From Streptomyces sp. ICBB 8177 (GTDB lineage Bacteria; Actinomycetota; Actinomycetes; Streptomycetales; Streptomycetaceae), in contig NZ_NSKH01000018.1 in NCBI RefSeq assembly GCF_003144095.1, positions 1,118,743 through 1,182,742 on the forward strand: 64,000 nucleotides of DNA, written 5' to 3'. This document shows, one piece after another, positions 1 through 64,000 of the stretch (its first letter is position 1; each line of letters starts with the position of its first letter). Position numbers and translations under genes: made by a program. A model generated the notes under the pieces. It made no database searches, was not told the origin of the DNA, and saw only the letters and a program-made list of their open reading frames with translations.

Positions 1-83
1 CGGAGTGGAAGTTCCGCGCCATCGGCCAGGGTTACGCCTCCGGCCTGCGCGGCATCGCCCAGGACTTCGGCGTCAACGTCTGA
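1..83 (+). CDS. TerD-family protein, C-terminal end (partial)
   Basis: The window opens inside a gene. The frame starting at base 3 reads 26 residues and stops with TGA at 81-83. The residues ([20 protein letters not shown], then DFGVNV) match almost exactly the C-terminus of the complete TerD protein at 244-819. It is therefore the end of a tandem TerD paralogue, a calcium-binding stress protein family linked to tellurite resistance. The start lies outside the window. Confidence 0.85.
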   Translation, partial: EWKFRAIGQGYASGLRGIAQDFGVNV

Positions 84-243
84 CGCTCCTACGTCGACGT
101 CTGACGCCCCGGCGCCGGCGCGCGCCCGGCGCCCCCGCACCACCCGCCCCGTACGCCCGGCGTCGCGTTCCCCAGCGGACGCGGCGCCGGGCGCGCTGGG
201 GCGGTACGCACCACGCACGCATCACCGGGGAGGAAGCAACAAC

Positions 244-819
244 ATGGGTGTCACGCTCGCCAAGGGGGGAAACGTCTCCCTCAGCAAGGCCGCGCCGAAC
301 CTCACGCAGGTCATGATCGGCCTCGGCTGGGAGGCCAGGTCCACCACCGGCGCCGACTTCGACCTGGACGCCAGCGCGCTGCTGTGCGCGAACGGCCGGG
401 TGCTGGGCGACGAGTACTTCGTCTTCTACAACAACCTCAAGAGCCCGGACGGCTCGGTCGAGCACACCGGTGACGAACTCGTCGGTGGCACCGGCGGTGA
501 CGACGAGACCATCCTCGTCGACCTCTCCAAGGTCCCGCAGACCGTCGACAAGGTCGTCTTCCCGGTCTCCATCTACGAGGCGGAGAGCCGCTCCCAGACG
601 TTCGGCCAGGTCAGCAACGCCTACATCCGGGTGGTCAACCAGGCCGACCAGTCGGAGCTGGCGCGCTACGACCTGAGCGAGGACGCCTCCAGCGAGACGG
701 CGATGATCTTCGGTGAGCTGTACCGGTACGGCGGCGAGTGGAAGTTCCGTGCGGTGGGCCAGGGGTACGCGTCCGGACTGCGCGGCATCGCTCTAGACTT
801 CGGGGTCAACGTTTCGTAA
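244..819 (+). CDS. terD: TerD-family stress protein
   Basis: This 191-residue protein has the usual length and layout of TerD: it opens MGVTLAKGGNVSLSKAAPNL and has DFDLDASALL near residues 39-48, a YNNLKSPDGSVEHTGD acidic loop and the closing [20 protein letters not shown]. In the family, the Asp-rich loops bind calcium and the protein acts in the cytoplasm in tellurite and oxidative stress responses. The start is set by a strong GGGAGG site about ten bases upstream. It follows another terD (ending at 83) and precedes the DUF475/TerC-like gene in the same direction, so the row is probably one operon. Confidence 0.93.
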   Translation: MGVTLAKGGNVSLSKAAPNLTQVMIGLGWEARSTTGADFDLDASALLCANGRVLGDEYFVFYNNLKSPDGSVEHTGDELVGGTGGDDETILVDLSKVPQTVDKVVFPVSIYEAESRSQTFGQVSNAYIRVVNQADQSELARYDLSEDASSETAMIFGELYRYGGEWKFRAVGQGYASGLRGIALDFGVNVS

Positions 820-867
820 AACTGCGCGGACTGCACGCGCGGGGGACCCTCAAGGATTGGATCGAGT

Positions 868-2064
868 GTGCTAGTCCGTACCTTCGGCTGGTCAATGGTG
901 ATCACGGTCATCGGCCTCGCCTTCGCCGGGCTCGTCTGGGGGTGGTCGGGTCTTGCGGTCGTCGCGATCCTGTCCGTCCTGGAGATCTCCCTCTCCTTCG
1001 ACAACGCGGTCATCAACGCCGGCATCCTGAGGAAGCTCAACGCCTTCTGGCAGCGGATCTTCCTCACGGTCGGCGTGCTGATCGCGGTGTTCGGCATGCG
1101 GCTGGTCTTCCCGGTCGCCATCGTCGCCATCACCGCGAAGATCAACCCGGTCGACGCGGTGAAGGTGGCGGTGAACGACCCGGACCGCTACCAGCACCTG
1201 GTCACCAACGCGCATCCGGCGATCGCCGCGTTCGGCGGGGTGTTCCTGCTGATGATCTTCCTCGACTTCATCCTCGAGGAGCGCGAGATCGCCTGGCTCG
1301 CCTGGCTGGAGCGGCCGTTGGCCAAGCTCGGCAAGCTGGACATGCTCTCGGTGGTCGTGGCGCTCGTCGCGCTGCTGGTCGCCGCGATGACGGTGGCCAC
1401 CGCGGTCCCGCTGCACGGCGGTCACGGCACGGTCGACAAGACCGCCACCGTGCTGCTCGCCGGGGTCGCCGGAATGGTCGCCTACCTCGTGGTGGGCGGC
1501 ATCTCCGGCTTCTTCGAGGAGCAGTTGGAGGACGAAGAGGAAGGCGAGGAGGGCGAGCAGGCCGACGGCGAGGAGGCCTCCGGCGAGACCGCCGGTGGGG
1601 CGGCCGGTGGGGTGGCCGTCAACTCGGCGCAGAAGTCCGGCACTTCCGCGCTCGGGCTGGTCGGCAAGGCCGCGTTCTTCATGTTCCTCTACCTGGAGGT
1701 CATCGACGCCTCGTTCTCCTTCGACGGTGTGATCGGGGCCTTCGCCATCACCAACCAGATCTTCCAGATGGCCCTGGGCCTGGGCATCGGCGCGCTCTAC
1801 ATCCGCTCGCTGACCGTCTTCCTGGTCCGCAAGGGCACCCTGGACGACTACGTCTACCTGGAGCACGGCGCCCACTACGCGATCGGAGCGCTGGCGGTCA
1901 TCCTGCTGGTCACCATCAAGTACGAGATCAACGACGTGATCACCGGCCTCGTCGGTGTGGTACTGATCGGTGCGGCGTACCTGTCGTCGGTGGTGAGGAA
2001 CCGCCGGCTCGGGGAAGGCTCCGGGGAGCCGGAGCAGCGGACGGAAGTCCCCTCAGGGGTCTGA
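868..2064 (+). CDS. DUF475/TerC-like integral membrane protein
   Basis: 398 residues starting with GTG, with AAGGA just upstream. Several hydrophobic helices are visible from residue 5 onward (MVITVIGLAFAGLVWGWSGL, then SVLEISLSFDNAVINAGILR). The paired acidic motifs SLSFDNAVIN (near residue 41) and ASFSFDGVIGAF (near residue 284) are the hallmark of the TerC/Alx/DUF475 group, whose members are thought to move or sense metal ions such as manganese. A long acidic loop (EDEEEGEEGEQADGEEASGE) separates the two halves. Its place between terD and a TerA-like gene agrees with a membrane anchor for the Ter proteins. The transported ion is inferred, not shown. Confidence 0.9.
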   Translation: MLVRTFGWSMVITVIGLAFAGLVWGWSGLAVVAILSVLEISLSFDNAVINAGILRKLNAFWQRIFLTVGVLIAVFGMRLVFPVAIVAITAKINPVDAVKVAVNDPDRYQHLVTNAHPAIAAFGGVFLLMIFLDFILEEREIAWLAWLERPLAKLGKLDMLSVVVALVALLVAAMTVATAVPLHGGHGTVDKTATVLLAGVAGMVAYLVVGGISGFFEEQLEDEEEGEEGEQADGEEASGETAGGAAGGVAVNSAQKSGTSALGLVGKAAFFMFLYLEVIDASFSFDGVIGAFAITNQIFQMALGLGIGALYIRSLTVFLVRKGTLDDYVYLEHGAHYAIGALAVILLVTIKYEINDVITGLVGVVLIGAAYLSSVVRNRRLGEGSGEPEQRTEVPSGV

Positions 2065-2139
2065 CCGTCGATCTGAACAGTACGCCCGGCCCTCCGCCCG
2101 ATACGGCGCGCAGGGCCGGGCGCGTCTGGGGAGGGTGAC

Positions 2140-2871
2140 ATGGCCAAGGTGTGGGACTTCCTGCGAGGCGGTGCCTCGCAACCGCAGTTCGACATGGGCA
2201 ACGCCCACACGGTCACGCTGACCAGACGCCGCCAGGTCGTCTCGCTCAACCACCAGGGATCGGCCTCCGGCAACCTGCGGGTCAACCTCACCTGGTCGAT
2301 GCGCACCTCCGACATCAACGACCGCACCAGCGGCGGCTTTTTGACCCGTCCGCTCAACCTCTTCAAGCCGCAGCTGGTCCAGGCCCAGGGGCCCGCCATG
2401 GTCAACGTCGACCTCGACCTGGCCTGCATGTACGAGATGGCCGACGGCACCAAGGGCGTGGTCCAGCCGCTCGGCGACTTCCTGGGCAACTTCAACGAGC
2501 CGCCCTACATCCAGCTCAGCGGTGACGACCGGTTCGGCTCGGGCACGGGCGAGACGGTCTACATCAACCTGGACAAGAAGGAGAAGTTCGCCCGCCTGCT
2601 GGTCTTCGTCTACATCTACGACGGCACCCCCGCGTTCGACCGCACCCACGCCGTCGTCACGCTCTACCCCAGCAGCGGGCCGCGCATCGAGATCCCGCTC
2701 ACCGAGCGTGCCCCGCAGGCCCGTTCCTGCGCGGTGGTGCTCATCGAGAACCGCAAGGGCGAGCTGACGGTGCGCCGCGAGGTGAAGTACGTCTACGGCT
2801 TCCAGTCGGAGCTGGACCGGCTCTACGGCTGGGGCCTGCAGTGGGGCCGCGGCTACAAGACCAAGGCCTGA
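2140..2871 (+). CDS. TerA/TerD-like tellurium-resistance protein
   Basis: 243 residues with ATG preceded by GGGGAGGG. It opens MAKVWDFLRGGASQPQFDMG and contains a beta-rich TerD-like core (VNVDLDLACMYEMADGTKGV, then LSGDDRFGSGTGETVYINLD). It ends with a basic stretch. Streptomyces ter loci usually contain one such divergent member, often labelled TerA or simply TerD-domain protein. The Asp-containing loops suggest the same calcium-binding fold, but the canonical [12 protein letters not shown] ending is missing. It is co-directional with the DUF475 gene 75 bases upstream and convergent with the proline-rich TerD gene. Confidence 0.8.
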   Translation: MAKVWDFLRGGASQPQFDMGNAHTVTLTRRRQVVSLNHQGSASGNLRVNLTWSMRTSDINDRTSGGFLTRPLNLFKPQLVQAQGPAMVNVDLDLACMYEMADGTKGVVQPLGDFLGNFNEPPYIQLSGDDRFGSGTGETVYINLDKKEKFARLLVFVYIYDGTPAFDRTHAVVTLYPSSGPRIEIPLTERAPQARSCAVVLIENRKGELTVRREVKYVYGFQSELDRLYGWGLQWGRGYKTKA

Positions 2872-2904
2872 CCGGCCCGTTCACCGCGGGCCCCGGCGGC
2901 CCGC

Positions 2905-3792
2905 TCAGCGCCGCCGCTGGAACTGTGGCCCCTGCGGCGGCAACGTGATCGCGGGCGGCGGCGCCTGCTGCGGGTATCCGTAGGCGGGGTGCGGCGGGTA
3001 GCCGTAACCGGTGGCGGGCTGCGCCGGCGCTGCGGCGGGCGGGGGCGGCGGATAGCCGTACGACGGCGGCACGGTGGGCGGCGGCGCGACGGTCGCCGCG
3101 GCGTCGGGCTGCGGCGCGGGCGGTACGGGCACGGAGGCGGGCGGCGGGCTCGCGGGCGCGGGCGGGGCCTGCGGCGCCTGTGGGGCGGGCGTGTCGGGGA
3201 CGGTCAGGCCGTCCGGGCCGCCCGGGGCCGCCTCGGCCTCCCCCTCGTCGTCCTCCACCACGATGCCGAACTCCGTGGCCAGGCCCAGCAGTCCGGAGGC
3301 GTACCCCTGGCCCAGCGCGCGGAACTTCCAGCCCTCGTCCCTGCGGTACAGCTCGCCGCAGATCAGCGCCGTCTCCTCACCGGTGTCGGGCCGCACGTCG
3401 AAAACCGCGACCGGCTCCGCGCCCTCGCCCGCCGCCGCGTCGTACACCATCAGCCGCAGGTCGTGGACGGCCTCGAAGGTGCCGCCGTCGGCCGAGGCGG
3501 CCAGCACGATCCGGCGCACCGCGGGCTCCATCGGCGCCAGGTCCACCTCGATGCCGTCGGTCAGCCCGTCCTCGTCCTGCCGCTTGGCGCGGTGCCTGAC
3601 CAGGCCGCAGGGGTGGGTGGGCTGGTTGTAGAAGACGAAGTCGGCGTCCGAGCGCACCCGGCCGTCCTCGCCCAGCAGCAGCGCCGACGCGTCGATGTCG
3701 GGCACCTCCGCGCCCGGTGACCAGCTCAGCACGGTGCGCACCGAGCCCGCCTCCAGCGGAATGTTGGACCCCTTGACCATCGCGTGCGTCAT
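2905..3792 (-). CDS. TerD-family protein with proline-rich C-terminal tail
   Basis: The N-terminal 180 residues form a TerD domain: [20 protein letters not shown], then [30 protein letters not shown] and [21 protein letters not shown] disordered tail of about 110 residues rich in Pro, Ala and Tyr (repeated YGYPP-type motifs) follows and ends in QFQRRR. Such tails are common in actinobacterial TerD fusions and may mediate assembly or envelope contact. The start MTHAMVKG fits family usage; an in-frame ATG nine bases upstream (3801) lies closer to a GAGG and is the alternative. The gene is divergent from the lyase gene, with a shared intergenic region of about 240 bases. Confidence 0.87.
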
Positions 3793-4031
3793 GGCGTTCA
3801 TCCTGCCTCGTCACGGCCGACGGCACCAAGGCAGGGGGGCATGCGGGACGGCCGGAGGGCGTTTCCCCGGGCTCAGGTGGTTACGCGGATTTCACCTGTG
3901 ATGGTAAAGACTGCCCCATAGAAATGCGTACGATAATCGGCCACGAGCGGCTCGGGGAGGGGCCTGCGCCAGGGCCCGGCAGGGGCTCAGCACGCGGTGC
4001 GAGCGCCGCCAGATCACCCACGGGGAGCTGT

Positions 4032-5210
4032 ATGCACCACTTCGGACACCTCGCGCCCCAGGTGCGCGGCGAGCTGTTCCACCGGGAGCCCGCCGCGTTC
4101 AGCGCCTCCTCCCCGCTGCCGGTGCTGGCCGCCGCGCTCGGCGCCACGCTCTACAGCCCGGCCACCCGCCCGCGCCTCGCCGACGACGTGCGCAAGCAGA
4201 CCGCCCGCGGTGTGGTGTCCATGGTGCTGTGCCTGGAGGACGCCATCGACGACGCCGAGGTGGGCGCGGCCGAGGACAACCTCGTGGCCCAGCTGACCCG
4301 GCTGGCCACGGAGGGTGCCGGGGGCGACGGCGACGGCCTGCCGCTGCTGTTCGTGCGGGTCCGCACCCCCGGCCAGATCACCGCGCTCACCCGGCGGCTC
4401 GGCCCGGCCGTGCGCGTGCTGTCCGGCTTCGTGCTGCCGAAGTTCACGGAGGAGACCGGCGTCCCGTTCCTCGAATCGCTCGCCGGGGCCGAAGAGGTTT
4501 GCGGGCAGCGGCTGCTGGCGATGCCCGTACTGGAGTCCGCCGCGCTGCTGTACGCCGAGACCCGCGAGGAGACCCTGCGCGGCATCGCCCGCACCGTGGA
4601 GAAGTACCGCGACCGCGTGCTCGCGCTGCGGCTCGGCGTCACCGACTTCTGCTCGGCCTACGGACTGCGCCGGGCGCCCGACATGACCGCGTACGACGTC
4701 GGCATCGTCGCCTCCGTCATCGCCGACGTCGTCAACGTCCTCGGCCGCGCGGATGGCACCGGCTTCACCGTGACCGGGCCGGTGTGGGAGTACTTCCCGC
4801 GCCAGGAGCGGATGTTCAAACCGCAGCTGCGCCGCACCCCCTTCACCCCCGGCGCCGAACGGCTGCGCTCCGCGCTCATCGAGCACGACCTCGACGGCCT
4901 GCTGCGCGAGGTCGAACTCGACCGTGCCAACGGCCTGCTGGGCAAGACCTGCATCCACCCCGCGCACGTCGCCCCCGTCCACGCCCTGTCCGTCGTCACC
5001 CACGAGGAGTTCAGCGACGCCGCCGACATCCTGCGCGAGGAGCGCGGCCGGGGAGGGGTGCTGCGCTCCGCCTACACCAACAAGATGAACGAGGTGAAGC
5101 CGCACCGTGCCTGGGCGGAACGCACCATGCGCCGCGCCCACGTCTTCGGAGTGGCCCGCGAGGACGTCACCTTCGTGGAACTGCTGGCCGCCGCCGTCCA
5201 CGCCGCCTAG
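4032..5210 (+). CDS. HpcH/HpaI aldolase / citrate-lyase-like protein of the ter locus
   Basis: About 392 residues from an ATG preceded by GGGGAG. A longer frame starts at 3924, but its extra 36 residues are low-complexity and have no ribosome site. Motifs typical of CitE-like TIM barrels are present: VVSMVLCLEDAIDDAEV, LFVRVRTPGQI, RLGVTDFCSAYGLRR and GLLGKTCIHPAHVAPVHALS. The family cleaves or forms C-C bonds in small acyl substrates with a divalent metal. It heads a tight row with two phosphoribosyltransferase-fold genes and a HAD phosphatase, the enzyme set found in ter operons and proposed to make a nucleoside-like compound. The real substrate is unknown. Confidence 0.88.
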   Translation: MHHFGHLAPQVRGELFHREPAAFSASSPLPVLAAALGATLYSPATRPRLADDVRKQTARGVVSMVLCLEDAIDDAEVGAAEDNLVAQLTRLATEGAGGDGDGLPLLFVRVRTPGQITALTRRLGPAVRVLSGFVLPKFTEETGVPFLESLAGAEEVCGQRLLAMPVLESAALLYAETREETLRGIARTVEKYRDRVLALRLGVTDFCSAYGLRRAPDMTAYDVGIVASVIADVVNVLGRADGTGFTVTGPVWEYFPRQERMFKPQLRRTPFTPGAERLRSALIEHDLDGLLREVELDRANGLLGKTCIHPAHVAPVHALSVVTHEEFSDAADILREERGRGGVLRSAYTNKMNEVKPHRAWAERTMRRAHVFGVAREDVTFVELLAAAVHAA

Positions 5211-5264
5211 CCGCGCCCCCCACAGCAACCCCGCAACCCGCAGCCTTACAGGAGCACTTCGCCG

Positions 5265-6605
5265 ATGACGACGACCGTGACGCCCCCCGCCGAATGGAGC
5301 GGCCGGTGGACCGCCGGACGGCTCGGGGTCGCCCTGGACGGCCCGCCCGAGCTGTACGGGCTGCTGGGCCTGGCCGTGCGCGACAACCCCAAACGGGCCC
5401 ACCTGCTGGTCTCCACCGTGCTCGGCAAGCACGTGCCGCAGCGGCCCGGCGTGGTGCACGGCGCCGGCCTGCGGCTGGGCCGCCGGGTGCGCGAGCTGAT
5501 CGGCGAGGACGCCCGCCCGGTCGTCCTCGGCTACGCGGAGACCGCGACCGCGCTCGGCCACAGCGTCGCCGACGGCCTGGGCGACGCGACGTACCTGCAC
5601 TCCACCCGCCGCCCGGTGCCCGGCGTGCAGCCCGCGGGGCGGTTCACCGAGTCCCACAGCCACGCCACGGATCACCTGCTGCTCCCCGGCGATCCGGAAC
5701 TCCTGACGGGGGCCGGGCCGTTGGTACTGGTCGATGACGAGTTCTCGACCGGCCGGACCGTGCTGGGCACGGTGACCGCGCTGCACGCGCTGCGCCCGCG
5801 CGACCACTACGTGGTGGTCGCGCTCGTCGACATGCGCACCGCCGCCGACCGCGAGCGGCTCGCGGCGCACGCGGCCGGGCTCGGCGCGCGGGTCGACGTG
5901 GTGGCGCTCGCCTCCGGGACGGTGCGGCTGCCGCAGGACGTACTGGAACGCGGGCGCGAACTGGTCGCGCGGCAGCGCGCTCTCGACGCCGGCGGGCACG
6001 ACCTCGCCCGCGGCGGCGCGGGCGCGTCCGCGGGCGACGGGGGCCACGGGGCCGTGCGCGTCGCGCTGGAGTGGCCCGCCGGGGTGCCGGACGGCGGGCG
6101 GCACGGCTTCACCCCGGCCCACCGCGAGCGCCTGACGGCCGCGCTGCCCGGCATGGCGGAACGTATCCGCGCCGCCCTGCCGCCGCACGCCCGCCGCGTC
6201 CTGGTGCTCGGCACCGAGGAGCTGATGTACGCGCCGCTGCGGATCGCCGCCGAACTCGACCGCGACGACGCCTTCGAGGTGCGGTACTCCACCACCACCC
6301 GCTCGCCCGTGCTCGCGGTCGACGACCCCGGCTACCCCATCCGCACCGCCCTGGCCTTCCCCGCCCACGACGACCCCGACGACGGTCCCGGCCCCCGCTA
6401 CGCCTACAACGTCGCCCCCGGCGCCGACCCCGCGCGCCGCTTCGACGCGATCGTCGCGGTCACCGACTCCGCGGGCGACACACCCGCGCTGCACGCCCCC
6501 GGCGGCCTGCTCACCCGGCTCGCCGCCCACACGGACCGGCTGCTGCTCGCCGTCGTGCCGTCGTACACCCCCGAACGACAGGTCGATACCCGTCATGCTT
6601 CCTGA
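5265..6605 (+). CDS. Phosphoribosyltransferase with TRSP-type C-terminal domain
   Basis: 446 residues. The PRPP-binding loop VLVDDEFSTGRTV (near residue 155) is the clear type I phosphoribosyltransferase signature. The region around HSVADGLGDATYLHSTRRPV fits the N-terminal half. The second half, from about residue 280, contains VLVLGTEELMYAPLRIAAEL and FEVRYSTTTRSPVLA, typical of the TRSP domain that follows this transferase in ter operons. The expected role is transfer of a phosphoribosyl group to a base-like substrate in the cytoplasm. AGGAG lies ten bases before the ATG. It overlaps the next gene by 11 bases, so translation is probably coupled. Confidence 0.88.
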   Translation: MTTTVTPPAEWSGRWTAGRLGVALDGPPELYGLLGLAVRDNPKRAHLLVSTVLGKHVPQRPGVVHGAGLRLGRRVRELIGEDARPVVLGYAETATALGHSVADGLGDATYLHSTRRPVPGVQPAGRFTESHSHATDHLLLPGDPELLTGAGPLVLVDDEFSTGRTVLGTVTALHALRPRDHYVVVALVDMRTAADRERLAAHAAGLGARVDVVALASGTVRLPQDVLERGRELVARQRALDAGGHDLARGGAGASAGDGGHGAVRVALEWPAGVPDGGRHGFTPAHRERLTAALPGMAERIRAALPPHARRVLVLGTEELMYAPLRIAAELDRDDAFEVRYSTTTRSPVLAVDDPGYPIRTALAFPAHDDPDDGPGPRYAYNVAPGADPARRFDAIVAVTDSAGDTPALHAPGGLLTRLAAHTDRLLLAVVPSYTPERQVDTRHAS

Positions 6606-7725
6606 CCCGCTGCGCGGTCCCGCGTTCTCCAGCTACGCCCCCGACGAGGTCGGCTGGCTGCTGAAGGACCTCTCCGGCGTCCGCCTTGAGGCCCCGATCG
6701 AGGAACGCGAGGAGGCGGTGCAGAACGGCGGCGCCCACTACGCCGAGTCGCTGCCCGTCGAGTACCAGCCGACCGCCGAGTACCAGGCGCTCTTTCGCTC
6801 CGCCCTCGACGCCTCCGCGCGGCGCGTCGCCCACGCGGTCGCCGTCGTCACCGAGACCGTGCTCGCCGAACGCGGCCCGGCCCCGGTGCTGGTCTCCCTG
6901 GCCCGCGCCGGCACCCCCGTCGGCATCCTGATGCGCCGCTGGGCCCGCCACGCCCATGACCTGGACCTGCCGCACTACACGATCTCCATCGTGCGCGGCC
7001 GGGGCATCGACACCAGCGCGCTGCGCTGGCTCGCCGCCCACCACGACCCGGCCTGCGTCGTCTTCGTCGACGGCTGGACCGGCAAGGGCGCCATCACCCG
7101 CGAACTGGCCGCCGCCGTCCGCCCGTTCGACGGCTTCGACCCGCGCATCGCGGTGCTCGCCGACCCCGGCGGCTGCGTGGAGACCTTCGGCACCCGCGAC
7201 GACTTCCTCGTCCCGTCCGCCTGCCTGAACTCCACCGTCTCCGGGCTGGTCTCCCGCACCGTGCTGCGCGACGACCTGATCGGCCCCGACGACTTCCACG
7301 GCGCCAAGTTCTACCGCGACCTGGCCGCATCCGATGTCTCCGCGCACTTCCTCGACACCGTCACCGCCCGCTTCGCCGACGTCCCCACGTCCGTCGCCGC
7401 CCCGCGCGAGGCCGACCGCACGCCCACCTGGGCGGGCTGGGAGGCGGTGACCCGGGTCAGCGAGGCGTACGGCATCGGCGACGTCAACCTGGTCAAGCCC
7501 GGCGTCGGCGAGACCACCCGGGTGCTGCTGCGCCGGGTGCCGTGGCGGGTGCTGGCCCGGCGCGGCGCGGGCCCTGACCTGGACCACGTACGGCTGCTGG
7601 CCGCGCAGCGCGGCGTTCCCGTGGAGGAGGTGGACGAACTGCCCTACCTGTGCGTCGGGTTGATCCACCCCCGCTACACCAGGGGCGCCACCGGCGCCGA
7701 CGGCCGTGCGGTGGTGAGCGCGTGA
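6595..7725 (+). CDS. StiP-family protein (PRTase-like fold with PELOTA-type RNA-binding end)
   Basis: 376 residues opening MLPDPLRGPAFSSYAPDEVG and containing PVLVSLARAGTPVGILMRRW, SIVRGRGIDTSALRW and VVFVDGWTGKGAITRELAAA. This matches the ter-linked protein called cysteine protease StiP or PRTase-like. The DGWTGKG loop corresponds to the PRPP-loop position, so a transferase role is as likely as a protease one. The C-terminal 90 residues, with VNLVKPGVGETTRVLLRRVP and a VEEVDELPYLCVGLI stretch, resemble the PELOTA RNA-binding module reported in this family. It overlaps the genes on both sides (11 bases and 4 bases), indicating an operon. Confidence 0.85.
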   Translation: MLPDPLRGPAFSSYAPDEVGWLLKDLSGVRLEAPIEEREEAVQNGGAHYAESLPVEYQPTAEYQALFRSALDASARRVAHAVAVVTETVLAERGPAPVLVSLARAGTPVGILMRRWARHAHDLDLPHYTISIVRGRGIDTSALRWLAAHHDPACVVFVDGWTGKGAITRELAAAVRPFDGFDPRIAVLADPGGCVETFGTRDDFLVPSACLNSTVSGLVSRTVLRDDLIGPDDFHGAKFYRDLAASDVSAHFLDTVTARFADVPTSVAAPREADRTPTWAGWEAVTRVSEAYGIGDVNLVKPGVGETTRVLLRRVPWRVLARRGAGPDLDHVRLLAAQRGVPVEEVDELPYLCVGLIHPRYTRGATGADGRAVVSA

Positions 7726-8594
7726 ACACCCCGCAGCCCGCCCCCGGCGCCCCCTCCCCGTCGGCCGCGAGGTCGACGGTCATCGCCACCGACCTCGACC
7801 GCACCCTGATCTACTCCACCGCCGCCCTCGCCCTCGGCATGCCCGACGAGCAGGCGCCGCGGCTGCTGTGCGTCGAGGTCTACAACGGCAGACCCCTGTC
7901 CTTCCTCACCGAACGCGCCGCCGAACTCGTCCAACAGCTCGCCACGCGCGCCGAGTTGGTGCCCGTCACCACCCGCACCCGCGCCCAGTACCACCGCGTC
8001 CACCTGCCCGGCCCGCCCCCCAGGTACGCCATCTGCGCCAACGGCGGACACATCCTGATCGACGGCAGGACCGACCGCGACTGGCACGACGAGGTCCGCC
8101 GCACCCTCGCCGACGGCTGCGCGCCGCTGGCCGAGGTGCTCGACCACCTCGTCGCCGCCGCCGACCCCGCCTGGCTGCGCACCGCCCGGGTCGCCGAGGA
8201 CCTGTTCGCCTACCTGGTGGTGGAACGCGCCGGGGTGCCGGAGGGCTGGCTGAAGGAACTCCAGGCGTGGACCGCGGAACGCGGCTGGACCGCCTCCCTC
8301 CAGGGCCGCAAGGTCTACGCGGTACCCCGGCCGCTGACCAAGAGCGCGGCGCTGGCCGAGGTCGTGCGCCGCACCGGCGCCGACCGCGTGCTGGCCGCCG
8401 GCGACTCGCTGCTCGACACCGACCTGCTGCTCGCCGCCGACCGCGCCTGGCGGCCCGGCCACGGCGAACTCGCCGAGACCGGCTGGAGCGCGCCCAACGT
8501 CACCGCCCTTGACACCGTCGGCGTCGCGGCGGGCGAGGCGATCCTGCTGCGGATGAGCACGTGGACGGAGGCGACGAGCGTCGCGCAGAGGTGA
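7722..8594 (+). CDS. HAD-superfamily phosphatase of the ter locus
   Basis: About 290 residues. GTG at 7722 overlaps the previous stop (GTGA), which is preferred over a longer frame from 7650 whose first 24 residues are only the shadow of the upstream gene. HAD motif I is VIATDLDRTLIYS, with the two catalytic aspartates. Motif III lysine is likely in KVYAVPRPLTKSAAL, and motif IV is AAGDSLLDTDLLLAADRAWR. A Cof-type cap lies between. It probably removes phosphate from an intermediate or product of the CitE/PRTase pathway encoded just upstream. The substrate cannot be read from sequence. Confidence 0.88.
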   Translation: MNTPQPAPGAPSPSAARSTVIATDLDRTLIYSTAALALGMPDEQAPRLLCVEVYNGRPLSFLTERAAELVQQLATRAELVPVTTRTRAQYHRVHLPGPPPRYAICANGGHILIDGRTDRDWHDEVRRTLADGCAPLAEVLDHLVAAADPAWLRTARVAEDLFAYLVVERAGVPEGWLKELQAWTAERGWTASLQGRKVYAVPRPLTKSAALAEVVRRTGADRVLAAGDSLLDTDLLLAADRAWRPGHGELAETGWSAPNVTALDTVGVAAGEAILLRMSTWTEATSVAQR

Positions 8595-8630
8595 GGCGGA
8601 CGGTGGCTCCGTCGACCGGACGTCACCTCG

Positions 8631-9260
8631 TCAACGGGACACCACCCGCGAGCAGTTGGCCCGGGCCCGCTCCACCCGCCGGGCGTTGGGGCGTTCGCTG
8701 GAAGCGATGAACTCCAGCGCCTCGTCCCGGGACCGCCCGCCCCGCAGATGCCTGCGCAGCAGCCGCTCCTCGCGCACCTCGGGCGGCGCCTCGACGAACC
8801 ACAGCGCGTCCAGCAGCTCGCGCACCCCGCGCCACCCCTCGCCGTCGTCCGCCAGGTAGTTGCCCTCGGTCACCACCAGCCGCGCGGTCGGCGGCACCAC
8901 GATCCCCGCCGCCACCGGCTCGTCCAGCCGCCGGTCGAAGTCCGGCGCGTACACCGCCCGCCCGGTCTCGCTGCGCAGCCTGCGCAGCAACGCCACGTAC
9001 CCGTCGACGTCGAAGGTCTCCGGCGCGCCCTTGCGCCCGCGCAGGCCCAGGCGGTCCAACTGCGCGTTGGACAGGTGGAACCCGTCCATCGGCACGTACG
9101 CCGCCGAGCCCGCGCCCAACCGCTGCTCCACCCCGTGCACCAGCCGCCTGGCGAGCGTCGACTTGCCCGCGGCGGGCGGCCCGGCCAGCCCCAGCAGCGC
9201 CCGCCGCCCCGCGGGGCCGGGGGCCAGGGCGGTGGCGTCGTCGATCAGGCCGCTGAGCAT
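8631..9260 (-). CDS. P-loop nucleoside/nucleotide (uridine-kinase-like) kinase
   Basis: 209 residues. The Walker A motif LLGLAGPPAAGKSTLARRLV sits at residues 22-41. It is followed by VPMDGFHLSNAQLDRLGLRG, a DGFH motif typical of the phosphoribulokinase/uridine kinase/pantothenate kinase group. LVVTEGNYLADDGEGW and WFVEAPPEVREERLLRRHL complete the family pattern. It faces the HAD gene tail to tail with 36 bases between stops. It could phosphorylate a nucleoside related to the ter pathway, but it may simply be a neighbour. Confidence 0.85.
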   Translation of the reverse strand: MLSGLIDDATALAPGPAGRRALLGLAGPPAAGKSTLARRLVHGVEQRLGAGSAAYVPMDGFHLSNAQLDRLGLRGRKGAPETFDVDGYVALLRRLRSETGRAVYAPDFDRRLDEPVAAGIVVPPTARLVVTEGNYLADDGEGWRGVRELLDALWFVEAPPEVREERLLRRHLRGGRSRDEALEFIASSERPNARRVERARANCSRVVSR

Positions 9261-9431
9261 GCGCTCACCCTACGCAGCGGTGGCATGGCCGTAAACGGGT
9301 GGTGACGTGACCGTGGAGACCGTACCGTCCGCCGTTGCGCCGCCGCACGGTGCAGCGCGCACCGCAGCGTCGTGGCATCGTTCGTCGTCGTACCGCCCAG
9401 TCGTTTCGCCGGATTCCGCGAGGAGCACGCG

Positions 9432-10100
9432 TTGCCCGAGACCAAGAACCCTCCGCTCACCTCCGACCTGTACGCCTACCTGCTGGCCCACAACCCGCCG
9501 CTGGACACCGTGCAGCGCGAGCTGATCGACGCGACCCGCGCCCGGTTCGCCGACGACGCGGGGTTGCAGACCGCCGAGGAGCAGGGACCGCTGCTGGCCT
9601 TCCTGGTGCGGCTGACCGGCGCCCGCCGGATCGTCGAGGTCGGCACGTTCACCGGCTACTCGACGCTGTCGATGGCCCAGGCGCTGCCCGCCGACGGCCG
9701 GATCATCGCCTGCGACATCTCCGAGGAGTGGACGGCGCTCGGGCGCGAGGCGTGGGCCAAGGCGGGCGTCGCCGACCGCGTCGACCTGCGGATCGCGCCC
9801 GCCCTGGAGACGCTGCGCGCGCTGCCGGACGACGAGCCGTGGATCGACATGGCGTTCCTCGACGCCGACAAGGGCAACTACCTCGCGTACTGGGAGGAGT
9901 TGGTGCCCCGCACCCGGCCCGGCGGCCTGCTGGTCGTGGACAACACCCTCTTCCACGGCGGCGTCGTGGACCCCGCGGCGAGCGGCGGCGCGGCGGCCAT
10001 CCGCGCCTTCAACGACCACGTGCTCACCGACGAGCGGGTGGAGGCCGTCCTGCTCAGTGTTGCGGACGGATTGACTTTGGCACGGCGGACGGGGCGTTGA
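9432..10100 (+). CDS. SAM-dependent O-methyltransferase (class I)
   Basis: About 222 residues. The preferred start is TTG at 9432, six bases after AGGAG. An upstream ATG at 9372 adds a poorly conserved leader and has no ribosome site. SAM motif I is RIVEVGTFTGYSTLSMAQAL, and metal and substrate residues lie in FLDADKGNYLAYWEEL and LVVDNTLFHGGVVDP. This is the catechol/caffeoyl-CoA O-methyltransferase-like family common in Streptomyces. The natural acceptor is unknown. Its last 47 bases overlap the 3' end of the convergent DUF4383 gene. Confidence 0.9.
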   Translation: MPETKNPPLTSDLYAYLLAHNPPLDTVQRELIDATRARFADDAGLQTAEEQGPLLAFLVRLTGARRIVEVGTFTGYSTLSMAQALPADGRIIACDISEEWTALGREAWAKAGVADRVDLRIAPALETLRALPDDEPWIDMAFLDADKGNYLAYWEELVPRTRPGGLLVVDNTLFHGGVVDPAASGGAAAIRAFNDHVLTDERVEAVLLSVADGLTLARRTGR

Positions 10101-10611
10101 GCTGACGCCGGGCGGCGGCGGCCCTGGCCGCCGCCGCCTCGCGCCGCGCCTGGTCGGGGTGGCGCTGCTGCCAGTACGGGTTGTCGTGCGGCAGATGGCT
10201 GTGCACCCGCCCGTACATCCCGAAGGTCATCAGGACCAGGCCGAAGACGAAGCTGAACAGCACGTTGGACATGTGGAACGCCAGGTAGTTGAGCCCGGTG
10301 TCCAGCACGGCGAGGTTGACGAAGCCGCTCACGACGAACAGCACGCCGAGCGTCATGTTGAGGTTGGACGCCAGGTTGCCGCCGATCAGCATGCCCGCGA
10401 AGAGCACCGCGCCCACGATCATGGACAGCAGGCTCAGGGCGCCGTTGGAACTCAGGCCCGCCACGCCATCGCCGTGGGTGGAGAAGAACCCCACGCGGCC
10501 GATGAACCCGAAGACGCCGAACACGACCAGGACGAGGCCCATGAGCCCGGCGCCGATCCGGTAGACCTTGCTGAGGCGGTGGTCGATGGGCAGGTGTTCG
10601 TCGAGTCTCAT
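10054..10611 (-). CDS. DUF4383 integral membrane protein
   Basis: 185 residues with four hydrophobic helices: about residues 20-40 (GLMGLVLVVFGVFGFIGRVG), 58-78, 84-105 and 115-138. They are followed by a basic, Ala-rich cytoplasmic tail. The N-terminus MRLDEHLPIDHRLSKVYRIG and the pattern NVLFSFVFGLVLMTFGMYGR are typical of the DUF4383 family, widespread in actinobacteria with no known function. The 3' end overlaps the methyltransferase gene on the other strand by 47 bases, so convergent transcripts would be complementary there. Confidence 0.88.
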   Translation of the reverse strand: MRLDEHLPIDHRLSKVYRIGAGLMGLVLVVFGVFGFIGRVGFFSTHGDGVAGLSSNGALSLLSMIVGAVLFAGMLIGGNLASNLNMTLGVLFVVSGFVNLAVLDTGLNYLAFHMSNVLFSFVFGLVLMTFGMYGRVHSHLPHDNPYWQQRHPDQARREAAAARAAAARRQLNAPSAVPKSIRPQH

Positions 10612-10851
10612 GCCGCCCTCCTCGACTGCGGCGTGCCCGCGCCTGCCGCGGTGCCTACGACCAGCATCCGCCTCGGCGGCGACCCGGGCCAGTCCTCGAA
10701 GGGGAGGAATCGTCCTCGACGGGGAGTAACCACCCTCCGCGGGGCATTCCCCACGGGGAGGAACGAGAGGTGTTCGGGCGATTCCGGCTCTGCGGTCCGG
10801 GCCGTCGCGCCCGCTCCCGCTGCCGGGCCCCCGGGCTCCCCGGCTGTCGCG

Positions 10852-11076
10852 TCAGCCGCAGCAGCCGCCCCCGCAGCAGCCGCCGCCCCCGCCGCCCTGC
10901 GGCGCGCTCGCGGCCCGGCCTGCGGACGCGGCACCGGTCACCGCCACGGTCGACAGCAGCTTGACGGTGTCGTCGTGCCCGTCCGGGCAGGCGGCGGGCG
11001 CGGACGACTCGGCCATCGGCCGGTTCAGCTCGAAGGTGGTGCCACAGGCGCGGCAGCGGTATTCGTAACGAGGCAT
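10852..11076 (-). CDS. FmdB-family zinc-ribbon protein
   Basis: 74 residues. The start MPRYEYRCRACGTTFELNRP carries the first Cys-x-x-Cys pair (C8, C11) of the FmdB regulatory zinc ribbon. A later single Cys in PAACPDGH suggests an incomplete second knuckle. The C-terminus is an unusual Gly/Cys tail with paired cysteines (GGCCGGGCCG), often seen in Streptomyces members and possibly metal-binding. Function is unknown beyond being a small zinc-binding protein. Confidence 0.88.
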   Translation of the reverse strand: MPRYEYRCRACGTTFELNRPMAESSAPAACPDGHDDTVKLLSTVAVTGAASAGRAASAPQGGGGGGCCGGGCCG

Positions 11077-11137
11077 GGCGGCAGGATAGCGGCCGCAGGC
11101 CCGCTTCAGGGGGCGGTCCGAGAGGCCGCGGCGCAGG

Positions 11138-12379
11138 TCAGCGGTGGGCCGCGCGGCCGCCGCGGATGTCGGCCACGACGCGTTCCACGGTCTGGCGGAT
11201 CGCGGCGGTCTCGGTCAGGAACGCCCAGTAGTCCGGATGCCGTCCGGTCAGCGCGGCCACCGCCGCGTCCAGCCTGGTCACGGCCGCGTCCAGCGGGCCG
11301 GCGTGCCGGGGGTCGGGCGTCGTGCGCCCCTGCATGGCGAGCCGCTGCGCGTCGCGCACCGCGAACCGCGTCCGGTCGATCTCGGCCTGCGGGTCCTTGC
11401 TCACCTCCTTGAGCCTGCGCAGCCGGTCCCCGGCCGCCGAGACGGCCGCGTCGGTCTCGCTCAGCAGCTCGCGCACGGCGGTCAGCCCCGCGGTGGCGTC
11501 CGCCCAGCGCTGCTCGTCCCGCGCGGTCTGCGCCTCCCGCAGCCGCCGCTCGGCCTGCGCCGCCGCGGCCGCCGCCTGCTCCGGCACCCGTTGCAGATCC
11601 TGCCAGCACGCGGCGCTGAACCCGCGGCGCAGCTCGCTCAGCGTCGGCTCGACCTGGGCCGCGCGGGTGGTGATCGCCTGGACCCGGGTGCGCAGGCTGA
11701 CCAGGCGGTTGTCGATCTCCTTGGCCCGCTGCGGCAGCCGCTCCGCCTCCGCGCGGATCTCCTCGGCCGCGCGGCGCACCTCGTCGGCCCGGCCGATCGT
11801 CTCCTGTACGCCGTGGGCGCTCGCCCCCTGGTTGAGCTTGGTCAGCTCGGGTCCGAGCGCGGCGAGGCGGGCGGCGAGGTCGTCCGCGCGCAGCCCCCCA
11901 CCGCGAACGGTGTCCAGCGCCTGGGTGGCGGCCAGCAGCGACTGCTTGGCCTGCGCCACGGCGGGCGCGAGCCGGGCCAGCTCGGTCGCGGCGCGGGCCT
12001 GCAACGGTTCCAGGCCGCGCCCGAAGCGGTCGAGGTCCGCCCTGACCTTGAGGATCTCGTCCTTGGCCAGGGTGAAGGCGTTGCGGGCGCGGGTGGCGGA
12101 GGCCAGGTCGAGGTCGACCGCGTCGAGGTCGTGCTCGTCGACGGTGGCGATGTAGCGGGCGCTGACCTCGTCGACGCGGTGGCCCAGCGCCTGGAAGTCC
12201 GCCGCCGCCTTGCGGCCCGCGGGGGAGCGGTCGGCGGCCGTGATGGTCTCGATCGAGATGGCCAGGTCGCGTTGGGCGGTGTCCAGCTCGTAGAAGGCCT
12301 CGGCGGCGGCTTCCTTGGCGGCCTGCGCCCCCGCGCGGTGATCGTCCCCACGCCGCCACCACGAACGTGCCGTCGTCAC
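11138..12379 (-). CDS. Long coiled-coil hypothetical protein
   Basis: About 413 residues, almost wholly helical and rich in Ala, Arg, Glu and Gln, with long heptad-like stretches (for example AAAAAQAERRLREAQTARDE and AAVSAAGDRLRRLKEVSKDP). There is no membrane helix and no signal peptide. I recognise it only as a conserved Streptomyces hypothetical; the opening TTARSWWRRGDDHRAGAQAA is typical. The GTG at 12379 has GGGAGAGG just upstream and fits this conserved start. In-frame alternatives are GTG at 12403 and ATG at 12418. A scaffolding role is plausible but unsupported. Confidence 0.75.
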   Translation of the reverse strand: MTTARSWWRRGDDHRAGAQAAKEAAAEAFYELDTAQRDLAISIETITAADRSPAGRKAAADFQALGHRVDEVSARYIATVDEHDLDAVDLDLASATRARNAFTLAKDEILKVRADLDRFGRGLEPLQARAATELARLAPAVAQAKQSLLAATQALDTVRGGGLRADDLAARLAALGPELTKLNQGASAHGVQETIGRADEVRRAAEEIRAEAERLPQRAKEIDNRLVSLRTRVQAITTRAAQVEPTLSELRRGFSAACWQDLQRVPEQAAAAAAQAERRLREAQTARDEQRWADATAGLTAVRELLSETDAAVSAAGDRLRRLKEVSKDPQAEIDRTRFAVRDAQRLAMQGRTTPDPRHAGPLDAAVTRLDAAVAALTGRHPDYWAFLTETAAIRQTVERVVADIRGGRAAHR

Positions 12380-12470
12380 ATCCCTCTCCCGCTGGTCCGC
12401 CACGGTACTGGCGTCCATCCTCGCACCTGGCCCGCCCGAACACAGCGGCCGGGTGCGAGGCCGCGGGAGG

Positions 12471-13265
12471 TCAGGAGGCGGTGCGCACGGTGATCGACCC
12501 GTTGGAGCTGTGCGCGGTGACGACGTGGCCGCTGGAGGAGTCCTGTGGGACGCTCACGCTCGCGTGGCCGTTGTCGCTGGTCGCGGTGACGGCGTAGGAG
12601 GCGCGCGGCAGGCCGATGGTGACCGGGCCGTCGGAGGTGGAGGTGCTGACCCGGTCGGGCACGGCGGCGAAGTCGATGCGGACCTGGCCGTTGGACGTCC
12701 CCGCGCGCACCTGTTTCGAACGGACACCGGAGGCGACGATCCGCCCGTTGCCGCTGTCGAGGGTGAGCGTGCCGGTGGAGCCGCTGACGTCGACGGCGCC
12801 GTTGCCGGAGGTGATGCACAGCGGCCGGCTGAAGCCGGAGGCGGTGACGGCCCCGTTGCCGTCCTTGACGGTGACGGCGACGCCGCGCGGGACCAGGATC
12901 TGGTGGCGCACCGAGCAGTCGGCGACGATCCCGGAGCAGTGCAGCCGCAGGCGCAGGGTGGAACCGTCCATCGCCCAGGAGACGCTGGGCTTGCTCCCGA
13001 CCAGCGTGTGCGCCGAGAACCACCGCGTGACCTGCACGTCCTTGACGTCGGCGGGCCGCACGTCCAGGGCGCTGTCGTCGCTGTCGATGGTCAGCGAGGT
13101 CCCGGCGAGCGCGAAGTCCTTGTGCTGGGGGTCGCTGTCACCGGAGGAACTCGAACACCCCGACACGGCGAGCGCGGCGCAGGTCGCCAGAGCGAGGAGC
13201 CCGGCGGCGTGGGCGCGGTTGCGCGTAGGCGTACGGACGGCAAGGACACGGGGCGAGGCGGACAC
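12471..13265 (-). CDS. DUF4097-type beta-helix lipoprotein
   Basis: About 264 residues from GTG at 13265, five bases after GGGAG. An N-terminal signal peptide ends in a lipobox, AALAVSGC followed by SSSSG, so the protein is expected to be lipid-anchored outside the membrane. The rest is a repetitive beta-strand pattern with recurring SGNGAVDVSGSTGTLTLDSG-like units, the DUF4097 fold. The family's role is unclear; members often act in envelope stress sensing. The flank towards the tRNA (13266-13565) holds no gene, only GC-rich short repeats such as GGTCGTCGGG. Confidence 0.82.
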   Translation of the reverse strand: MSASPRVLAVRTPTRNRAHAAGLLALATCAALAVSGCSSSSGDSDPQHKDFALAGTSLTIDSDDSALDVRPADVKDVQVTRWFSAHTLVGSKPSVSWAMDGSTLRLRLHCSGIVADCSVRHQILVPRGVAVTVKDGNGAVTASGFSRPLCITSGNGAVDVSGSTGTLTLDSGNGRIVASGVRSKQVRAGTSNGQVRIDFAAVPDRVSTSTSDGPVTIGLPRASYAVTATSDNGHASVSVPQDSSSGHVVTAHSSNGSITVRTAS

Positions 13266-13565
13266 GCGAACTCCCTGGCTGGTCACCGAAGAATGCCGCC
13301 AACGCTACGGATCCGGTGGCTGGGCGGTAAGCCGGTCGCCCCCCGGGGAGGGGGTGGGGGTAACCCGAGGGTCCCGGCTCTCGGGCGCGAGGGTGGTGGG
13401 CGCGGGGTCGTCGGGCCTTTCGGCGCTGGGGTCGTCGGGTCCCGGGGCGGAGCAGCGGCGGCGGGCTCATGGGCCGGAGAGGCGGGGCCGCCGCGGCCGT
13501 GAATTTGTCCCGGGCGCCCCGTGGCAGGGTAACCTGTCGTCTCCCGCATCCTGCGTGGTGCACGA

Positions 13566-13640
13566 GGGCGCATAGCTCAGCGGTAGAGCGCTGCTCTTAC
13601 AAAGCAGATGTCACAGGTTCGAATCCTGTTGTGCCCACCA
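13566..13640 (+). tRNA. tRNA-Val (anticodon TAC)
   Basis: A 75-base cloverleaf. The acceptor GGGCGCA pairs with TGTGCCC, the D stem is GCTC/GAGC, and the anticodon stem CTGCT/AGCAG encloses the loop CTTACAA, giving anticodon TAC (valine). The T arm is ACAGG TTCGAAT CCTGT, followed by ACCA. The 3' part (13596-13639) is the attL repeat, so integration kept the tRNA intact. The last A of CCA comes from the element side. A possible promoter is TTGTCC (13505) with TAACCT (13530), but its 19-base spacing is long. Confidence 0.95.
13596..13639 (+). repeat. attL: 44-bp direct repeat within tRNA-Val
   Basis: Starts CTTACAAAGCAGATGTCACA and ends GTTGTGCCCACC; identical over 44 bases to 41645-41688. 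It spans the anticodon loop to the CC of the tRNA 3' end, the usual target of AICE integrases. The base before differs (T here, A at attR), and so does the base after (A here, G at attR), which fixes the limits of identity. Confidence 0.95.
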
Positions 13641-13645
13641 GGGAA

Positions 13646-13678
13646 AACGCCCCCGTAGCCAAGCGCTACGGGGGCGTT
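13646..13678. terminator. Rho-independent terminator downstream of int / tRNA
   Basis: A perfect 14-base stem, AACGCCCCCGTAGC with GCTACGGGGGCGTT, has a five-base loop. On the minus strand it is followed by TTTTCCC after the integrase stop (13706). It can also end tRNA transcription on the plus strand. Confidence 0.8.
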
Positions 13679-13705
13679 GACGGTAGGACTTGACGGCAAC
13701 CGGGG

Positions 13706-14854
13706 TCAGCCCGGGTGCTTGCGCCGCTTGAGCAACCTGTCTATGTGCCCCATCGCCTCGCGGCGGGTGCTGTCCGACACGTGGGTGTAGACGTTCATGG
13801 TCACCGCGATCTGCGAGTGCCCGAGGATCTCCATGACCACCCTGGCCGGCACGCCTGCGGCGAACAGCAGCGTCGCGCACCCGTGCCTCGCGTCGTGCAG
13901 GCGGATTCTCGGCAGACCCGCGGCGGCCGAGATCCGTTCGAAGGACCGGCTGATGTTCCGAGGTTCGACGGGTCGACCGGTCCGTGTCGTGAAGACGTGA
14001 CCGCTGTGCTGCCAGCCTTCACCGGCCAAGACCTGCTGTTCTCGTTGCCGCAGACGCTGCCAGCGCAAGGGCGCGATGCACATGGCCGGCAACGGAATCG
14101 ACCGGGCACGCCGATTCTTGGTGTTGTCCTCGTAGAGCTCCTTCTGCACACGCTGAACCTGGTTCCGTACCGTCAGCGTTCGGTGCTCCAGGTCGATGTC
14201 GCGCCACCGCAAGCCGAGAACCTCACCACGTCGCAGGCCGAGAGTAATGGCCAGCACGAATGCTGCGTACAGCGGATCTGTTCGCGAGGCTTCGAGGAAC
14301 GTCAGAGTCTCGTCCAGACTCCACGGGTTCAACTCTCGCGGCTGGACGCGCGGCGCGGGGACCAGCTGCACGACGTTACGGCTGATCAGCTCCTCGCGGC
14401 ACGCTGCCGTGAGGGCGCTCCTCAGCACCCGGTGTGACTCCTTGGCAGTGGCCGGGGACGCCTGGGCGGCAACCGACGCCAGCATCCGCCTTACGTCAGG
14501 GACTCCCAGCGACTCCAGGCGTTTCCCTCCCAACAGCGGGATCAGGTAACGCCTGACGTGCGTCTCGTACTTCGCGTACGTGGTCTTCTTCCGCTCTGGC
14601 TTGACGAACTCCGCAAGCCAATACGGGAGCCACTCCGAGAGCTTCGCCGAGCGCGTCGGAGTCGGGATGCTCAGGCGGTCGCGTCGGACCAATTCCTGAC
14701 GCTTGGTGTCGCACTCCTCCCATGTAGAGCCGTAGACAGTCTTGCGCTTGCGTGTGCCGTCAGGCTGGGGGACATAGACGCGGGCCTCATAACGGCCGTC
14801 TTTGCGCTGCCAGATACTGCCGGCACCGTTCGGGTTCTTCTTCCGCGGTGGCAT
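13706..14854 (-). CDS. int: Tyrosine site-specific integrase of the AICE
   Basis: 382 residues, normal for this family. An AP2-like arm-binding region is at residues 10-60 (AGSIWQRKDGRYEARVYVPQ), a SAM-like core-binding domain at about 68-160, and the catalytic domain follows. Catalytic residues are visible: R208 in LGLRRGE, H320 and R323 in LHDARHG, H346 in LGHSQ, and the nucleophile Y356 in MNVYTHV. It catalyses integration into, and with Xis excision from, the tRNA-Val attB. It lies next to attL and is read towards it; its start overlaps the xis stop (TGATG), so the two are translationally coupled. No residue is missing, so it is likely functional. Confidence 0.96.
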   Translation of the reverse strand: MPPRKKNPNGAGSIWQRKDGRYEARVYVPQPDGTRKRKTVYGSTWEECDTKRQELVRRDRLSIPTPTRSAKLSEWLPYWLAEFVKPERKKTTYAKYETHVRRYLIPLLGGKRLESLGVPDVRRMLASVAAQASPATAKESHRVLRSALTAACREELISRNVVQLVPAPRVQPRELNPWSLDETLTFLEASRTDPLYAAFVLAITLGLRRGEVLGLRWRDIDLEHRTLTVRNQVQRVQKELYEDNTKNRRARSIPLPAMCIAPLRWQRLRQREQQVLAGEGWQHSGHVFTTRTGRPVEPRNISRSFERISAAAGLPRIRLHDARHGCATLLFAAGVPARVVMEILGHSQIAVTMNVYTHVSDSTRREAMGHIDRLLKRRKHPG

Positions 14855-15045
14855 CAGGCGGCGTTCTCCTCGATCTGTCCTTGAATGAAGGCACGCAGGC
14901 TGTCAGGGGTCACCCGCCGTGCACGCCCGACGGTGAAGCTCGCCAACTGCCGGGATCGGATCAGGTCGTAGACCTTGCTCCGACTCAGGCGCAGGGCTGT
15001 CATGACTTCCGGCACGGTCAGGGCTTGGATCTCGGGGATACTCAC
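14854..15045 (-). CDS. xis: Excisionase / MerR-like HTH protein
   Basis: 63 residues from GTG at 15045, preceded by GAGG; longer frames upstream are not conserved-looking. LTVPEVMTALRLSRSKVYDL followed by IRSRQLASFTVGRARRVTPD is the winged-helix excisionase family signature (helix-turn-helix, then wing ending in SLRAFI). Such proteins bend att DNA and direct the integrase to excise the element. The stop overlaps the int start by one base, which is typical of AICE xis-int pairs. Confidence 0.92.
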   Translation of the reverse strand: MSIPEIQALTVPEVMTALRLSRSKVYDLIRSRQLASFTVGRARRVTPDSLRAFIQGQIEENAA

Positions 15046-15142
15046 GGGTCCTCGCTTCGAACAGTGCTGGTCCTGCCGAGCGTCGTCGGTAGGACCAGCG
15101 GGCGAACGGGGCGGGGCGGTCAGTCCGCCTTGCTTCTGGGGG

Positions 15143-15394
15143 ATCCGCAACATCCGCCACGCCGCAACACCACAGGTCAGCGGCTTGTATCTGTTGCGGA
15201 TGCCGATTGTGTTGCGGATAGGTGCCGCCGCGCGGTGGCGCGGCGGCACCGTGGAGAGCGGCGGGTGTCAGCCGATGGCGCGCAGCGGGCGTGTGCCGGT
15301 TTCCTCAAGCATGTGGCGGCTCTCGGCGGAGCTTTCCGCCACACATCCGCCCCCGTTGACCTGCGATGTTGCGGATGTTGCGGATGTTGCGGAC
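15143..15394. repeat. TGTTGCGGAT iteron cluster (candidate replication origin)
   Basis: The decamer TGTTGCGGAT occurs at 15192, 15210, 15367 and 15376, with a one-base variant at 15385. A perfect inverted copy lies at 15143-15152 and an imperfect one near 15161. The copies from 15367 lie inside the 3' end of the DUF3631 gene, where they encode an ATSATSATS peptide; the others lie in the gap before xis. Iterons inside and just after a replication gene suggest an origin or a Rep/Xis binding region. The role is inferred. Confidence 0.65.
15221..15250. terminator. GC-rich 12-bp hairpin after the replication operon
   Basis: GGTGCCGCCGCG pairs perfectly with CGCGGCGGCACC around a six-base loop, 18 bases past the stop of the DUF3631 gene on the minus strand. 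There is no T run, which is common for Streptomyces terminators. It could alternatively be an origin structure, because it sits among the iterons. Confidence 0.55.
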
Positions 15395-16524
15395 TTCTCG
15401 GGGGGCGGGGGGCAGTAGCGTGCCCAGGCGTCGGTCAGGTCCTCGGCGTAGTAGCCCTTGGGGGTGCCGCTGCCGACTCGGATGCCTCGGGGGCGGATGG
15501 GGGTGTTGTCGGGGCGGACGTACTGGCTCAGGAGCTTGGACAGACCACGGGCGGTGAGCGGTTTGCCGTCGTCGTTCAGGTCGGCCCAGGGTGCGTCATC
15601 GAGCCGGTGGAGGACTTCTAGGATGGCTGCGGTGGGCATGCGGTCGGCGCCGCAGAACACCTTGTCGCGCAGGTCGGTCAGCAGGCGGACCCCGAGGGAG
15701 GCTTCGTTGCCCTCGCCCGCTGCCTTGATGAGTTCCACGCAGGCGGCGCGGGCACGCTCGGGCCAGTGCCCGCCGGCCGCGTCGGCGACGGCGAGCAGAG
15801 GTTCCCACACGTCGGCGGGCCGGTCGGATACGCCCTCGGGCATCTCGGGCCAGGCTTCGGCTACCTGGTCATGCACGGTGGCGGCCCACTCGGCGAGCCG
15901 GTCACGGAGAGCGTGGCCCTGCTTCTCGTGGACGCGCCGGCGGTACGGTTCGGCCTTCTCGTTGGGGGCCTTCTTCCGCATCCGGATGATGACCGAGCGG
16001 GTCAGGATCGTGTCCGGCAGCGAGCCGAGTCCGGCCATGGCTACCGCGCAGAACGAGGAGAACCACTCGGTGGACTGGTTCGAGCCGTCCCCGACACAGC
16101 GCAGGGACTTCGCTCCCCGCCGGTAGCCGGAGTTCAGGAACCCGCGGACCTCCTCATTGCCCCCGGCCTTGGGGCCGAACACGGTGTCGATCTCATCGAA
16201 GAGCAGCGTCGGGGTTCCCCCGTCGGCCTCCACCAGCCGGAACAGGGCGTTGGCGGACGCGTTGACCGTGGTGACCGCACGCGGGGTGAGCGTCTCCACG
16301 ATCTCCAGCGCGCGGGACTTGCCCGACCCCGGCTCAGGCGAGAGGAACGCGAGCCGGGCGGTGCCGTCGAAGGCGTCGATCAGATGCGCGTGCGCGTCCC
16401 ACAGCGTCACGGCCACATACGCGGACTCGGTCGGGAAGATGTTGAAGCGGCGGTGGAACGCTTCGACCTCATCGAGCAGGGCGGCGCCGTCGATGGACGG
16501 GGCGGACCCGTTGGTGCTGGTCAT
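15268..16524 (-). CDS. DUF3631 P-loop ATPase, replication protein of the AICE
   Basis: 418 residues. The start at 16524 has a strong AAAGGAGG site; the longer frame from 16647 adds only shadow sequence. Walker A-like LSPEPGSGKSRALEIVETLT is near residue 65, and Walker B LLFDEIDTVFG is near residue 107. The DUF3631 domain at the C-terminal half (for example WADLNDDGKPLTARGLSKLL) is found in phage and AICE helicase/primase partners. It probably drives element replication together with the prim-pol protein two genes upstream. The C-terminus carries ATSATSATS, a by-product of the iterons encoded in the same DNA. Its start overlaps the preceding small gene by four bases (ATGA). Confidence 0.87.
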   Translation of the reverse strand: MTSTNGSAPSIDGAALLDEVEAFHRRFNIFPTESAYVAVTLWDAHAHLIDAFDGTARLAFLSPEPGSGKSRALEIVETLTPRAVTTVNASANALFRLVEADGGTPTLLFDEIDTVFGPKAGGNEEVRGFLNSGYRRGAKSLRCVGDGSNQSTEWFSSFCAVAMAGLGSLPDTILTRSVIIRMRKKAPNEKAEPYRRRVHEKQGHALRDRLAEWAATVHDQVAEAWPEMPEGVSDRPADVWEPLLAVADAAGGHWPERARAACVELIKAAGEGNEASLGVRLLTDLRDKVFCGADRMPTAAILEVLHRLDDAPWADLNDDGKPLTARGLSKLLSQYVRPDNTPIRPRGIRVGSGTPKGYYAEDLTDAWARYCPPPPEKSATSATSATSQVNGGGCVAESSAESRHMLEETGTRPLRAIG

Positions 16525-16937
16525 GCGGCGTACCTCCTTTCGTGGTGCTGGGCGGGCGTGCCAGTGCAGAAGTCCTTGTGAGCGGCGTAGTCGGCGACCA
16601 GGGCCGCCACGGCGTCCCGTCCGCGCGCGGTGCCGGTCTGGCCGCATGGGCAGGCGTAGGCGGCGGTGGGGGTGTCGCCGTAGCGCTTGGACCAGCGCGC
16701 GCCGTCGTAGCGGTGGCGGTAGACCGGCGGGGCGCAGATGCGAATCCCCGGCCGCTCCGGCGTCGGGTCCTGGCCGTCGTGGCGGGCATGGCCGGTCGGG
16801 TGCGGGTCAGAACGAAGAGCTGAAAGGACGGCCTGGCGGCCGTCGCCCTTCGTGCCACAGCCCACGTCGGCGCCGCGCGACGCCGGGCGCGAGCGCACGG
16901 ACGTGGGCGGGGTGGGCTTTTCAGGGCGGGGGGTCAT
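16521..16937 (-). CDS. Small Cys/His-rich hypothetical protein of the AICE
   Basis: 138 residues. The first half is basic and Pro-rich without clear structure. The second half has APPVYRHRYDGARWSKRYGD and then AYACPCGQTGTARGRDAVAA ending HKDFCTG, whose Cys and His spacing could bind a metal. I recognise it as a family seen next to AICE replication genes but without a known role. It overlaps the genes on both sides by ATGA, so it is translated within the replication operon. Confidence 0.75.
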   Translation of the reverse strand: MTPRPEKPTPPTSVRSRPASRGADVGCGTKGDGRQAVLSALRSDPHPTGHARHDGQDPTPERPGIRICAPPVYRHRYDGARWSKRYGDTPTAAYACPCGQTGTARGRDAVAALVADYAAHKDFCTGTPAQHHERRYAA

Positions 16938-17857
16938 GCGGCGTCCCGGGGCCGGCAGGTACGAATCGACCAGTCCAGGGCGCTGCGGATGGTGGCCCGG
17001 CACTCGCCCGATGCAAGTCCGGCCGCCTCACCGGCCGCCTGAAAAGCCTCCTCCACCACGTCCCGGGCGATCTCGCCCCATGCGACGAACCGCCCCAGGG
17101 CGCGGGCGCCCTCCAGCAGCCGGTTGTTCCGGCCGCCCTCCCCGGTGCCCCGCACGGCAGCGGTCTCGCGTTCCAGGGCGACCGTGGCCCGACGGGTGGC
17201 CGCCCCGCGGACGATGAGCGGCGCCATGGCCACGGGGGCGGGGGCGGGCCGCTGAAGCTCCCGCATCAGCCACGCGGGTAGTTCGGCCACCGGGCACCGG
17301 TTGACGGCCTCGTAGACCCCCTGGGGGGTGATGCTGCCCGCCGCGACGACGTTGCCGCCCCATGCGCGGGTGTCGACGTACGGGGCGAGGGTGCGGGCGC
17401 TGTTGTGCAGCTCGATGCCGGGCCCCACCGAGAAGTACAGGTGCATGCCGCCGCTGGGCGTCCGCACCGTGTAGGTCGTCGGCCATGGCTGTCCGGCGCG
17501 CTCGCAGAGCGCCGAAAAGAATGTCGCGCCGCAAGGCGCGTCCGAACTGCCCTTGTACTTTTCCTCCTTGGGCACGTCCAGGTCGATGACGACCAAGCCG
17601 GACGGGCCGGTGGCGATGCCGACGTTGTAGGGGCCCGTCGTCCAGGCGGCGCGGATGCGGTCGGGGTCGGTGGTGGCGCGCTGCTCCCACTTCACGTGGC
17701 CGCCGGCGCACGGGCCACTGTGCGGGCAGGCGTGCTCGCCATGCAGCGCGGGCGCCTTGCCGCCAGGTCGGAGCGGGTGGACGTGCCAGCCGCGACCGGC
17801 GGCGGCCAGAGCGGCGGCGAGCAGGTCTGCTCGCCGCGCGTCGGTGCGATGGGTCAT
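16934..17857 (-). CDS. Bifunctional DNA primase/polymerase (prim-pol)
   Basis: About 307 residues. ATG at 17857 has GGAGG eight bases before it; TTG at 17872 is a weaker alternative. The prim-pol domain spans about residues 12-195: GWHVHPLRPGGKAPALHGEH, the metal-binding VVIDLDVPK (Asp-x-Asp), VRTPSGGMHLYF with the catalytic His, and VVAAGSITPQGVYE. These residues fit archaeo-eukaryotic-type primases used by plasmids and AICEs. It would prime replication of the excised element and works with the DUF3631 ATPase and SSB beside it. The C-terminal helical part (GGRNNRLLEGARALGRFVAW) is typical of such proteins. Confidence 0.9.
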   Translation of the reverse strand: MTHRTDARRADLLAAALAAAGRGWHVHPLRPGGKAPALHGEHACPHSGPCAGGHVKWEQRATTDPDRIRAAWTTGPYNVGIATGPSGLVVIDLDVPKEEKYKGSSDAPCGATFFSALCERAGQPWPTTYTVRTPSGGMHLYFSVGPGIELHNSARTLAPYVDTRAWGGNVVAAGSITPQGVYEAVNRCPVAELPAWLMRELQRPAPAPVAMAPLIVRGAATRRATVALERETAAVRGTGEGGRNNRLLEGARALGRFVAWGEIARDVVEEAFQAAGEAAGLASGECRATIRSALDWSIRTCRPRDAA

Positions 17858-17947
17858 GCTGGATGCCTCCAACAGGTCTGTTGTGGACTGGTTGGGCCGG
17901 GGCGACCGCGTGTCTTTGGCGAGATCGGGCGGTCGCCCCGGGCCTGC

Positions 17948-18415
17948 CTAGAACGGCGGTTCGGCGCCCTCCGCCGCGCTGGCCCCGCCTGTGGCGGGGG
18001 CGCTGGTTGCGGCCCACGGGTCGGCGCTGGCCTGGCCCTTCTGGGCGGGGTGCTTGCCGTTGATGATCACGGTGGTGAAGCGGACGGACGCGCCGATGTC
18101 GTCGACCTCGACGGCGAGCATGGAGCGCTTCTCGCCGGTGTCGGTCGTCCAGTCGTGCTGCCGCATCCGGCCCGTGGCGACGACGCGAGAGCCCTTGCCG
18201 AGGCTGTCGGCGACGTGCTCGGCGAGGGCGCGCCAGGCGGAGCAGCGGTAGAAGGCGGTGGTGCCGTCCTTCCACTGGTTGCTGGTGCGGTCGAAGCTGC
18301 GGGGGGTGACGGCGATCGTGAACTTCGCGAGCGCGGCGCCGCCGTCGGTGAACTTCAGCTCAGGGTCGTCGGTCAGGTTGCCGACGAGGGTGATCGGGGT
18401 CTCTCCGAACGACAT
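17948..18415 (-). CDS. ssb: Single-stranded DNA-binding protein
   Basis: 155 residues. The OB-fold signature is complete: ITLVGNLTDDPELKFTDGGA, then FTIAVTPRSFDRTSNQWKDG, FYRCSAWRALAEHVADSLGK and SRVVATGRMRQHDWTTDTGE. A short Gly/Ala/Ser linker ends in an acidic tip, EGAEPPF, similar to the DDIPF tail that recruits partner proteins. It protects single-stranded DNA during AICE replication. It lies 90 bases upstream of prim-pol on the same strand. Confidence 0.93.
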   Translation of the reverse strand: MSFGETPITLVGNLTDDPELKFTDGGAALAKFTIAVTPRSFDRTSNQWKDGTTAFYRCSAWRALAEHVADSLGKGSRVVATGRMRQHDWTTDTGEKRSMLAVEVDDIGASVRFTTVIINGKHPAQKGQASADPWAATSAPATGGASAAEGAEPPF

Positions 18416-18419
18416 GTGA

Positions 18420-18638
18420 TCACTCGCTTTCGGGGGTCGTGGGCTGGTGGTCGGCCGTGAAGTACAGGCGCACCCGCTCGCCGTCGCGGGCGGGGTACTG
18501 GCGTGCGCGTTGGGTGTCGAACATGTCGGCCAGGGTGCGGCTGATGCGATCGGCCTCGGCTCGGTCGCAGATCACGCGAATCTCGAACACGGCGGGTTCT
18601 TCCGGGTAGTGGCGGGTTATGGCGGAGAGATCGGGCAC
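18420..18638 (-). CDS. Small hypothetical protein, AICE
   Basis: 72 residues from GTG at 18638. The core FEIRVICDRAEADRISRTLA DMF (split here) followed by YPARDGERVRLYFTADHQ looks like a compact alpha/beta fold. I know similar small proteins in Streptomyces elements but no function. It ends four bases before the SSB start, so it probably heads the replication operon. A longer frame opens at 18752 but would run through the oppositely oriented membrane-protein gene; the start is uncertain. Confidence 0.6.
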   Translation of the reverse strand: MPDLSAITRHYPEEPAVFEIRVICDRAEADRISRTLADMFDTQRARQYPARDGERVRLYFTADHQPTTPESE

Positions 18639-18870
18639 CTCGGACGAGGCGTTAGGCAGGCCGGTGCGGCGGCCGTGGTGGCGAAGGCTGCTCAGGTTCT
18701 GCGTGGTTTTGCTGATGTATGAGGCAGCGGCCTCACTGCTGCACTTCGTCATTGGCCAGCCATGGGATCAGGCACTGTCCCTGGGGGCCGCGTTGGCGAT
18801 CGGCTTGTTCATCGCCGAGTGGGTCGGTAGGCGACTTGGCCGGCCGTGGGCAGTCCGGCGCCGCCGCTGA
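18619..18870 (+). CDS. Small two-helix membrane protein (opposite strand)
   Basis: 83 residues with two hydrophobic segments, LLRFCVVLLMYEAAASLLHF and ALSLGAALAIGLFIAEWVGR, separated by a short loop and closed by a basic tail (RRRR). It is read against the surrounding element genes, and its 5' end overlaps the start of the 18420 gene by 20 bases. The ATG has no clear ribosome site. It could be a real spread-type accessory membrane protein or a chance frame. Confidence 0.4.
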   Translation: MAERSGTSDEALGRPVRRPWWRRLLRFCVVLLMYEAAASLLHFVIGQPWDQALSLGAALAIGLFIAEWVGRRLGRPWAVRRRR

Positions 18871-18882
18871 GGCCTCGCTGGG

Positions 18883-19386
18883 CTAGCGAGACAGGGCGTT
18901 GCGGTTGCGGGCGATCAGCCCGTATGCCGGAGCGGTGATGGTGTTCAACTCCTGCCGGACCGGTCCGGCGTAGTGGTGGTGGGTCTCGGCGTGCGTGGCC
19001 TTCAGCGAGCGCAGCGCGGAGCCGATGGCGGCGGCGACCGCGGCTACGGCGGCCATCGGGAGGGTGACGAACAGGACGCTGGTCAGGGTCACGGCGGCGA
19101 ACCCCTGGCACGCGAGCCAGATTCCGCAGCCGAGGCCGACGCACGTGACGCCGACGCCGATTCCGGCAACCGCGGTCCCGGCGGCCCACGCGGGGACGAT
19201 CCGGTGGTCCGGCTGCGGGACCGGCGGCGTGGGGCCGTAGGACGGCAGCGGGGTGGTGTCGCGGTAGGCGGTCGGCATCTGTGGCACGGGCCGGTAGACG
19301 TCTTCGATGATCCGCCGGGCTTCGGCGGCGGCTTCCATGTCGGTCATGCGCGGCTGCCAGGCGCCGGGCGGGTCGTGGTCGGGCAT
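18883..19386 (-). CDS. AICE membrane protein with two transmembrane helices
   Basis: 167 residues. A soluble, Pro-rich N-terminus (RRIIEDVYRPVPQMPTAYRD) precedes two hydrophobic helices, about residues 66-92 (AWAAGTAVAGIGVGVTCVGL) and 96-122. A tail with HAETHHHYAGPVRQELN follows. No family is recognised with certainty; similar proteins lie beside traB in AICEs and may help mycelial spread. An in-frame ATG 39 bases downstream is an alternative start. Confidence 0.65.
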   Translation of the reverse strand: MPDHDPPGAWQPRMTDMEAAAEARRIIEDVYRPVPQMPTAYRDTTPLPSYGPTPPVPQPDHRIVPAWAAGTAVAGIGVGVTCVGLGCGIWLACQGFAAVTLTSVLFVTLPMAAVAAVAAAIGSALRSLKATHAETHHHYAGPVRQELNTITAPAYGLIARNRNALSR

Positions 19387-19405
19387 GGCGGGCTCCTGTT
19401 CGAGG

Positions 19406-19597
19406 TCAGGTGAGGTGGCGGGCGGCCTCGGCGAGCGCGGCGCATACGGCGCGGACGGGTCCGGCGGCGCCGGTGCCGGCGGTGAAGAAGCCGAGCAGGA
19501 AGAGCACGAGGGCGCTGCACGGGCCGACGTAGCGGCCCCGTAGCAGAACGAAGGCCAGCGCCCCGAAGAGGGCGACGGCGGAGAGAGTCAGGATCAC
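19406..19597 (-). CDS. Small spread-type membrane protein (SpdA/SpdB-like)
   Basis: 63 residues, nearly all hydrophobic: MILTLSAVALFGALAFVLLR, then a short basic turn and ALVLFLLGFFTAGTGAAGPV. The two helices and the position just downstream of traB match the small Spd membrane proteins of Streptomyces conjugative plasmids, which help move DNA between hyphal compartments. The identity rests on size, hydrophobicity and context. Confidence 0.65.
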   Translation of the reverse strand: MILTLSAVALFGALAFVLLRGRYVGPCSALVLFLLGFFTAGTGAAGPVRAVCAALAEAARHLT

Positions 19598-19621
19598 GAG
19601 CGGCCTCTCGGGAAACGGCGG

Positions 19622-19646
19622 CGGGCAGCACCTGGGGTGCTGCCCG
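19622..19646. terminator. 11-bp hairpin downstream of traB
   Basis: CGGGCAGCACC pairs with GGTGCTGCCCG around a three-base loop. On the plus strand a TTGTTTTGT stretch follows. On the minus strand it lies after traB and the CTTGTC repeats and before the spd-like gene. It may terminate transcription in either direction. Confidence 0.5.
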
Positions 19647-19666
19647 TGCCTTGTTTTGTCGTGTGA

Positions 19667-19800
19667 CTTGTCGTCTGGCTTGTCGTCTCGCCTGTCGCTT
19701 GTCTTGTCTTGTCGCTTGTCGCCCCGCAGGTCACAAGCCGTTTCCGGGCCTCTAGAACCTCCCCGGGCCCTTTGCTTTTGGCGAGGCGACAGGCGACAAG
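19667..19800. repeat. CTTGTC repeat cluster (candidate clt transfer locus)
   Basis: CTTGTC occurs six times between 19667 and 19720 (starts 19667, 19679, 19698, 19703, 19708, 19715), partly overlapping, plus CCTGTC at 19691. The inverse GACAAG lies at 19795 within GGCGACAGGCGACAAG, so the region holds direct and inverted units. It directly follows the traB stop (19804). Streptomyces TraB proteins bind short repeats (TRS) in the clt locus through a C-terminal winged helix, and clt is usually next to tra. No gene fits this stretch. Confidence 0.55.
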
Positions 19801-19803
19801 TGA

Positions 19804-21969
19804 TCAGTTCTCGTCAGGCTGTTGAGGGGCGTGCCTGCGGTGGACGTAGCGGGCTTTGGTGCCCTCTCCGACGCGGACCGCGATGCCGTCCTCCACCCAC
19901 GTCTTGAGCCAGCCGACGACCGTCTGGCGGGTCGTGCGGTACTCGTCGGCGAGTGCGCGGGCGATCGCGGATGCCCCGGTGCCCGCCGGGCCGGCGGCGA
20001 GCAGCGCGGCGAGCGCGGCTTGCTGTGCGGGGTTGTCCTGCTCGCCCCGCAGCGCCGACAGGTTCAGCCCTGTGGAAGCGGGCGGCGTGTCGTCGGTGGC
20101 GCGGGTGTGCGGGTCGGGTGCCGTGGCGAACTGGGCATCGATCTGGGCCCGGAACCGCCGCAGCATCTCGTCTTCCGGCGAGCCCTGTTCGGTCGGCCGC
20201 TCGCTGCGCAGGGCGGACAGGTTCAGCCCCTCCCCGGACGGCCCGGCGCCCGGGGCGTCATCGGTGGGGGTGTGGTCGCGCATCCATGCGGTGCGCTGCG
20301 CGTCCCAGCGGCGGGCGTAGGCGGGCCCGGCCGCCTTTGCAGAGATGCTGTCCAGCACGGGATGCCGGTCGGAGGTGGCGGCGATGATCTCGCGGATCTG
20401 GTTCGGCAGGATCCGCCACGCCTTGAACAGCGCGGCCGGGGACTCCGGGGTGCCCATGAACCCGGCGCCCTTGTAGGGGGCCTGGTCCACCCGCAGCCCG
20501 CGGGAGCCGGGGAACATCTTCGACAGGTCCATGCCCTCGGTCTCACCGCCGGTCAGGGCGACACGGGCCTTGGCTTCCCGGCGGATCATCAGGTTGCCCA
20601 GCACGCTGCCGGTTGCCCCGAGGGCGGTGAGCACGGTGCGGATGCCCATGGCGCGGGCGATCCGGATCACTTCCAGGATCTTCTCCGCGAGCTTGCGCAT
20701 CTGCCGGTCTGGGCTCGCCAGGATCTCCGCGCCCTCATCGATCACCAGCATGATCTGCGGAATCTTCGCGCTGATCGGGAGCAGGTCGGTGTTGTGGCGG
20801 GCGAGCAGGTCCTGGTAGCCCATCTTGCGCTTTTTGGCCACCCTCACGGCGGTGTCCAGCATCGTCATGGCCTCATCGAACGTTCCGGCCAGCCAGTCGA
20901 CACCCGGCCGCACTGCCCTGCCGCCCTCGGCCTTGATCTCCCTGTTGAGTGCCGGGAGGACCCAGGGCAGGCCGGCCGACCCGGCGTTGAGGTCGATGAC
21001 CCAGGTCAGCATGTCCTCGGCACGGGCGAACCCGGCCAGGATCAGATGAACGAGGTTCGTCTTGCCCGAACCGGTCGGGCCGACGACCAGCGCGCACTGC
21101 TCCCGCAGGTAGGCCCGGATCTCTTCCGCGTTGGTGCGGTACCCCCACGGGATGCCGGTGTGCACGGACAGCGGCCCGTAGTCGGTGGGGTAGGTCCGCT
21201 CCTGCTCCAGCACGTTGACGGTGGTCACGTCGATGATGACCCGGCCCTGGTGGATGCCGGGCGAAGCAATGGCGGTGCAGCCGTGCGGCAGCCGCGCATC
21301 CGCCGAGAGCCGCGCCGACTCGGCGGCAATCTTGCTCCAGGTCGCCCCGCCGGGAGGGAGTTCGGCGTCGATGGAGTACCCGGTGCCGGTCTCCCACTTC
21401 TCCACCCCGACAACTTGGACGGTGATGGAGCACACCCGCTGGATGCGGTCGATCCACTCGGCGGCGATCGCCCGCCGTTCGGCGGACAGTTCGGCGGCGA
21501 TCTGCCGCTGCTCCGCGGTGATCGCCTCCTCCTCCTGTGCCTCCTCATACAGGCCGACGGAGTGGGCGGCGGAGCCGATACCGACGCCGATCGTCGCGAG
21601 TGATCCCAGAGCGGCCCAGGTCAGGGGGCCGTGGGTCATGGCCCATGTGGTCCACCCGGCGCCAACGAGCCAGCTGGCGGCTCGGGTGGTCAGGGTGCGT
21701 CCGGCGTTGCGCCAGCGCAGTCCTGCGATGGTGTGGCCGAGGGCGCCGGCCGCGCCGACGGCGAGCGCCCAGCCGGGGGGCATGTGGGTGGCGGCGCCGA
21801 CGGTGGCGACCGCGAACGCGCCGGTCGTGGCGGACAGCGCGCCGGTCACGGGTCCGTGACCGGCGGCGAAGTCCCATGCCACACCGCCACCCGCCCCGTC
21901 GCCCTTCTCCTTGCCCTTGGTCCTGGTCTTGGTGGTGGTTTTGGTCATGGTGACGGTGGGCGTGCTCAT
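19804..21969 (-). CDS. traB: FtsK/SpoIIIE-type conjugative DNA translocase (TraB-like)
   Basis: 721 residues. The N-terminus has two to four membrane helices between about residues 43 and 140. The RecA-like motor follows, with Walker A GPTGSGKT at 297-304 and Walker B IMLVIDEGAE near 406-415. The C-terminal 70 residues look like a winged helix (ASAIARALADEYRTTRQTVV GWLK, split here) that should bind the clt repeats just downstream. A linker holds two copies of LNLSALR. It would pump double-stranded DNA into the recipient as a hexameric pore, the single-protein transfer mode of actinobacteria. It starts one base after the stop of the upstream gene, so the two are coupled. Confidence 0.92.
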   Translation of the reverse strand: MSTPTVTMTKTTTKTRTKGKEKGDGAGGGVAWDFAAGHGPVTGALSATTGAFAVATVGAATHMPPGWALAVGAAGALGHTIAGLRWRNAGRTLTTRAASWLVGAGWTTWAMTHGPLTWAALGSLATIGVGIGSAAHSVGLYEEAQEEEAITAEQRQIAAELSAERRAIAAEWIDRIQRVCSITVQVVGVEKWETGTGYSIDAELPPGGATWSKIAAESARLSADARLPHGCTAIASPGIHQGRVIIDVTTVNVLEQERTYPTDYGPLSVHTGIPWGYRTNAEEIRAYLREQCALVVGPTGSGKTNLVHLILAGFARAEDMLTWVIDLNAGSAGLPWVLPALNREIKAEGGRAVRPGVDWLAGTFDEAMTMLDTAVRVAKKRKMGYQDLLARHNTDLLPISAKIPQIMLVIDEGAEILASPDRQMRKLAEKILEVIRIARAMGIRTVLTALGATGSVLGNLMIRREAKARVALTGGETEGMDLSKMFPGSRGLRVDQAPYKGAGFMGTPESPAALFKAWRILPNQIREIIAATSDRHPVLDSISAKAAGPAYARRWDAQRTAWMRDHTPTDDAPGAGPSGEGLNLSALRSERPTEQGSPEDEMLRRFRAQIDAQFATAPDPHTRATDDTPPASTGLNLSALRGEQDNPAQQAALAALLAAGPAGTGASAIARALADEYRTTRQTVVGWLKTWVEDGIAVRVGEGTKARYVHRRHAPQQPDEN

Positions 21970-21970
21970 C

Positions 21971-23542
21971 TCAGACGTTCCAGCCCTTCTCCGCCTCGGG
22001 CCCGTTGCGCGGGTCCTCGTGGCGGGCGATGTCCTGCTCGTGTGCCTGACGGAAGATCGGGCCGAGGTCCTCGGCCGCCGAGACCGCGGTCATCAGCGCG
22101 GTGAAGACCTCGTTGAAGCCGCCGGCGACTTCCTTCTCCAGCGGGAACTCGCCGTCGGCTCGTTCCGCCAGGATCCGCAGGGTGTTGGCGACGCAGGTGA
22201 GGGCTTCGGGGAGCTTTTCGACCATGGCGAGGATCTCCATGCAGCCGTCCGGCTCGTAGGAGGTGGCGGCCGACTCCATCTCGGCTGCCGCGTCTTCGAA
22301 GTTGAACCCGTTCACGTGTCCTGCCTCCTTGGCGAGGGTGATGGTCGGGAAGGCTTGGGTAGGCCGCTGCACCTGGGCGGCGATCTCCTCGGCGCCCTGT
22401 TCGGCCGCGGCGTCGGCGGCGGTCTCGGCCTGTTCCAGCTCCTCGCGGATGGCCGCGTCGCGTTGGCTGCGCTCATCGGCGGCGCCGTTGACGAGGCGCC
22501 GGTACAGGCGGCGGCCGGGGTACTGCATCCACTGGCAGCGCATGCGTCGTCCGAGCGGGGTGGACACCAGCCCCACCACACCGATCACGGCGGCGAGGAG
22601 ACCGGCGAGCAGCCTGCGGGAGTGGAACCGGGCCGCCGACCGTCGTAGTGCCCGGCGCGCCAACCTGCGTGCGGGTGCCTTACGGATTGCGGAACGGTGC
22701 CCGGCGACCTTGCCGCTCGCCCGCCGGTCACGCGCCGCACGCGACTTGTCCGTCAGTGCTCCGCGGGCCTGAGCGGCCTTGTTCACCGCCGCGGTACGGG
22801 ACTTGCCCAACGGCCCCTTCCCGGCGGCGCGGTCGGTGCGGCGGGCGGCGGCACTCGCTTTGCGGGCGTCGGCCAGGCCCCGGCGCGCGGCTGTGGTCTG
22901 GGCCCGCTGCTGTGCCCGGCGCGGAGCCGCCGCACGCTGCTGCGCACGGAGCGCCTTCACCTGCCGTGCCCCGCGGCTCGCCGTGCCCGCGCCCGAGCGC
23001 AGCGCGGACTTCGCCGCACCCGGCGCCCGGCGCGCGGCGCCAGCCATCCGGGGTGCTGTAGAAGGCTGCTTGGCGCCACGTGAACGGCCCGCACTGCTGG
23101 CCGACCCGCCGCCTCCGGTGCTCTTGCCCTTGGTCTTGCGATTGCCGGTGCCGGTGCTGCGGGATTGTGAGGGGACCGAGGCGCTGCCGCGCCGGCGCAG
23201 GAGTCCCCCGCGGGCTTGGCGGGACCGTCCGGCGTTGTTGCGGGCTGTGGTCTTGCGGCCGTTGGTCTGACGGCGGGAGCGGGTGTAGGCGGCGGCCAGG
23301 CCCAGGGCCGCGGTGCCGCCTGCGCTGGCGGCCAGTGCGGCAGGGCCGCCCGCCAGAGCGGTGGTGGCCAGCAGACCGACCGTGGTGTTGCTCGCGGACA
23401 GCGCCAGCGGCACCACCGGCCAACCCCCCGGCGTGTGCGGCAACTCCTCCGGCGCGCTGTGTACGGCCGGGACGGGCAGGGCGGTCTCGGGCGAAGGTGG
23501 GGCGGTAGCCGGGGCTACCGGTTCGGTGGTCAGGTCCGTCAT
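21971..23542 (-). CDS. Large basic spread/transfer protein (SpdB2-like)
   Basis: About 523 residues from ATG at 23542; the longer frame from 23848 overlaps the next gene. Residues 40-85 are hydrophobic (PVVPLALSASNTTVGLLATT). A long Arg/Lys/Ala-rich stretch follows (residues 90-300) that could coat DNA or RNA, then a second helix (LLAGLLAAVIGVVGLVSTPL). The acidic C-terminal domain is DGCMEILAMVEKLPEALTCV through ARHEDPRNGPEAEKGWNV. SpdB2 proteins of Streptomyces plasmids are basic membrane proteins that bind DNA and assist TraB, and this fits in build and position. Homology to SpdB2 itself was not tested. Confidence 0.7.
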   Translation of the reverse strand: MTDLTTEPVAPATAPPSPETALPVPAVHSAPEELPHTPGGWPVVPLALSASNTTVGLLATTALAGGPAALAASAGGTAALGLAAAYTRSRRQTNGRKTTARNNAGRSRQARGGLLRRRGSASVPSQSRSTGTGNRKTKGKSTGGGGSASSAGRSRGAKQPSTAPRMAGAARRAPGAAKSALRSGAGTASRGARQVKALRAQQRAAAPRRAQQRAQTTAARRGLADARKASAAARRTDRAAGKGPLGKSRTAAVNKAAQARGALTDKSRAARDRRASGKVAGHRSAIRKAPARRLARRALRRSAARFHSRRLLAGLLAAVIGVVGLVSTPLGRRMRCQWMQYPGRRLYRRLVNGAADERSQRDAAIREELEQAETAADAAAEQGAEEIAAQVQRPTQAFPTITLAKEAGHVNGFNFEDAAAEMESAATSYEPDGCMEILAMVEKLPEALTCVANTLRILAERADGEFPLEKEVAGGFNEVFTALMTAVSAAEDLGPIFRQAHEQDIARHEDPRNGPEAEKGWNV

Positions 23543-23625
23543 GCTGAGTGCACTCCCTTTCAGGGGGCAGGGGCCCGGCCGACGCGGTCGAGGCGACGGC
23601 CGGGCCCCGAAGTGTCGGCGGGAGA

Positions 23626-23991
23626 TCAGGCGGCCGCCACGGGGGTGTCCGCGCAGGCCACGCAGGTGCCGAGCGAGGTGGGGATGACGTATCCGGCATC
23701 CCGACCGCAGATGGGGCACGTGCGGCGGGCGCGGTTCGCGGCCGCCAGGGCCGCGGTGCGGCCCGGCGTCATGGGCCGCACCGGCCGAGCCAGGTCGATG
23801 CGGTAGAGGTAGGCGACCCTCATGCCGCGGGTGCGGCGTGAGGTCCACATCAGTTGTGCGGCGATCGGCTGCCCGGCGGGCCGTAGCCCGCGTGCTCGGA
23901 GTTGGCGGCGGGTGGCGTAGCTGTCGGGTGCGAGTCGGTAGGAGTAGGTCGGCAGGCCGTAGCGGGTGCCGGCCGGATCGTAGAAGCGCAA
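23626..23991 (-). CDS. RRQRL-type zinc-binding protein
   Basis: About 121 residues from TTG at 23991, seven bases after AAGGGGG and just beyond the preceding stop (24008); the ATG at 24099 lies inside that gene. It opens RFYDPAGTRYGLPTYSYRLA and carries RRQLRARGLRPAGQPIAAQL, close to the RRQRL motif that names the family. CPICGRDAGYVIPTSLGTCV ACAD at the end (split here) gives four Cys in two pairs that should bind zinc. The family is common in Streptomyces integrative elements; its role is not known. Confidence 0.82.
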   Translation of the reverse strand: MRFYDPAGTRYGLPTYSYRLAPDSYATRRQLRARGLRPAGQPIAAQLMWTSRRTRGMRVAYLYRIDLARPVRPMTPGRTAALAAANRARRTCPICGRDAGYVIPTSLGTCVACADTPVAAA

Positions 23992-24007
23992 ACCGCCAAC
24001 CCCCTTG

Positions 24008-24871
24008 TCAGCTGGCGATGGTGGTGGGGAGGTCGGCGAGGTAGGGCTCGCGGGTGCGGACCCGGCCGCGGGCGGTGCGGGCCGTCGACTCCGAACCACC
24101 GAGCCCGGCGACCGTCATGGCGGCCGTCATCTGGCTCGTCGTCGGCTGCGCTCCGAGCGTCCCGTATAGCGCCCGCACCAGCTGGTCGACCCGGTTCGGG
24201 TAGATCACCGGCGTACAGACACCGACGCCCGTCGGCACCCGCCCGCCACCCGTCAACGCGGGCGGCTCCGCCCGTCCGGCTACGGCCGCGTCCTGGTCTG
24301 TGGTGGGCGTGGGGTGGGGGCGGTCGAGGCGTACGGTCGCCGCCGGTCCGACGGGAGTCGGTGCCCCCTCGGCGTGGGCCGGATCGTGGGCGACGGGTGG
24401 GGTGGGTTGGCGGGTGAGGTAGGCGTGGACTTGCCGCATCAACGCGCCGAAGGCCAGTAGCGCGGCGACCGGCGGGACAGCGGCCACGATGTAATCCATG
24501 GGCTGCGCATCCGCACCGACACCGGCGACGTTCAAGGCGATCGATCCGGCGGAACCGGTCGCGGCGAGGCAGATGGCCCAGGGGTCGACCCTGCGGGCCA
24601 GTGAGGCGCGCAGGATCAGCAATTCGCCGATGACGATGAACAGGTCGACGGTTGCGGGCCACGCCCACGAGCGCATCACCGCGTCCGCCAGGCCATGACG
24701 GGCGGCGACGGCTTGCAGATGGTCGTACGACAGCCAGAACGCCGCGGCCGTCAGCACGATGGTGAGGGCTCCGGCGAGCGCGGTGATGCTCGACTCCACG
24801 GCGACGGGCGTCAACGGCTGCCCGTCACCCGTCGAACCCGACCCGACGGCACGAGGCTGGGGCGGGGTCAT
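24008..24871 (-). CDS. DUF2637 membrane protein of the AICE
   Basis: 287 residues; ATG at 24871 follows GGAGG and overlaps the upstream stop (ATGA). Four hydrophobic helices lie in residues 28-140: ALAGALTIVLTAAAFWLSYD, VDLFIVIGELLILRASL, IALNVAGVGA and AAVPPVAALLAFGALM. These match the DUF2637 family found in actinobacterial elements and sometimes called Spd. The C-terminal 60 residues (VDQLVRALYGTLGAQPTTSQ through SESTARTARGRVR) resemble a helix-turn-helix, so the protein may bind DNA at the membrane. The much longer frame to 25600 is a shadow. Confidence 0.82.
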   Translation of the reverse strand: MTPPQPRAVGSGSTGDGQPLTPVAVESSITALAGALTIVLTAAAFWLSYDHLQAVAARHGLADAVMRSWAWPATVDLFIVIGELLILRASLARRVDPWAICLAATGSAGSIALNVAGVGADAQPMDYIVAAVPPVAALLAFGALMRQVHAYLTRQPTPPVAHDPAHAEGAPTPVGPAATVRLDRPHPTPTTDQDAAVAGRAEPPALTGGGRVPTGVGVCTPVIYPNRVDQLVRALYGTLGAQPTTSQMTAAMTVAGLGGSESTARTARGRVRTREPYLADLPTTIAS

Positions 24872-25473
24872 CGGGCCTCCTTGCCGCTGCGCAGGGCGGC
24901 CACCACGGGCCCGGCGTGCTCGTTGAGCCGGGCGGCGACCGCGGCCACCGACTGCTTGGCCGCCACCGTCAACGCGTGGCCCGGGGTCAGGTGGCCGGGC
25001 TCGGGAAGGTGCCAGGAGTCGTCCACCGGCAGGCGGATCACGCAGGTGGTCAGCACCGCCGGGCGGCCCCCGTCCGGTTCCGCCCACCACCGGTGCTCGT
25101 CCTCGCCGAAGACGCTCTCGTGCTGCCAGTCCCGCCACCGGGGCGGGACCGCCCGGCGGTCGGCGAGCGCTTGGTGGGGCAGCGGGAGGTGGACTTCGAA
25201 CAGCAGTTTGCCGGTGGCCTCGTCCCAGGCGGGGGTGATGGCGCGCAGGTCGGGGCGGGTGCGGATGTAGCCGGGGGACATGACCGGTTCGGTGGCGATC
25301 CGCCACACCGAAGCGGCGAACTCCGCCGCGCTCAAGGGCCAGCCCGGGTCCGTCAACGGGGCTGCGTTCTGGCGCAGATAGACGCCGAACCGCGACAGGC
25401 CGTCCGAGGCCCGCTCGCGGTCGTAGTCGCCGTCGGGCAGGGCCACGGTGGCCGGACTCCATCGGATGCTCAT
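24868..25473 (-). CDS. Hypothetical AICE protein
   Basis: 201 residues from ATG at 25473, which overlaps the previous stop. It reads MSIRWSPATVALPDGDYDRE, then FGVYLRQNAAPLTDPGWPLS, VLTTCVIRLPVDDSWHLPEP and a helical Ala-rich end (AAVAARLNEHAGPVVAALRS). It has no signal peptide and no membrane helix. I do not recognise a domain. Four-base overlaps with both neighbours place it in the same translational chain as the GGDEF and DUF2637 genes. Confidence 0.72.
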   Translation of the reverse strand: MSIRWSPATVALPDGDYDRERASDGLSRFGVYLRQNAAPLTDPGWPLSAAEFAASVWRIATEPVMSPGYIRTRPDLRAITPAWDEATGKLLFEVHLPLPHQALADRRAVPPRWRDWQHESVFGEDEHRWWAEPDGGRPAVLTTCVIRLPVDDSWHLPEPGHLTPGHALTVAAKQSVAAVAARLNEHAGPVVAALRSGKEAR

Positions 25474-26129
25474 GCCGGGCTCCCCTCTGGTGTGGTGGTG
25501 TGGGTGCCGGGGCGGCCGGCGCGGCGGCCGTTGACCGACGGCAAGACCGGGACGGCCTCGGTGGCGACCCGCCACCCGCCCCCGGCCCGCTTCGCCGCAT
25601 ACATCGCCTCGTCCGCCCTGCGTAGCGCGCACGACAGGTCAGGCAGCGGCTGGTCGACCGTCAGGGCCGCGCCGATAGACGCCCCCACGGTCAGGGAGCG
25701 GCCGTCGTGCCACAGCGGGGCGGTGATCTCGTCGTGCAGGCCGCCCAGCAGCCACGGCACCGCCGCCGCATCGGTTGCGGGGACGACGGCGGCGAACTCA
25801 TCGCCGCCCAGCCGGGCCGCGATGCTGCCCGGGCAACCCTCCAGGATGTCGTTGAGACTTGCCGCGGTGCCGCGTAGTGCGGCGTCTCCGGCGGCGTGGC
25901 CGAAGCGGTCGTTGAGCTGCTTGAACCGGTCCAGGTCCAGGCAGACCACCACGGCGGGGCCCCGGCGCAGCAGCCGGGCGGCGCGGTGCTCGAACGCGGC
26001 ACGGCCCATCAGCCCCGTCAGCGGGTCGCGGCGGGCAGCCTCGATCCGGCGGCGCATCCACCAGGTGTGGACCGACCATCCGGCCGACAGCGGCCCGGCG
26101 GCCGCGGCGGCGGGCCACAGCGTCATCAT
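25470..26129 (-). CDS. GGDEF-domain protein (possible diguanylate cyclase)
   Basis: About 219 residues from ATG at 26129 (overlap ATGA with the upstream stop, AAGGGGG before it). A short hydrophobic N-terminus (MMTLWPAAAAAGPLSAGWSV) is followed directly by a GGDEF domain. RDPLTGLMGRAAFEHRA opens it, VVCLDLDRFKQLNDRFGHAA carries the metal Asp and substrate residues, and the intact active-site loop is ARLGGDEFAAVV. CALRRADEAMYAAKRAGGG closes it. It should make cyclic di-GMP, which controls development in Streptomyces through BldD. No EAL domain or RxxD inhibitory site is obvious. Carriage on an AICE suggests the element could alter host development during transfer. Confidence 0.85.
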   Translation of the reverse strand: MMTLWPAAAAAGPLSAGWSVHTWWMRRRIEAARRDPLTGLMGRAAFEHRAARLLRRGPAVVVCLDLDRFKQLNDRFGHAAGDAALRGTAASLNDILEGCPGSIAARLGGDEFAAVVPATDAAAVPWLLGGLHDEITAPLWHDGRSLTVGASIGAALTVDQPLPDLSCALRRADEAMYAAKRAGGGWRVATEAVPVLPSVNGRRAGRPGTHTTTPEGSPA

Positions 26130-26431
26130 GCCGCCACCCCCTTCACCACCCGGCGCCCACGGGGCGCCGGCGTGACGACCGGCATGGGGGTGGGGGCGAG
26201 GCGGAGCAGCTCGGGCATGGTCACGCCGATGGTCTCCACGGCCAGCCGCAGGGTGCGGTCGGCCAGGCCGGGGTCGTCGGCGAGGATGTCGCGCGCCGCG
26301 TCCAGCCGCGCCGCGCGCTCCTGCTCGCTCTCGCCGTCCTCGCCCAGCCACAGCTCCACGGGCGTGCCCAGGGCCAGTTCGAGGAAGTCGGCGGTATCAG
26401 CGGCCCGGTACGGGCCGAGGTAGGTCTTCAC
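26126..26431 (-). CDS. Small hypothetical AICE protein
   Basis: 101 residues from GTG at 26431, which has AGGAG seven bases upstream; ATG at 26476 is an alternative but lies within a hairpin. It opens VKTYLGPYRAADTADFLELA and continues LWLGEDGESEQERAARLDAA, with a mainly helical acidic middle and a basic end (RGRRVVKG). I recognise no domain. It starts the chain of overlapping genes running down to the Spd-type genes. Confidence 0.65.
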   Translation of the reverse strand: MKTYLGPYRAADTADFLELALGTPVELWLGEDGESEQERAARLDAARDILADDPGLADRTLRLAVETIGVTMPELLRLAPTPMPVVTPAPRGRRVVKGVAA

Positions 26432-26456
26432 GGTCGCGCTCTCCTGTCGCAACAGC

Positions 26457-26495
26457 GAAGGGCCGCGCCACCGCATACGGGTGGCGCGGCCCTTC
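26457..26495. terminator. Perfect 16-bp inverted repeat
   Basis: GAAGGGCCGCGCCACC and GGTGGCGCGGCCCTTC form a perfect 16-base stem with a seven-base loop. It separates the two tiny genes at 26507-26751 from the gene starting at 26431. It is likely a terminator or attenuator splitting two transcripts on the minus strand; no T run follows. Confidence 0.6.
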
Positions 26496-26506
26496 GGGTC
26501 CGGGGG

Positions 26507-26656
26507 TCAGGCCGGACGGCGGGCGGGGTGCAGGTGCGGGTGCGGGCGGGGCGGACGGACCGGCAACGGCGGACGCTCATCCCGCCCGTGCCGGCCCTCG
26601 GCCCCGACGTGCGGCAGATGCGAGTCGTCCAAAGCGGCCCGCAAGCGTCGAAGCAT
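26507..26656 (-). CDS. Tiny ORF, 49 residues (AICE)
   Basis: Starts MLRRLRAALDDSHLPHVGAE with an ATG that overlaps the previous stop by one base (TGATG) and ends in a His/Pro-rich stretch. Coupled start and co-direction with the element genes favour a real gene, but no family is known. Confidence 0.4.
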   Translation of the reverse strand: MLRRLRAALDDSHLPHVGAEGRHGRDERPPLPVRPPRPHPHLHPARRPA

Positions 26657-26751
26657 CACCGCCGACCACCCCCGCTCTCGGAGCGGCCGTTGGCCTCGCG
26701 AACCTTGCGCGACAACTCCTCGCGCTCAGCGTCTGACAGACTGATGAACAC
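26656..26751 (-). CDS. Tiny ORF, 31 residues (AICE)
   Basis: GTG at 26751 has AGGAGG four bases before it. The product, FISLSDAEREELSRKVREAN after the first residue, is a charged helix followed by a Gly/Arg tail. A strong ribosome site and coupling to the next tiny ORF suggest it is translated. The function is unknown. Confidence 0.45.
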   Translation of the reverse strand: MFISLSDAEREELSRKVREANGRSESGGGRR

Positions 26752-27355
26752 AGGTCCTCCTACTCAGGTGCCTGTACGCGGTCTCTCGGGGGGCCACCCG
26801 AGAGACCGCTCTTGCGTGGTGCTACTGGTCGGCGATGTCGCCGCCGTGCCCCGGGCCCGATTCGATCGGGCGCCCTCACGGCAATAGCGCCGGGGCTGGT
26901 TGGACCTCAACTACACGCGGGCCCGCTCGCTTCGGGGAAGTCCCTCCCGAAGGTCTGAGGTGGCGGGCAGTCGCCGCGTCGGTCTTTGAGCCGGTTGCGC
27001 GGTACGTCGTGGGCGTGCGCCCTTTCTCGGCCGGCTGGTCTCCACTCGCTCCGGCCGGTGTCGTCACGGCCGTGCAATCGCGGTGGATCACGCTCTGGAG
27101 TTGATGAGCAGGCCAAAGAAGGCCGCTGTGCGCGGGCGCTCCCGAAGTCTGCGAAGCGATACATGTATTAACAGGTATCGCATGATGCTGCGTCAAGTCC
27201 GCAGGTCCGGGTGTGTTGGATCAGCGGTTGACGTTCACCGTGAAAGCCAGATTGCCGTCGTGCGGCCAGACAAAGGACTGCGCAGATGGACGACTTGGGG
27301 ACGTCTGGCTAGGGTCGGAGTCGTCCCAGAACGTCCCTCGCGTCCGGGAGGACGA
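26752..27355. other. 600-bp intergenic region between divergent AICE operons
   Basis: No convincing gene on either strand; short frames here lack ribosome sites and family features. At 26779-26808, CGGTCTCTCGGG pairs with CCCGAGAGACCG (12-base stem, six-base loop). The region has the element's AT-richest patches (27150-27200) and a dyad at 27156-27181. It probably holds the divergent promoters of the transfer operon (leftward) and the HTH-Nudix operon (rightward). Confidence 0.6.
27156..27181. promoter_or_regulatory. Operator-like dyad
   Basis: GCGATAC at 27156 and GTATCGC at 27175 form seven-base inverted arms 12 bases apart. They overlap a perfect palindrome, ATACATGTAT, at 27159-27168. 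The position in the divergent promoter region suggests a binding site for one of the element regulators (the HTH protein at 27356 or the GntR protein at 29131). Confidence 0.45.
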
Positions 27356-28126
27356 GTGGCCAACGAACGTCTCCGCGCGGCGATCGTCGAGCGCGGGCTG
27401 ACACTGGAGCAGGTTGCCGAGCGGTTAGGCGTCGCACCGAAGACGGTTGAGCGCTGGATCAGTGACCCGGCAAGGAAGCCATACCGGCGCTTCCAGTACG
27501 CGACGGCGTCCCTGCTTCAGCAAGAGGTCTCGTACCTCTGGCCGGACGAGCGCACCGCAGCCGAGGTGACAGCGGCCGGCAACGCCGAGCTCATCCGCAT
27601 CTACCCCCACCGGTCGACGGTCCCCAACGCCCTTTGGCCGACGCTCTATGCCGGTGCCCGCGAGTACTTCGATGTCGTTGCCTACTCCGCGTTTTGGCTC
27701 ACCGAGGACACGGCCTTCCTCCGCATTGTGCGCGAGAAGTCCGCTGCGGGAGTCCGAGTACGGTTCATGCTTGGAGACCCCGACAGCCTGGCCGTCGCCC
27801 AACGCGGAGACGATGAAGGCATCGGCGCCGCCATGGCCGCAAAGATCCGCAACGCGCTTCTGAACTACGCCGGAATCTTCGACCTCCCAGGGGTCGAGTT
27901 CAGGCTCCACGGCACCACGCTGTACAACTCCCTCTACCGTTCCGACGATGCCATGCTCGTCAACGGCCACATTTACGGTGTCGGAGCGTACCTCGCACCG
28001 GTTATGCACCTTCAACGTGTCCCGGGCGGCGAACTCTTCGACACCTACGCCGAGAGCGTCGAGCGCGTTTGGGAAGGAGCCCGCTCGATCTCCTCACCCA
28101 CTGACCTCACCGGAGCGACCGCATGA
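27356..28126 (+). CDS. XRE-type HTH regulator with DUF5919-like domain
   Basis: 256 residues from GTG at 27356 with GGGAGG just upstream. An N-terminal helix-turn-helix reads LRAAIVERGLTLEQVAERLG VAPKTVERWI (split here). The larger C-terminal domain (FDVVAYSAFWLTEDTAFLRI VREK, split; VRVRFMLGDPDS; FDLPGVEFRLHGTTLYNSLY) has the look of a phospholipase-D-like or DUF5919 sensor module. Such genes often stand upstream of Nudix genes in Streptomyces elements. It overlaps the Nudix start by four bases, so both are expressed together. It probably senses a signal and controls excision or transfer. Confidence 0.82.
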   Translation: MANERLRAAIVERGLTLEQVAERLGVAPKTVERWISDPARKPYRRFQYATASLLQQEVSYLWPDERTAAEVTAAGNAELIRIYPHRSTVPNALWPTLYAGAREYFDVVAYSAFWLTEDTAFLRIVREKSAAGVRVRFMLGDPDSLAVAQRGDDEGIGAAMAAKIRNALLNYAGIFDLPGVEFRLHGTTLYNSLYRSDDAMLVNGHIYGVGAYLAPVMHLQRVPGGELFDTYAESVERVWEGARSISSPTDLTGATA

Positions 28127-28596
28127 GCCGCATCGATTACTACCGCGACCCCGCCGCTCCGTCGGCTAACTCCGTTGTGCCTTCGGTCACGGCAGTCGTA
28201 CGAGACGCAGAGGGGCGGCTTCTCCTCATTCACAAGACTGACAACGACCTTTGGGCTCTCCCTGGAGGTGGACACGATCTCGGGGAGTCCGTAGCCGACA
28301 CCGTCGTACGTGAGGTACGGGAGGAGACCGGCGTCGAGGTGGTCGTCGACGACATCGTCGGCCTCTACACCGACCCGCACCATGTCATGGCCTACGACGA
28401 CGGCGAGGTTCGTCAACAGTTCTCTATCTGCTTCCACGCCCATCCGGTAGGTGGCGAGCTGCGCACCAGCGACGAGTCGAAGGAGGTTCGTTGGGTCGTC
28501 CCAGCAGACCTCGACAACCTCGACATTCATCCTTCGATGCGGTTGCGAATCGCCCACGGGCTCGATGCCGCTCGAGCAGCTCCTTACATCGGCTGA
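28123..28596 (+). CDS. Nudix hydrolase (possible Pif-like transfer immunity protein)
   Basis: 157 residues. The Nudix box is complete: GGGHDLGESVADTVVREVRE followed by ETGVEV, with the metal-binding Glu residues of RE..REE. Nudix proteins cleave nucleoside diphosphates linked to another group. In pSAM2 the Nudix protein Pif blocks redundant transfer between cells already carrying the element, so the AICE context suggests an analogous role; homology to Pif itself was not tested. It is coupled to the HTH gene by ATGA and its last 13 bases overlap the convergent HD gene. Confidence 0.85.
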   Translation: MSRIDYYRDPAAPSANSVVPSVTAVVRDAEGRLLLIHKTDNDLWALPGGGHDLGESVADTVVREVREETGVEVVVDDIVGLYTDPHHVMAYDDGEVRQQFSICFHAHPVGGELRTSDESKEVRWVVPADLDNLDIHPSMRLRIAHGLDAARAAPYIG

Positions 28597-29144
28597 CCGG
28601 CCGCCTTCAGTCGCTCATCCACCCTGCATGCAGCGGCATGGATCTCTGGCGCCGCCCGCTGGATGAACCTGCCCACGATCGTGTCCGGCCCGTATCTGTC
28701 AACGATTTCGCCCACGCGGGCTGCTGTGGTGGTGCGAGCGCCGTCCGGCGTCGTAGTCATGTCGCAGAAGATGAGTGCGTCTACAAGTTCTGGCCGCTCC
28801 AGCTCGAACTCTGACTCCAATTCGCGACGTAGCCCGCGCTCCTCCGCCTCGAGCAGTGCGCAGGAGTGATGGGCGACCAGCCGCACTACGCGGTCGTCTG
28901 CGTTCTCCTGGTCTCGCAAGAATCGAGCCCCGTCGAGCGGGTGAAATCCTGTGAAGGCAATATGTGGCGAATAGCCAACATCGTGCAGTATCGCTGCGGC
29001 TTCCATCAGCTCCGCGTCGGGGCCGAGAATCGGCCTTAGCTCCCGGGCCCGGCATGCGACCCCCTGAACGTGCGCCCACCGCCGCGGCAGCGGCTCAGCA
29101 AGCATTCGTTCAGAGATGTCGTAGGCCCAGTCAGTGAGGTTCAT
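28584..29144 (-). CDS. HD-domain phosphohydrolase
   Basis: 186 residues. HD motifs are visible: WAHVQGVACRARELRPILGP (first His), then EAAAILHDVGYSPHIAFTGF (His-Asp) and DDRVVRLVAHHSCALLEAEE (later His pair). An Asp in LVDALIFCDMTTTPDG completes the metal site. HD proteins hydrolyse phosphoesters, often of nucleotides. It lies between the Nudix gene (convergent, 13-base overlap) and the GntR gene (14-base overlap), so it is part of the element's regulatory block. The substrate is unknown. Confidence 0.85.
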   Translation of the reverse strand: MNLTDWAYDISERMLAEPLPRRWAHVQGVACRARELRPILGPDAELMEAAAILHDVGYSPHIAFTGFHPLDGARFLRDQENADDRVVRLVAHHSCALLEAEERGLRRELESEFELERPELVDALIFCDMTTTPDGARTTTAARVGEIVDRYGPDTIVGRFIQRAAPEIHAAACRVDERLKAAGQPM

Positions 29145-29592
29145 CTACTCCAGCTTCCGAGGTTGCGATGGTGTTCGGGACGCGGAGCACTGTCCGTCCC
29201 TTGCCCGGCAGGGACAGCAGCACACCGTCTGCCTCGAGGACGGCGAGAGCACGGCGGATGGTAGGGCGCGACTTCTGAAACCGATCGCACAGGGTCGACT
29301 CGGATGGAAAGGCGTCGCCGACAGCCAGATGTTCGTCGTGGATCAGAACTGTCATCAGCTCAGAAAGCGACGGGGATGCCTCACCGCCCATCACCCGCCA
29401 GCCCACCCCTGGCTCTGGGCGGAGGAATCCATCTGCTTCCAAGACCTTCAGAGCACGCCGAGCAGTGGTTCGGGATACCTGGCGCTCCCGGACGATGTCC
29501 GACTCACGAACAAGTCCACCCTTGCCTGGGGCAGTCGCACGGACGACTTCCGCAACTCTGCGGAAGGTGCCCCGGGGATTGGCCTCAGCCAC
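29131..29592 (-). CDS. GntR-family regulator with two winged helices (KorSA-like)
   Basis: 153 residues that consist of two GntR-type winged helices and no effector domain. The first spans residues 8-68 (LVRESDIVRERQVSRTTARR ALKVLEADGF, split here), the second 75-140 (DAFPSESTLCDRFQKSRPTI RRALAVLEADGVL, split). AICE repressors of the KorSA type are also GntR proteins that silence the excision/transfer activator. The tandem DNA-binding build is unusual for GntR proteins, which normally carry a ligand domain. It overlaps the HD gene by 14 bases. CRISPR array 1 begins 94 bases beyond its 5' end. Confidence 0.82.
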   Translation of the reverse strand: MAEANPRGTFRRVAEVVRATAPGKGGLVRESDIVRERQVSRTTARRALKVLEADGFLRPEPGVGWRVMGGEASPSLSELMTVLIHDEHLAVGDAFPSESTLCDRFQKSRPTIRRALAVLEADGVLLSLPGKGRTVLRVPNTIATSEAGVDEPH

Positions 29593-29685
29593 GAAGTCCT
29601 CCTGGCAGATGCAGCGGGGTCCAGTTCACGTGTCATGAGGGTCACATCTTCCGTCTGGGAACGCAAAGGCCGCGCAGCAGACGTT

Positions 29686-30629
29686 GGGACCATCCCCGCG
29701 GGCGCGGGGAGCACAGCACCGACGGCGCCCTGTTGGAGCGCATCGCGGGACCATCCCCGCGGGCGCGGGGAGCACCTCTGAGCACCGGCCCTGCTGGGGT
29801 TCTTTGAGGGACCATCCCCGCGGGCGCGGGGAGCACTTGCTGCGGCTCGCCGCGCTCCCCGAGGACGAGGGACCATCCCCGCGGGCGCGGGGAGCACACC
29901 TCTCGCACCGTCTTCTCGCCCCAGTACGGGGGACCATCCCCGCGGGCGCGGGGAGCACACCGCGAGCGACGGCCAGGCGGTCCGCGACGCGGGACCATCC
30001 CCGCGGGCGCGGGGAGCACATTTGCAGAACAAGATGGAAGACGTTGAAGACGGGACCATCCCCGCGGGCGCGGGGAGCACCCGCCGGTAGTCGGTGAAGC
30101 AGTACCAGCCGTGGGACCATCCCCGCGGGCGCGGGGAGCACGTAGGCCTGCTTCATCAGCACGGGGTCCGCAAGGGACCATCCCCGCGGGCGCGGGGAGC
30201 ACTCGCCGACCCGATCGACAGATCGGGATGGGGCGGGACCATCCCCGCGGGCGCGGGGAGCACAGGAGTCTCGTTCGGTCGGCAGGCAGAGGGATGGGAC
30301 CATCCCCGCGGGCGCGGGGAGCACGCCAAGGCCCGGTTCGCACAGGGCGTGTTGACGGGACCATCCCCGCGGGCGCGGGGAGCACACCTTCGCCGAGAAG
30401 GCGGAACTGGAGGCCTGGGGACCATCCCCGCGGGCGCGGGGAGCACAACCCGCCGAAGGGCGAGTGCCCGCAGTGCTGGGGACCATCCCCGCGGGCGCGG
30501 GGAGCACCAGTCGCGCGTCTGGACGCCCCCGGCCTGCGGGGGACCATCCCCGCGGGCGCGGGGAGCACCCGGCTATGTCACCATCCCCGTCGCTAACGGC
30601 GGGACCATCCCCGCGGGCGCGGGGAGCAC
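29686..30629 (-). CRISPR. CRISPR array 1, type I-E, 16 repeats / 15 spacers
   Basis: Sixteen 29-base repeats lie exactly 61 bases apart (29686, 29747, up to 30601), leaving 32-base spacers. In the crRNA sense (minus strand) the repeat starts GTGCTCCCCGCG, has the palindromic CCCCGCG/CGCGGGG core and ends ATGGTCCC, which would be the 5' handle, as in type I-E. All copies look identical. The leader is on the right, between the array and cas2, so the newest spacer is the one near 30600. The array is co-directional with the cas operon. Confidence 0.97.
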
Positions 30630-30710
30630 TCTCCTTGACCTGGGACTTCACTGGCCTACGGCGTCGAGACGGACCACTTTCGCAGATTCCGACATAAGCA
30701 TCCTTTTGGT
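30630..30710 (-). promoter_or_regulatory. Leader of CRISPR array 1
   Basis: 81 bases between the first repeat and the cas2 stop. In crRNA sense, CCAGGTCAAGGAGA (30643-30630) abuts the repeat and GCGAAAGT lies at 30683-30676. Both motifs recur at the leader of array 2. A site adjacent to the repeat is where IHF-like factors or Cas1-Cas2 direct integration in other I-E systems. Confidence 0.7.
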
Positions 30711-31073
30711 TCAGGTTTGGCCGAAGCGTCGGCGCTTAGCCGCCTTGCTCCAGCCGGGACGTGGTTTGGTCTCGGTCGTTGGCCTCGTTGCGGATGCGTC
30801 TCCACCGGGGCGCCGGATGAGGGTGAGACCTTCGTGGTCGATCGGGTGCCAGGAGTGCTCGTGGGTCCGGAAGGTGAATCCCTGCTCGTTGTCGGCGGTG
30901 TGAGCGAGCAATGCGCGGCCTTGGCCGGACAGCTGGCACACCTCGTTCCAGAGAGTGTCCCGAATGCGGGCGGATGGGTTGCCGATGAAGACGCCCGGCG
31001 AGATTTCGAGTAGCCAGCGTGTAAGGAAGCCCCGTAGTCCTGGGGGACAGTTGGTTAGGACGATGACAGTCAC
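30711..31073 (-). CDS. cas2: CRISPR adaptation protein Cas2 (type I-E)
   Basis: 120 residues, the normal size for Cas2e. MTVIVLTNCPPGLRGFLTRW LLEISPGVFIGNPSARIRDT (two parts joined) is the ferredoxin-like fold start typical of the E. coli-type CasE-linked Cas2. FRTHEHSWHPIDHEGLTLIR forms the C-terminal strands, followed by a basic tail. With Cas1 it forms the integrase complex that inserts new spacers next to the leader. Its start overlaps the cas1 stop (ATGA). Confidence 0.95.
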   Translation of the reverse strand: MTVIVLTNCPPGLRGFLTRWLLEISPGVFIGNPSARIRDTLWNEVCQLSGQGRALLAHTADNEQGFTFRTHEHSWHPIDHEGLTLIRRPGGDASATRPTTETKPRPGWSKAAKRRRFGQT

Positions 31074-32020
31074 CAGCTGTAGTCCGTCGCGTGGTTGAGA
31101 CCTGCGGCAACGTGGTGGCCGTGGTCGGACTGCAGAGTGACCTCGTCGTAGGCGTCATCTTCTGCGGTCGTAAAGTCGGCGGGAAGGAGGAGTTCGTGGA
31201 TGTCGTTGACGATGCGGTCCAGGAGCCGAACTTCGTTAATGCGGTCGCGTAGAGCTCGGCGAGTGCGTGCTCCGACGTCTTCCGGCGAAATGGCCGCTGC
31301 ATCGAAGGCGGCCGGAATGGCGATGTCGGTTTTGTAGAGGTCGGCGATGTCCAGGACGAAAGACAGCTCGTGCCCGGAGTGTACGAACCCGAGGGCGGGC
31401 GAGCAGCCGAGGGCTGCCACGACGGCGTGTGCGACGCCGTACATGGCTTGGGCAGCGGCTGTGATGGCTTGGTTGGCGGGGTCGCTCGCGGCGAAGTCTC
31501 CTGGCGTATATCTCCGGCCTTGCCAAGGGACACCGGTGCGTTGGGCCTGCGCGCGATAGCACTCTTTGACGCGGTGGCCTTCGCGGCCGAGGAGTTCCTT
31601 GCGGGTGTAACCGGAGGGGTCCTCATTGGGAAAGCGAAGTCTGTACATCGCCCGGGCCACTTCCAACCGGGCACGACGGTTGGCCCAGCAGGTTGCTTGT
31701 GCTTGGGCTAGGGAGGCAGAGCGAGACAGCGCCCGGCCGGCCGCGTAGTAGCGAACGCCTTGCTCGCCAACCCATACGACGCCGGCGCCGGTCTCACCCA
31801 GGACGCTCATGGCCTGGTGGGTGATGCGGGTACCTGGTCCGAGCAGCAGTGTGCCGATGGTGGCTGAGGGGATGTGGGTGACGCCCTCGGCGTCCTGCAC
31901 GGTGATGGCGTTTGCGTCCCGGTGAATCGTGCAACGTTCGAAGTAGACGAAGGAGATCCGGTTGGCGGTGCGTGTCAGTTCACGGGGGCTGGCCGTGGCT
32001 CTTTGGCTGACAGTTGTCAA
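31070..32020 (-). CDS. cas1: CRISPR adaptation integrase Cas1 (type I-E)
   Basis: 316 residues. The metal-binding residues expected from E. coli Cas1 are in place: E147 in LGREGHRVK, H214 in GFVHSGHELSF and D227 in LDIADLYK. The N-terminal beta domain (RISFVYFERCTIHRDANAIT) and helical C-terminal domain are complete. It catalyses spacer integration with Cas2. Four-base overlaps with cas6 upstream and cas2 downstream keep the adaptation genes in the same transcript as interference genes. The intact active site suggests adaptation is possible. Confidence 0.96.
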   Translation of the reverse strand: MTTVSQRATASPRELTRTANRISFVYFERCTIHRDANAITVQDAEGVTHIPSATIGTLLLGPGTRITHQAMSVLGETGAGVVWVGEQGVRYYAAGRALSRSASLAQAQATCWANRRARLEVARAMYRLRFPNEDPSGYTRKELLGREGHRVKECYRAQAQRTGVPWQGRRYTPGDFAASDPANQAITAAAQAMYGVAHAVVAALGCSPALGFVHSGHELSFVLDIADLYKTDIAIPAAFDAAAISPEDVGARTRRALRDRINEVRLLDRIVNDIHELLLPADFTTAEDDAYDEVTLQSDHGHHVAAGLNHATDYSW

Positions 32021-32736
32021 CGGGTTTCCTTCGCTGGGGCAAGGGTCATCAGACCGCAGCCGTAGGCCTTGGCCTTGCCCAGACCGCTGGTCAATACGCG
32101 TCGCAGTGCTTCGGGTTCGGTGATCTCCAGTCGTCCGTCATAGGTGACGGTGGTGAGGGTGACGCGGCGGCCGCGTGTGCCGTGTTTGCCGAAGTGGAGG
32201 CTTCGGTGGTCGCGGACGACGAGTTGGTGTTCGTCTCCGTGTTCGGTGTGGCGTGTGTGCTCCGGCTTGGCCAGGATCCGTATGCCGATGGTGTCCTGTC
32301 GTTCCAGGAGCCACCGCATCTGGTGGTGGGCGGTGATGTGTGCGGTGCGCTTGGTGGGCTGGCCGTCGCGGGTGCGGGCGTGATGCACGGGATTGGCGGT
32401 CAACCGGAAGTTGAAGACGTTGCCTTTCTCCAGTTTTCCCAGGAATGGGGCGTAAGTGAAGGTCTGCCAGCCTGGGGTGCCGACGGCGGCTGCGGCGGGC
32501 CAGCCGGCTTGTTCGACCAAATGGGTGAGGTCCGGGCGCTCGGGGCTCACCAAATACAGCAGCACTTCCGCGCGGGAGTTGTGGTCGACGCGCCACAGGA
32601 TGCGTGGCTGTTCGCTGGAGGTCGGCAGGACGTTGGGAAAGGAGGACATGACCGCGGCGTGCATGACCTGGGGGGACGAGAGCAGGCGGCGGGCGTCTGC
32701 GCGGGCTGTGTTGAAACGGAAGCGGGTCAGGTACAT
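32017..32736 (-). CDS. cas6e: crRNA-processing endoribonuclease Cas6e
   Basis: 239 residues; ATG at 32736 follows GGAAGG and overlaps the cas5 stop by one base. MYLTRFRFNTARADARRLLS SPQVMHAAVMSSFP (split here) carries the catalytic His near residue 26, as in Thermus Cas6e. The closing glycine-rich loop GLGKAKAYGCGLMTLAP is the family's RNA-binding signature. It cuts the repeat at the base of the hairpin to release crRNAs with an eight-base 5' handle. Confidence 0.95.
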   Translation of the reverse strand: MYLTRFRFNTARADARRLLSSPQVMHAAVMSSFPNVLPTSSEQPRILWRVDHNSRAEVLLYLVSPERPDLTHLVEQAGWPAAAAVGTPGWQTFTYAPFLGKLEKGNVFNFRLTANPVHHARTRDGQPTKRTAHITAHHQMRWLLERQDTIGIRILAKPEHTRHTEHGDEHQLVVRDHRSLHFGKHGTRGRRVTLTTVTYDGRLEITEPEALRRVLTSGLGKAKAYGCGLMTLAPAKETR

Positions 32737-33473
32737 CAGACGCCTTCCAGGTGTCCTGTCGGGTCGTGGGCCGGGGTGGTCGGGCGCGGTCGGGCGTGCG
32801 GGTTGCTGACGGTGACGGTGCTGGAATGGATGGTGCGCAGCGCGTAGCGGCGGTGCCCGGGGGCGAAGCTGAGGGGGTGGTCGCGAAGCGTGTCCCCGAG
32901 TGGCTCTGGCTCCCCGTCGGCGGACCGTGCCTCGATCAGGGTGGTGAGTTTGACGTGTTCTTGGAGACGAAGCCGCCGTTGGTACCAGTCGGCGGCCCGC
33001 CACGGTTCCCCGGCGAGTACATGTTGCAGTCCGATGTCGCCGTGCTGGACACTCGGGTTGATCGGGCGTGCTGGGGGGCAGGAGCGCCTTCCCAGGTACG
33101 GGAGGTATGCGGGGGCGCGCAGTGCGGCGGCGAGCCGGTCGATCAGTGCGGTCTCGCCTTCGACTGCGGCGACGAACACGGCGTCGGCAAGGTAGAACCG
33201 CTCGGAGAGCGGCATGGCTTCGTCGGTATCGGGGTGGTGCGCGGTCTGGAAGTCGCGGATACGGGTGCCAGGCTGGTCGACGCGGACACCGAAGCGCAGC
33301 GCGGCCAGCGCTTCGAGGTGCTCGTCGGCGTTGCGATCCAGGCCGAGCGCTGCGGCGAGCAGTCCGATGACGCCGCTTTTGGTCGGCGCGCCTTCCGTGG
33401 TACGGCGGGCGAAGCGGGCCGAGGCCCCCCACGATTGCAGGGGGCCGGCCAGCGTCAGCGTCAAGACGCTCAT
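32736..33473 (-). CDS. cas5e: Cascade subunit Cas5e
   Basis: About 245 residues from ATG at 33473, overlapping the cas7 stop (ATGA); a longer frame to 33662 is a shadow. MSVLTLTLAGPLQSWGASAR is the classic Cas5 start, followed by RRTTEGAPTKSGVIGLLAAA LGLDR (split). It holds the crRNA 5' handle in the Cascade complex. SFAPGHRRYALRTI near the end is typical of the I-E form. Confidence 0.95.
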   Translation of the reverse strand: MSVLTLTLAGPLQSWGASARFARRTTEGAPTKSGVIGLLAAALGLDRNADEHLEALAALRFGVRVDQPGTRIRDFQTAHHPDTDEAMPLSERFYLADAVFVAAVEGETALIDRLAAALRAPAYLPYLGRRSCPPARPINPSVQHGDIGLQHVLAGEPWRAADWYQRRLRLQEHVKLTTLIEARSADGEPEPLGDTLRDHPLSFAPGHRRYALRTIHSSTVTVSNPHARPRPTTPAHDPTGHLEGV

Positions 33474-34663
33474 GCGCGGTGCTCCAGGCGCTCCGCGATG
33501 GCCTGGCCGACGGCGGAGACCAAGGCGGACAGACTGGGTGTCTCGATGCCGAGCGAGGTGAGCTTGGCGGTAGCCGGACCGACGCGCAGCACCCAGGTCA
33601 TGGCGTCGTCTTCGCCGTAGGCGCGTTCGAGTTCTGGGACGTAGTCGGCCAGTCGGGCGCAAGCGGGTTCCATGTGTCCGCCGAATTCGTCGGCGACGAC
33701 GGGCCGTTCGAAGGCGGAGACGAAACTGACAGGGCGGGCAGTGCGCAGTTTGACGACGACCGCGTCCGGCAAGGTGTGGTTCCCGAAGGTGTTGATCTTG
33801 CCGGTGGGCAAGGAGGAGACGAACCCGTCCAGGAACACCTCGACGGCCCGGCGCACGGGGGTGGCCGGTTCGTCCTCATCCAGGCCCTTGCCGAGGTTAC
33901 GGGTCAGCAAGTCGATGTCGAGGGCCGCGTAGCGGTAGAGCGTGGCGGAGTTGAAGTCGACGGTTCCGATCATGCCGGCGCCCGGCTCGGCGTCGGTGTT
34001 GCGGTCATCGACGGCGGTGAAGTAGTCCGACTCGATTTCCGCGCGGTGAACGCTGAGCGCGTGGGCGACTTGCGCGGCGGCGTCGACGTTGATGTCTGCG
34101 GAGTCGGCGACCATCCGGCCGAACAGCGCGATGTCCACTGAGTGCCGTCCGTCCGCGATCTTCTTGGCTCGGGACTTGGTGTCCTTGCTCTTGAAGAACG
34201 CCTTGATGTCGTCGGCGCCTTCCACGGCCAGGTCGGCCAGCAGGTCCAGCTGGCGGGCGCTGAGGAACATCAGGTACGACGACTCGGGCGCCGGCTGCGG
34301 CTCACCGTTCTTCTTCGCAGCTTCCGCTTTGCGCTTGGGCGGCTCGATCTTCGAGCCGGTGGCGGTCTGCAACACCTCAGCAGCCAGGGCGAGAGCCTGT
34401 GGCCCGTCCAGTTCGGGCTGCGCCGCGGAGATGCGTGCGGCGAGGACTTCGGCGACGCGCTTGGTGCGCACACCGAGCTCAGCTGGGTCGAGGAGCTGGG
34501 TGAAGTAGCGTCGGGTAGCGCGCTTCCAGGCCTGGCTGGAGACTCGAGCCCGGGTCACCCCACCGTAGATGGCGGTCTTGGGGGAGCCGGTGTCATCGCG
34601 GTTGAGATTGCTGGGTGGCACGTTCTGCAGTGCGTGCACGTCGAGGATGAGGCGAGAGTTCAC
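33470..34663 (-). CDS. cas7e: Cascade backbone subunit Cas7e
   Basis: 397 residues. LILDVHALQNVPPSNLNRDD TGSPKTAIYGGVTRARVSSQ AWKRATRRYF (parts joined) is the recognisable Cas7e N-terminus. GMIGTVDFNSATLYRYAALD and GKINTFGNHTLPDAVVVKLR are further family marks. Six copies are expected to coat the crRNA. The inserted stretch with KRKAEAAKKNGEPQPAPESS is a basic loop often variable in the family. It overlaps cas5 and casB by four bases each. Confidence 0.95.
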   Translation of the reverse strand: MNSRLILDVHALQNVPPSNLNRDDTGSPKTAIYGGVTRARVSSQAWKRATRRYFTQLLDPAELGVRTKRVAEVLAARISAAQPELDGPQALALAAEVLQTATGSKIEPPKRKAEAAKKNGEPQPAPESSYLMFLSARQLDLLADLAVEGADDIKAFFKSKDTKSRAKKIADGRHSVDIALFGRMVADSADINVDAAAQVAHALSVHRAEIESDYFTAVDDRNTDAEPGAGMIGTVDFNSATLYRYAALDIDLLTRNLGKGLDEDEPATPVRRAVEVFLDGFVSSLPTGKINTFGNHTLPDAVVVKLRTARPVSFVSAFERPVVADEFGGHMEPACARLADYVPELERAYGEDDAMTWVLRVGPATAKLTSLGIETPSLSALVSAVGQAIAERLEHRA

Positions 34664-35304
34664 GAAGCGTCCTTCGAGTCGGTGGCGGTCTCGTTGTCCT
34701 GGCCGGTGGTGGGAGCACGGTGGGCGTGGAATGCCCGGCCCCAGGCGCGCCGCACCTGATCCGGGCCGCCGGGCTGCTGCCAGCGGTAGAGGTGTTCGGC
34801 CAGCAGGGCGTAGTCCAGGGCGATGTCCTGGCCGCGCAGCAGCAGGACGAGCTCGCGCAGGCGACTGGAGAGCATGGCCAGGGTGGGTGACATGCCGACG
34901 CGCACGAACCGCTTACGGACCGGCTCATCGATCTCTCCGGGCGGCATCAGTCGGCGCACAGCGGTGCCGAGTTCGATACCAGGGCGATGCATGCCGCTCC
35001 TGCGGGACTGCTGGTGCAGGGACCACAGCGTGGCCGAGGTGTAGATCGCGTCCGCGGCGGCCTGCTGGTGCAAACGCTCATCGGCATACAAGGGCGCGAG
35101 GTCGATCAGCCCCCACAAGTCCGGAACTGCGGAGGCGTCGCGACCCGCTCCGCGCCGCAGCCGGGCCAGTGCCGCGACGCAGTCGGAGCGGTCGGCTAGG
35201 TAGCCACCTTGCAGCCGCGTGATCTCGCCTGAGACCAGGGCCCGAATCGTGTTCTGCTCTTGCTGGGAGTGGTTGGCGGTCGGGGGCTGGCCGACGGTGG
35301 TCAT
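34660..35304 (-). CDS. casB: Cascade small subunit Cse2 (CasB)
   Basis: 214 residues, all-helical. LVSGEITRLQGGYLADRSDC and VAALARLRRGAGRDASAVPD form the typical CasB opening. MPPGEIDEPVRKRFVRVGMS and LVLLLRGQDIALDYALLAEH LYRWQ (split) are conserved near the C-terminus. Two copies normally sit on the crRNA-DNA hybrid in Cascade. ATGA overlaps tie it to casA upstream and cas7 downstream. Confidence 0.94.
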   Translation of the reverse strand: MTTVGQPPTANHSQQEQNTIRALVSGEITRLQGGYLADRSDCVAALARLRRGAGRDASAVPDLWGLIDLAPLYADERLHQQAAADAIYTSATLWSLHQQSRRSGMHRPGIELGTAVRRLMPPGEIDEPVRKRFVRVGMSPTLAMLSSRLRELVLLLRGQDIALDYALLAEHLYRWQQPGGPDQVRRAWGRAFHAHRAPTTGQDNETATDSKDAS

Positions 35305-37043
35305 GCGGATGCCTTCCGGAGGTCCTCATCAGCGGGGTCTGCGCATGGTGGTTCACCCGGGCCGGGACTACCTGTGGACTGCGCCGGCACGCCAGCGGAG
35401 ACCTCACTGGTATCAGCCAGGGGCAGTGCCTTGCGCAGGCGGGCGTTGAACGACAGCTCGGCCGAGGCGGTGTTCAGCCAGACGTCGCCCTTGGGCCGTG
35501 ACACGACCCGGCCCTGCCAGGCCGCCTGACCCGCAGTGGCGACCAGGTCGTCGCGGAGCCGCCCGACGACGCGCCGGGCAGTGTGCTGCCAGACGGCCCT
35601 GGCCGTCTGGGGGTCGGCGGTGTCGTGGAGGTCGGCCAGCCACCGTCGGTACGGCTCATCGAGTGCGCCGAAGCCGCGATCGCGCGCTTCAAGACGGTCC
35701 GCCTCCGATTCGCTGCCCGCTGCCTCAGCCAGGTCATTGGCCAGGTCACCGAGTGCTCGCACCGCCAGATCCGCGTCGGCGACCGCGTCAACCGCTGCTT
35801 GCCCGAGCGCTTGGTTGCCTTCGTGCAGCAGTACCACTGCCAGCGCCACCGCATCATGGGTGAGCTCATCGACCACGGACTGCTGCGTCCCGTACCGGAC
35901 TCCATAGGTCCGCAGCCGCACCAGCGCCCGCCGCGGCAGACACCCCTCCTGTGACAAGCGGGCCAGCCACTCCACCACACCCGGCCTGAGTGATGATGCC
36001 GGGTCACCACCACTTGCGGTACGGCCGTCACGCGGCGCGATCAGCGCCTCCAGGCCCCGCCACGCTGCGCGGGCCGGATCGTGCTCACGCGGCATGTACA
36101 CCAGTGGCTTGCCCAGCTTCTTCTCCTGTGCCTGGCTGCGTCTCCAGGCAGACATCGGCTCGAAATGCTGAGCGTTGTGCGGGGCCAGCGGGTCACCGTA
36201 GGTCAGCACCACACCGTGCACGCCCTCGGCGTCCGCATGCAGCAGCAACCGGCGTGACTGCCAGGTGTACAGATCCCGCAACCCCGCTGGGCGTGCCGCC
36301 AGATCGTCTGAGGCTCCGGGGCCGGTCGGCGGTTGCCGCCACGCCGGCCGGTCATCCACGGGTGCGGGGTGGTGGTCGGCGGCGAGCAGGTTCAGCAGGA
36401 GCGTCTCGCGCAGCGTCGCCCCTTCGGCCAGGACTCCGCCGAGGTTCCCGGCCCAGGCCACTCCTTGCGGATACGCCTTGCCGTTCTTGGCCCGCGGATC
36501 GCCCACCACACCGCTTTTGATTCCGGAGGTGTCGAAGGCCTGCGCGTGCACCACCCACCGCGCGGCCTCAGCGAATCCGATCCGGGCCACTCCGGGAAAC
36601 CGCGTGGTGAAGAAAGGGCTGCCGTTCGGAACATCCGCCACGATCCGGTTGAGCGAGAACACTTCGTGGTTCGCCGTGTGCAACCCCGGTGTCTGGAAGA
36701 ACGGCGTCAGTGGGTGGAGCAGATCGAAGCGCCCCCGGTGCTCGGCGAGGTAATCGGACGCCCGCGCGAAGGCGTTTCCGTCCTCCCACAGTTCAGCCCA
36801 GGCTTCCGTGTCCGCTGGCCCGTCCAATGCGTCATGCGCGATCGCCAGCAGCAGACGCGTCAGCGCGAAGTCCTGGGTCGGCAGATCACCCGCCAACCGC
36901 CTGATCCGTCCAGCCTCCCCGAAGGCCTGACGCAGCGACACCTCCCGCTCGCCGCCGTCGAGGAACTGCACGGGCAGCCATGGCTGGCCGGTCAGGTCGA
37001 ACGACAGCAGGCCATCCGGCCGTACTGTCCGGTCATCAGTCAC
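35301..37043 (-). CDS. casA: Cascade large subunit Cse1 (CasA/Cas8e)
   Basis: 580 residues. LLSFDLTGQPWLPVQFLDGG opens the domain; FDLLHPLTPFFQTPGLHTAN and VVHAQAFDTSGIKSGVVGDP are typical of Cas8e. It recognises the PAM in target DNA and recruits Cas3. The C-terminal four-helix bundle (PYRRWLADLHDTADPQTARA and onward) is present, and the tail after it is Pro/Gly-rich. Its start overlaps the cas3 stop by eight bases. Confidence 0.95.
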   Translation of the reverse strand: MTDDRTVRPDGLLSFDLTGQPWLPVQFLDGGEREVSLRQAFGEAGRIRRLAGDLPTQDFALTRLLLAIAHDALDGPADTEAWAELWEDGNAFARASDYLAEHRGRFDLLHPLTPFFQTPGLHTANHEVFSLNRIVADVPNGSPFFTTRFPGVARIGFAEAARWVVHAQAFDTSGIKSGVVGDPRAKNGKAYPQGVAWAGNLGGVLAEGATLRETLLLNLLAADHHPAPVDDRPAWRQPPTGPGASDDLAARPAGLRDLYTWQSRRLLLHADAEGVHGVVLTYGDPLAPHNAQHFEPMSAWRRSQAQEKKLGKPLVYMPREHDPARAAWRGLEALIAPRDGRTASGGDPASSLRPGVVEWLARLSQEGCLPRRALVRLRTYGVRYGTQQSVVDELTHDAVALAVVLLHEGNQALGQAAVDAVADADLAVRALGDLANDLAEAAGSESEADRLEARDRGFGALDEPYRRWLADLHDTADPQTARAVWQHTARRVVGRLRDDLVATAGQAAWQGRVVSRPKGDVWLNTASAELSFNARLRKALPLADTSEVSAGVPAQSTGSPGPGEPPCADPADEDLRKASA

Positions 37044-39951
37044 TAGACACCTCGAGTCCGTCGTCGGGGCTGTAGCTGAGCCGGAACCCTGCCACAGAGG
37101 TCTGACAACCGGGCCTGAGCGGCAGAATCAGTTCCCCCGCCAGCCAAAGGCTTTCCCGCGCTTGCCAGTTGGGGACGCAGAACTGCTCAAGCTCGGCGAT
37201 CACGCGACCGATCACGTACGGCTTCGCCATGCGGGCCGGGAGCCGTAGCGTGCACGCCGCCGCGGCCTTCGCGGCATCCGACGAAGGCACGGCGCCGGTG
37301 GGCAAGGGGAGCCCTCCGCGCCCGTCGCCGGCCCAGCTCACGGTTGCGAGCGCCCCGTCGTCGAGCTGCTCGACGACGATGACCTCCACGCTTTCCGGGG
37401 CATCGCGCACCTGTGCCCGCCCGGCGCGGGTGTCATCCACGTCCCCCGCGCTACCGGCGAGCCAACCCACCAGCGACCGGCCGGGCCTGGCCGCGATGGC
37501 GATACGGAAGGTGTCGGCTGCCTTGGCCTTGGCCGCCTTGAGCGCATCGTCTTCGCGGCGGGCCTCGTCCATCGCCTGCGCCCACGCCGCAGGGCCGACG
37601 GGCTCGTCCGCGTAGGCCTGCTGCACCAGCGAGCTGATGTCCTGCGGCAAGCGAACCGTTCGGTACCCACCCCCAGACGGAAGGTCCAGCACCGCGACCG
37701 AACGCAGCAGCGCATGCCGCCCGTAGACGGCCAGGGAACCGCGAACCGGCTCTGGCGGCACGCCTTTCCAGTCGGCCACACCGGTGACCAGGCACAGCGG
37801 CTCACACAAACCCTCAGGGCGGACACCGCGCTGATGGCGGTGGAGCCGGCCCATGCGCTGCAGCAACAAGTCCACCGGGGCCAGGTCGGTGACCAGCAGG
37901 TCGAAGTCGACATCCAGCGACTGCTCGGCGACCTGGCTCGCCACCACCACGTGCCGGGCCGGGCGGTGCCCGTCGCTCGTCTCCGGCGGCCCGAAGCACT
38001 CGAGCAGCTTGTTGTCCTTGGTGGCCCGGTCGACGTCGATGAATCGGGCGTGCGCCACGGTCACCTCGCTCGCATCGAAGCGCTCGCGCAGCGCCTTGGC
38101 GGCCTCCAGCACTCGATCCACGGTGTTGCGCACCACCAGGGCACAACCCCCGTGGGCCAGCTCGGCCTCCAGGCGGTCGGCCAGGACCCGCAGGTCGTCC
38201 GACAGCGCCTTCACCCGTACCTGACTGCCGCGGCCTGACGCCTTTGGCCGCTCCACCCGAGGCAACTGCCCAGGGGCAGCAGCGATCAGCAGCGGATAGC
38301 CGTCCGCCTCCTCCAAGGCGACGAAATCCTCTTCTTGGCCGCCAACTCCCGAATACGCCCTAGCCAGGTCCCGCCGCCGCCCGGCCGGCAACGTCGCCGA
38401 CAGCACCACCACCGGCACGCGATACTCGCCCAACCAGCCCAACACCCGGTCCAAGTAGGAGTTCATGTAGGTGTCATAGGCATGCGCCTCGTCGATCACG
38501 ACGACTTTGCTTGCCGCCGCAAGGTGCCGCAGCGCCAGGTGACGGGTCTTAAGGCCCGCGAACAACAACTGGTCGACCGTGCCGACCACGAAGGACGCCA
38601 GCATGCCCTTCTTCCGGCCGCTCAACCACTGGTGCGCCACCAACTCGGCCGCCACAGCCACATTTTCCCGGCCAGGCCGCAGCGACTCCTGCACGCCATC
38701 CGTGTCCACCGCGGCGATGCGCTGCCACGAAGCCGCCTTCACCTCGGCAAAATCCTTGTTCAGCGCCGCCTTCGAATGCGCCAGCAGCACCGACAGCCGT
38801 TCCCCCTCTCGCGTCGGCAGTCGCTCCAGCCACGCAAGCAGCCGCGGGAACATCGCATTACTCGTCGCCATCGTCGGCAACGCGAAGAACACCCCGCCCG
38901 CACCACTACGCGCTGCCAGCACCTCAGCCGCGGCCAACGCGGCCTCCGTCTTACCCTCACCCATCGGTGCTTCGATGATCAGCAGCCCCGGCTCCGGCAT
39001 CTCCCGCGCCACCCGCACCGCCGCTTCCTGCACCGGCCGCAACTGCGCACCGGGCGGAAGAGCGAAGCGAGCCGCGAACAGCTCCGCAACACTGCCCTGC
39101 GGCAACCGCGGTCGCCACGGCTCCGGCAGCCCCAGCCCCACCCAAGCCGCTCCCACCCGGTCCCCGCCCGGCGGCGACTGCCCAAGCCCCGCGTAGGGAA
39201 AGAGATCGGGATTGCTCGCCACCCAGTCCGCGACGATGACCAGCGCCGACAACAGCACCTGCACCGTCTGCGGCAACTTCACCCGCTGCCACGCCTCCAG
39301 CCGTTCACGGACACCGAACTCACCCGCGCACGCCTCCAGCAACTCCTCCTGAACCCGCCGCCACAACTGCTGACTCGGACCGGGAGTGCGCAGTAGCGCC
39401 GGACGTGCGTCCGCATCATCGAGCTGCGCGTAGTCGGGCGGCACGCCATGATGCCCCCCAACCACCACCGCGAACTGGCTTGTCGCCCGCCGCGGCCAGC
39501 CGCACCGCTCCTCCAGCCATTCCTCCAGCAACAACTGTCCAGCCAGCCCATGCGGAGCCAACCGCCGGTCCTGCCCCATCTCCCGCCGGTAAGGCATCTC
39601 CAACCCGACGGCACGCATCCCGTCTGCCAGCCCATCCACCTGACAAGCGAACGCCGGCGTCGCCTTCCCGATGTCGTGAACCCCCGCCAGCCAGACCGCC
39701 AGCGACCGCGCATCCGCCTCACCGCCCGGCAGCACCTCCACCAACCGCCGCCGCACTTGCTCAGGCAACCACCGGTCCCACAACAGCCCAGCCACCGCAC
39801 CGCTGTCAGCCATATGCCGCCACAACGGCAACCAGCAGTCCGTAGCGGCATCATGCTTGGCCCAGGCAGACCGGGCTTCTTGGGACAGTCCCGCGCCGAG
39901 GAACTGCGGCGAACTCCCTCTAGATTCCTCCACGAAAGCAACAAACCGCAT
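37036..39951 (-). CDS. cas3: CRISPR interference nuclease-helicase Cas3
   Basis: 971 residues with an HD nuclease domain fused to a helicase. HD motif LAGVHDIGKATPAF has His-Asp at 92-93. Further HD-site residues are likely in GGHHG (167-168) and IVADWV (near 243). Helicase Walker A is EAPMGEGKTEAAL (328-335 core), the DEAH box VVIDEAHAYD is at 487-490, and motif VI lies in DLLLQRMGRLHRHQ. It degrades DNA marked by Cascade. It is the first gene of the cas operon; the start has no clear ribosome site, so weak or leaderless initiation is possible. All catalytic motifs are intact. Confidence 0.96.
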   Translation of the reverse strand: MRFVAFVEESRGSSPQFLGAGLSQEARSAWAKHDAATDCWLPLWRHMADSGAVAGLLWDRWLPEQVRRRLVEVLPGGEADARSLAVWLAGVHDIGKATPAFACQVDGLADGMRAVGLEMPYRREMGQDRRLAPHGLAGQLLLEEWLEERCGWPRRATSQFAVVVGGHHGVPPDYAQLDDADARPALLRTPGPSQQLWRRVQEELLEACAGEFGVRERLEAWQRVKLPQTVQVLLSALVIVADWVASNPDLFPYAGLGQSPPGGDRVGAAWVGLGLPEPWRPRLPQGSVAELFAARFALPPGAQLRPVQEAAVRVAREMPEPGLLIIEAPMGEGKTEAALAAAEVLAARSGAGGVFFALPTMATSNAMFPRLLAWLERLPTREGERLSVLLAHSKAALNKDFAEVKAASWQRIAAVDTDGVQESLRPGRENVAVAAELVAHQWLSGRKKGMLASFVVGTVDQLLFAGLKTRHLALRHLAAASKVVVIDEAHAYDTYMNSYLDRVLGWLGEYRVPVVVLSATLPAGRRRDLARAYSGVGGQEEDFVALEEADGYPLLIAAAPGQLPRVERPKASGRGSQVRVKALSDDLRVLADRLEAELAHGGCALVVRNTVDRVLEAAKALRERFDASEVTVAHARFIDVDRATKDNKLLECFGPPETSDGHRPARHVVVASQVAEQSLDVDFDLLVTDLAPVDLLLQRMGRLHRHQRGVRPEGLCEPLCLVTGVADWKGVPPEPVRGSLAVYGRHALLRSVAVLDLPSGGGYRTVRLPQDISSLVQQAYADEPVGPAAWAQAMDEARREDDALKAAKAKAADTFRIAIAARPGRSLVGWLAGSAGDVDDTRAGRAQVRDAPESVEVIVVEQLDDGALATVSWAGDGRGGLPLPTGAVPSSDAAKAAAACTLRLPARMAKPYVIGRVIAELEQFCVPNWQARESLWLAGELILPLRPGCQTSVAGFRLSYSPDDGLEVSSD

Positions 39952-39955
39952 TCAC

Positions 39956-39982
39956 AATTCGTTGTCAGCGACTTGACGAATT
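39956..39982. promoter_or_regulatory. Dyad immediately upstream of cas3
   Basis: AATTCGT at 39956 and ACGAATT at 39976 form seven-base inverted arms with a 13-base centre that itself contains GTCA and TGAC. It lies four bases before the cas3 start codon, in an AT-rich patch. It is a candidate operator for control of the cas operon. Confidence 0.5.
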
Positions 39983-40119
39983 TGACACCTTGCCCTGGCC
40001 GTCCTCGAGGACGCCCGAGCTTGCCGCTTGCCGTGTGGCGTGGGGTGCCCCCGGCCCTGTCGTGAGCCACAAGCCGCCCGTGGTAGAGCTTCCGGGGTGC
40101 CGCCCCGGCAGACGGGATG

Positions 40120-40208
40120 CCGTCTTGTGACCAATGTCCACAATGTGTATTTCGGTGGAAGTACTTGAAATTAGCGAAAGTAGCGGCTGAAATGCCAGGT
40201 CAAAGAGT
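40120..40208 (+). promoter_or_regulatory. Leader of CRISPR array 2
   Basis: An AT-richer stretch just before the first repeat. CCAGGTCAAAGAGT (40195-40208) abuts the repeat and GCGAAAGT is at 40174. Both are shared with the leader of array 1, although the gap between the motifs is 13 bases here against 32 there. The rest of 39983-40119 shows no gene. Confidence 0.7.
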
Positions 40209-41457
40209 CTGCTCCCCGCGCCCGCGGGGATGGTCCCCTGTCCTCTGTACGCAACGCGGTTGCTACCGCCTGCTCCCCGCGCCCGCGGGGATGGTCCCGC
40301 AGCTAAGGCCAAGGGGACCCGGTACGAGGGCTGCTCCCCGCGCCCGCGGGGATGGTCCCGCCGTCACCCCCCTAGACAGGCCGCCGTCGGCCTGCTCCCC
40401 GCGCCCGCGGGGATGGTCCGACCGGATGCGGCAGGTCGTCATCTACTGGCCGCTGCTCCCCGCGCCCGCGGGGATGGTCCCACGTGGCATGCATTGGTCC
40501 GAACGGATCGGGACTGCTCCCCGCGCCCGCGGGGATGGTCCCGTGCCGGAGTCTGCGATGACGCAGTTCAACGACTGCTCCCCGCGCCCGCGGGGATGGT
40601 CCCCCTTGTTCGCTGGCATCACCCCCACCAAGTTCCTGCTCCCCGCGCCCGCGGGGATGGTCCCGACCCAGGGCTCTCCCGCGTGCGAGGCAGCCGCTGC
40701 TCCCCGCGCCCGCGGGGATGGTCCCGACCGCACATCGTCGACGACGCGCTTGAGGCCCTGCTCCCCGCGCCCGCGGGGATGGTCCCTAAGGCCAGTCTGA
40801 TTGCTGGCCAGTGGGACACTGCTCCCCGCGCCCGCGGGGATGGTCCCGGGACCCATCCTCAACCGTCAATCACGAATACCTGCTCCCCGCGCCCGCGGGG
40901 ATGGTCCCGTGCGGAAGATCTGCGGGGAGCTGGGGCAGCTCTGCTCCCCGCGCCCGCGGGGATGGTCCCACCCACTCCGAGTCGTGCGACGCCAGCAGCC
41001 GCTGCTCCCCGCGCCCGCGGGGATGGTCCCTACATGTCGGGCCTACAGGACCCACCCGCATCCTGCTCCCCGCGCCCGCGGGGATGGTCCCAGGTTCGTG
41101 AAAGCGTTGATCACGGCCGGGGTCTGCTCCCCGCGCCCGCGGGGATGGTCCCAAGAAGGGCTGGCCGCATCACCGCATGGCCGGCTGCTCCCCGCGCCCG
41201 CGGGGATGGTCCCCAACCGCGGCTAACGGCGTTCAGCGCGAGGAGCTGCTCCCCGCCCCCGCGGGGGTGGTCCCCTGGGTGGGTCGGCGCTCACCAGCCA
41301 GTACCACTGCTCCCCGCGCCCGGGGGGATGGTCCGGACTTGGCGTGCGCGCCGCGCAGCCTCCCGACCTGCTCCCCGCGCCCGCGGGGATGGTCCCGTCC
41401 TCGACTACGGCTACTCGGTCACCGGCAGCTGCTCCCCGCGTCCGCGGGGATGGTCCC
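40209..41457 (+). CRISPR. CRISPR array 2, type I-E, 21 repeats / 20 spacers
   Basis: Twenty-one 29-base repeats at strict 61-base spacing (40209 to 41429) with 32-base spacers. The consensus starts CTGCTCCCCGCG and ends ATGGTCCC; it differs from array 1 only in its first base. Variants: last base G at 40392; two changes at 41246; two or more at 41307; one (C to T) at 41429. Mutations gather at the right end, as expected for the leader-distal, oldest end. The array is read rightward, away from the divergent cas operon, and ends 187 bases from attR. Confidence 0.97.
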
Positions 41458-41644
41458 AACGGACCTGCAGCACAGGGAGGCAGTCCTCAAAGGTGACGTC
41501 CTCGATCCACCCGCTTCAGGCGCGCTCTGACGGCAGTCGTTGACGGCAACGGAGGCGGACAGTGCCGGACGATGACACTCCTCTGGGCACCGGGCTGGCT
41601 CATAGGAGATGTTGATGCATTGATCACAGCGTGTGTGGGACGAA

Positions 41645-41688
41645 CTTACAAAGCAGATGTCACAGGTTCGAATCCTGTTGTGCCCACC
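41645..41688 (+). repeat. attR: 44-bp direct repeat
   Basis: Identical over 44 bases to attL. Only the 3' half of the tRNA is present, without acceptor 5' strand, D arm or anticodon 5' stem, so it is not a working tRNA gene. The base after it is G, which means the uninterrupted chromosomal tRNA would read ACCG rather than ACCA. Confidence 0.95.
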
Positions 41689-41697
41689 GGCGCCGAG

Positions 41698-41726
41698 GCC
41701 CCCGACCGACATGGTTGGGGGCTTTT
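41698..41726 (+). terminator. Native tRNA-Val terminator, displaced by the AICE
   Basis: GCCCCCGACC pairs with GGTTGGGGGC around GACAT and is followed by TTTT. It lies ten bases after attR, where the end of tRNA-Val would be in an empty site, so it was probably the original tRNA terminator. Confidence 0.75.
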
Positions 41727-42373
41727 GAGATCCTTGATCGGATATCAACGGCGGTAAGCAGTAAGGGGGTTGCCCCACAGCTCCGCCGAGGGCTCGGGCG
41801 CCCTGGCGCACCGGTACGGCAGCGAACTGGACAAGCCACCCCACAGCTCCTCGACGACTCTCGACTCTCGGCGGCCGGGAGAGAGACCAGGCGTATGCGG
41901 CTCGCCTCAGCTCCGTCCCGTCTGCCGCCTGACGTGACCGTCAAGAAAGACCGTGGGCTGGTCACTCACGCGTCGGGCAGCGGGGACGGTGGCCCCTCGC
42001 CGGGATGCTCGTTATCGTCCCGGCGGTGCTGCCGTCGGTCCACGCCGGAACTCGGACTGGGGACGGGCGGTCGCCCGTCAGGGCGGCGGCGCGACGACCC
42101 CGTCTCGCGCACGCCGCTCCCCCGTTCCTCCGCCGAATTCACGGAAGGGCAAGTGGGTCGTCCCGACCCGCGCATCACGGTCCCGTTCAACTGGGAAGGG
42201 AGGAACGGCGACAGTCACATGATCGCCGGCGGCCCGAAGTACCCCGTCTGGCGCACGAACCTGATCTGTTTCGTCGGACGCGTCCGGCGCGATGTCGGCC
42301 ACGCCGACGGGATCCCATGTAGTGAGAGCGAACCGGAGGTTGTCTGTGCCTCCGTTGGTTCCACGGGCGCGCA
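41727..42373. other. 650-bp region without a convincing gene
   Basis: Frames of 70-267 codons are open here on both strands, but they are Arg/Pro/Gly-rich shadows typical of GC-rich DNA and none has a ribosome site or a recognisable motif. The stretch may hold a decayed gene next to the integration site. Confidence 0.5.
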
Positions 42374-42703
42374 TCACGGCAACTCTCGGCGCACCAAGGC
42401 CTTGGCGAAGGGCTCAGCGCTTCTTCGGGCATAGCCCATACGTTCGCGGACCTCCGTGAGCGTCCGCGGGCGGTAGCCGGGCCCACCGCAACAGCTCTTG
42501 TGGAAACGGACACCGGCATTCAGGAGCACCGACAGCACGCGCCAGCCGGCGGCGTCCCGCCGACGCGGGGCGGCAAAGGCGGAGCCCACGTGGATGAGCG
42601 GTTCAGCGCAGCGCGGGCATACCCGTTCAGGGGCTCCGGCGTACGGCTGCTTGTACGAGGCACGGCAGGGCAGACAGACGTACGACGTTTTGGCGTGCGG
42701 CAT
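42374..42703 (-). CDS. Conserved Cys-rich hypothetical protein
   Basis: 109 residues. KTSYVCLPCRASYKQPY and RVCPRCAEPLIHVGSAFAAP give two Cys-x-x-Cys pairs, forming a probable zinc ribbon. The rest, VLLNAGVRFHKSCCGGPGYR, carries a Cys pair and is strongly conserved-looking. I recognise it as a Streptomyces protein of unknown function that databases sometimes mislabel as a deoxyxylulose-phosphate synthase; nothing here supports that enzyme. Confidence 0.78.
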   Translation of the reverse strand: MPHAKTSYVCLPCRASYKQPYAGAPERVCPRCAEPLIHVGSAFAAPRRRDAAGWRVLSVLLNAGVRFHKSCCGGPGYRPRTLTEVRERMGYARRSAEPFAKALVRRELP

Positions 42704-42712
42704 GCGCGCAGG

Positions 42713-42820
42713 CTAGAGGGCGGCTGAGGCGGAACTCCACAGGATTGCGCGCGAGCGGCGGCGTGCCATCACACCGAGCACTACGCCGACGGCTACGGCC
42801 ACCATGGTCGGTCCTTGCAT
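42713..42820 (-). CDS. Possible 35-residue single-helix membrane peptide
   Basis: ATG at 42820 opens MQGPTMVAVAVGVVLGVMAR RRSRAI, a hydrophobic helix followed by arginines, with CAGGGG upstream. It is too short to judge by family. It lies upstream of the Cys-rich gene on the same strand. Confidence 0.3.
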   Translation of the reverse strand: MQGPTMVAVAVGVVLGVMARRRSRAILWSSASAAL

Positions 42821-42904
42821 GCGGCCCCTGAAGTCTCTGGCCCCTGTTTGCTCTCCCCGTCTGAGTAGCCGTACTCATGCGTGCGCGAAGCGATCCGGCT
42901 GAAG

Positions 42905-43288
42905 ATGACGGGCATGGACACCACAGGGCGTGACGGCGGTACGCCGTCGGACTCGCGGTTACGGAAGAGCGTCGGCACTGCCTTGATGTGGCTGCTGGCG
43001 GCGGTGGTCTACGTGCCGGCCGTCTGGCTCTGGTGCGGCGCGGCCGACGGCGCCGCGCGCCCCTCGCCCTACTTCGCGCAGGCGAACCACGCGGCCAACG
43101 TCGAACTGGCCGAGGTCTCGGCCCTCATCGTCGTCGTGCCTCTGGTCGGGGCCGGTGTGGGCCTGGCCGTCGGCAGACTCGTGCGGACCTCGTCCCTGCC
43201 TCTGGCGTCGGCCATCGGCACCATCTGCTGCCTCATGGCCTGGTATTGGTGGATCCTCTTCCACATGCAACTTTCGTTCTCGTTCTGA
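42905..43288 (+). CDS. Small integral membrane protein
   Basis: About 127 residues with three hydrophobic segments: SVGTALMWLLAAVVYVPAVW, LAEVSALIVVVPLVGAGVGL and SAIGTICCLMAWYWWILFHM. No family is recognised. Start choice is uncertain: GTG 42881, ATG 42905 and ATG 42914 are all in frame and none has a strong ribosome site. It is convergent with the MarR gene, ten bases apart. Confidence 0.65.
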   Translation: MTGMDTTGRDGGTPSDSRLRKSVGTALMWLLAAVVYVPAVWLWCGAADGAARPSPYFAQANHAANVELAEVSALIVVVPLVGAGVGLAVGRLVRTSSLPLASAIGTICCLMAWYWWILFHMQLSFSF

Positions 43289-43298
43289 GGCGGCGGCC

Positions 43299-43754
43299 TC
43301 AGTCCTCGGCTCCGGCCTCGTCCGCCGCTGTGAGACGCGTGAGGAGGGCGGTCAGCTGACCGAGTTCGTCGGGGGTGAGGGCCTCGACCGCTCGTGGCGG
43401 GCGCAGCAGGATCGCGTCGGCGGTCGCGATGGCCTGGTGCCCGGCCTCCGTGAGGGTGACCAGCTTGCGGCGGCGGTCGTCGGGGTGGGGGCGGCGTTCG
43501 ACGAGGCCGTGGGCTTCGAGCTTGTCGACGATGAGGGTCGCGTAGGGGGCGTCGACGTTGTGGGCGGCCGCGATCTGGCCGAGGGTCATGGGGCCGCCGC
43601 GCAGTTGGAGCAGCACCTTGCCCCGCCCGCCGCCGAGCCGGAACCCGAGCGCTTCGGCGAGTTCGCCCCGGCGGCTGTGGGCTTCGACGAAGCGCTGCAT
43701 GAGGGCCCACGCCTCCTGGACGGGGTCGGCCGGTCGTCTCGAAGTCGCTGCCAT
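43299..43754 (-). CDS. MarR-family transcriptional regulator
   Basis: 151 residues. The winged helix is LRGGPMTLGQIAAAHNVDAP YATLIVDKLEAHGLVERRPH (parts joined) with the DDRRRKLVTLTEAG wing that defines MarR. Flanking helices would form the dimer. GGGAG lies about ten bases before the ATG. It follows the SDR gene by 79 bases on the same strand, so it may sense the SDR's substrate and control that promoter. Confidence 0.93.
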   Translation of the reverse strand: MAATSRRPADPVQEAWALMQRFVEAHSRRGELAEALGFRLGGGRGKVLLQLRGGPMTLGQIAAAHNVDAPYATLIVDKLEAHGLVERRPHPDDRRRKLVTLTEAGHQAIATADAILLRPPRAVEALTPDELGQLTALLTRLTAADEAGAED

Positions 43755-43833
43755 CGGTGGTCTCTCCCGCGTCCCTCACGTTGCGCGGCCCGAGTCGCCG
43801 TGTCGTGGTCCCGGCAGGCTGCGGCCGCCGAGG

Positions 43834-44586
43834 TCACCACGCTACCGTGCGGCCGAGGTAGTCGACGTAGTGCAGTCCCGGGCGGCCCCGGAGGGCGTCG
43901 AGCGTCCTGACGACGTTCGGGATGCTCTCGTCGATGCCGAGGCGGGCGTCGGCGCCGCCCATGTCCGTGCGCACCCAGCCGGGGGCCATCAGCACCAGCG
44001 TCCTGCGCTCGCCGGCGTGCCGCGCCGCGTAACTGCGCATGAACGTGTTGAGCGCGGCCTTGCTGCCGCGGTAGACCTCGTGGCCACCGCGTTCGTTGTT
44101 GGCGACGCTGCCCTGGCCCGAGGACATGACACCGATCGTGCCGTCGGGCTCGACGAGGTCCTGGAGCGCCTCGACGACGCGCAGCGGGCTCAGCGCGTTG
44201 GTGACCATGACGCGGGTGAACTCCTCGGTCGAGGTCTCCGCGACGGTGCCCTCCGGCTGGTTGGTGACGCCCGCGTTCACGAAGAGCAGGTCGAACCTCC
44301 GGTCCGCCAGGCGGTCGTGCAGCGCGGCGATCTGTGCGGGCACGGTGACGTCGACGGTCTCGACCTCGACCTGGCCCGGGCAGGCGTCCGCGAGCTCGTG
44401 CAGGCGGGTGCGGGCCGAACCGCGCACCGTGGCCGTGACCTGCCGGCTGTCCCGCGCCCACTCCTGCGCGAGCGCGAGCCCCAGCCCGCGGGACGCGCCG
44501 ATCAACAGCACGCGCTTGATCGGGGTCGGGGGAAGGCCGGAGCCCGGCGCATGGAGGTCGCGAGAAGCCGGATTAGTTGTAGTCAT
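43834..44586 (-). CDS. Short-chain dehydrogenase/reductase
   Basis: 250 residues from ATG at 44586. Cofactor motif VLLIGASRGLGLALA (Gly-x-x-x-Gly-x-Gly) at about residues 25-39; VNAGVTNQP replaces NAAG at the second site. Catalytic YRGSKAALNTF (Tyr-x-x-x-Lys) is near residue 185. The group resembles C-factor/sepiapterin-type reductases that use NAD(P)H. No ribosome site precedes the ATG, and a promoter lies so close that the transcript is probably leaderless. The longer frame to 44712 crosses that promoter. Confidence 0.9.
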   Translation of the reverse strand: MTTTNPASRDLHAPGSGLPPTPIKRVLLIGASRGLGLALAQEWARDSRQVTATVRGSARTRLHELADACPGQVEVETVDVTVPAQIAALHDRLADRRFDLLFVNAGVTNQPEGTVAETSTEEFTRVMVTNALSPLRVVEALQDLVEPDGTIGVMSSGQGSVANNERGGHEVYRGSKAALNTFMRSYAARHAGERRTLVLMAPGWVRTDMGGADARLGIDESIPNVVRTLDALRGRPGLHYVDYLGRTVAW

Positions 44587-44593
44587 AAGAATG

Positions 44594-44622
44594 ATTGTGT
44601 TGTGTGTAAGTAATTGCGTCAA
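44594..44622 (-). promoter_or_regulatory. Promoter of the SDR-MarR operon
   Basis: On the minus strand TTGACG (44622-44617) and CACAAT (44599-44594) lie 17 bases apart. Transcription would begin about seven bases further, at the A of the SDR start codon. The AT-rich patch stands out in this GC-rich DNA. Confidence 0.6.
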
Positions 44623-44769
44623 GGCCCATAGGTGGGTGGCGTGCGTCCGGCCGGTCCGTAGTGCGTGCGGGAAGGGGGTGCGGTGCCCGCCTGTGCGGGT
44701 CGGGCGCCGCATCCCGTCGCCGGTCGGGGTCGAGGGGGCCGGAAACGCAATCCTGAAGCTTGTGACCGG

Positions 44770-45366
44770 TCAGTGTGGGCGGGTGAGGACTCGCCCGGTC
44801 CAGACGTCGATGACGACCTGGTGGTGGTGCGCGCGCATCGCCGACTCCCCGGAGGCGTAGTTCTCGTCGACCTGGGCCGCCTCGGCCGCGTCCGGCTTGG
44901 CGTTCGTGCACGACGTGCCGGGACCGTGGCCGGACATGATCTCCGAGCAGGGGCCGCTGTAGTCGTCGGGCAGCCCCAGGATGTGCCCGGTCTCGTGCGC
45001 CGTGATCCGGGTCGCGTCGTAGCCCTCGTCCACCGCCTGCCGGCCCAGCTGCACCTCACCGCTGCCGCCGGGGAAGATCGGGCCCAGCGTGGTCTGCGGC
45101 CAGCCGCTGGTCCCCTCGTAGACGTAGTCGGCCGCTTCCGGGCTGCTCGCGGGCTCCAGGCGCACGTTGTGCACCGCGTTGTTCCAGTTCTGTACGGCCT
45201 GCTTGATCGGGCCGGCCCACTGGCCGGCGTCGCTGGCGTCGTAGGTGAGGGTGACCACGTCCGCGGACGCGTGCGGCGCGGGTGCGGGGTGCGCCTCGGC
45301 GGCGCTGACCGCGGTGCTCAGCAGGGCCGGAACGAGGACGGTCAGGGCGACTATTCGCTTGATCAT
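44770..45366 (-). CDS. Snapalysin-family secreted zinc metalloprotease
   Basis: 198 residues. A signal peptide, MIKRIVALTVLVPALLSTAV SAAEAHP (split), leads to a mature enzyme with the zinc site AHETGHILGLPDDYSG (HETGH at 124-128 and Asp in the downstream LPDD). CSEIMSGHGPGTSCTNAKPD holds the disulfide pair C140/C153 and the Met-turn. This is the M7 snapalysin family, small neutral proteases made by Streptomyces. The LysR regulator usually found next to it is absent here. The 280 bases upstream hold no gene. Confidence 0.93.
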   Translation of the reverse strand: MIKRIVALTVLVPALLSTAVSAAEAHPAPAPHASADVVTLTYDASDAGQWAGPIKQAVQNWNNAVHNVRLEPASSPEAADYVYEGTSGWPQTTLGPIFPGGSGEVQLGRQAVDEGYDATRITAHETGHILGLPDDYSGPCSEIMSGHGPGTSCTNAKPDAAEAAQVDENYASGESAMRAHHHQVVIDVWTGRVLTRPH

Positions 45367-45646
45367 GGGATTGGTGCGCCTCCTCGGGTCTCAGTTGCTG
45401 CCCGCAGTAAACGGTTTCGCCGCGAGCATGACAACGGCTTGGTGCGGGCGACTCACAGGAAACGCAAAGTTGGCTCGAAGTGCACAGGAGCGGGAGGGCG
45501 CGTGGTGGACGCCGGTCTCGGCCGGGTATCAGTGAGGGCCGCTGTGAGTGCCGCGAGAATGCCCGCGGCGGCGCCACACCTGTGTCACCTGCCGCCCTGC
45601 CGGCCCCTGGCGAGCCCGTTGCGAGGGGGACGGCCGCCCGATCGGT

Positions 45647-46960
45647 CTACCTTCCGTAGTACGTTCTGAGCTCCTCGGCCAACGCGTCCCGGACGGGGGC
45701 CAGTTCGGCGTCCATCGTCGTGGGTTCGTCAGGGCTCAGCGTGACCGTCGGCTTCGCGTGGGGGAGTTGCCGTATCAACCTCAGACGCAGGTGGATGGAC
45801 GGCAGGCCGCCGTCGGCGATCGCGCCGCCCTGCCGCTCGGACAGACGCAGGCGTCGTGCGTGCTCTGTCTCGGGGACCGTCGACAGGTACGTGCGCAGTT
45901 CCTGCCACACGTCGCCGGTGGTCCTGGCGAAGCGCTCCATGGCGAACACCGCTGTCTCGGCCAGCAGCAAGCATCGCACCATGCCTTCGGCCGACTTCGT
46001 CGAGGCGGCCTTCGCGGCCAGGGCGTCCGCCCGGTAGGCGGATTGAGTGTCGGTGTGGAAGCAGAGGCCGACGAGCAGGCGGTGTGCGCGGTCAGTGACG
46101 TAGGCCAGCGCCGCCAGCAGCGGCCAGGTGATCATCTCGACCACGGCCACCAGCCCGTTCGCCGTACCATCCGTCCGCGGACCGGTGGCTGAGAAGCCGG
46201 CCCCGGCGTACAGCGCGTCCTGACGGGCCTGTCGGGACTTGCCCGGCCTGAACAGGTCCGTCCACACCGCGAGCGAGCTGGCGGCCACCGCCGTCCAACG
46301 GGTGCTTCCGCGGCCGGGGGCCGCGTCGCGGGCGAGTTCCCGGGCGATCAACGCCAGGCGCTGGTCGGGCGACAGGGCCTCCCACAGCGGCAGTCCCAGG
46401 ATCAGGACGCCGCGCCGACGTGGGCCGAGCACGGTGTACGCGGAGCCGAACCGCGTGTCCACCGCCACCAGATCGACCGGGCGCGAGCCGAGTTCCGCCG
46501 CCACTCGGCCGATCACGGCGTGGAGCGCCGGCGCCTCGGCACGGTCGAGGGTGTGTCGAGGGACCCGCGGGCGGCGTGGACGCAGCACGACCGCCAGCGC
46601 CACCTCCAGGGCGCCGAGCACGCGTTGCGGCCACGTGCCGGCCACCAGCAACCACAGTCCCGTTCCCGCCAGGGCGATGGTGATCAGGTTGACCACGGTC
46701 GCCAGTGCCAGCGCCGCGCACGCGGAGGCGCTCCACGACTGTCCGGGCGCGCCGTCGCGGGGCATGCGCTCCAACGCCTGCTCCTGGCGGGCCAGTTGCT
46801 TGGCGCGGCGGGCACGCTCGGGCGGCGTGAGGGCCGCCAGGGTTCCCGTCGGGTCGACGTTCCAGTCGCAGTCCGGGCACCACACGGTGAAACGGGGGTC
46901 CGCGGACGGCAGTTGCGTGCCGCACTCCGGACAGAGAGGATCAGCCGAGTTGTCATGCAC
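45647..46960 (-). CDS. M48-like membrane protein with zinc ribbon and degenerate active site
   Basis: About 437 residues from GTG at 46960. Residues 10-31 form a zinc ribbon (CPEC and CPDC). Two helices (residues 82-125) follow, then a region shaped like M48 peptidases: VDLVAVDTRFGSAYTVLGPR RRGVLILGLPLWEALSPDQR (parts joined), LIARELARD, and YRADALAAKAAST. In active M48 enzymes the centre reads HExxH; here it is RELAR (207-211), so both zinc-binding histidines are arginines. It is probably not a protease and may serve as a regulator or scaffold. An ATG further upstream (47098) belongs to a shadow. Confidence 0.82.
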   Translation of the reverse strand: MHDNSADPLCPECGTQLPSADPRFTVWCPDCDWNVDPTGTLAALTPPERARRAKQLARQEQALERMPRDGAPGQSWSASACAALALATVVNLITIALAGTGLWLLVAGTWPQRVLGALEVALAVVLRPRRPRVPRHTLDRAEAPALHAVIGRVAAELGSRPVDLVAVDTRFGSAYTVLGPRRRGVLILGLPLWEALSPDQRLALIARELARDAAPGRGSTRWTAVAASSLAVWTDLFRPGKSRQARQDALYAGAGFSATGPRTDGTANGLVAVVEMITWPLLAALAYVTDRAHRLLVGLCFHTDTQSAYRADALAAKAASTKSAEGMVRCLLLAETAVFAMERFARTTGDVWQELRTYLSTVPETEHARRLRLSERQGGAIADGGLPSIHLRLRLIRQLPHAKPTVTLSPDEPTTMDAELAPVRDALAEELRTYYGR

Positions 46961-47046
46961 GAACGTCGATGATGCGCCCGAACGTTCGACTTCGTGGCGC
47001 CTGTTACGTGTTTTGACCGTCGCTTGACGGTTCCGGGACGGGAAGG

Positions 47047-47315
47047 CGGGCGGGAGCCGGGCGCGGGGCCGCCGGCGGCATGGGCGAGGCGACCGCACGA
47101 CTGCTCGCGGCCCACGGCGCTCGCGTCGCGCTGCCGGCCCGGCGCGAGGACCGGCTCGCCGGGACCGCCGCCGCGATCGGCGCCGAGGGCGGCCAGGCGC
47201 TGCCGGTCGGCGTGGACGTCACCGACCCGGCCGCCGTGGCCGCGGCGGCGCACCGCGTGCACGCGGCGTACGGGGCCGTCGACCTGGTCGTCAACGGTGC
47301 CGGTGTCATGCTGCC
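47047..47315 (+). pseudogene. Fragment of a short-chain dehydrogenase gene
   Basis: The frame with GMGEATARLLAAHGARVALP ARREDRL (split) and VDVTDPAAVAAAAHRVHAAY GAVDLVVNGAGVM (split) is clearly the N-terminal part of an SDR, from the end of the cofactor loop to the NAG motif. The catalytic Tyr/Lys half is missing. Similarity ends near 47315, where a different fragment in the opposite direction begins. Confidence 0.75.
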
Positions 47316-47453
47316 ATTGCCGTACCGGCCGGCCGTCGTGAACGCGTCCATCACCGAGGCCATCGCGTCGTCGGTGAGCATGAGGTCGTACGAGCCCGGC
47401 CCCTCGCCGTACTCGGCCAGGAGCAGGGGCGCGTAGGTCGTCCTGTCCATCAT
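47316..47453 (-). pseudogene. 5' fragment of an Imm51-like immunity gene
   Basis: Reading leftward from 47453: MMDRTTYAPLLLAEYGEGPG SYDLMLTDDAMASVMDAFT, then AGRYGNG. This resembles the start of Imm51-type immunity proteins (YAP..L.EY...PGSY.LML). After about 45 residues the frame enters reversed SDR sequence, so the gene is cut off. The family call is from memory and tentative. Confidence 0.55.
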
Positions 47454-47701
47454 GCTTCGACGCTAGCGCGGGGGTCTGACAACGCCGCGTTCGTCCGGTT
47501 CGCCCCGGGACGCGGTGCGAGGGCCGGGTGGAGGAGAGCGGGGAACGGGCAGGGCGGGCGCGGGCTCGTCCTGGCGGGGGCGGCGGCACGTGAGCGGATT
47601 CTCACTCTGATCCGGGACCGGCTCGCGGTCACCAACTCCGCAGCTGGGGGCGGCACTTGGTGAAACGGTTCGCCAGTGGCCGGATCCGGCCCGCCACCCC
47701 G

Positions 47702-47715
47702 TGACAGATCTGTCA
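47702..47715. promoter_or_regulatory. Perfect 14-bp palindrome upstream of the 47739 gene
   Basis: TGACAGATCTGTCA is fully symmetric and lies 23 bases before the start codon. It could be an operator for an unknown repressor. Confidence 0.5.
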
Positions 47716-47738
47716 TAAACGGCGCCTACGATCCCCGC

Positions 47739-48017
47739 ATGCGCGACACGTTGGAGATAACCGACGAGCTGGTCCGGATGCAGCAGGCCGTCGACACGGC
47801 GTTCGCGGCGTTGGGGGAGTGGGACGGCGAGGAGAGACCCGATGCCCCGCCGTCGCAGTGGTCCGCCGAACGCCGGGCCGAGTGGGAGGCACGCTGGGCG
47901 ACCTACCGGCGCGCGGTCCGTGACCTCGGCGCGCACCCGGTGATGCGCCGTGCCGCCGCCGAGCGGATCTACGGACGCATGCAGTCCGCCCTGCGCCAGG
48001 CGGCGCGTAGGCCGTAG
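47739..48017 (+). CDS. Small helical conserved hypothetical protein
   Basis: 92 residues from ATG at 47739. RDTLEITDELVRMQQAVDTA and WSAERRAEWEARWATYRRAV are strongly helical and charged. No domain or signal peptide is visible. A palindrome sits just upstream. I recall similar Streptomyces hypotheticals but no function. Confidence 0.7.
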   Translation: MRDTLEITDELVRMQQAVDTAFAALGEWDGEERPDAPPSQWSAERRAEWEARWATYRRAVRDLGAHPVMRRAAAERIYGRMQSALRQAARRP

Positions 48018-48054
48018 CGGCCTCAGAGCCCGCAGGCCTCCCGCCACCGGCAGG

Positions 48055-48222
48055 CTTCCCGTCGATCACCCCGGGCCCGGGTGCGCCGCCTGTCCGCGTA
48101 CGACGACGGCCTTCCAGCGATCACCTCGCGCCCCGCGCGCGCCGACCGCCCGCACACGACTACGGCCTCCCGCCGATCACCTCGGGCGCGCGCCCACCGA
48201 CCGTCCGCGCACGACCACGGCC
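48055..48222. repeat. Three tandem copies of a 56-bp repeat
   Basis: Copies at 48055-48110, 48111-48166 and 48167-48222, each ending ACGGCC and sharing CGATCACC near the start and CGACCG/ACGAC-type blocks. Spacing is exactly 56 bases. A further partial unit may follow to about 48240. They fill the gap before pabAB; no gene is present in 48018-48327. Confidence 0.8.
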
Positions 48223-48327
48223 GACCGCCCGCGTCCTGCCGTCCGCCGCCTGCTGCCCCGGAACCTCCTCGTCACCGCCGTTGTCACAGGGACGTGGGAA
48301 AATCTGGCGAAGAGGTGATCCCCGGCC

Positions 48328-50577
48328 ATGCGCACACTCCGCACACTGCTCATCGACAACTACGACTCGTTCACGTACAACCTGGTGCACCAGATCGCCG
48401 CCGCCACCGGGCGGGAGCCGGTCGTCGTGCGCAACGACGACCCGGGCTGGCGGTCCGGACTGCTCGACGAGTTCGACGCGGTCGTGATCTCGCCGGGGCC
48501 CGGCACGCCGGAGCGGGCAGCCGACTTCGGGGTGTGCCGCCAGGTCGTCGAGCGGTGCGAGCTGCCGTTGTTCGGGATCTGCCTCGGCCACCAGGGCATC
48601 GCCGCGTGGCACGGCGGCTCGGTGAGTCGCGCGGTCGAGCCGAGGCACGGCCGGATGTCGCCCGTGCTCCACCCGGGGACCGGCCTGTTCGACGGCATCC
48701 CCTCCCCGTTCGAGGTGGTCCGCTACCACTCGTTGACGGTGAACGGGCTGTCCGACGACCTGGAAGCGCTGGCCCACACGCCGGACGGCGTGCTGATGGC
48801 GTTGCGGCACTTGCGGCGGCCGATGTGGGGCGTGCAGTTCCACCCCGAGTCGGTCTGCACGTCGTACGGGGACCGGCTGATGGAGAACTTCGCCTCGCTG
48901 GCCCGGGAACACCACGAGGGGCTGGGCGGGACGCCGCGTGCGAGCGTACGGCTGCGCGGCGGCCAGGACGCGCGGGGTCCGGCGACGCGAGCGCCTGTGG
49001 ACCGGCCGGCCACCCCGGACGCCGCGGCCATCCTGGGCACGCCGGCCCCGACGGCCACCCCGGACGCGCCGCGACGTTTCGAGATGCTCGTACACCGCCT
49101 GCCCACCCGCTGGAGTGACGAGGTCGTCTTCGACGCGTTGTTCCGCGAAGGGCCCTACGCGTTCTGGCTGGACAGCAGCCGTCCCGGTGGGGTGAACGGG
49201 CGGTTCTCGATCATGGGCGACGCCTCGGGGCCGCTGGCGCGGGTCGCCACCGCCGACACCTGGACCGGCACCGTGGACGTCCGCTCGGGCAGCGAGGAGC
49301 GCCTGGTCACCGGGGACTTCCTGGGCTGGCTCGACCAGGACCTGCGGTCGATGGAGGTCACGCAGTCCGGCTTCCACCACCTGCCGTTCGACTTCGCGCT
49401 GGGCTGGGTCGGGTACCTCGGGTACGAGCTGAAGGCGCAGTGCGGCGGGCGCAGGGCGCACCGTTCCGCGGAGCCGGACGCCGCGATGGTCTTCGCCGAC
49501 CGTGCGGTGGTGATGGATCACGCGAGCGGGATGACGTACCTGCTGACGCTGGTGGAACGGGACGGGGACGGGGACCGGCCGGGCGGCGGCGACGGCCGGA
49601 GCGGGCGGGAGCGCGGGCGGGCCTGGCTGCGGGAGACGGCGGACCGGCTGGACGGCCTGACAGGGCGGATCCCGGCGCCCACGCGGCCCTTCCCGCGCTG
49701 CGAGATACGGCTGCGCCACGACCGCGACCGCTACCTGGAGCTCATCGCGATCGCGCAGGAGGAGATCGCGGCGGGTGAGACGTACGAGATCAACCTGACC
49801 AACATGGCCGAGGCCGACGTGCCGCCGGATGCCGACCCCTGGGAGGCGTACCGCCTGCTGCGGCGCGTGTCGCCGGCACCCTTCGGCGCGTTGCTGCGTT
49901 TCGGCGAGGTGTCGGTGCTCAGCACGTCACCGGAGCGCTTCCTGCGCGTCACGGCGGACGGCCGGGCGGAGTCGCGGCCGATCAAGGGGACCCGGCCGCG
50001 CGGCACCACGCCGGAGCACGACGCGCGGCTGCGGCGGGAGTTGGGCGCCTGCGAGAAGGACCGGTCGGAGAACCTGATGATCGTCGACCTGGTCCGCAAC
50101 GACCTCGGCAGGCACGCGCGGACCGGATCGGTCGAGGTGACCGGGCTGTTCGAGGTCGAGACGTACGACACCGTGCACCAACTGGTCAGCACGGTGCGGG
50201 CACGGCTGCGCGAGGACGCCTCGGCGCTGGACTGCGTACGGGACGCGTTCCCCGGCGGGTCGATGACCGGGGCGCCGAAGATCCGGACGATGCGGATCAT
50301 CGACCGGCTGGAGGCGGGGCCGCGCGGCGTGTACTCCGGCGCGATCGGGTACTTCTCGCCGAACGGCGCGGCGGATCTGAGCATCGTCATACGCACGGCC
50401 GTGATGACGCCCGGACGTCTGCGGTACGGCGCCGGGGGCGCGATCGTCGCGTTGTCCGACCCGGAGGCGGAGTTCGAGGAGACGGCGGTCAAGTCGGCAC
50501 CGCTGCTGGCCCTCACGGGCGCCGACTTCCCGGGCAGGCGGGAGGCGGAGCGAGCGGAGGCGGTCGGCCTCACGTAG
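48328..50577 (+). CDS. pabAB: Aminodeoxychorismate synthase, fused PabA-PabB
   Basis: 749 residues. An N-terminal glutamine amidotransferase reads LLIDNYDSFTYNLVHQIA, then FGICLGHQG with nucleophile C85, and VQFHPES with H172 and E174. After a linker (residues 195-245) comes the chorismate-binding PabB domain, with ETYEINLTNMAEADV, ESRPIKGTRPRGTTPEHDAR, SENLMIVDLVRNDLGR and GGSMTGAPKIRTMRIIDRLE. It makes 4-amino-4-deoxychorismate from chorismate and glutamine for p-aminobenzoate. Fused PabAB occurs for folate and in antibiotic clusters such as candicidin; no cluster is visible here. The stop lies in a 70-bp tandem duplication. Confidence 0.95.
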   Translation: MRTLRTLLIDNYDSFTYNLVHQIAAATGREPVVVRNDDPGWRSGLLDEFDAVVISPGPGTPERAADFGVCRQVVERCELPLFGICLGHQGIAAWHGGSVSRAVEPRHGRMSPVLHPGTGLFDGIPSPFEVVRYHSLTVNGLSDDLEALAHTPDGVLMALRHLRRPMWGVQFHPESVCTSYGDRLMENFASLAREHHEGLGGTPRASVRLRGGQDARGPATRAPVDRPATPDAAAILGTPAPTATPDAPRRFEMLVHRLPTRWSDEVVFDALFREGPYAFWLDSSRPGGVNGRFSIMGDASGPLARVATADTWTGTVDVRSGSEERLVTGDFLGWLDQDLRSMEVTQSGFHHLPFDFALGWVGYLGYELKAQCGGRRAHRSAEPDAAMVFADRAVVMDHASGMTYLLTLVERDGDGDRPGGGDGRSGRERGRAWLRETADRLDGLTGRIPAPTRPFPRCEIRLRHDRDRYLELIAIAQEEIAAGETYEINLTNMAEADVPPDADPWEAYRLLRRVSPAPFGALLRFGEVSVLSTSPERFLRVTADGRAESRPIKGTRPRGTTPEHDARLRRELGACEKDRSENLMIVDLVRNDLGRHARTGSVEVTGLFEVETYDTVHQLVSTVRARLREDASALDCVRDAFPGGSMTGAPKIRTMRIIDRLEAGPRGVYSGAIGYFSPNGAADLSIVIRTAVMTPGRLRYGAGGAIVALSDPEAEFEETAVKSAPLLALTGADFPGRREAERAEAVGLT

Positions 50578-50707
50578 GCGTGACGACCTCAGGGCGCGGG
50601 TCCCGGCGGGCGGTCGGGCTTACGCGGAGGCGGTCGGCCTCACGTAGGCGTGACGACCTCAGGGCGCGGGTCCCGGCGGGCGGTCGGGCTGACGCGGAGG
50701 GGGTCGG
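50554..50707. repeat. 70-bp tandem duplication across the pabAB stop
   Basis: Units start at 50554 and 50624 (GCGGAGGCGGTCGG) and a partial third at 50694. The first unit contains the last codons and stop of pabAB; the second repeats them as non-coding DNA. The two full copies differ at one base near their end, so the duplication is recent. Confidence 0.85.
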
Positions 50708-50753
50708 ACTTCCGGCGTCGGGCCCCGGCGCGCGGTCGGGCCTCCGGCGCCGG

Positions 50754-51374
50754 TCAGCCCGCTTCCGCGGGGATCGCCTCGCGCTGCTCGCGCCGGAAGA
50801 CGTACGCCGCCAGTGCTCCCGCGCCGACCAGCGAGATGATCGAGACCGCCGTCGCCAGCCACGTCGCGCCGAGCCACTGGCCGCCCAGGTAGCCGACGCC
50901 CACTCCGTAGGCCGCCCACGCCAGCCCCGCCAGGGCCGACCAGGGCAGGAACTCGGCGGGCCTGCGGTGCGCCGCGCCCGCGCCGAGGCTGACCACCGAC
51001 CGCCCCGCCGGGGCGAACCGGGCCAGGACGACCAGCGCGCCGCCGCCCCGCAGCAGCACCTGCCCGACCCGTTCCTGCGCGGCGGCCAGCCGGCGCGAAC
51101 GCGTCATGCGCCGCTCCAGCCAAGTACCGCCACGGTAGGCGAGGCGGTAGGCGGCGAGGTCGCCGAGGCAGGACGCGGCGGCGGCGCAGCCCAGCAGTTC
51201 CACGACGTCGAGGATGTCCCGGGCGCCGTCGACACCCGCGGTGGCGGCGGTCGCGGCGGATATCAGCAGCACGCCGCTCGGCAGCACGGGCAGGAAGACG
51301 TCCAGCAGGACGGAGAGCGCGACGAGGGCGAGGCCCCAGGGCGAGTCGACGAGTGAACCCAAGTGTCCGAGCAC
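50754..51374 (-). CDS. DedA-family membrane protein
   Basis: 206 residues from GTG at 51374 with AGGAG upstream; the longer frame to 51677 is a shadow. GLALVALSVLLDVFLPVLPS GVLLISAATAATA (split) and VVLARFAPAGRSVVSLGAGA (the FxPxGR motif) identify the DedA/SNARE-associated fold, with hydrophobic helices on both sides and a C-terminal helix (IISLVGAGALAAYVF). These proteins act as lipid or cation-linked transporters in the membrane; this member's substrate is unknown. Confidence 0.85.
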   Translation of the reverse strand: MLGHLGSLVDSPWGLALVALSVLLDVFLPVLPSGVLLISAATAATAGVDGARDILDVVELLGCAAAASCLGDLAAYRLAYRGGTWLERRMTRSRRLAAAQERVGQVLLRGGGALVVLARFAPAGRSVVSLGAGAAHRRPAEFLPWSALAGLAWAAYGVGVGYLGGQWLGATWLATAVSIISLVGAGALAAYVFRREQREAIPAEAG

Positions 51375-51814
51375 CGTCGTTTCTCCTGGTCCGCGCGTCC
51401 GCCGTGAGGCGAACGCCGCCCCATCAGCCGTACAGCGTACGCCGGGAAAACCGGCGGTCAGCGGGCGGGGCGGCGTGACGTACTTCTCATCCCGGCCGCC
51501 GCCCGGCGTGCCGCCCGTGAGCGGCTGGGGGAAGGGTGCCGGAGTGCAGCGGAGCCCCGCTCGAACGCGGCTCGCAGCCCCTCGCGCGCGCCGGGACCGG
51601 GAGGGGGCCCTCCCCGAGCTGCTGGGCGGTCCCTCCCTCGCAGCCCCTCGCGCGCGCCGGGAGGGGCCCGATGTCACTGCTCATCAGTGGGCTCCTCAGT
51701 CGCCCCTCGCGCGCCCCGCGAGAGACCGCCCGAGCCCGGCGGCGCGGAGCCGAACCGCCGGGCGACCGGCGGCGGAGCCGGGAGGTCGCGGACCCCGGCC
51801 CCGGCCGCCGCGCG
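51375..51814. other. 440-bp gap with short direct repeats
   Basis: CAGCCCCTCGCGCGCGCCGG occurs near 51577 and 51640 and in weaker form near 51709. Between copies lie hairpin-like GAGGGGGCCCTCCC sequences. No gene with a ribosome site is visible. Confidence 0.55.
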
Positions 51815-52324
51815 TCACGAAGCGACCGTGCTCCGCTCCGGCCGCGTCGCCGGCGTCGTGATCGTGCCGCCCTCGGCGCGCTCCTGCCCGTCGCGCTCCT
51901 TCTCGTGCTTCTCGTACGGCAGCAGGCCGTCGAGCGACCACGCGCCGGGGCCGGTGACGACGAGCAGCAGGAACGCCCAGGCGTAGATCGCCGCGGGCTC
52001 GCCACCGTTCTGGATGGGCCACAGCGCGTGCTGCGCGTGGACGCTGAAGTACGCGTAGGCCATCGAGCCGGAGCTGATCAGGGCGGCTATCCGGGTGCCG
52101 AGACCGGCCAGGACGAGGACGCCGCCGACGAGTTGGATGAGCGCCGCGTACCAGCCGGGCCAGGCGCCCGTCGCGACGGTGCCGCCGTGGGTGCCCATCG
52201 CGCCGCCCAGGACGCCGAAGAGCGAGGCCGCTCCATGGCAGGCGAACAGCAGGCCGATCACGATCCGGAAGAGTGCGAGCACGTGCGGATGAGCCTTGCC
52301 GGTCCACGTTCTGGTCCAGCGCAT
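51815..52324 (-). CDS. DoxX-family membrane protein
   Basis: 169 residues from ATG at 52324, preceded by AAGGAG. VLALFRIVIGLLFACHGAAS is the first helix with the typical His-Gly. AALIQLVGGVLVLAGLGTRI AALI (split) and AIYAWAFLLLVVTGPGAWSL are the others, ending in DGLLPYEKHEKERD. DoxX proteins are four-helix membrane proteins linked to thiol or quinone redox balance. A dyad in the promoter suggests regulation. Confidence 0.9.
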   Translation of the reverse strand: MRWTRTWTGKAHPHVLALFRIVIGLLFACHGAASLFGVLGGAMGTHGGTVATGAWPGWYAALIQLVGGVLVLAGLGTRIAALISSGSMAYAYFSVHAQHALWPIQNGGEPAAIYAWAFLLLVVTGPGAWSLDGLLPYEKHEKERDGQERAEGGTITTPATRPERSTVAS

Positions 52325-52373
52325 GGGGGATCTCCTTCGGTCGGTGGGGACGGGGATACCGAACGGAGTCCAC

Positions 52374-52403
52374 ACATTAGGAAGGCCTAACTAAATTCTG
52401 CAA
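52374..52403 (-). promoter_or_regulatory. DoxX promoter with operator-like dyad
   Basis: On the minus strand TTGCAG (52403-52398) and TAATGT (52379-52374) lie 18 bases apart. TTAGG/CCTAA arms at 52377-52390 sit between and over the -10, a position where a bound repressor would block RNA polymerase. The patch is AT-rich. Confidence 0.55.
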
Positions 52404-52671
52404 GTTTCAAGCAAGAGGATGGGTGGAACCCGACCCGCAGGACGGCTCGCGGCGCCACCGCAGCCGCCATCCAGTGACCCCCAGGTGGGCACTCCGGTCG
52501 CGAAACTCCCTGGCTGTCATGAGGCTTGATGGCCGATCAGGTCACGCCGACGCGGGTCGACCGTGTTCATCGGCAGTTCACCGGACCGCGTGGGTGCCAC
52601 ATCCGCCCCGCCCCGGGGCCGGGGTCGGGGCCGGGGATCATGGCGGGGGCTGTCGGCGGCTTCGGTTAGGC
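52404..52671. other. Intergenic region, nothing recognised
   Basis: GC-rich sequence upstream of the riboswitch. I see no gene or clear repeat; it probably holds the promoter for the riboswitch-GDT1 transcript. Confidence 0.5.
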
Positions 52672-52845
52672 TGGGGGCAGCAGAAGGGGAGTAGCTCTTC
52701 GCCGGACCGTCGACATACTGCTCGGGCCTCCCGAGCCGGCGCCCGGAGGCCGTACGGACGCGCACAGCGTGTGCCGCACGCGCCAGCGAGACCTTCGGCC
52801 GCAGTGTCCGACGCTGCCGTGCCGAAGCGACCCCTCTCCCCGAGG
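52672..52845 (+). ncRNA. yybP-ykoY manganese riboswitch (probable)
   Basis: AGGGGAGTAGC at 52685 and CGACATACTGC at 52740-range spacing (near 52720) are the two conserved strands of the yybP-ykoY aptamer (GGGGAGUAGC and CAACAUACU). Further down, GCCAGCGAGACCTTCGGC (near 52780-52800) matches the motif's distal part. A CTTCGGC/GCCGAAG stem follows. It lies directly upstream of a GDT1/UPF0016 gene, a class of Mn(II) exporter known to be controlled by this riboswitch. Limits are approximate. Confidence 0.72.
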
Positions 52846-52886
52846 CCTTCCGGTGCGGCGAGCCCGACCGAAGAGGAAAGCCCTCC

Positions 52887-53477
52887 GTGTTCAGTTTCAC
52901 CGTCGCCGCGATCGTCTTCGGCGTCATCTTCCTCGCGGAACTCCCCGACAAGACCGCGCTGGCCAGCCTGGTGCTCGGCACCCGCTTCCGCGCGTCCTAC
53001 GTCTTCTGCGGCATCGCCGCCGCCTTCGCCGTGCACGTCGCCCTCGCCATCGCAGCGGGCAGTCTGCTGACGCTGCTGCCGCACCGGTGGGTCGAGGGTG
53101 TCGTCGCGCTGCTCTTCCTCGGCGGCGCGATCGCGCTGCTGCGGCACGGGCAGGGGGAGGACGAGGACGAGGAGGGCATGAAGACGCCCAGCAGTCAGAG
53201 CTTCTGGCGGGTGGCGGGCAGCGGTTTCACGCTCATCCTGGTGGCCGAGTTCGGCGACCTCACCCAGATCATGACGGCCAACCTGGCCGCCCGCTACAAC
53301 GACCCCGTCTCGGTCGCCGTCGGCGCGGTGCTGGCGCTGTGGGCGGTGGCCGCGATCGGCATCCTCGGCGGCAAGGCGCTGATGAAGCGGGTGCCGCTGC
53401 CGTTGATCACCAAGATCGCGGCCGTGGTGATGGTGGTGATGGCGGGGGTGAGCCTGTACGAGGCGATCGCCGGGTGA
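52887..53477 (+). CDS. TMEM165/GDT1 (UPF0016) family manganese exporter
   Basis: 196 residues from GTG with GAGGAAAG upstream. The two diagnostic motifs are present: FLAELPDKTALASLVLG (E-x-P-D-K-T) near residue 16 and LVAEFGDLTQIMTANLA (E-x-G-D) near residue 118. Six hydrophobic helices surround an acidic loop (GQGEDEDEEG). Family members export Mn(II) or exchange Ca/Mn with protons. The riboswitch upstream supports manganese as substrate. Confidence 0.9.
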   Translation: MFSFTVAAIVFGVIFLAELPDKTALASLVLGTRFRASYVFCGIAAAFAVHVALAIAAGSLLTLLPHRWVEGVVALLFLGGAIALLRHGQGEDEDEEGMKTPSSQSFWRVAGSGFTLILVAEFGDLTQIMTANLAARYNDPVSVAVGAVLALWAVAAIGILGGKALMKRVPLPLITKIAAVVMVVMAGVSLYEAIAG

Positions 53478-53572
53478 GCCGGCGTAGCGCGGGGGCGTGC
53501 CAGGGTGCGCGGTCGGCCCCGCGCTCGCGTTCGCCCCGCGGGGCCGCGTTCGTACGCGCTCGGCTCCGCGCC

Positions 53573-53720
53573 CGTACGCCCCCGCGTTTCACGCGATGCG
53601 TCCGTACGCGCCCGCGTTTCACGTGATGCGTCCGTACGCGCCCGCGTTTCACGTGATGCGTCCGTACGCGCCCGCGTTCACGTGATGCGTCCGTACGCGC
53701 CCGAGTTCACGGAATGCACC
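53573..53720. repeat. Five tandem copies of a 30-bp repeat
   Basis: Units begin CGTACGC at 53573, 53603, 53633, 53663 and 53692 and contain CGCGTTTCACGTGATGCGTC. The middle two are identical and the outer ones diverged; the fourth is 29 bases. Each has a CACGTG E-box-like palindrome and CGTACG. It fills the gap between the GDT1 and HAD genes; no gene is seen in 53478-53827. Confidence 0.85.
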
Positions 53721-53827
53721 CGGCTTGAATATGCCGTACGCGCCGAACATGCCGACGCGGGCGGCCCGCGCCCCCGGGCCACCCGCGTCGAGTCCTCTCC
53801 CCGCGCGTCAGAGCGCGCGGGTGCGCG

Positions 53828-54484
53828 TCAGCCCACGCGCAGGGTGAAGGTGCCGTCCGCCTCGCGCCGGACCTCGACCGCCTCCAGCGTGGGCGCGTAC
53901 GCGGTCGGGCCGAAGGCCTCGGCGCGCGGGCCCACGCCCACCACGCGCATCCCGGCCGCGAAGCCCGCCGCGATCCCGGCCTCGGAGTCCTCGAAGACCA
54001 CGCAGTCCCCGGGCGCGAAGCCCAGCTCGGCCGCGCCCTTCAGGAAACCCTCCGGATCGGGTTTGCTGGCGCTCACGCATTCCGCGGTGATCCGCACCTC
54101 CGGCATCGGCAGCGCGGCGGCGTCCATCCGGGCGCGGGCCAGGGCCGCGTCGGCCGAGGTCACCAGCGCGTGCGGGCCGTCCGCCAGGGCGGCGAGGAAC
54201 TCAGGGGCGCCCGCGACCGGCACCACGCCCTCGGTGTCGGCGGTCTCCCTGGCCAGCATCTCCGCGTTCTCGGCGTGGTTGACGGCCATCGGGCGGTCCG
54301 GCAGCAGCGCGGCCATGGTGGCGTAGCCCTGCCGTCCGTGCACCACCCGCAGCACGTCAGCGGTGTCAAGGCCGTGCCGCTCGGCCCACTCGCGCCAGCA
54401 GCGCTCGACGACCGCGTCGGAGTTGACCAGCGTGCCGTCCATGTCCAGCAGCAGCGCGCGAGCGGTCAGGGTGACGGCCGTCAT
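53828..54484 (-). CDS. HAD-family sugar-phosphate phosphatase
   Basis: 218 residues from ATG at 54484, preceded by GAGGAG. Motif I ARALLLDMDGTLVNSDAVVE, motif II ALVTSAD, motif III around SASKPDPEGFLKGA and motif IV VVFEDSEAGIAAGFAAGMRV are complete. This is the beta-phosphoglucomutase/GPP-type branch that dephosphorylates small sugars. The substrate is not predictable. The longer frame to 55090 runs through other genes. Confidence 0.92.
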   Translation of the reverse strand: MTAVTLTARALLLDMDGTLVNSDAVVERCWREWAERHGLDTADVLRVVHGRQGYATMAALLPDRPMAVNHAENAEMLARETADTEGVVPVAGAPEFLAALADGPHALVTSADAALARARMDAAALPMPEVRITAECVSASKPDPEGFLKGAAELGFAPGDCVVFEDSEAGIAAGFAAGMRVVGVGPRAEAFGPTAYAPTLEAVEVRREADGTFTLRVG

Positions 54485-54561
54485 GGGCGGACTCCTCGGC
54501 GTCGACCGCTGCGGTACGGGAACAGCGGCGGGGCGGTAACGGCAGCGGAAAGAACACAAGC

Positions 54562-54595
54562 GGCTCGCCCGCCGGTCAGGGGAAACGGGCGAGCC
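54562..54595. terminator. Hairpin between the HAD and 54784 genes
   Basis: GGCTCGCCCG pairs with CGGGCGAGCC around a 14-base loop. On the minus strand it is followed by GCTTGTGTTCTTT. It may end transcripts from the gene at 54784. Confidence 0.55.
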
Positions 54596-54783
54596 ACTTT
54601 GTTCCTCAACGATACAAAACGATCCCCCGATCGCGCCAACGGCCCCCCTTCGCGGCCGCCCGGCCCCCGCGGCGCGATCCCGCGCCCGCGCCCCCGACGC
54701 CCGCCCCGTGCCCCCGACGCCCGCCCCGTGCCCCCGACGCCCGCGCCCGCCTTCCGGCGCCGGCGCCGGCGCCGGGAACCCCC

Positions 54784-55338
54784 TCAGGCCCTCGGCTCCA
54801 CGTCCACGTACTGGAGCAGCCCGTACGTGAAGTGCGCGACGTGGCCCTCGAAGGCCAGCCGCCAGCGGGTCGGCGCGTCGCCCTCCATGGGCCGGGCGGG
54901 GGCGAATGCGCGGGCCACCTCGTCCACCACGCACGACCACGGCGTCAGGTCCTGCGGGCCGCCCAGGTCGGGCGAGGGCTCGCCGGGCGCGCGGACCAGC
55001 CACTCGTTCCATACCCGGCCGCCCGGCCCCGCCATCACCTCGAACCGCAGGGTGGGCCACAGCGGCACCGGCCACAGCAGAGCGCGGCACGTGATGTCGC
55101 CGATCCGGCGGTCCAGCTGCGCCTCGGGCGGCCCGAGCAGCACGTGGTGCCGCCGCAGGCCCTTGGGGAAGCCGCGGGCGCGCAGCGTGGCCTGCCAGTG
55201 GCGGTTCGCCTCCCTCATCCGGGTGCGGTCGGTGCCGAGGTCGCGCAGGGCATCTTCGACCAGGTCAGGGCGGTGGTCCGCCATCCGCCGCAGCAGCACC
55301 AGCTGTAGACCCGCCGTTCCGAAGTCACCATTCGCCAC
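54784..55338 (-). CDS. Conserved hypothetical protein
   Basis: About 184 residues; GTG at 55338 or TTG at 55341 as start, with no strong ribosome site. LRRHHVLLGPPEAQLDRRIG and PLWPTLRFEVMAGPGGRVWN EWLV (split) are the most structured parts. I recognise no domain; similar proteins exist in Streptomyces without assigned function. It is divergent from the MFS gene with 129 bases between. Confidence 0.7.
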   Translation of the reverse strand: MANGDFGTAGLQLVLLRRMADHRPDLVEDALRDLGTDRTRMREANRHWQATLRARGFPKGLRRHHVLLGPPEAQLDRRIGDITCRALLWPVPLWPTLRFEVMAGPGGRVWNEWLVRAPGEPSPDLGGPQDLTPWSCVVDEVARAFAPARPMEGDAPTRWRLAFEGHVAHFTYGLLQYVDVEPRA

Positions 55339-55467
55339 CAAACGAGCCTATGTGCCCCGGCGGTGGCCCCGGCGACCGGTGGGGCCAGCCGCCGAGGCGG
55401 CCCGAGCGCGACCGGGTCCGACGCGGGACCCCAAGCGGGACCGGGCGAACGGTGTGAACATGTAGAA

Positions 55468-57537
55468 ATGGCACAGGACGCGACCAACGAGGCGGCCACC
55501 TCCCCGGCCGCCGAGCCGCCCTCCGGCACGCCCTCGCACCGCACCGTCCTGGTGGCGATGAGCGCGCTGCTGATGGGCATGCTGCTCGCCGCGCTGGACC
55601 AGACGATCGTCTCGACCGCGCTGCCCACCATCGTCAGCGACCTCGGCGGACTCGACCACCTGTCGTGGGTGGTCACCGCGTACATGCTCGCCTCCACCGC
55701 CGCCACCCCGCTGTGGGGCAAGCTGGGCGACCAGTACGGGCGCAAGAGGCTGTTCCAGACCGCCATCGTCATCTTCCTGGTCGGCTCCGCGCTGTGCGGA
55801 CTCGCCCGCAACATGGGCGAGTTGATCGGCTTCCGCGCGTTGCAGGGCCTGGGCGGCGGCGGGTTGATGGTGTTGTCGATGGCGATCGTCGGCGACATCG
55901 TGCCGCCACGCGACCGGGGGCGTTACCAGGGCCTGTTCGGCGCGGTGTTCGGAGCCAGCAGCGTGCTCGGGCCACTGCTCGGCGGGCTGTTCGTGGACAA
56001 CCTCTCCTGGCGCTGGGTCTTCTACATCAACCTTCCCATCGGCATCGTCGCGCTCGCCGTCATCGCCGTCGTACTGCACATCCCCGTGCACCGCACCAAG
56101 CACGTCATCGACTACGCCGGGACCGGTGTGATCGCGGGCGTCGCCACCTGCCTGGTGCTGGTCGCCTCGCTCGGCGGCACGACGTGGGCCTGGGGTTCAC
56201 CGCAGATCATCGGTCTGGCCGTGCTGGGCGTCGTGCTGCTCGGCGTCTTCATCGCCATCGAACGCCGGGCGGCCGAACCGGTGCTGCCGCTGCGGCTGTT
56301 CCACATCCGCACCTTCACGCTCTGCTCGGTGATCGGCTTCGTCATCGGGTTCGCGATGTTCGGCGGCATGACCTACCTGCCGACCTTCCTCCAGGTCGTG
56401 CACGGCGTCACACCCACCCTGTCCGGCGTCCACATGCTGCCCATGGTGCTCGGCCTGCTGATCGCCTCCACCGGCTCCGGTCAGGTCGTCAGCCGCACCG
56501 GCCACTACAAGGTGTTCCCCATCGCCGGGACCGCCGTGGTCATCGTCGGCCTGCTCCTGCTGCACACCCTCAGCGAGACCAGCGGCACGTGGGCGATGAG
56601 CGGCGTCTTCTTCGTCTTCGGCTTCGGGCTCGGCCTGGTCATGCAGGTGCTGGTGCTCGTCGTGCAGAACTCCGTGGGATACGAGGACCTGGGCGTCGCC
56701 ACCTCCGGCGCCACGTTCTTCCGTTCCATCGGCGCCTCGTTCGGCGTGGCGATCTTCGGCACCATCTTCACCAACGAACTGCGCACCGAACTGCGTGCCG
56801 CGCTGACCGGCAAGCCACTGCCGCCCGGCTTCAACCCCGGGCAGCTCCAGACCGACCCGCACACCATCTCCCGGCTGCCGGCCTCCACACGGGCCGGCGT
56901 GCTGCACGCGTACTCCGTGGCGATCACCGACATCTTCCTGTACGCGGTGCCGGTCACGGCGGTGGCGTTCGCGCTCGCCTGGTTCCTCAAGGAGCAGCCG
57001 CTGCGCGGGTCGGTCACCGCGCCGGACGTGACCGAGACACTCGCCTCCAACCCGGTGGAACGCTCCTCGCGCGAGGAGGTGGCCCGCGCGCTGTCCACCC
57101 TCGGCACCCGCGAGGGACGGCGCGACCTGTACGTGAGGATCACCGAACGCGCGGGCCTCGACCTGCACCCCGCCTCCAGTTGGCTGCTGCTGCGCATCAA
57201 CCGCTACGGGTCCGCCGCGCCCCAACTGCTGGCGGAAAGGGTGTCGATCCCGAGCGAGATCGTCTACCAGGCCACCGCGGAAGTGGAGTTGCGCGGGCTG
57301 GTGCGACGCGAGGGACTGCTGCTGGTCCTCACCGAATCCGGCCACGAGATGGCGCAGCACCTGGTACAGGCCCGCACCGAGGTGCTGGCGGAACTGCTGG
57401 GCGACTGGTGGGATCCGGCCCGCGCGGCCGATGATCTGCACGGCCTGCTGAGGGAGTTGAGCACGCACCTGTGCGGGGACGACTCCGACCACCCGGAGCG
57501 CGGGGGTTCGACGGTGGCGGCGGTCAAGCCCGCGTGA
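55468..57537 (+). CDS. DHA2-type MFS multidrug exporter with C-terminal winged helix
   Basis: 689 residues from ATG at 55468. Residues 25-515 have the 14 helices of the EmrB/QacA group: LLAALDQTIVSTALPTIVSD (motif D1), WGKLGDQYGRKRLF (motif A) and GASSVLGPLLGGLFVDN (motif C). The last 140 residues, RSSREEVARALSTLGTREGR through LAERVSIPSEIVYQATAEVE LRGLVRREGLLLVLTESGHE (parts joined), look like a MarR-type winged helix. The exporter may bind DNA or ligand through this domain, or it may be only structural. Substrates are likely hydrophobic drugs, exchanged for protons. Confidence 0.92.
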   Translation: MAQDATNEAATSPAAEPPSGTPSHRTVLVAMSALLMGMLLAALDQTIVSTALPTIVSDLGGLDHLSWVVTAYMLASTAATPLWGKLGDQYGRKRLFQTAIVIFLVGSALCGLARNMGELIGFRALQGLGGGGLMVLSMAIVGDIVPPRDRGRYQGLFGAVFGASSVLGPLLGGLFVDNLSWRWVFYINLPIGIVALAVIAVVLHIPVHRTKHVIDYAGTGVIAGVATCLVLVASLGGTTWAWGSPQIIGLAVLGVVLLGVFIAIERRAAEPVLPLRLFHIRTFTLCSVIGFVIGFAMFGGMTYLPTFLQVVHGVTPTLSGVHMLPMVLGLLIASTGSGQVVSRTGHYKVFPIAGTAVVIVGLLLLHTLSETSGTWAMSGVFFVFGFGLGLVMQVLVLVVQNSVGYEDLGVATSGATFFRSIGASFGVAIFGTIFTNELRTELRAALTGKPLPPGFNPGQLQTDPHTISRLPASTRAGVLHAYSVAITDIFLYAVPVTAVAFALAWFLKEQPLRGSVTAPDVTETLASNPVERSSREEVARALSTLGTREGRRDLYVRITERAGLDLHPASSWLLLRINRYGSAAPQLLAERVSIPSEIVYQATAEVELRGLVRREGLLLVLTESGHEMAQHLVQARTEVLAELLGDWWDPARAADDLHGLLRELSTHLCGDDSDHPERGGSTVAAVKPA

Positions 57538-57799
57538 GGGGGTTCGCGTGACGCGGCTCGGGCGAGGCGGCTCGGGCAGGCCGGCCCGCGGGAGCGGCTC
57601 GCGTCAGGGGGCGCACGGGAGGCGGCTCGCTCGGGCGGTCCGCTGACGGGTCGTCACCCATCGCTTACGCGCCGTTTCCGTGCGCGACCCTTGCGTGGCC
57701 GTACCCCGGGTAATACAAACGTGCCGGATCAACGGAACGCGTACCCGTTCCGCTCCGGGCGCCGGGACGCCGCCCGGGGCCGAGGAGAGGACGAGCTTC

Positions 57800-58969
57800 A
57801 TGGCCCCTGAACCCGTCATCGTCGAGGCGGTGCGCACCCCCGTCGGCGCACGCGGCGGCGCGCTGGCCGCCCTGCACCCCGCCCGCCTGCTGGGGGAGAC
57901 GTACCGGGAACTCCTGGAGCGCACCGGCATCCAGCCGGACTGCGTCGAGCAGGTCGTCGGCGGCACGGCCACGCTCGCGGGCGAGCAGTCGGCGAACCCG
58001 GCGCGCACGGCGTGGCTGGCGGCGGGGCTGCCGTACGAGACGGCCGCCAGCACCGTGGACTGCGCGGGCGGTTCGTCGCAGCAGGCCAACCACGTCGTCG
58101 CCGCCATGATCGCGGCCGGCGTGATCGACGTCGGGATCGGCTGCGGGGTGGAGTCGGTGTCGCGGGTGCCGCCGGGCAGCGCGTCCCAGCACGGGCCGGG
58201 CGGACCGTTACCCGACGAGTGGAACGTGGACCTGCCCGGCCGGTTCCACGCCGCGGAACGCATCGCCGCCCGGCGCGGCCTGACCCGGGAGCGCACCGAC
58301 GCGTTCGCGCTGCTGTCGCGGACGCGGGCGGCGCGGGCATGGGCGGAGGAGCGCTTCAAGCGCGAGACCTACCCCGTGCAGGTGCCGACGACCCACGAGG
58401 AACAGGCCGCGGGCCAGGGCGTATGGCGGTACCTCGAACGCGACGAGGGGCCGCGCGAGGCGAGTGCGGACGCGCTGGCCGCCCTGAGTCCGGTGATGCC
58501 GGGGGCGGTGCACACGGCGGGCAGCACCGCCCCGGCCGCGGACGGCGCGGCGGCGGTGATGTGGGCGTCCAAGCGCATGGCGAAGGCGCTGGGGCTGCGG
58601 CCGAGAGCGCGCGTCGTGGCGCAGGCGCTGGTGGGCGCCGACCCGCGCTTCCACCTCGACGGGCCGGTCGACGCGACGCGGGCGGTGCTGGGGAAGGCGG
58701 GCATGACGCTGCGGGACGTCGACGTCGTCGAGGTCGACGAGGCGTTCGCGTCCGTGGTGCTGAGCTGGGCCCAGGTCTTCGACGCCGACCTGGACAAGGT
58801 GAACGTCAACGGGGGAGCGATCGCCCTCGGTGACCCGGCCGGCGCGGCGGGCACCCGCCTGATCACGACGGCCTTGCACGAACTGGAGCGCGCCGACCGG
58901 GAGTTCGCCCTGATCACGACGTGCGCGCAGGGAGCGCTGGCCGCGGGGACGATCCTGCGGAGGCTGTAG
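57800..58969 (+). CDS. Thiolase-family acetyl-CoA acyltransferase (active-site His replaced)
   Basis: 389 residues from ATG at 57800 after GAGGAGAGG. VRTPVGARGGALAALHPARL opens the fold. The nucleophile is C88 in STVDCAGGSSQQA, and a second Cys, C375, is in ITTCAQGALAAG. The motif that reads GHP in working thiolases is GDP here (D345, codon at 58832), so the histidine that activates the nucleophile is missing. It may catalyse a different reaction, be a non-catalytic partner, or have poor activity. A possible promoter is TTGCGT (57691) and TACAAA (57714). Confidence 0.9.
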   Translation: MAPEPVIVEAVRTPVGARGGALAALHPARLLGETYRELLERTGIQPDCVEQVVGGTATLAGEQSANPARTAWLAAGLPYETAASTVDCAGGSSQQANHVVAAMIAAGVIDVGIGCGVESVSRVPPGSASQHGPGGPLPDEWNVDLPGRFHAAERIAARRGLTRERTDAFALLSRTRAARAWAEERFKRETYPVQVPTTHEEQAAGQGVWRYLERDEGPREASADALAALSPVMPGAVHTAGSTAPAADGAAAVMWASKRMAKALGLRPRARVVAQALVGADPRFHLDGPVDATRAVLGKAGMTLRDVDVVEVDEAFASVVLSWAQVFDADLDKVNVNGGAIALGDPAGAAGTRLITTALHELERADREFALITTCAQGALAAGTILRRL

Positions 58970-58995
58970 CCCGTGAGGGGCTCAGGGCGGACGCC

Positions 58996-59592
58996 TCACG
59001 GTGGCAGCACCATCGCGGCCGTCACCGTCCCCAGCAGGCCGATGTACGCCCAGGCGTGGAGGCGGTCGGGGATGCGCGGCGGGCGGCGGCGCAGCACCGC
59101 GATCACCGGCAGCGCGCCGAGCAGCAGCGCGGCGGCGGCACGCGGGTCGACGAGGCCGACCAGCCGCACGTGCGCGTCCACCGCGGCCGGGACCGCCGCG
59201 CCCCGCAGGGACACCGTGGCGGCCGGGACCGCGATCGCGAGGGTGAGCGGGTTGGCCGGCGCGGTCGCCACCCGCGTCGGGTGCCCGGCACGCCGCATCG
59301 CGGGCACGGTCATCACACTGCCGCCCACCCCGAGGAACGCGGCGACCGCGCCGACCGGCGCGCCGAGGACGGCAGGCAGCGGACGCGGAACGGCCTCGGC
59401 CCGCGCCCGCGCCGCCGGGGCCCGCGGGCGCAGGAAGCCCGGACGCAGGAGCAGGTCGACGACGGTCACCGCGACGTAGGCGACGAACGCCGCGCGGGCC
59501 AGGCCGGCCGGGGCGAGGCGGGCGGCCAGAGCGCCGGCCACCGCTCCGGCCGCCAGCAGGAGGACCAGCGCGCGGGTGCCGCGCAGCTCCAC
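58996..59592 (-). pseudogene. TauE/SafE-type anion permease, probably 5'-truncated
   Basis: 198 residues from GTG at 59592. GAVAGALAARLAPAGLARAA and VAAFLGVGGSVMTVPAMRRA match the middle and second half of TauE/SafE transporters. The family has two similar halves, each with a GxGG motif; only one is present, and full members have 240-270 residues, so the first half seems lost. The break is close to the Rhs immunity gene. It might still be translated as a short protein. Confidence 0.65.
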
Positions 59593-59700
59593 GAGTTCCC
59601 GATGGTTGACTACAGAACGCGAGGCGGAGCGAGCCGTGGCACGAATTCCTCTTCGCCGATCGGGCAGGCTACTGCGCTGTTCCCGTCCCTGCGCTTCAGC

Positions 59701-60138
59701 TCAGCTCGTCGAAAATGTCACGATCGGGCCGTCGGGCGTCTTCAACAGTCGCACGTCGAACTCCTCCTGCGGGAAACTCTCCTTGAGTGCTGCACGCCAG
59801 CAGTTCGCGATCACGCGGGCGATGCGATGGAGGGCGGCATCGTCCTCGACAGTCTCTTTGCACTCGATGACCTGCCAGAGCTTCAACTGGTTCAAGGTCG
59901 ATTCAATGGATGCCCGGTCGCCGGAGGTGGCCTGGAACCAGGCATCGAGATTCTGTTCCTCGTACGACCGTTCCCGCAGGATGCAGTTACGGACCTCAAT
60001 GAACGCTGGCCAGAAAATATCGGACAGGGCCAGGACGATCGCCAGTGAAGCGTGTTGCGTCAGGAAGTCCACGGAATCTACTTCGCCTTGGACGGAATTC
60101 ATCCACGACTGGATCTCAGGATAATCTTCCGCCCTCAA
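59701..60138 (-). CDS. Probable immunity protein of the Rhs toxin
   Basis: 145 residues from TTG at 60138 with AAGGA six bases upstream. The protein is acidic and helical: IQSWMNSVQGEVDSVDFLTQ, then LNQLKLWQVIECKETVEDDA and ESFPQEEFDVRLLKTPDGPI. No family is recognised. It starts nine bases after the stop of the Rhs gene on the same strand, the standard place for the antidote to an Rhs C-terminal toxin, and its base composition is lower in GC than the surroundings. Confidence 0.7.
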   Translation of the reverse strand: MRAEDYPEIQSWMNSVQGEVDSVDFLTQHASLAIVLALSDIFWPAFIEVRNCILRERSYEEQNLDAWFQATSGDRASIESTLNQLKLWQVIECKETVEDDAALHRIARVIANCWRAALKESFPQEEFDVRLLKTPDGPIVTFSTS

Positions 60139-60147
60139 TGTCCATCC

Positions 60148-63100
60148 TTAATCATCTGGTATTTCCTCTGGCCGTGCCGGCCGCGGCATTTTGTCCCAAG
60201 TGTAGAACACCTGCCCCGTCCTGGGGTTCACATTCTTGTGCATCTCCAGGACGTGTGGCGGCGGAACTCCTCCATGGGGAGCCGAGTCTAGGTCCACGTC
60301 CACACGCTTTACGGGTATCCCGTTCTGGTCGTAGACAGCGTACGCAGTCACTGATCCGTCGTCCTTGCGGCGAACGAGGATCTCATCGGGCCCTGCTGTC
60401 TTCGGGAATCGCCCGCTTACCTGTCTGGCGTAGGTGAGGTCGATCTTGGGTCCTGGGCAAGGCGCGAGACCGAGCGGATCCACGACAGTAAGAGGGTTTG
60501 CCGTATAGTGCGCCGGATTGAGACTCGGCTCAAGTCCCAAAGGGTCTTGGCTGATATATCTGGAAATTTCCGGATCGTAGTACCGGTAGAGGTTATAGTG
60601 CAGACCGGATTCCGCGTCCCGATATTGTCCGGGGAAGCGGAACGGACAGTTCACCTTTTCCGAATCCGCAGTGCCGGAAAGCCTTGCCCCCCAACTGCTC
60701 GTTCGTTGCTGCCATGCGAGGGCGCCTGAGGGGTCGACCAGTTCCATCGGCGTGCCGACCGCGTCGGTGATGATCGCGTGGAAGCGGACGGGAGGTCGGT
60801 CCGTTGCTTCGGTGAGGGCGGCCAGGGAGCGGCGGCCCGGGTCTTGTGGGGTGGGGTGGTGGTCGGTCTGGGTCAGGGGGCGGTGGGTTCCGGGGGCGTA
60901 GTCCCACGTCGTGGTCGTGCCATCGGGCGAGACGCGTTCCGCCAGGGTCGTGCCGTCCCAGGTGAAGTCTTCGTGGTCGGTGGCCTGGTCGCCCTCCGGC
61001 ATCCGCTGTTTGGCGATGCGGCGGCCGAGGGGGTCGTAGCGGTACCGCCAGCGCTCGCCGTCCGGCGTGACCAGTTCCGTGAGGCGGTCTTCCGGGCTCC
61101 AGCGGTACCTCCACGTCTGGCGTTGGCCGTTCAGCAGCTTGCGGGTCTTGCGGACCACGCGGCCTTGCGCGTCGTGTTCGTACGTGGTGCTGCCCGCGCT
61201 GCGGATCAGCACGCCGTCGAACTGCCGCTCGCCGGGGGCCGGGTGGCCGGGGGCTCGGGCGGTGGTCAGGTTGCCTGCCGCGTCGTAGGCGTAGGCCTCC
61301 GTCCAGCCATGGGCACGGACCGCGGTGATACGGCCCACCGGGTCCAGTGCGAACCGGCGTGTGCCCGAGGTGAGTTCGCGGATCTCCTCGACGTAGCCGT
61401 CGGCGCGGTAGGCGTAGGAGCGGTACTGCAACTGCTGGATGGGCTGCGTCGCGGGGGACTTCGCCGTCAGGGACTGCGACTTCAGGCGGTCCGCGTCGTC
61501 CCAGACCTGGGTCAGCGCCACGTCCGGCCCGATGCGGCGGTGTGTTTCGCGGCCTGCCGCGTCGTAGGAGAAGGTGAGGGTGCCTGTGTCCGTGGTGAGG
61601 GCGGTGGGCCGGCCCGCCGGGTCGTAAGTCCACCGGGAGGTCAGTCCGCTGGGCATGGTGCGCAGGACGCGGCGGCCGAGTGGGTCGTAGGCGTAGCGCG
61701 TGGCACGGCCGTTGACCGATTCGGTGAGGGTGCGGCCCAGTGCGTCGTAGGTGGTGAGGATCTCGGCGTCCGGGTTCGCGATGCGGGCCGGGCGGCCGTC
61801 GTCGCCGTAGGCGTACGTGGTCACCTCGCCGTTGCTCGCACGCTGCTGCGTGACGCGGCCGAGGGCATCGCGGGTGAAGGCGAGCGTTTCGCCCGCGCCG
61901 TTCGTGCGGGAGATCAGGGCGCCGGACGCGTCGTGGCCGTAGCGCAGGGTGCGGCCGTTGAAGTCCGTCTCCGCGGTCAGGCGGCCGGCGGCGTCGTAGG
62001 TGTACGACCAGGTCCTGCCCTGAGGATTGGTGACACCGGTCAGGCGCAGCTCGGTGTCGTAGGTGAAGGCGTACGCGGCGCCGTCCGGGTCGAGGCGCTG
62101 GGCCGGCAGGTCGAACGGGCCCGGAGTGTGCTGAGTGATGTTGCCGGCCTGGTCGGTGTGGGACAGGAGGTTGCCCTCGCCGTCCCAGGTCCAGGACTCA
62201 TGGGTGCCGTCCGGGTGTTCGCGTCGGCGCGGCCTGCCCTCCGTCGTCCAGGTGAGGCGGGTGACGCGGCCGAGCGGGTCGGTGATCTCGGCGACCCTGC
62301 CGAAGGGGTCGCGGAGTACGGCGGTGACGTGCCCCAGTTCGTCGGTGAGCGCCACCGGCAGGCCCGCCGCGTTCATGGTGAACGCCCGCATGCCGCCCAG
62401 CGCGTCCGTGACGCTCGTCAGCCGCCCCCCGTCGTCGTAGGTGCGGCGGGTCTCGGCTCCCGTCGGGTCGGTCGTGCTGAGGAGGTTGCCCCGGTCGTCG
62501 TAGGTGTGGCGCCAGGTCGCCCCGCCAGGCTCGACGACCTCCTCCGGCAGACCGAGCTGGTTGTACGCGGCCCGGGCCACCGAACCGTCCGGCAGGGTGA
62601 CCTGGGTCGGGCGGCCATAGGCGTCGTAGGCGTAAGTCGTGGTGCGGCCGAGCGGATCGGTGATCGCGAGCGGTTTGTCGCCGTGGGCGTCCCACCGGGT
62701 GCGGGTGGTGTTGCCGAGAGCGTCGGTCTCCTGCGCCACCTGTCCGTCGACGGTGTGGCGGTAAGTCGAGCGATGGCCCTGGGAGTCGGTGTACGTCGTC
62801 GTGCGGGTCGCGTCGTCGTAGGAGAAGGACGCCGACAGGATGCCGTCGACGCCCTCCGTGCGGACCACCCGGCCCCGCTCGTCGTAGGCGTAGGCGAACC
62901 AGGTGCCGTTGCGGTCGGCCCACCGGCGCACCCGCCCCTGGTCGTCGTACGCGAAACGCAGCGGCGAGCCACTGGAGTTGACGACTTCGGTGAGGTTGCC
63001 GGCCTCGTCGTAGCCGTAGCGGACCACCACCGTTCCGGCGTCCCGGTCCGCGCCGTCGTCATAGCGGGACGGCGGCTCGTCCAGCAGGCGCAGCGCCGTC

Positions 63101-64000
63101 ACGCGCGGGCCCGCGGTGTCCACGGCCAGGTAGTACCCGCCCGAGTGCCGCAACCCCACCGGCAGGCCGTGCGCGTCGCGTTCGATGTCGATCCGATTGC
63201 CGTTGCGGTCCCGGAGGCTGTCGAGCGGGAGGTGGAAGACACCGGGGGTCGCGGATGGAACGGCGGCGGTGAAGGTGCGCACGACGCCGGTGTCGGGGTC
63301 GGTGACCTCGATCGTGCCCTCCGGCGCGCCGTCCCACACCAGAGGCAGGCGAGCGCCCTTCACCGGCATCGTGGGCTCGCCCGGCCGCGGCACCGGGTAG
63401 ACCAGTCGCCTGCCGTCCGCGGCGGCGAACACCACGCCCTCGCCGTCGATCTGGCAGCACTCGTCCAGCGTCGAGGCCCACACCGGCCCGAAGCAGACCC
63501 CGCCGCGATAGGATGACTGATGGGTGCGTTCGAAGACCAGCGGCAGGATTCCCGGCAGCGTCAGATCGGTCTGCCGCATCAGCATGGCGCCGGTCGCCAC
63601 GTCGACGGGGTCGTTGACGCAAGGGATGTCGTCCCCGGCGCGGGCGGCCGGCCCCAGGTCGACGAGATCCGGGCGCAATGACGGCGGATACAGCATGAGC
63701 GGCACGCCGTTGCTGAACGCGCTGTCGACGCCCGCCTTCAGCACGCCCACGCCGCCGCCCATCATGGCGCCGGAGATCGTGCCGTCCTTCGCCGCCTGGG
63801 CGACCTCGTCCAGGCTCAGATGCTGCTGCGTGCCGGTGGCGATGGCCAGAGGCTGGGCGACGGCCAGGTCCACCGTCACCGACTGCACCCCGCCGAAAGC
63901 CGCCGACACCAGCGTGCCCGCGGCGATCGTGGCCACCTCTTCCGAGACGCTCACCGCGAGCGCCTCTCCCATCGCGATGATGCCGTCCGCCACCGCCGCC
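60148..64000 (-). CDS. Rhs/YD-repeat polymorphic toxin (5' end outside window)
   Basis: At least 1,281 residues; the frame is open to the window edge. DPVDVATGAMLMRQTDLTLP begins the DUF6531-type entry, and many YD repeats follow (RYGYDEAGNLTEVVN, YTYDAAGRLTAETDFNGRTL). The core closes with YRDAESGLHYNLYRYYDPEI SRYISQDPLGLEPSLNPAHY (parts joined). After the boundary DPLGLAPC comes a toxin tip of about 100 residues with VKRVDVDLDSAPHGGVPPPH VLEMHKNVNPRTGQVF (split), resembling a polymorphic-toxin nuclease-like group. The tip has lower GC than the core, as expected for an exchanged module. The cell surface or a secretion system would deliver it. Confidence 0.9.
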   Translation of the reverse strand, partial: AAVADGIIAMGEALAVSVSEEVATIAAGTLVSAAFGGVQSVTVDLAVAQPLAIATGTQQHLSLDEVAQAAKDGTISGAMMGGGVGVLKAGVDSAFSNGVPLMLYPPSLRPDLVDLGPAARAGDDIPCVNDPVDVATGAMLMRQTDLTLPGILPLVFERTHQSSYRGGVCFGPVWASTLDECCQIDGEGVVFAAADGRRLVYPVPRPGEPTMPVKGARLPLVWDGAPEGTIEVTDPDTGVVRTFTAAVPSATPGVFHLPLDSLRDRNGNRIDIERDAHGLPVGLRHSGGYYLAVDTAGPRVTALRLLDEPPSRYDDGADRDAGTVVVRYGYDEAGNLTEVVNSSGSPLRFAYDDQGRVRRWADRNGTWFAYAYDERGRVVRTEGVDGILSASFSYDDATRTTTYTDSQGHRSTYRHTVDGQVAQETDALGNTTRTRWDAHGDKPLAITDPLGRTTTYAYDAYGRPTQVTLPDGSVARAAYNQLGLPEEVVEPGGATWRHTYDDRGNLLSTTDPTGAETRRTYDDGGRLTSVTDALGGMRAFTMNAAGLPVALTDELGHVTAVLRDPFGRVAEITDPLGRVTRLTWTTEGRPRRREHPDGTHESWTWDGEGNLLSHTDQAGNITQHTPGPFDLPAQRLDPDGAAYAFTYDTELRLTGVTNPQGRTWSYTYDAAGRLTAETDFNGRTLRYGHDASGALISRTNGAGETLAFTRDALGRVTQQRASNGEVTTYAYGDDGRPARIANPDAEILTTYDALGRTLTESVNGRATRYAYDPLGRRVLRTMPSGLTSRWTYDPAGRPTALTTDTGTLTFSYDAAGRETHRRIGPDVALTQVWDDADRLKSQSLTAKSPATQPIQQLQYRSYAYRADGYVEEIRELTSGTRRFALDPVGRITAVRAHGWTEAYAYDAAGNLTTARAPGHPAPGERQFDGVLIRSAGSTTYEHDAQGRVVRKTRKLLNGQRQTWRYRWSPEDRLTELVTPDGERWRYRYDPLGRRIAKQRMPEGDQATDHEDFTWDGTTLAERVSPDGTTTTWDYAPGTHRPLTQTDHHPTPQDPGRRSLAALTEATDRPPVRFHAIITDAVGTPMELVDPSGALAWQQRTSSWGARLSGTADSEKVNCPFRFPGQYRDAESGLHYNLYRYYDPEISRYISQDPLGLEPSLNPAHYTANPLTVVDPLGLAPCPGPKIDLTYARQVSGRFPKTAGPDEILVRRKDDGSVTAYAVYDQNGIPVKRVDVDLDSAPHGGVPPPHVLEMHKNVNPRTGQVFYTWDKMPRPARPEEIPDD

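What the first reader, a model, noticed from the sequence alone, without database searches (positions are those of the whole stretch)
29686..41457. A full type I-E CRISPR-Cas system carried as terminal cargo of an AICE
The eight cas genes and both arrays lie inside the att repeats, filling the attR end of the element, with the last repeat only 187 bases from attR. Cas1, Cas3 and Cas6e active residues are intact. A conjugative element moving double-stranded DNA by TraB while carrying DNA-targeting immunity could spread immunity, exclude rival elements, and must avoid cutting itself. I know of no standard AICE with this cargo. This is the most notable system in the window.
Basis: partly seen in the sequence, partly recalled or inferred. 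Interest (0 to 1): 0.92.

Follow-up and report, generated by a model that had tools for sequence, protein, structure and literature searches.

The report
CRISPR immunity carried inside an AICE
A self-transmissible DNA element of a Streptomyces-family bacterium appears to carry a complete, intact-looking CRISPR immune system at one end, in a place where related elements carry other genes, some of them defence genes; CRISPR on mobile DNA is known, but this type of carrier for it seems new.

Summary
Confirmed. A 28.05-kb element lies between two identical 44-bp att repeats (13596-13639, in the 3' part of tRNA-Val, and 41645-41688), the only exact copies found in the genome. It has the AICE modules: tyrosine integrase, excisionase, RepAM (DUF3631) with Prim-Pol, SSB, FtsK/SpoIIIE-type TraB, and an xre-nudix-HD-GntR block. 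Seven related AICE regions (three in the same tRNA-Val) lack cas; the attR-side slot of the two that I annotated holds NaeI restriction-modification or an NB-ARC/WD40 gene. Among 42 family genomes with both this integrase and Cas7e, only this one shows them within 50 kb; four could not be judged. So it is cargo in a variable AICE slot, new by carrier only. Accretion at tRNA-Val is common, so capture from a neighbouring island with loss of a middle att stays possible. Transfer and immunity are untested; no protospacer was found.

The parts
13596..13639 (+). attL: 3' part of tRNA-Val(TAC), 44-bp direct repeat
13706..14854 (-). tyrosine integrase, next to attL
   Evidence: PF00589 E=1.3e-27; 87% identical to the integrase of a CRISPR-free AICE in tRNA-Val of G034
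14854..15249 (-). excisionase-like HTH protein
   Evidence: PF12728; TIGR01764 26.6 bits against a cut-off of 28.8
15268..16647 (-). RepAM-type replication protein (DUF3631)
   Evidence: PF12307 E=5.7e-62
16934..17872 (-). Prim-Pol DNA primase/polymerase
   Evidence: PF09250 E=1.1e-44
17948..18415 (-). single-strand binding protein
   Evidence: PF00436 E=1.3e-25
18883..19386 (-). small membrane protein, possible Spd-type spread protein
   Evidence: phrog_19266; hydrophobic segments; the Spd role is inferred
19804..21969 (-). TraB-type FtsK/SpoIIIE DNA translocase
   Evidence: phrog_31069 E=1.2e-93; PF01580 below cut-off; near-full-length relatives of 69-81% identity
27083..28126 (+). XRE-type HTH regulator of the xre-nudix-HD block
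   Evidence: PF01381; same block order in G043 and G079
28123..28596 (+). Nudix hydrolase, Pif-like by domain only
   Evidence: PF00293 E=6.5e-20
28584..29144 (-). HD-domain phosphohydrolase
   Evidence: PF01966 E=1.8e-11
29131..29592 (-). GntR-type regulator with two winged-helix units, KorSA-like by domain only
   Evidence: PF00392 E=2.6e-20, two stretches
29686..30629 (-). CRISPR array A: 16 identical 29-nt repeats, 15 spacers
30630..30710 (-). presumed leader of array A, between cas2 and the array
   Evidence: 74-78% over about 100 nt, one repeat included, in related loci G110 and G139
30711..31073 (-). cas2e
   Evidence: TIGR01873, PF09707
31070..32020 (-). cas1e
   Evidence: TIGR03638 E=1.6e-104
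32017..32736 (-). cas6e
   Evidence: PF08798, TIGR01907
32736..33473 (-). cas5e (start approximate; the open frame runs to 33662 over cas7e)
   Evidence: TIGR01868 from residue 66 of the frame
33470..34663 (-). cas7e
   Evidence: PF09344 E=8e-124
34660..35304 (-). cse2
   Evidence: TIGR02548
35301..37043 (-). cse1
   Evidence: PF09481 E=3e-112
37036..39951 (-). cas3 (HD nuclease and helicase)
   Evidence: PF18019 E=9.8e-57; alignment to 4q2c
40209..41457 (+). CRISPR array B: 21 repeats, 20 spacers; leader presumed on the cas3 side; worn repeats near the attR end
41645..41688 (+). attR: second 44-bp repeat, without the 5' half of the tRNA

Best explanation
[quoted passage not shown] Shown: att pair, module order, open genes, a sister chromosome without element or cas at that site, related AICEs without cas, and other cargo (NaeI restriction-modification; NB-ARC/WD40) in the same slot of two relatives. 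Inferred: Int and the excisionase recombine attL with attR, so that the cas genes leave with the element; TraB moves the double-stranded circle to a new mycelium; there the Cas proteins and 35 spacers give portable DNA-targeting immunity against phages, plasmids or rival elements.
For: Exact 44-bp att with two copies in the genome. AICE modules by domain, matching the definition in PMC3218068 (passages). One Cas1 and one Cas7e match in the genome, both here. Site without the element in G016, tRNA identical over 75 nt, stretch after attR partly aligned. Cas hits in 0 of 7 fetched relative AICE regions (of 8 near-full-length TraB relatives of at least 69% identity; a ninth, G106, is a broken fragment); att pairs in 6 of 7; lengths 15.1-26.1 kb; the window element without its CRISPR block is about 16 kb. 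G043 has the order xre-nudix-HD-gntR and then attR. Slot cargo in G096 (NaeI and C5 methylase beside attR; DndB; MrcB_N) and G034 (NB-ARC/WD40, ARMT1, lactococcin 972). GC is 73.2 and 72.1% in the chromosome, 70.5% in the AICE backbone, 68.2% in the cas operon.
Against: Excision, transfer and immunity were not observed. TraB misses the PF01580 cut-off and the excisionase narrowly misses TIGR01764. No reliable protospacer was found. Only one other held species of the genus could be compared, and its DNA between tRNA and the next shared gene is about 1.4 kb longer than the window's, so its site is not a perfect ancestral copy. The cas part differs in composition and in nearest relatives from the backbone, so it joined separately. 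No second AICE enclosing a full system was found.
Confidence: 0.8

Rival explanations
1. Accretion composite: a CRISPR-bearing island or element already stood beside this tRNA, the AICE integrated next to it, and the middle att was later lost, so that the two now share one att pair without a history of joint transfer.
For: Tandem accretion is common here: 3 of 3 related tRNA-Val sites have a third att, and paired integrases recur, as in G276, G435, G034 and G361. In S. zinciresistens K42 an AICE with its own 84-bp attR lies about 1.2 kb from a CRISPR locus outside it.
Against: No middle att trace above shuffled sequence between GntR and array A, no third exact copy in the genome; the sister site has neither part.
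Confidence: 0.25
2. Silent passenger: the cas genes ride in the element but are not expressed, or no longer acquire spacers.
For: No protospacer found. Plasmid pSHK1's I-E system showed no activity, although the review notes that those tests ignored the PAM (PMC12231136, passages).
Against: All eight frames open, motif residues kept, array A repeats identical; an S. avermitilis I-E system is active (same review passages).
Confidence: 0.2
3. The cas locus is chromosomal and the att repeat is a coincidence.
For: Related I-E loci are usually not in AICEs.
Against: A 44-bp exact repeat of a tRNA 3' part is not expected by chance; the sister chromosome lacks the locus.
Confidence: 0.02

Closest known systems
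CRISPR-free AICEs of the same family (G043, G185, G034 in tRNA-Val; G096, G034a, G187 in other tRNAs)
   Same: TraB 69-81% identical; RepAM, excisionase, integrase or regulatory block shared in several; att in tRNA 3' ends
   Different: No cas hits; other cargo in the slot of the two that I annotated
Type I-E CRISPR-Cas of Streptomyces plasmids such as pSHK1
   Same: Same subtype; Cas7e hits in 160 of 72,556 plasmid records, 102 of them Streptomyces; one plasmid (NZ_CP107922.1) has Cas7e and an FtsK-type TraB relative (34.5% identity) about 22 kb apart
   Different: Plasmid carriers, not site-specifically integrated AICEs
Frankia ICE Fcci3350 (PMC3218068, passages)
   Same: Actinobacterial integrative conjugative element with cas components
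   Different: T4SS type; several components only; called likely not functional by its authors
I-C CRISPR on Pseudomonas aeruginosa ICEs/IMEs (PMC9841420, passages) and CRISPR in SCCmec (PMC10434264, search listing)
   Same: CRISPR as cargo of an integrated mobile element
   Different: Other hosts and transfer or excision machineries; I-C in the first
G051 integrative element, 38.7 kb in tRNA-Arg
   Same: Int, DUF3631 and I-E genes within 43-bp att repeats
   Different: MobC and relaxase, no TraB match; no cas1, cas2 or array found

Membership tests
AICE (actinomycete integrative and conjugative element) | Integrase with att sites, usually in a tRNA 3' end | tested here: met
AICE (actinomycete integrative and conjugative element) | Replication module RepSA, RepAM or Prim-Pol | tested here: met
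   DUF3631 and Prim-Pol
AICE (actinomycete integrative and conjugative element) | FtsK/SpoIIIE-type Tra protein | tested here: met
   phrog_31069 E=1.2e-93, but PF01580, the model used by Ghinet 2011, gives only 13.6 bits against 24
AICE (actinomycete integrative and conjugative element) | Excises, replicates and transfers | not testable with these tools
   needs PCR and mating
Type I-E CRISPR-Cas | cas3, cse1, cse2, cas7e, cas5e, cas6e, cas1e, cas2e side by side on one strand | tested here: met
Type I-E CRISPR-Cas | 29-nt repeats, 32-nt spacers | tested here: met
Type I-E CRISPR-Cas | Catalytic residues of Cas1, Cas3, Cas6e | tested here: met
   aligned with solved homologues; active residues named from recall
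Type I-E CRISPR-Cas | Spacers match foreign DNA | tested here: inconclusive
   both arrays against phages, 4 of 35 spacer starts against viral contigs, 35 spacers against 201 fetched loci; no convincing match
Type I-E CRISPR-Cas | Interference and adaptation in the cell | not testable with these tools
   needs plasmid challenge

The most novel reading that the evidence does not exclude
The attR-side slot of this AICE family is a defence slot, into which AICEs load exchangeable immune modules (restriction-modification, NB-ARC/WD40 proteins, and here CRISPR-Cas), so that a TraB-driven element gives its host adaptive immunity and uses it to keep out rival elements and phages, beside a Nudix-based exclusion of its own.
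Probability: 0.3. Interest if true: 0.72.

Novelty: new variant of a known kind. Interest (0 to 1): 0.55.

Why it matters
If it works, adaptive immunity in Streptomyces relatives can be gained and lost as one site-specific unit, moved as double-stranded DNA. It gives a case in which the conflict between a conjugative element and the DNA-targeting immunity that it carries can be tested directly, and a natural route by which the patchy I-E systems of actinomycetes could spread.

Tried and rejected
Chance att: rejected; 44 bp exact, two copies in the genome. Middle att remnant: none above shuffled sequence between GntR and array A (29592-29690: score 16, reached by 42 of 100 shuffles). Second AICE with CRISPR: S. 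zinciresistens K42 looked like one, but its attR closes before the CRISPR begins, so it is adjacent, not inside. G046 has tRNA-Gly repeats round a CRISPR, and no AICE gene was recognised among the frames tested. S. lateritius has an FtsK-like gene and a relaxase near cas, plasmid- or IME-like. G055 has tRNA-Pro, an adjacent integrase and cas, but no second att of 18 bases or more within 68 kb. Integrases or fragments near cas in G090, G096 (its Cas7e contig), S. corynorhini (G203, L114) and L090, and a weak hit in L064, were not resolved. G051 is an IME-like carrier without cas1 and cas2. DUF3631 co-location is partial, since not all places are listed. The Microbacterium phage match (one phage under two accessions) spans repeat and spacer and is read as chance.

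Limits: the nearest cas relative (G022) is a contig of 14.7 kb, so its setting is unknown. Self-targeting was tested only in this window outside 29601-41500 and in fetched loci, not in the whole genome. Co-location and 71/80 was read by eye from the listed places; in draft genomes two contigs can be neighbours, and four genomes (G011, G294, G317, G322) have one of the two places unlisted.
Full report
Observation. The window lies in a 6.33-Mb genome of 27 contigs. A 44-bp exact direct repeat lies at 13596-13639, in the 3' part of a tRNA-Val(TAC) gene at 13566-13640, and at 41645-41688. A whole-genome search finds exact copies only at these two places; the third hit is a 77% match on another contig. 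Between them, next to attL, come integrase, excisionase-like HTH, DUF3631 (RepAM), Prim-Pol and SSB, a small membrane protein and a 721-aa FtsK/SpoIIIE-like protein (phrog_31069, E=1.2e-93; PF01580 only 13.6 bits). Farther on lie an XRE regulator and a Nudix hydrolase, an HD hydrolase and a GntR protein. Then come array A, eight cas genes and array B. Cas1 and Cas7e have one match each in the genome, so this looks like the only I-E system of the host.

AICE identity. Ghinet et al. 2011 (PMC3218068, passages) screen AICEs by integrase, RepSA, RepAM (DUF3631) or Prim-Pol, and an FtsK/SpoIIIE Tra protein, report RepAM next to Prim-Pol, and describe a cluster of an HD hydrolase, a Nudix hydrolase and an XRE regulator in several AICEs. 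The window element fits these, with the caveat that TraB is under the Pfam cut-off that such a screen would use. The names Pif-like and KorSA-like rest on domains only.

Empty site. The genus has two held genomes. The other one, G016, has no hit for Cas7e, window-type TraB or window-type integrase; it has one DUF3631 hit on another contig. It has an identical 75-nt tRNA-Val, with flanks at 91-94% DNA identity on the left and 84-95% in the longer pieces on the right; in the 50 kb fetched round it only the chromosomal neighbours of the window match, no element or cas gene. The stretch after its tRNA aligns in part with the stretch after attR. Between tRNA and the first shared gene it has about 2.6 kb against 1.2 kb in the window, so later changes occurred on one side or the other.

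Related AICEs. In 200 family genomes TraB hits occur in 31 and Cas7e hits in 91; 12 have both, and by eye only the window's genome shows them within 40 kb. Eight near-full-length TraB relatives of at least 69% identity were listed besides the window, and one broken fragment (G106). I fetched 40 kb round seven of the eight; none holds a cas hit. Six have an att pair, with lengths 15.1, 17.5, 18.3, 20.5, 22.0 and 26.1 kb; for the seventh, G079, no tRNA was found in the fetched stretch. Three sit in tRNA-Val(TAC). G043 has DUF3631, TraB, XRE, Nudix, HD and GntR in the window's order and then attR about 1.1 kb farther. A wider pair of searches gave Cas7e in 149 of 394 genomes and the window-type integrase in 127 of 394. 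By eye 42 genomes have both; one, the window's, has them within 50 kb (19.7 kb apart), 37 have them far apart or on different contigs, and in four (G011, G294, G317, G322) one place is not listed. Different contigs of a draft genome can be neighbours, so this is strong but not complete.

The slot. I annotated the attR side of two relatives. In G096 the genes beside attR are a NaeI-type restriction enzyme and a C5 methylase, with DndB and MrcB_N proteins next to them; in G034 there are an NB-ARC/WD40 protein, an ARMT1-type phosphatase and a lactococcin-972-type gene. So the attR side of this AICE family takes different cargo, some of it probably defensive. Two elements are few. Restriction-modification and abortive-infection genes among AICE cargo are already reported by Choufa et al. 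2022 (PMC9513070, passages).

Cas side. Of 42 Cas7e places of at least 60% identity I fetched the surroundings of 38 (some cut by contig ends), plus three named genomes, and screened 80 named loci with up to 10-kb flanks. No Prim-Pol or DUF3631 relative was found near cas in these. An FtsK-like TraB relative was found at one (S. lateritius). Integrases or fragments were found near cas in G202, G090, G055, G203 (also L114), G096 and L090, and weakly in L064. Of these, G202 (S. zinciresistens K42) is an AICE-like element (integrase, DUF3987, FtsK-like protein) that ends before the CRISPR begins; the others were not resolved. G051, found separately, is an IME-like element with interference genes only. 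So I-E genes on or beside integrated elements recur, but an AICE enclosing a full system was seen only here.

Origin. Accretion at tRNA-Val is common: G185, G034 and G043 each have a third att copy, and Choufa et al. describe accretion and cis-mobilisation of composites in Streptomyces. The cas block is lower in GC than the backbone (68.2 against 70.5%; chromosome 73.2 and 72.1%). Its nearest relative (Cas7e 90% in G022) is in another genus than the nearest integrase (87%, G034) and TraB (81%, G096). So the block was captured separately; whether by insertion into the slot or by loss of a middle att in a tandem is open. No middle att trace was found.

Function. All frames are open and motif residues are conserved. 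Array A is perfect; array B has its worn repeats mostly at the end away from its presumed leader, as expected of older repeats. No spacer match of more than 18 bases was found in the window outside 29601-41500. No protospacer was found: arrays against 50,697 phage records, four of 35 spacer starts against viral contigs, and all 35 against 201 fetched loci, where the best partial matches were 22 of 24 and 23 of 26 bases. A 2025 review (PMC12231136, passages) says that 99.5% of 2104 Streptomyces spacers had no phage or plasmid match, so this silence says little. A role in excluding rivals is inference.

Literature. In the passages that I saw, Ghinet 2011 mentions CRISPR for a T4SS ICE, Fcci3350, and the plasmid pSHK1. 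Choufa 2022 counts 445 cargo genes among 541 AICE genes, and its main text has no occurrence of the word CRISPR. The survey of actinobacterial defence (PMC10482375, one section and passages) restricts its analysis to plasmids and prophages. The 2025 review has no occurrence of AICE or integrative. Searches listed no paper whose title or shown abstract start reports an AICE with CRISPR; three of these lists were capped (25 of 45, 12 of 27, 10 of 63). Most subscription papers and all bioRxiv preprints are outside that library.

Verdict. It is a new carrier for a known system: a new variant of a known kind.

Noticed in passing
G000:C20:385762-386346: A second window-type integrase copy, broken by a TAG stop, lies about 0.4 kb from a 77% match to the tRNA-Val query (C20:386790): probably the remnant of an older element at a second site.
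   Followed up: no
L209-L211 (G051:C1, joined coordinates 15494-54238): A 38.7-kb element in tRNA-Arg with 43-bp att repeats, MobC, relaxase and DUF3631 carries I-E interference genes with no cas1, cas2 or array found.
   Followed up: partly
L177, L178 (G046:C50, joined coordinates 85-27873): tRNA-Gly and a 62-bp repeat of its 3' part enclose a CRISPR island with three arrays (about 54, 37 and 19 repeats by motif count); no AICE gene was recognised.
   Followed up: partly
L169, L170 (G202:C461): S. zinciresistens K42: a 16.1-kb AICE-like element with an 84-bp att repeat stands directly beside, not round, a type I-E CRISPR locus.
   Followed up: yes
L015 (G096:C24), 2298-8085: A related AICE in tRNA-Tyr carries NaeI restriction-modification, DndB and MrcB_N genes next to attR.
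   Followed up: partly
window 41725-42764: About 1 kb after attR has no DNA counterpart in the sister genome, which has about 2.5 kb of other DNA there.
   Followed up: no
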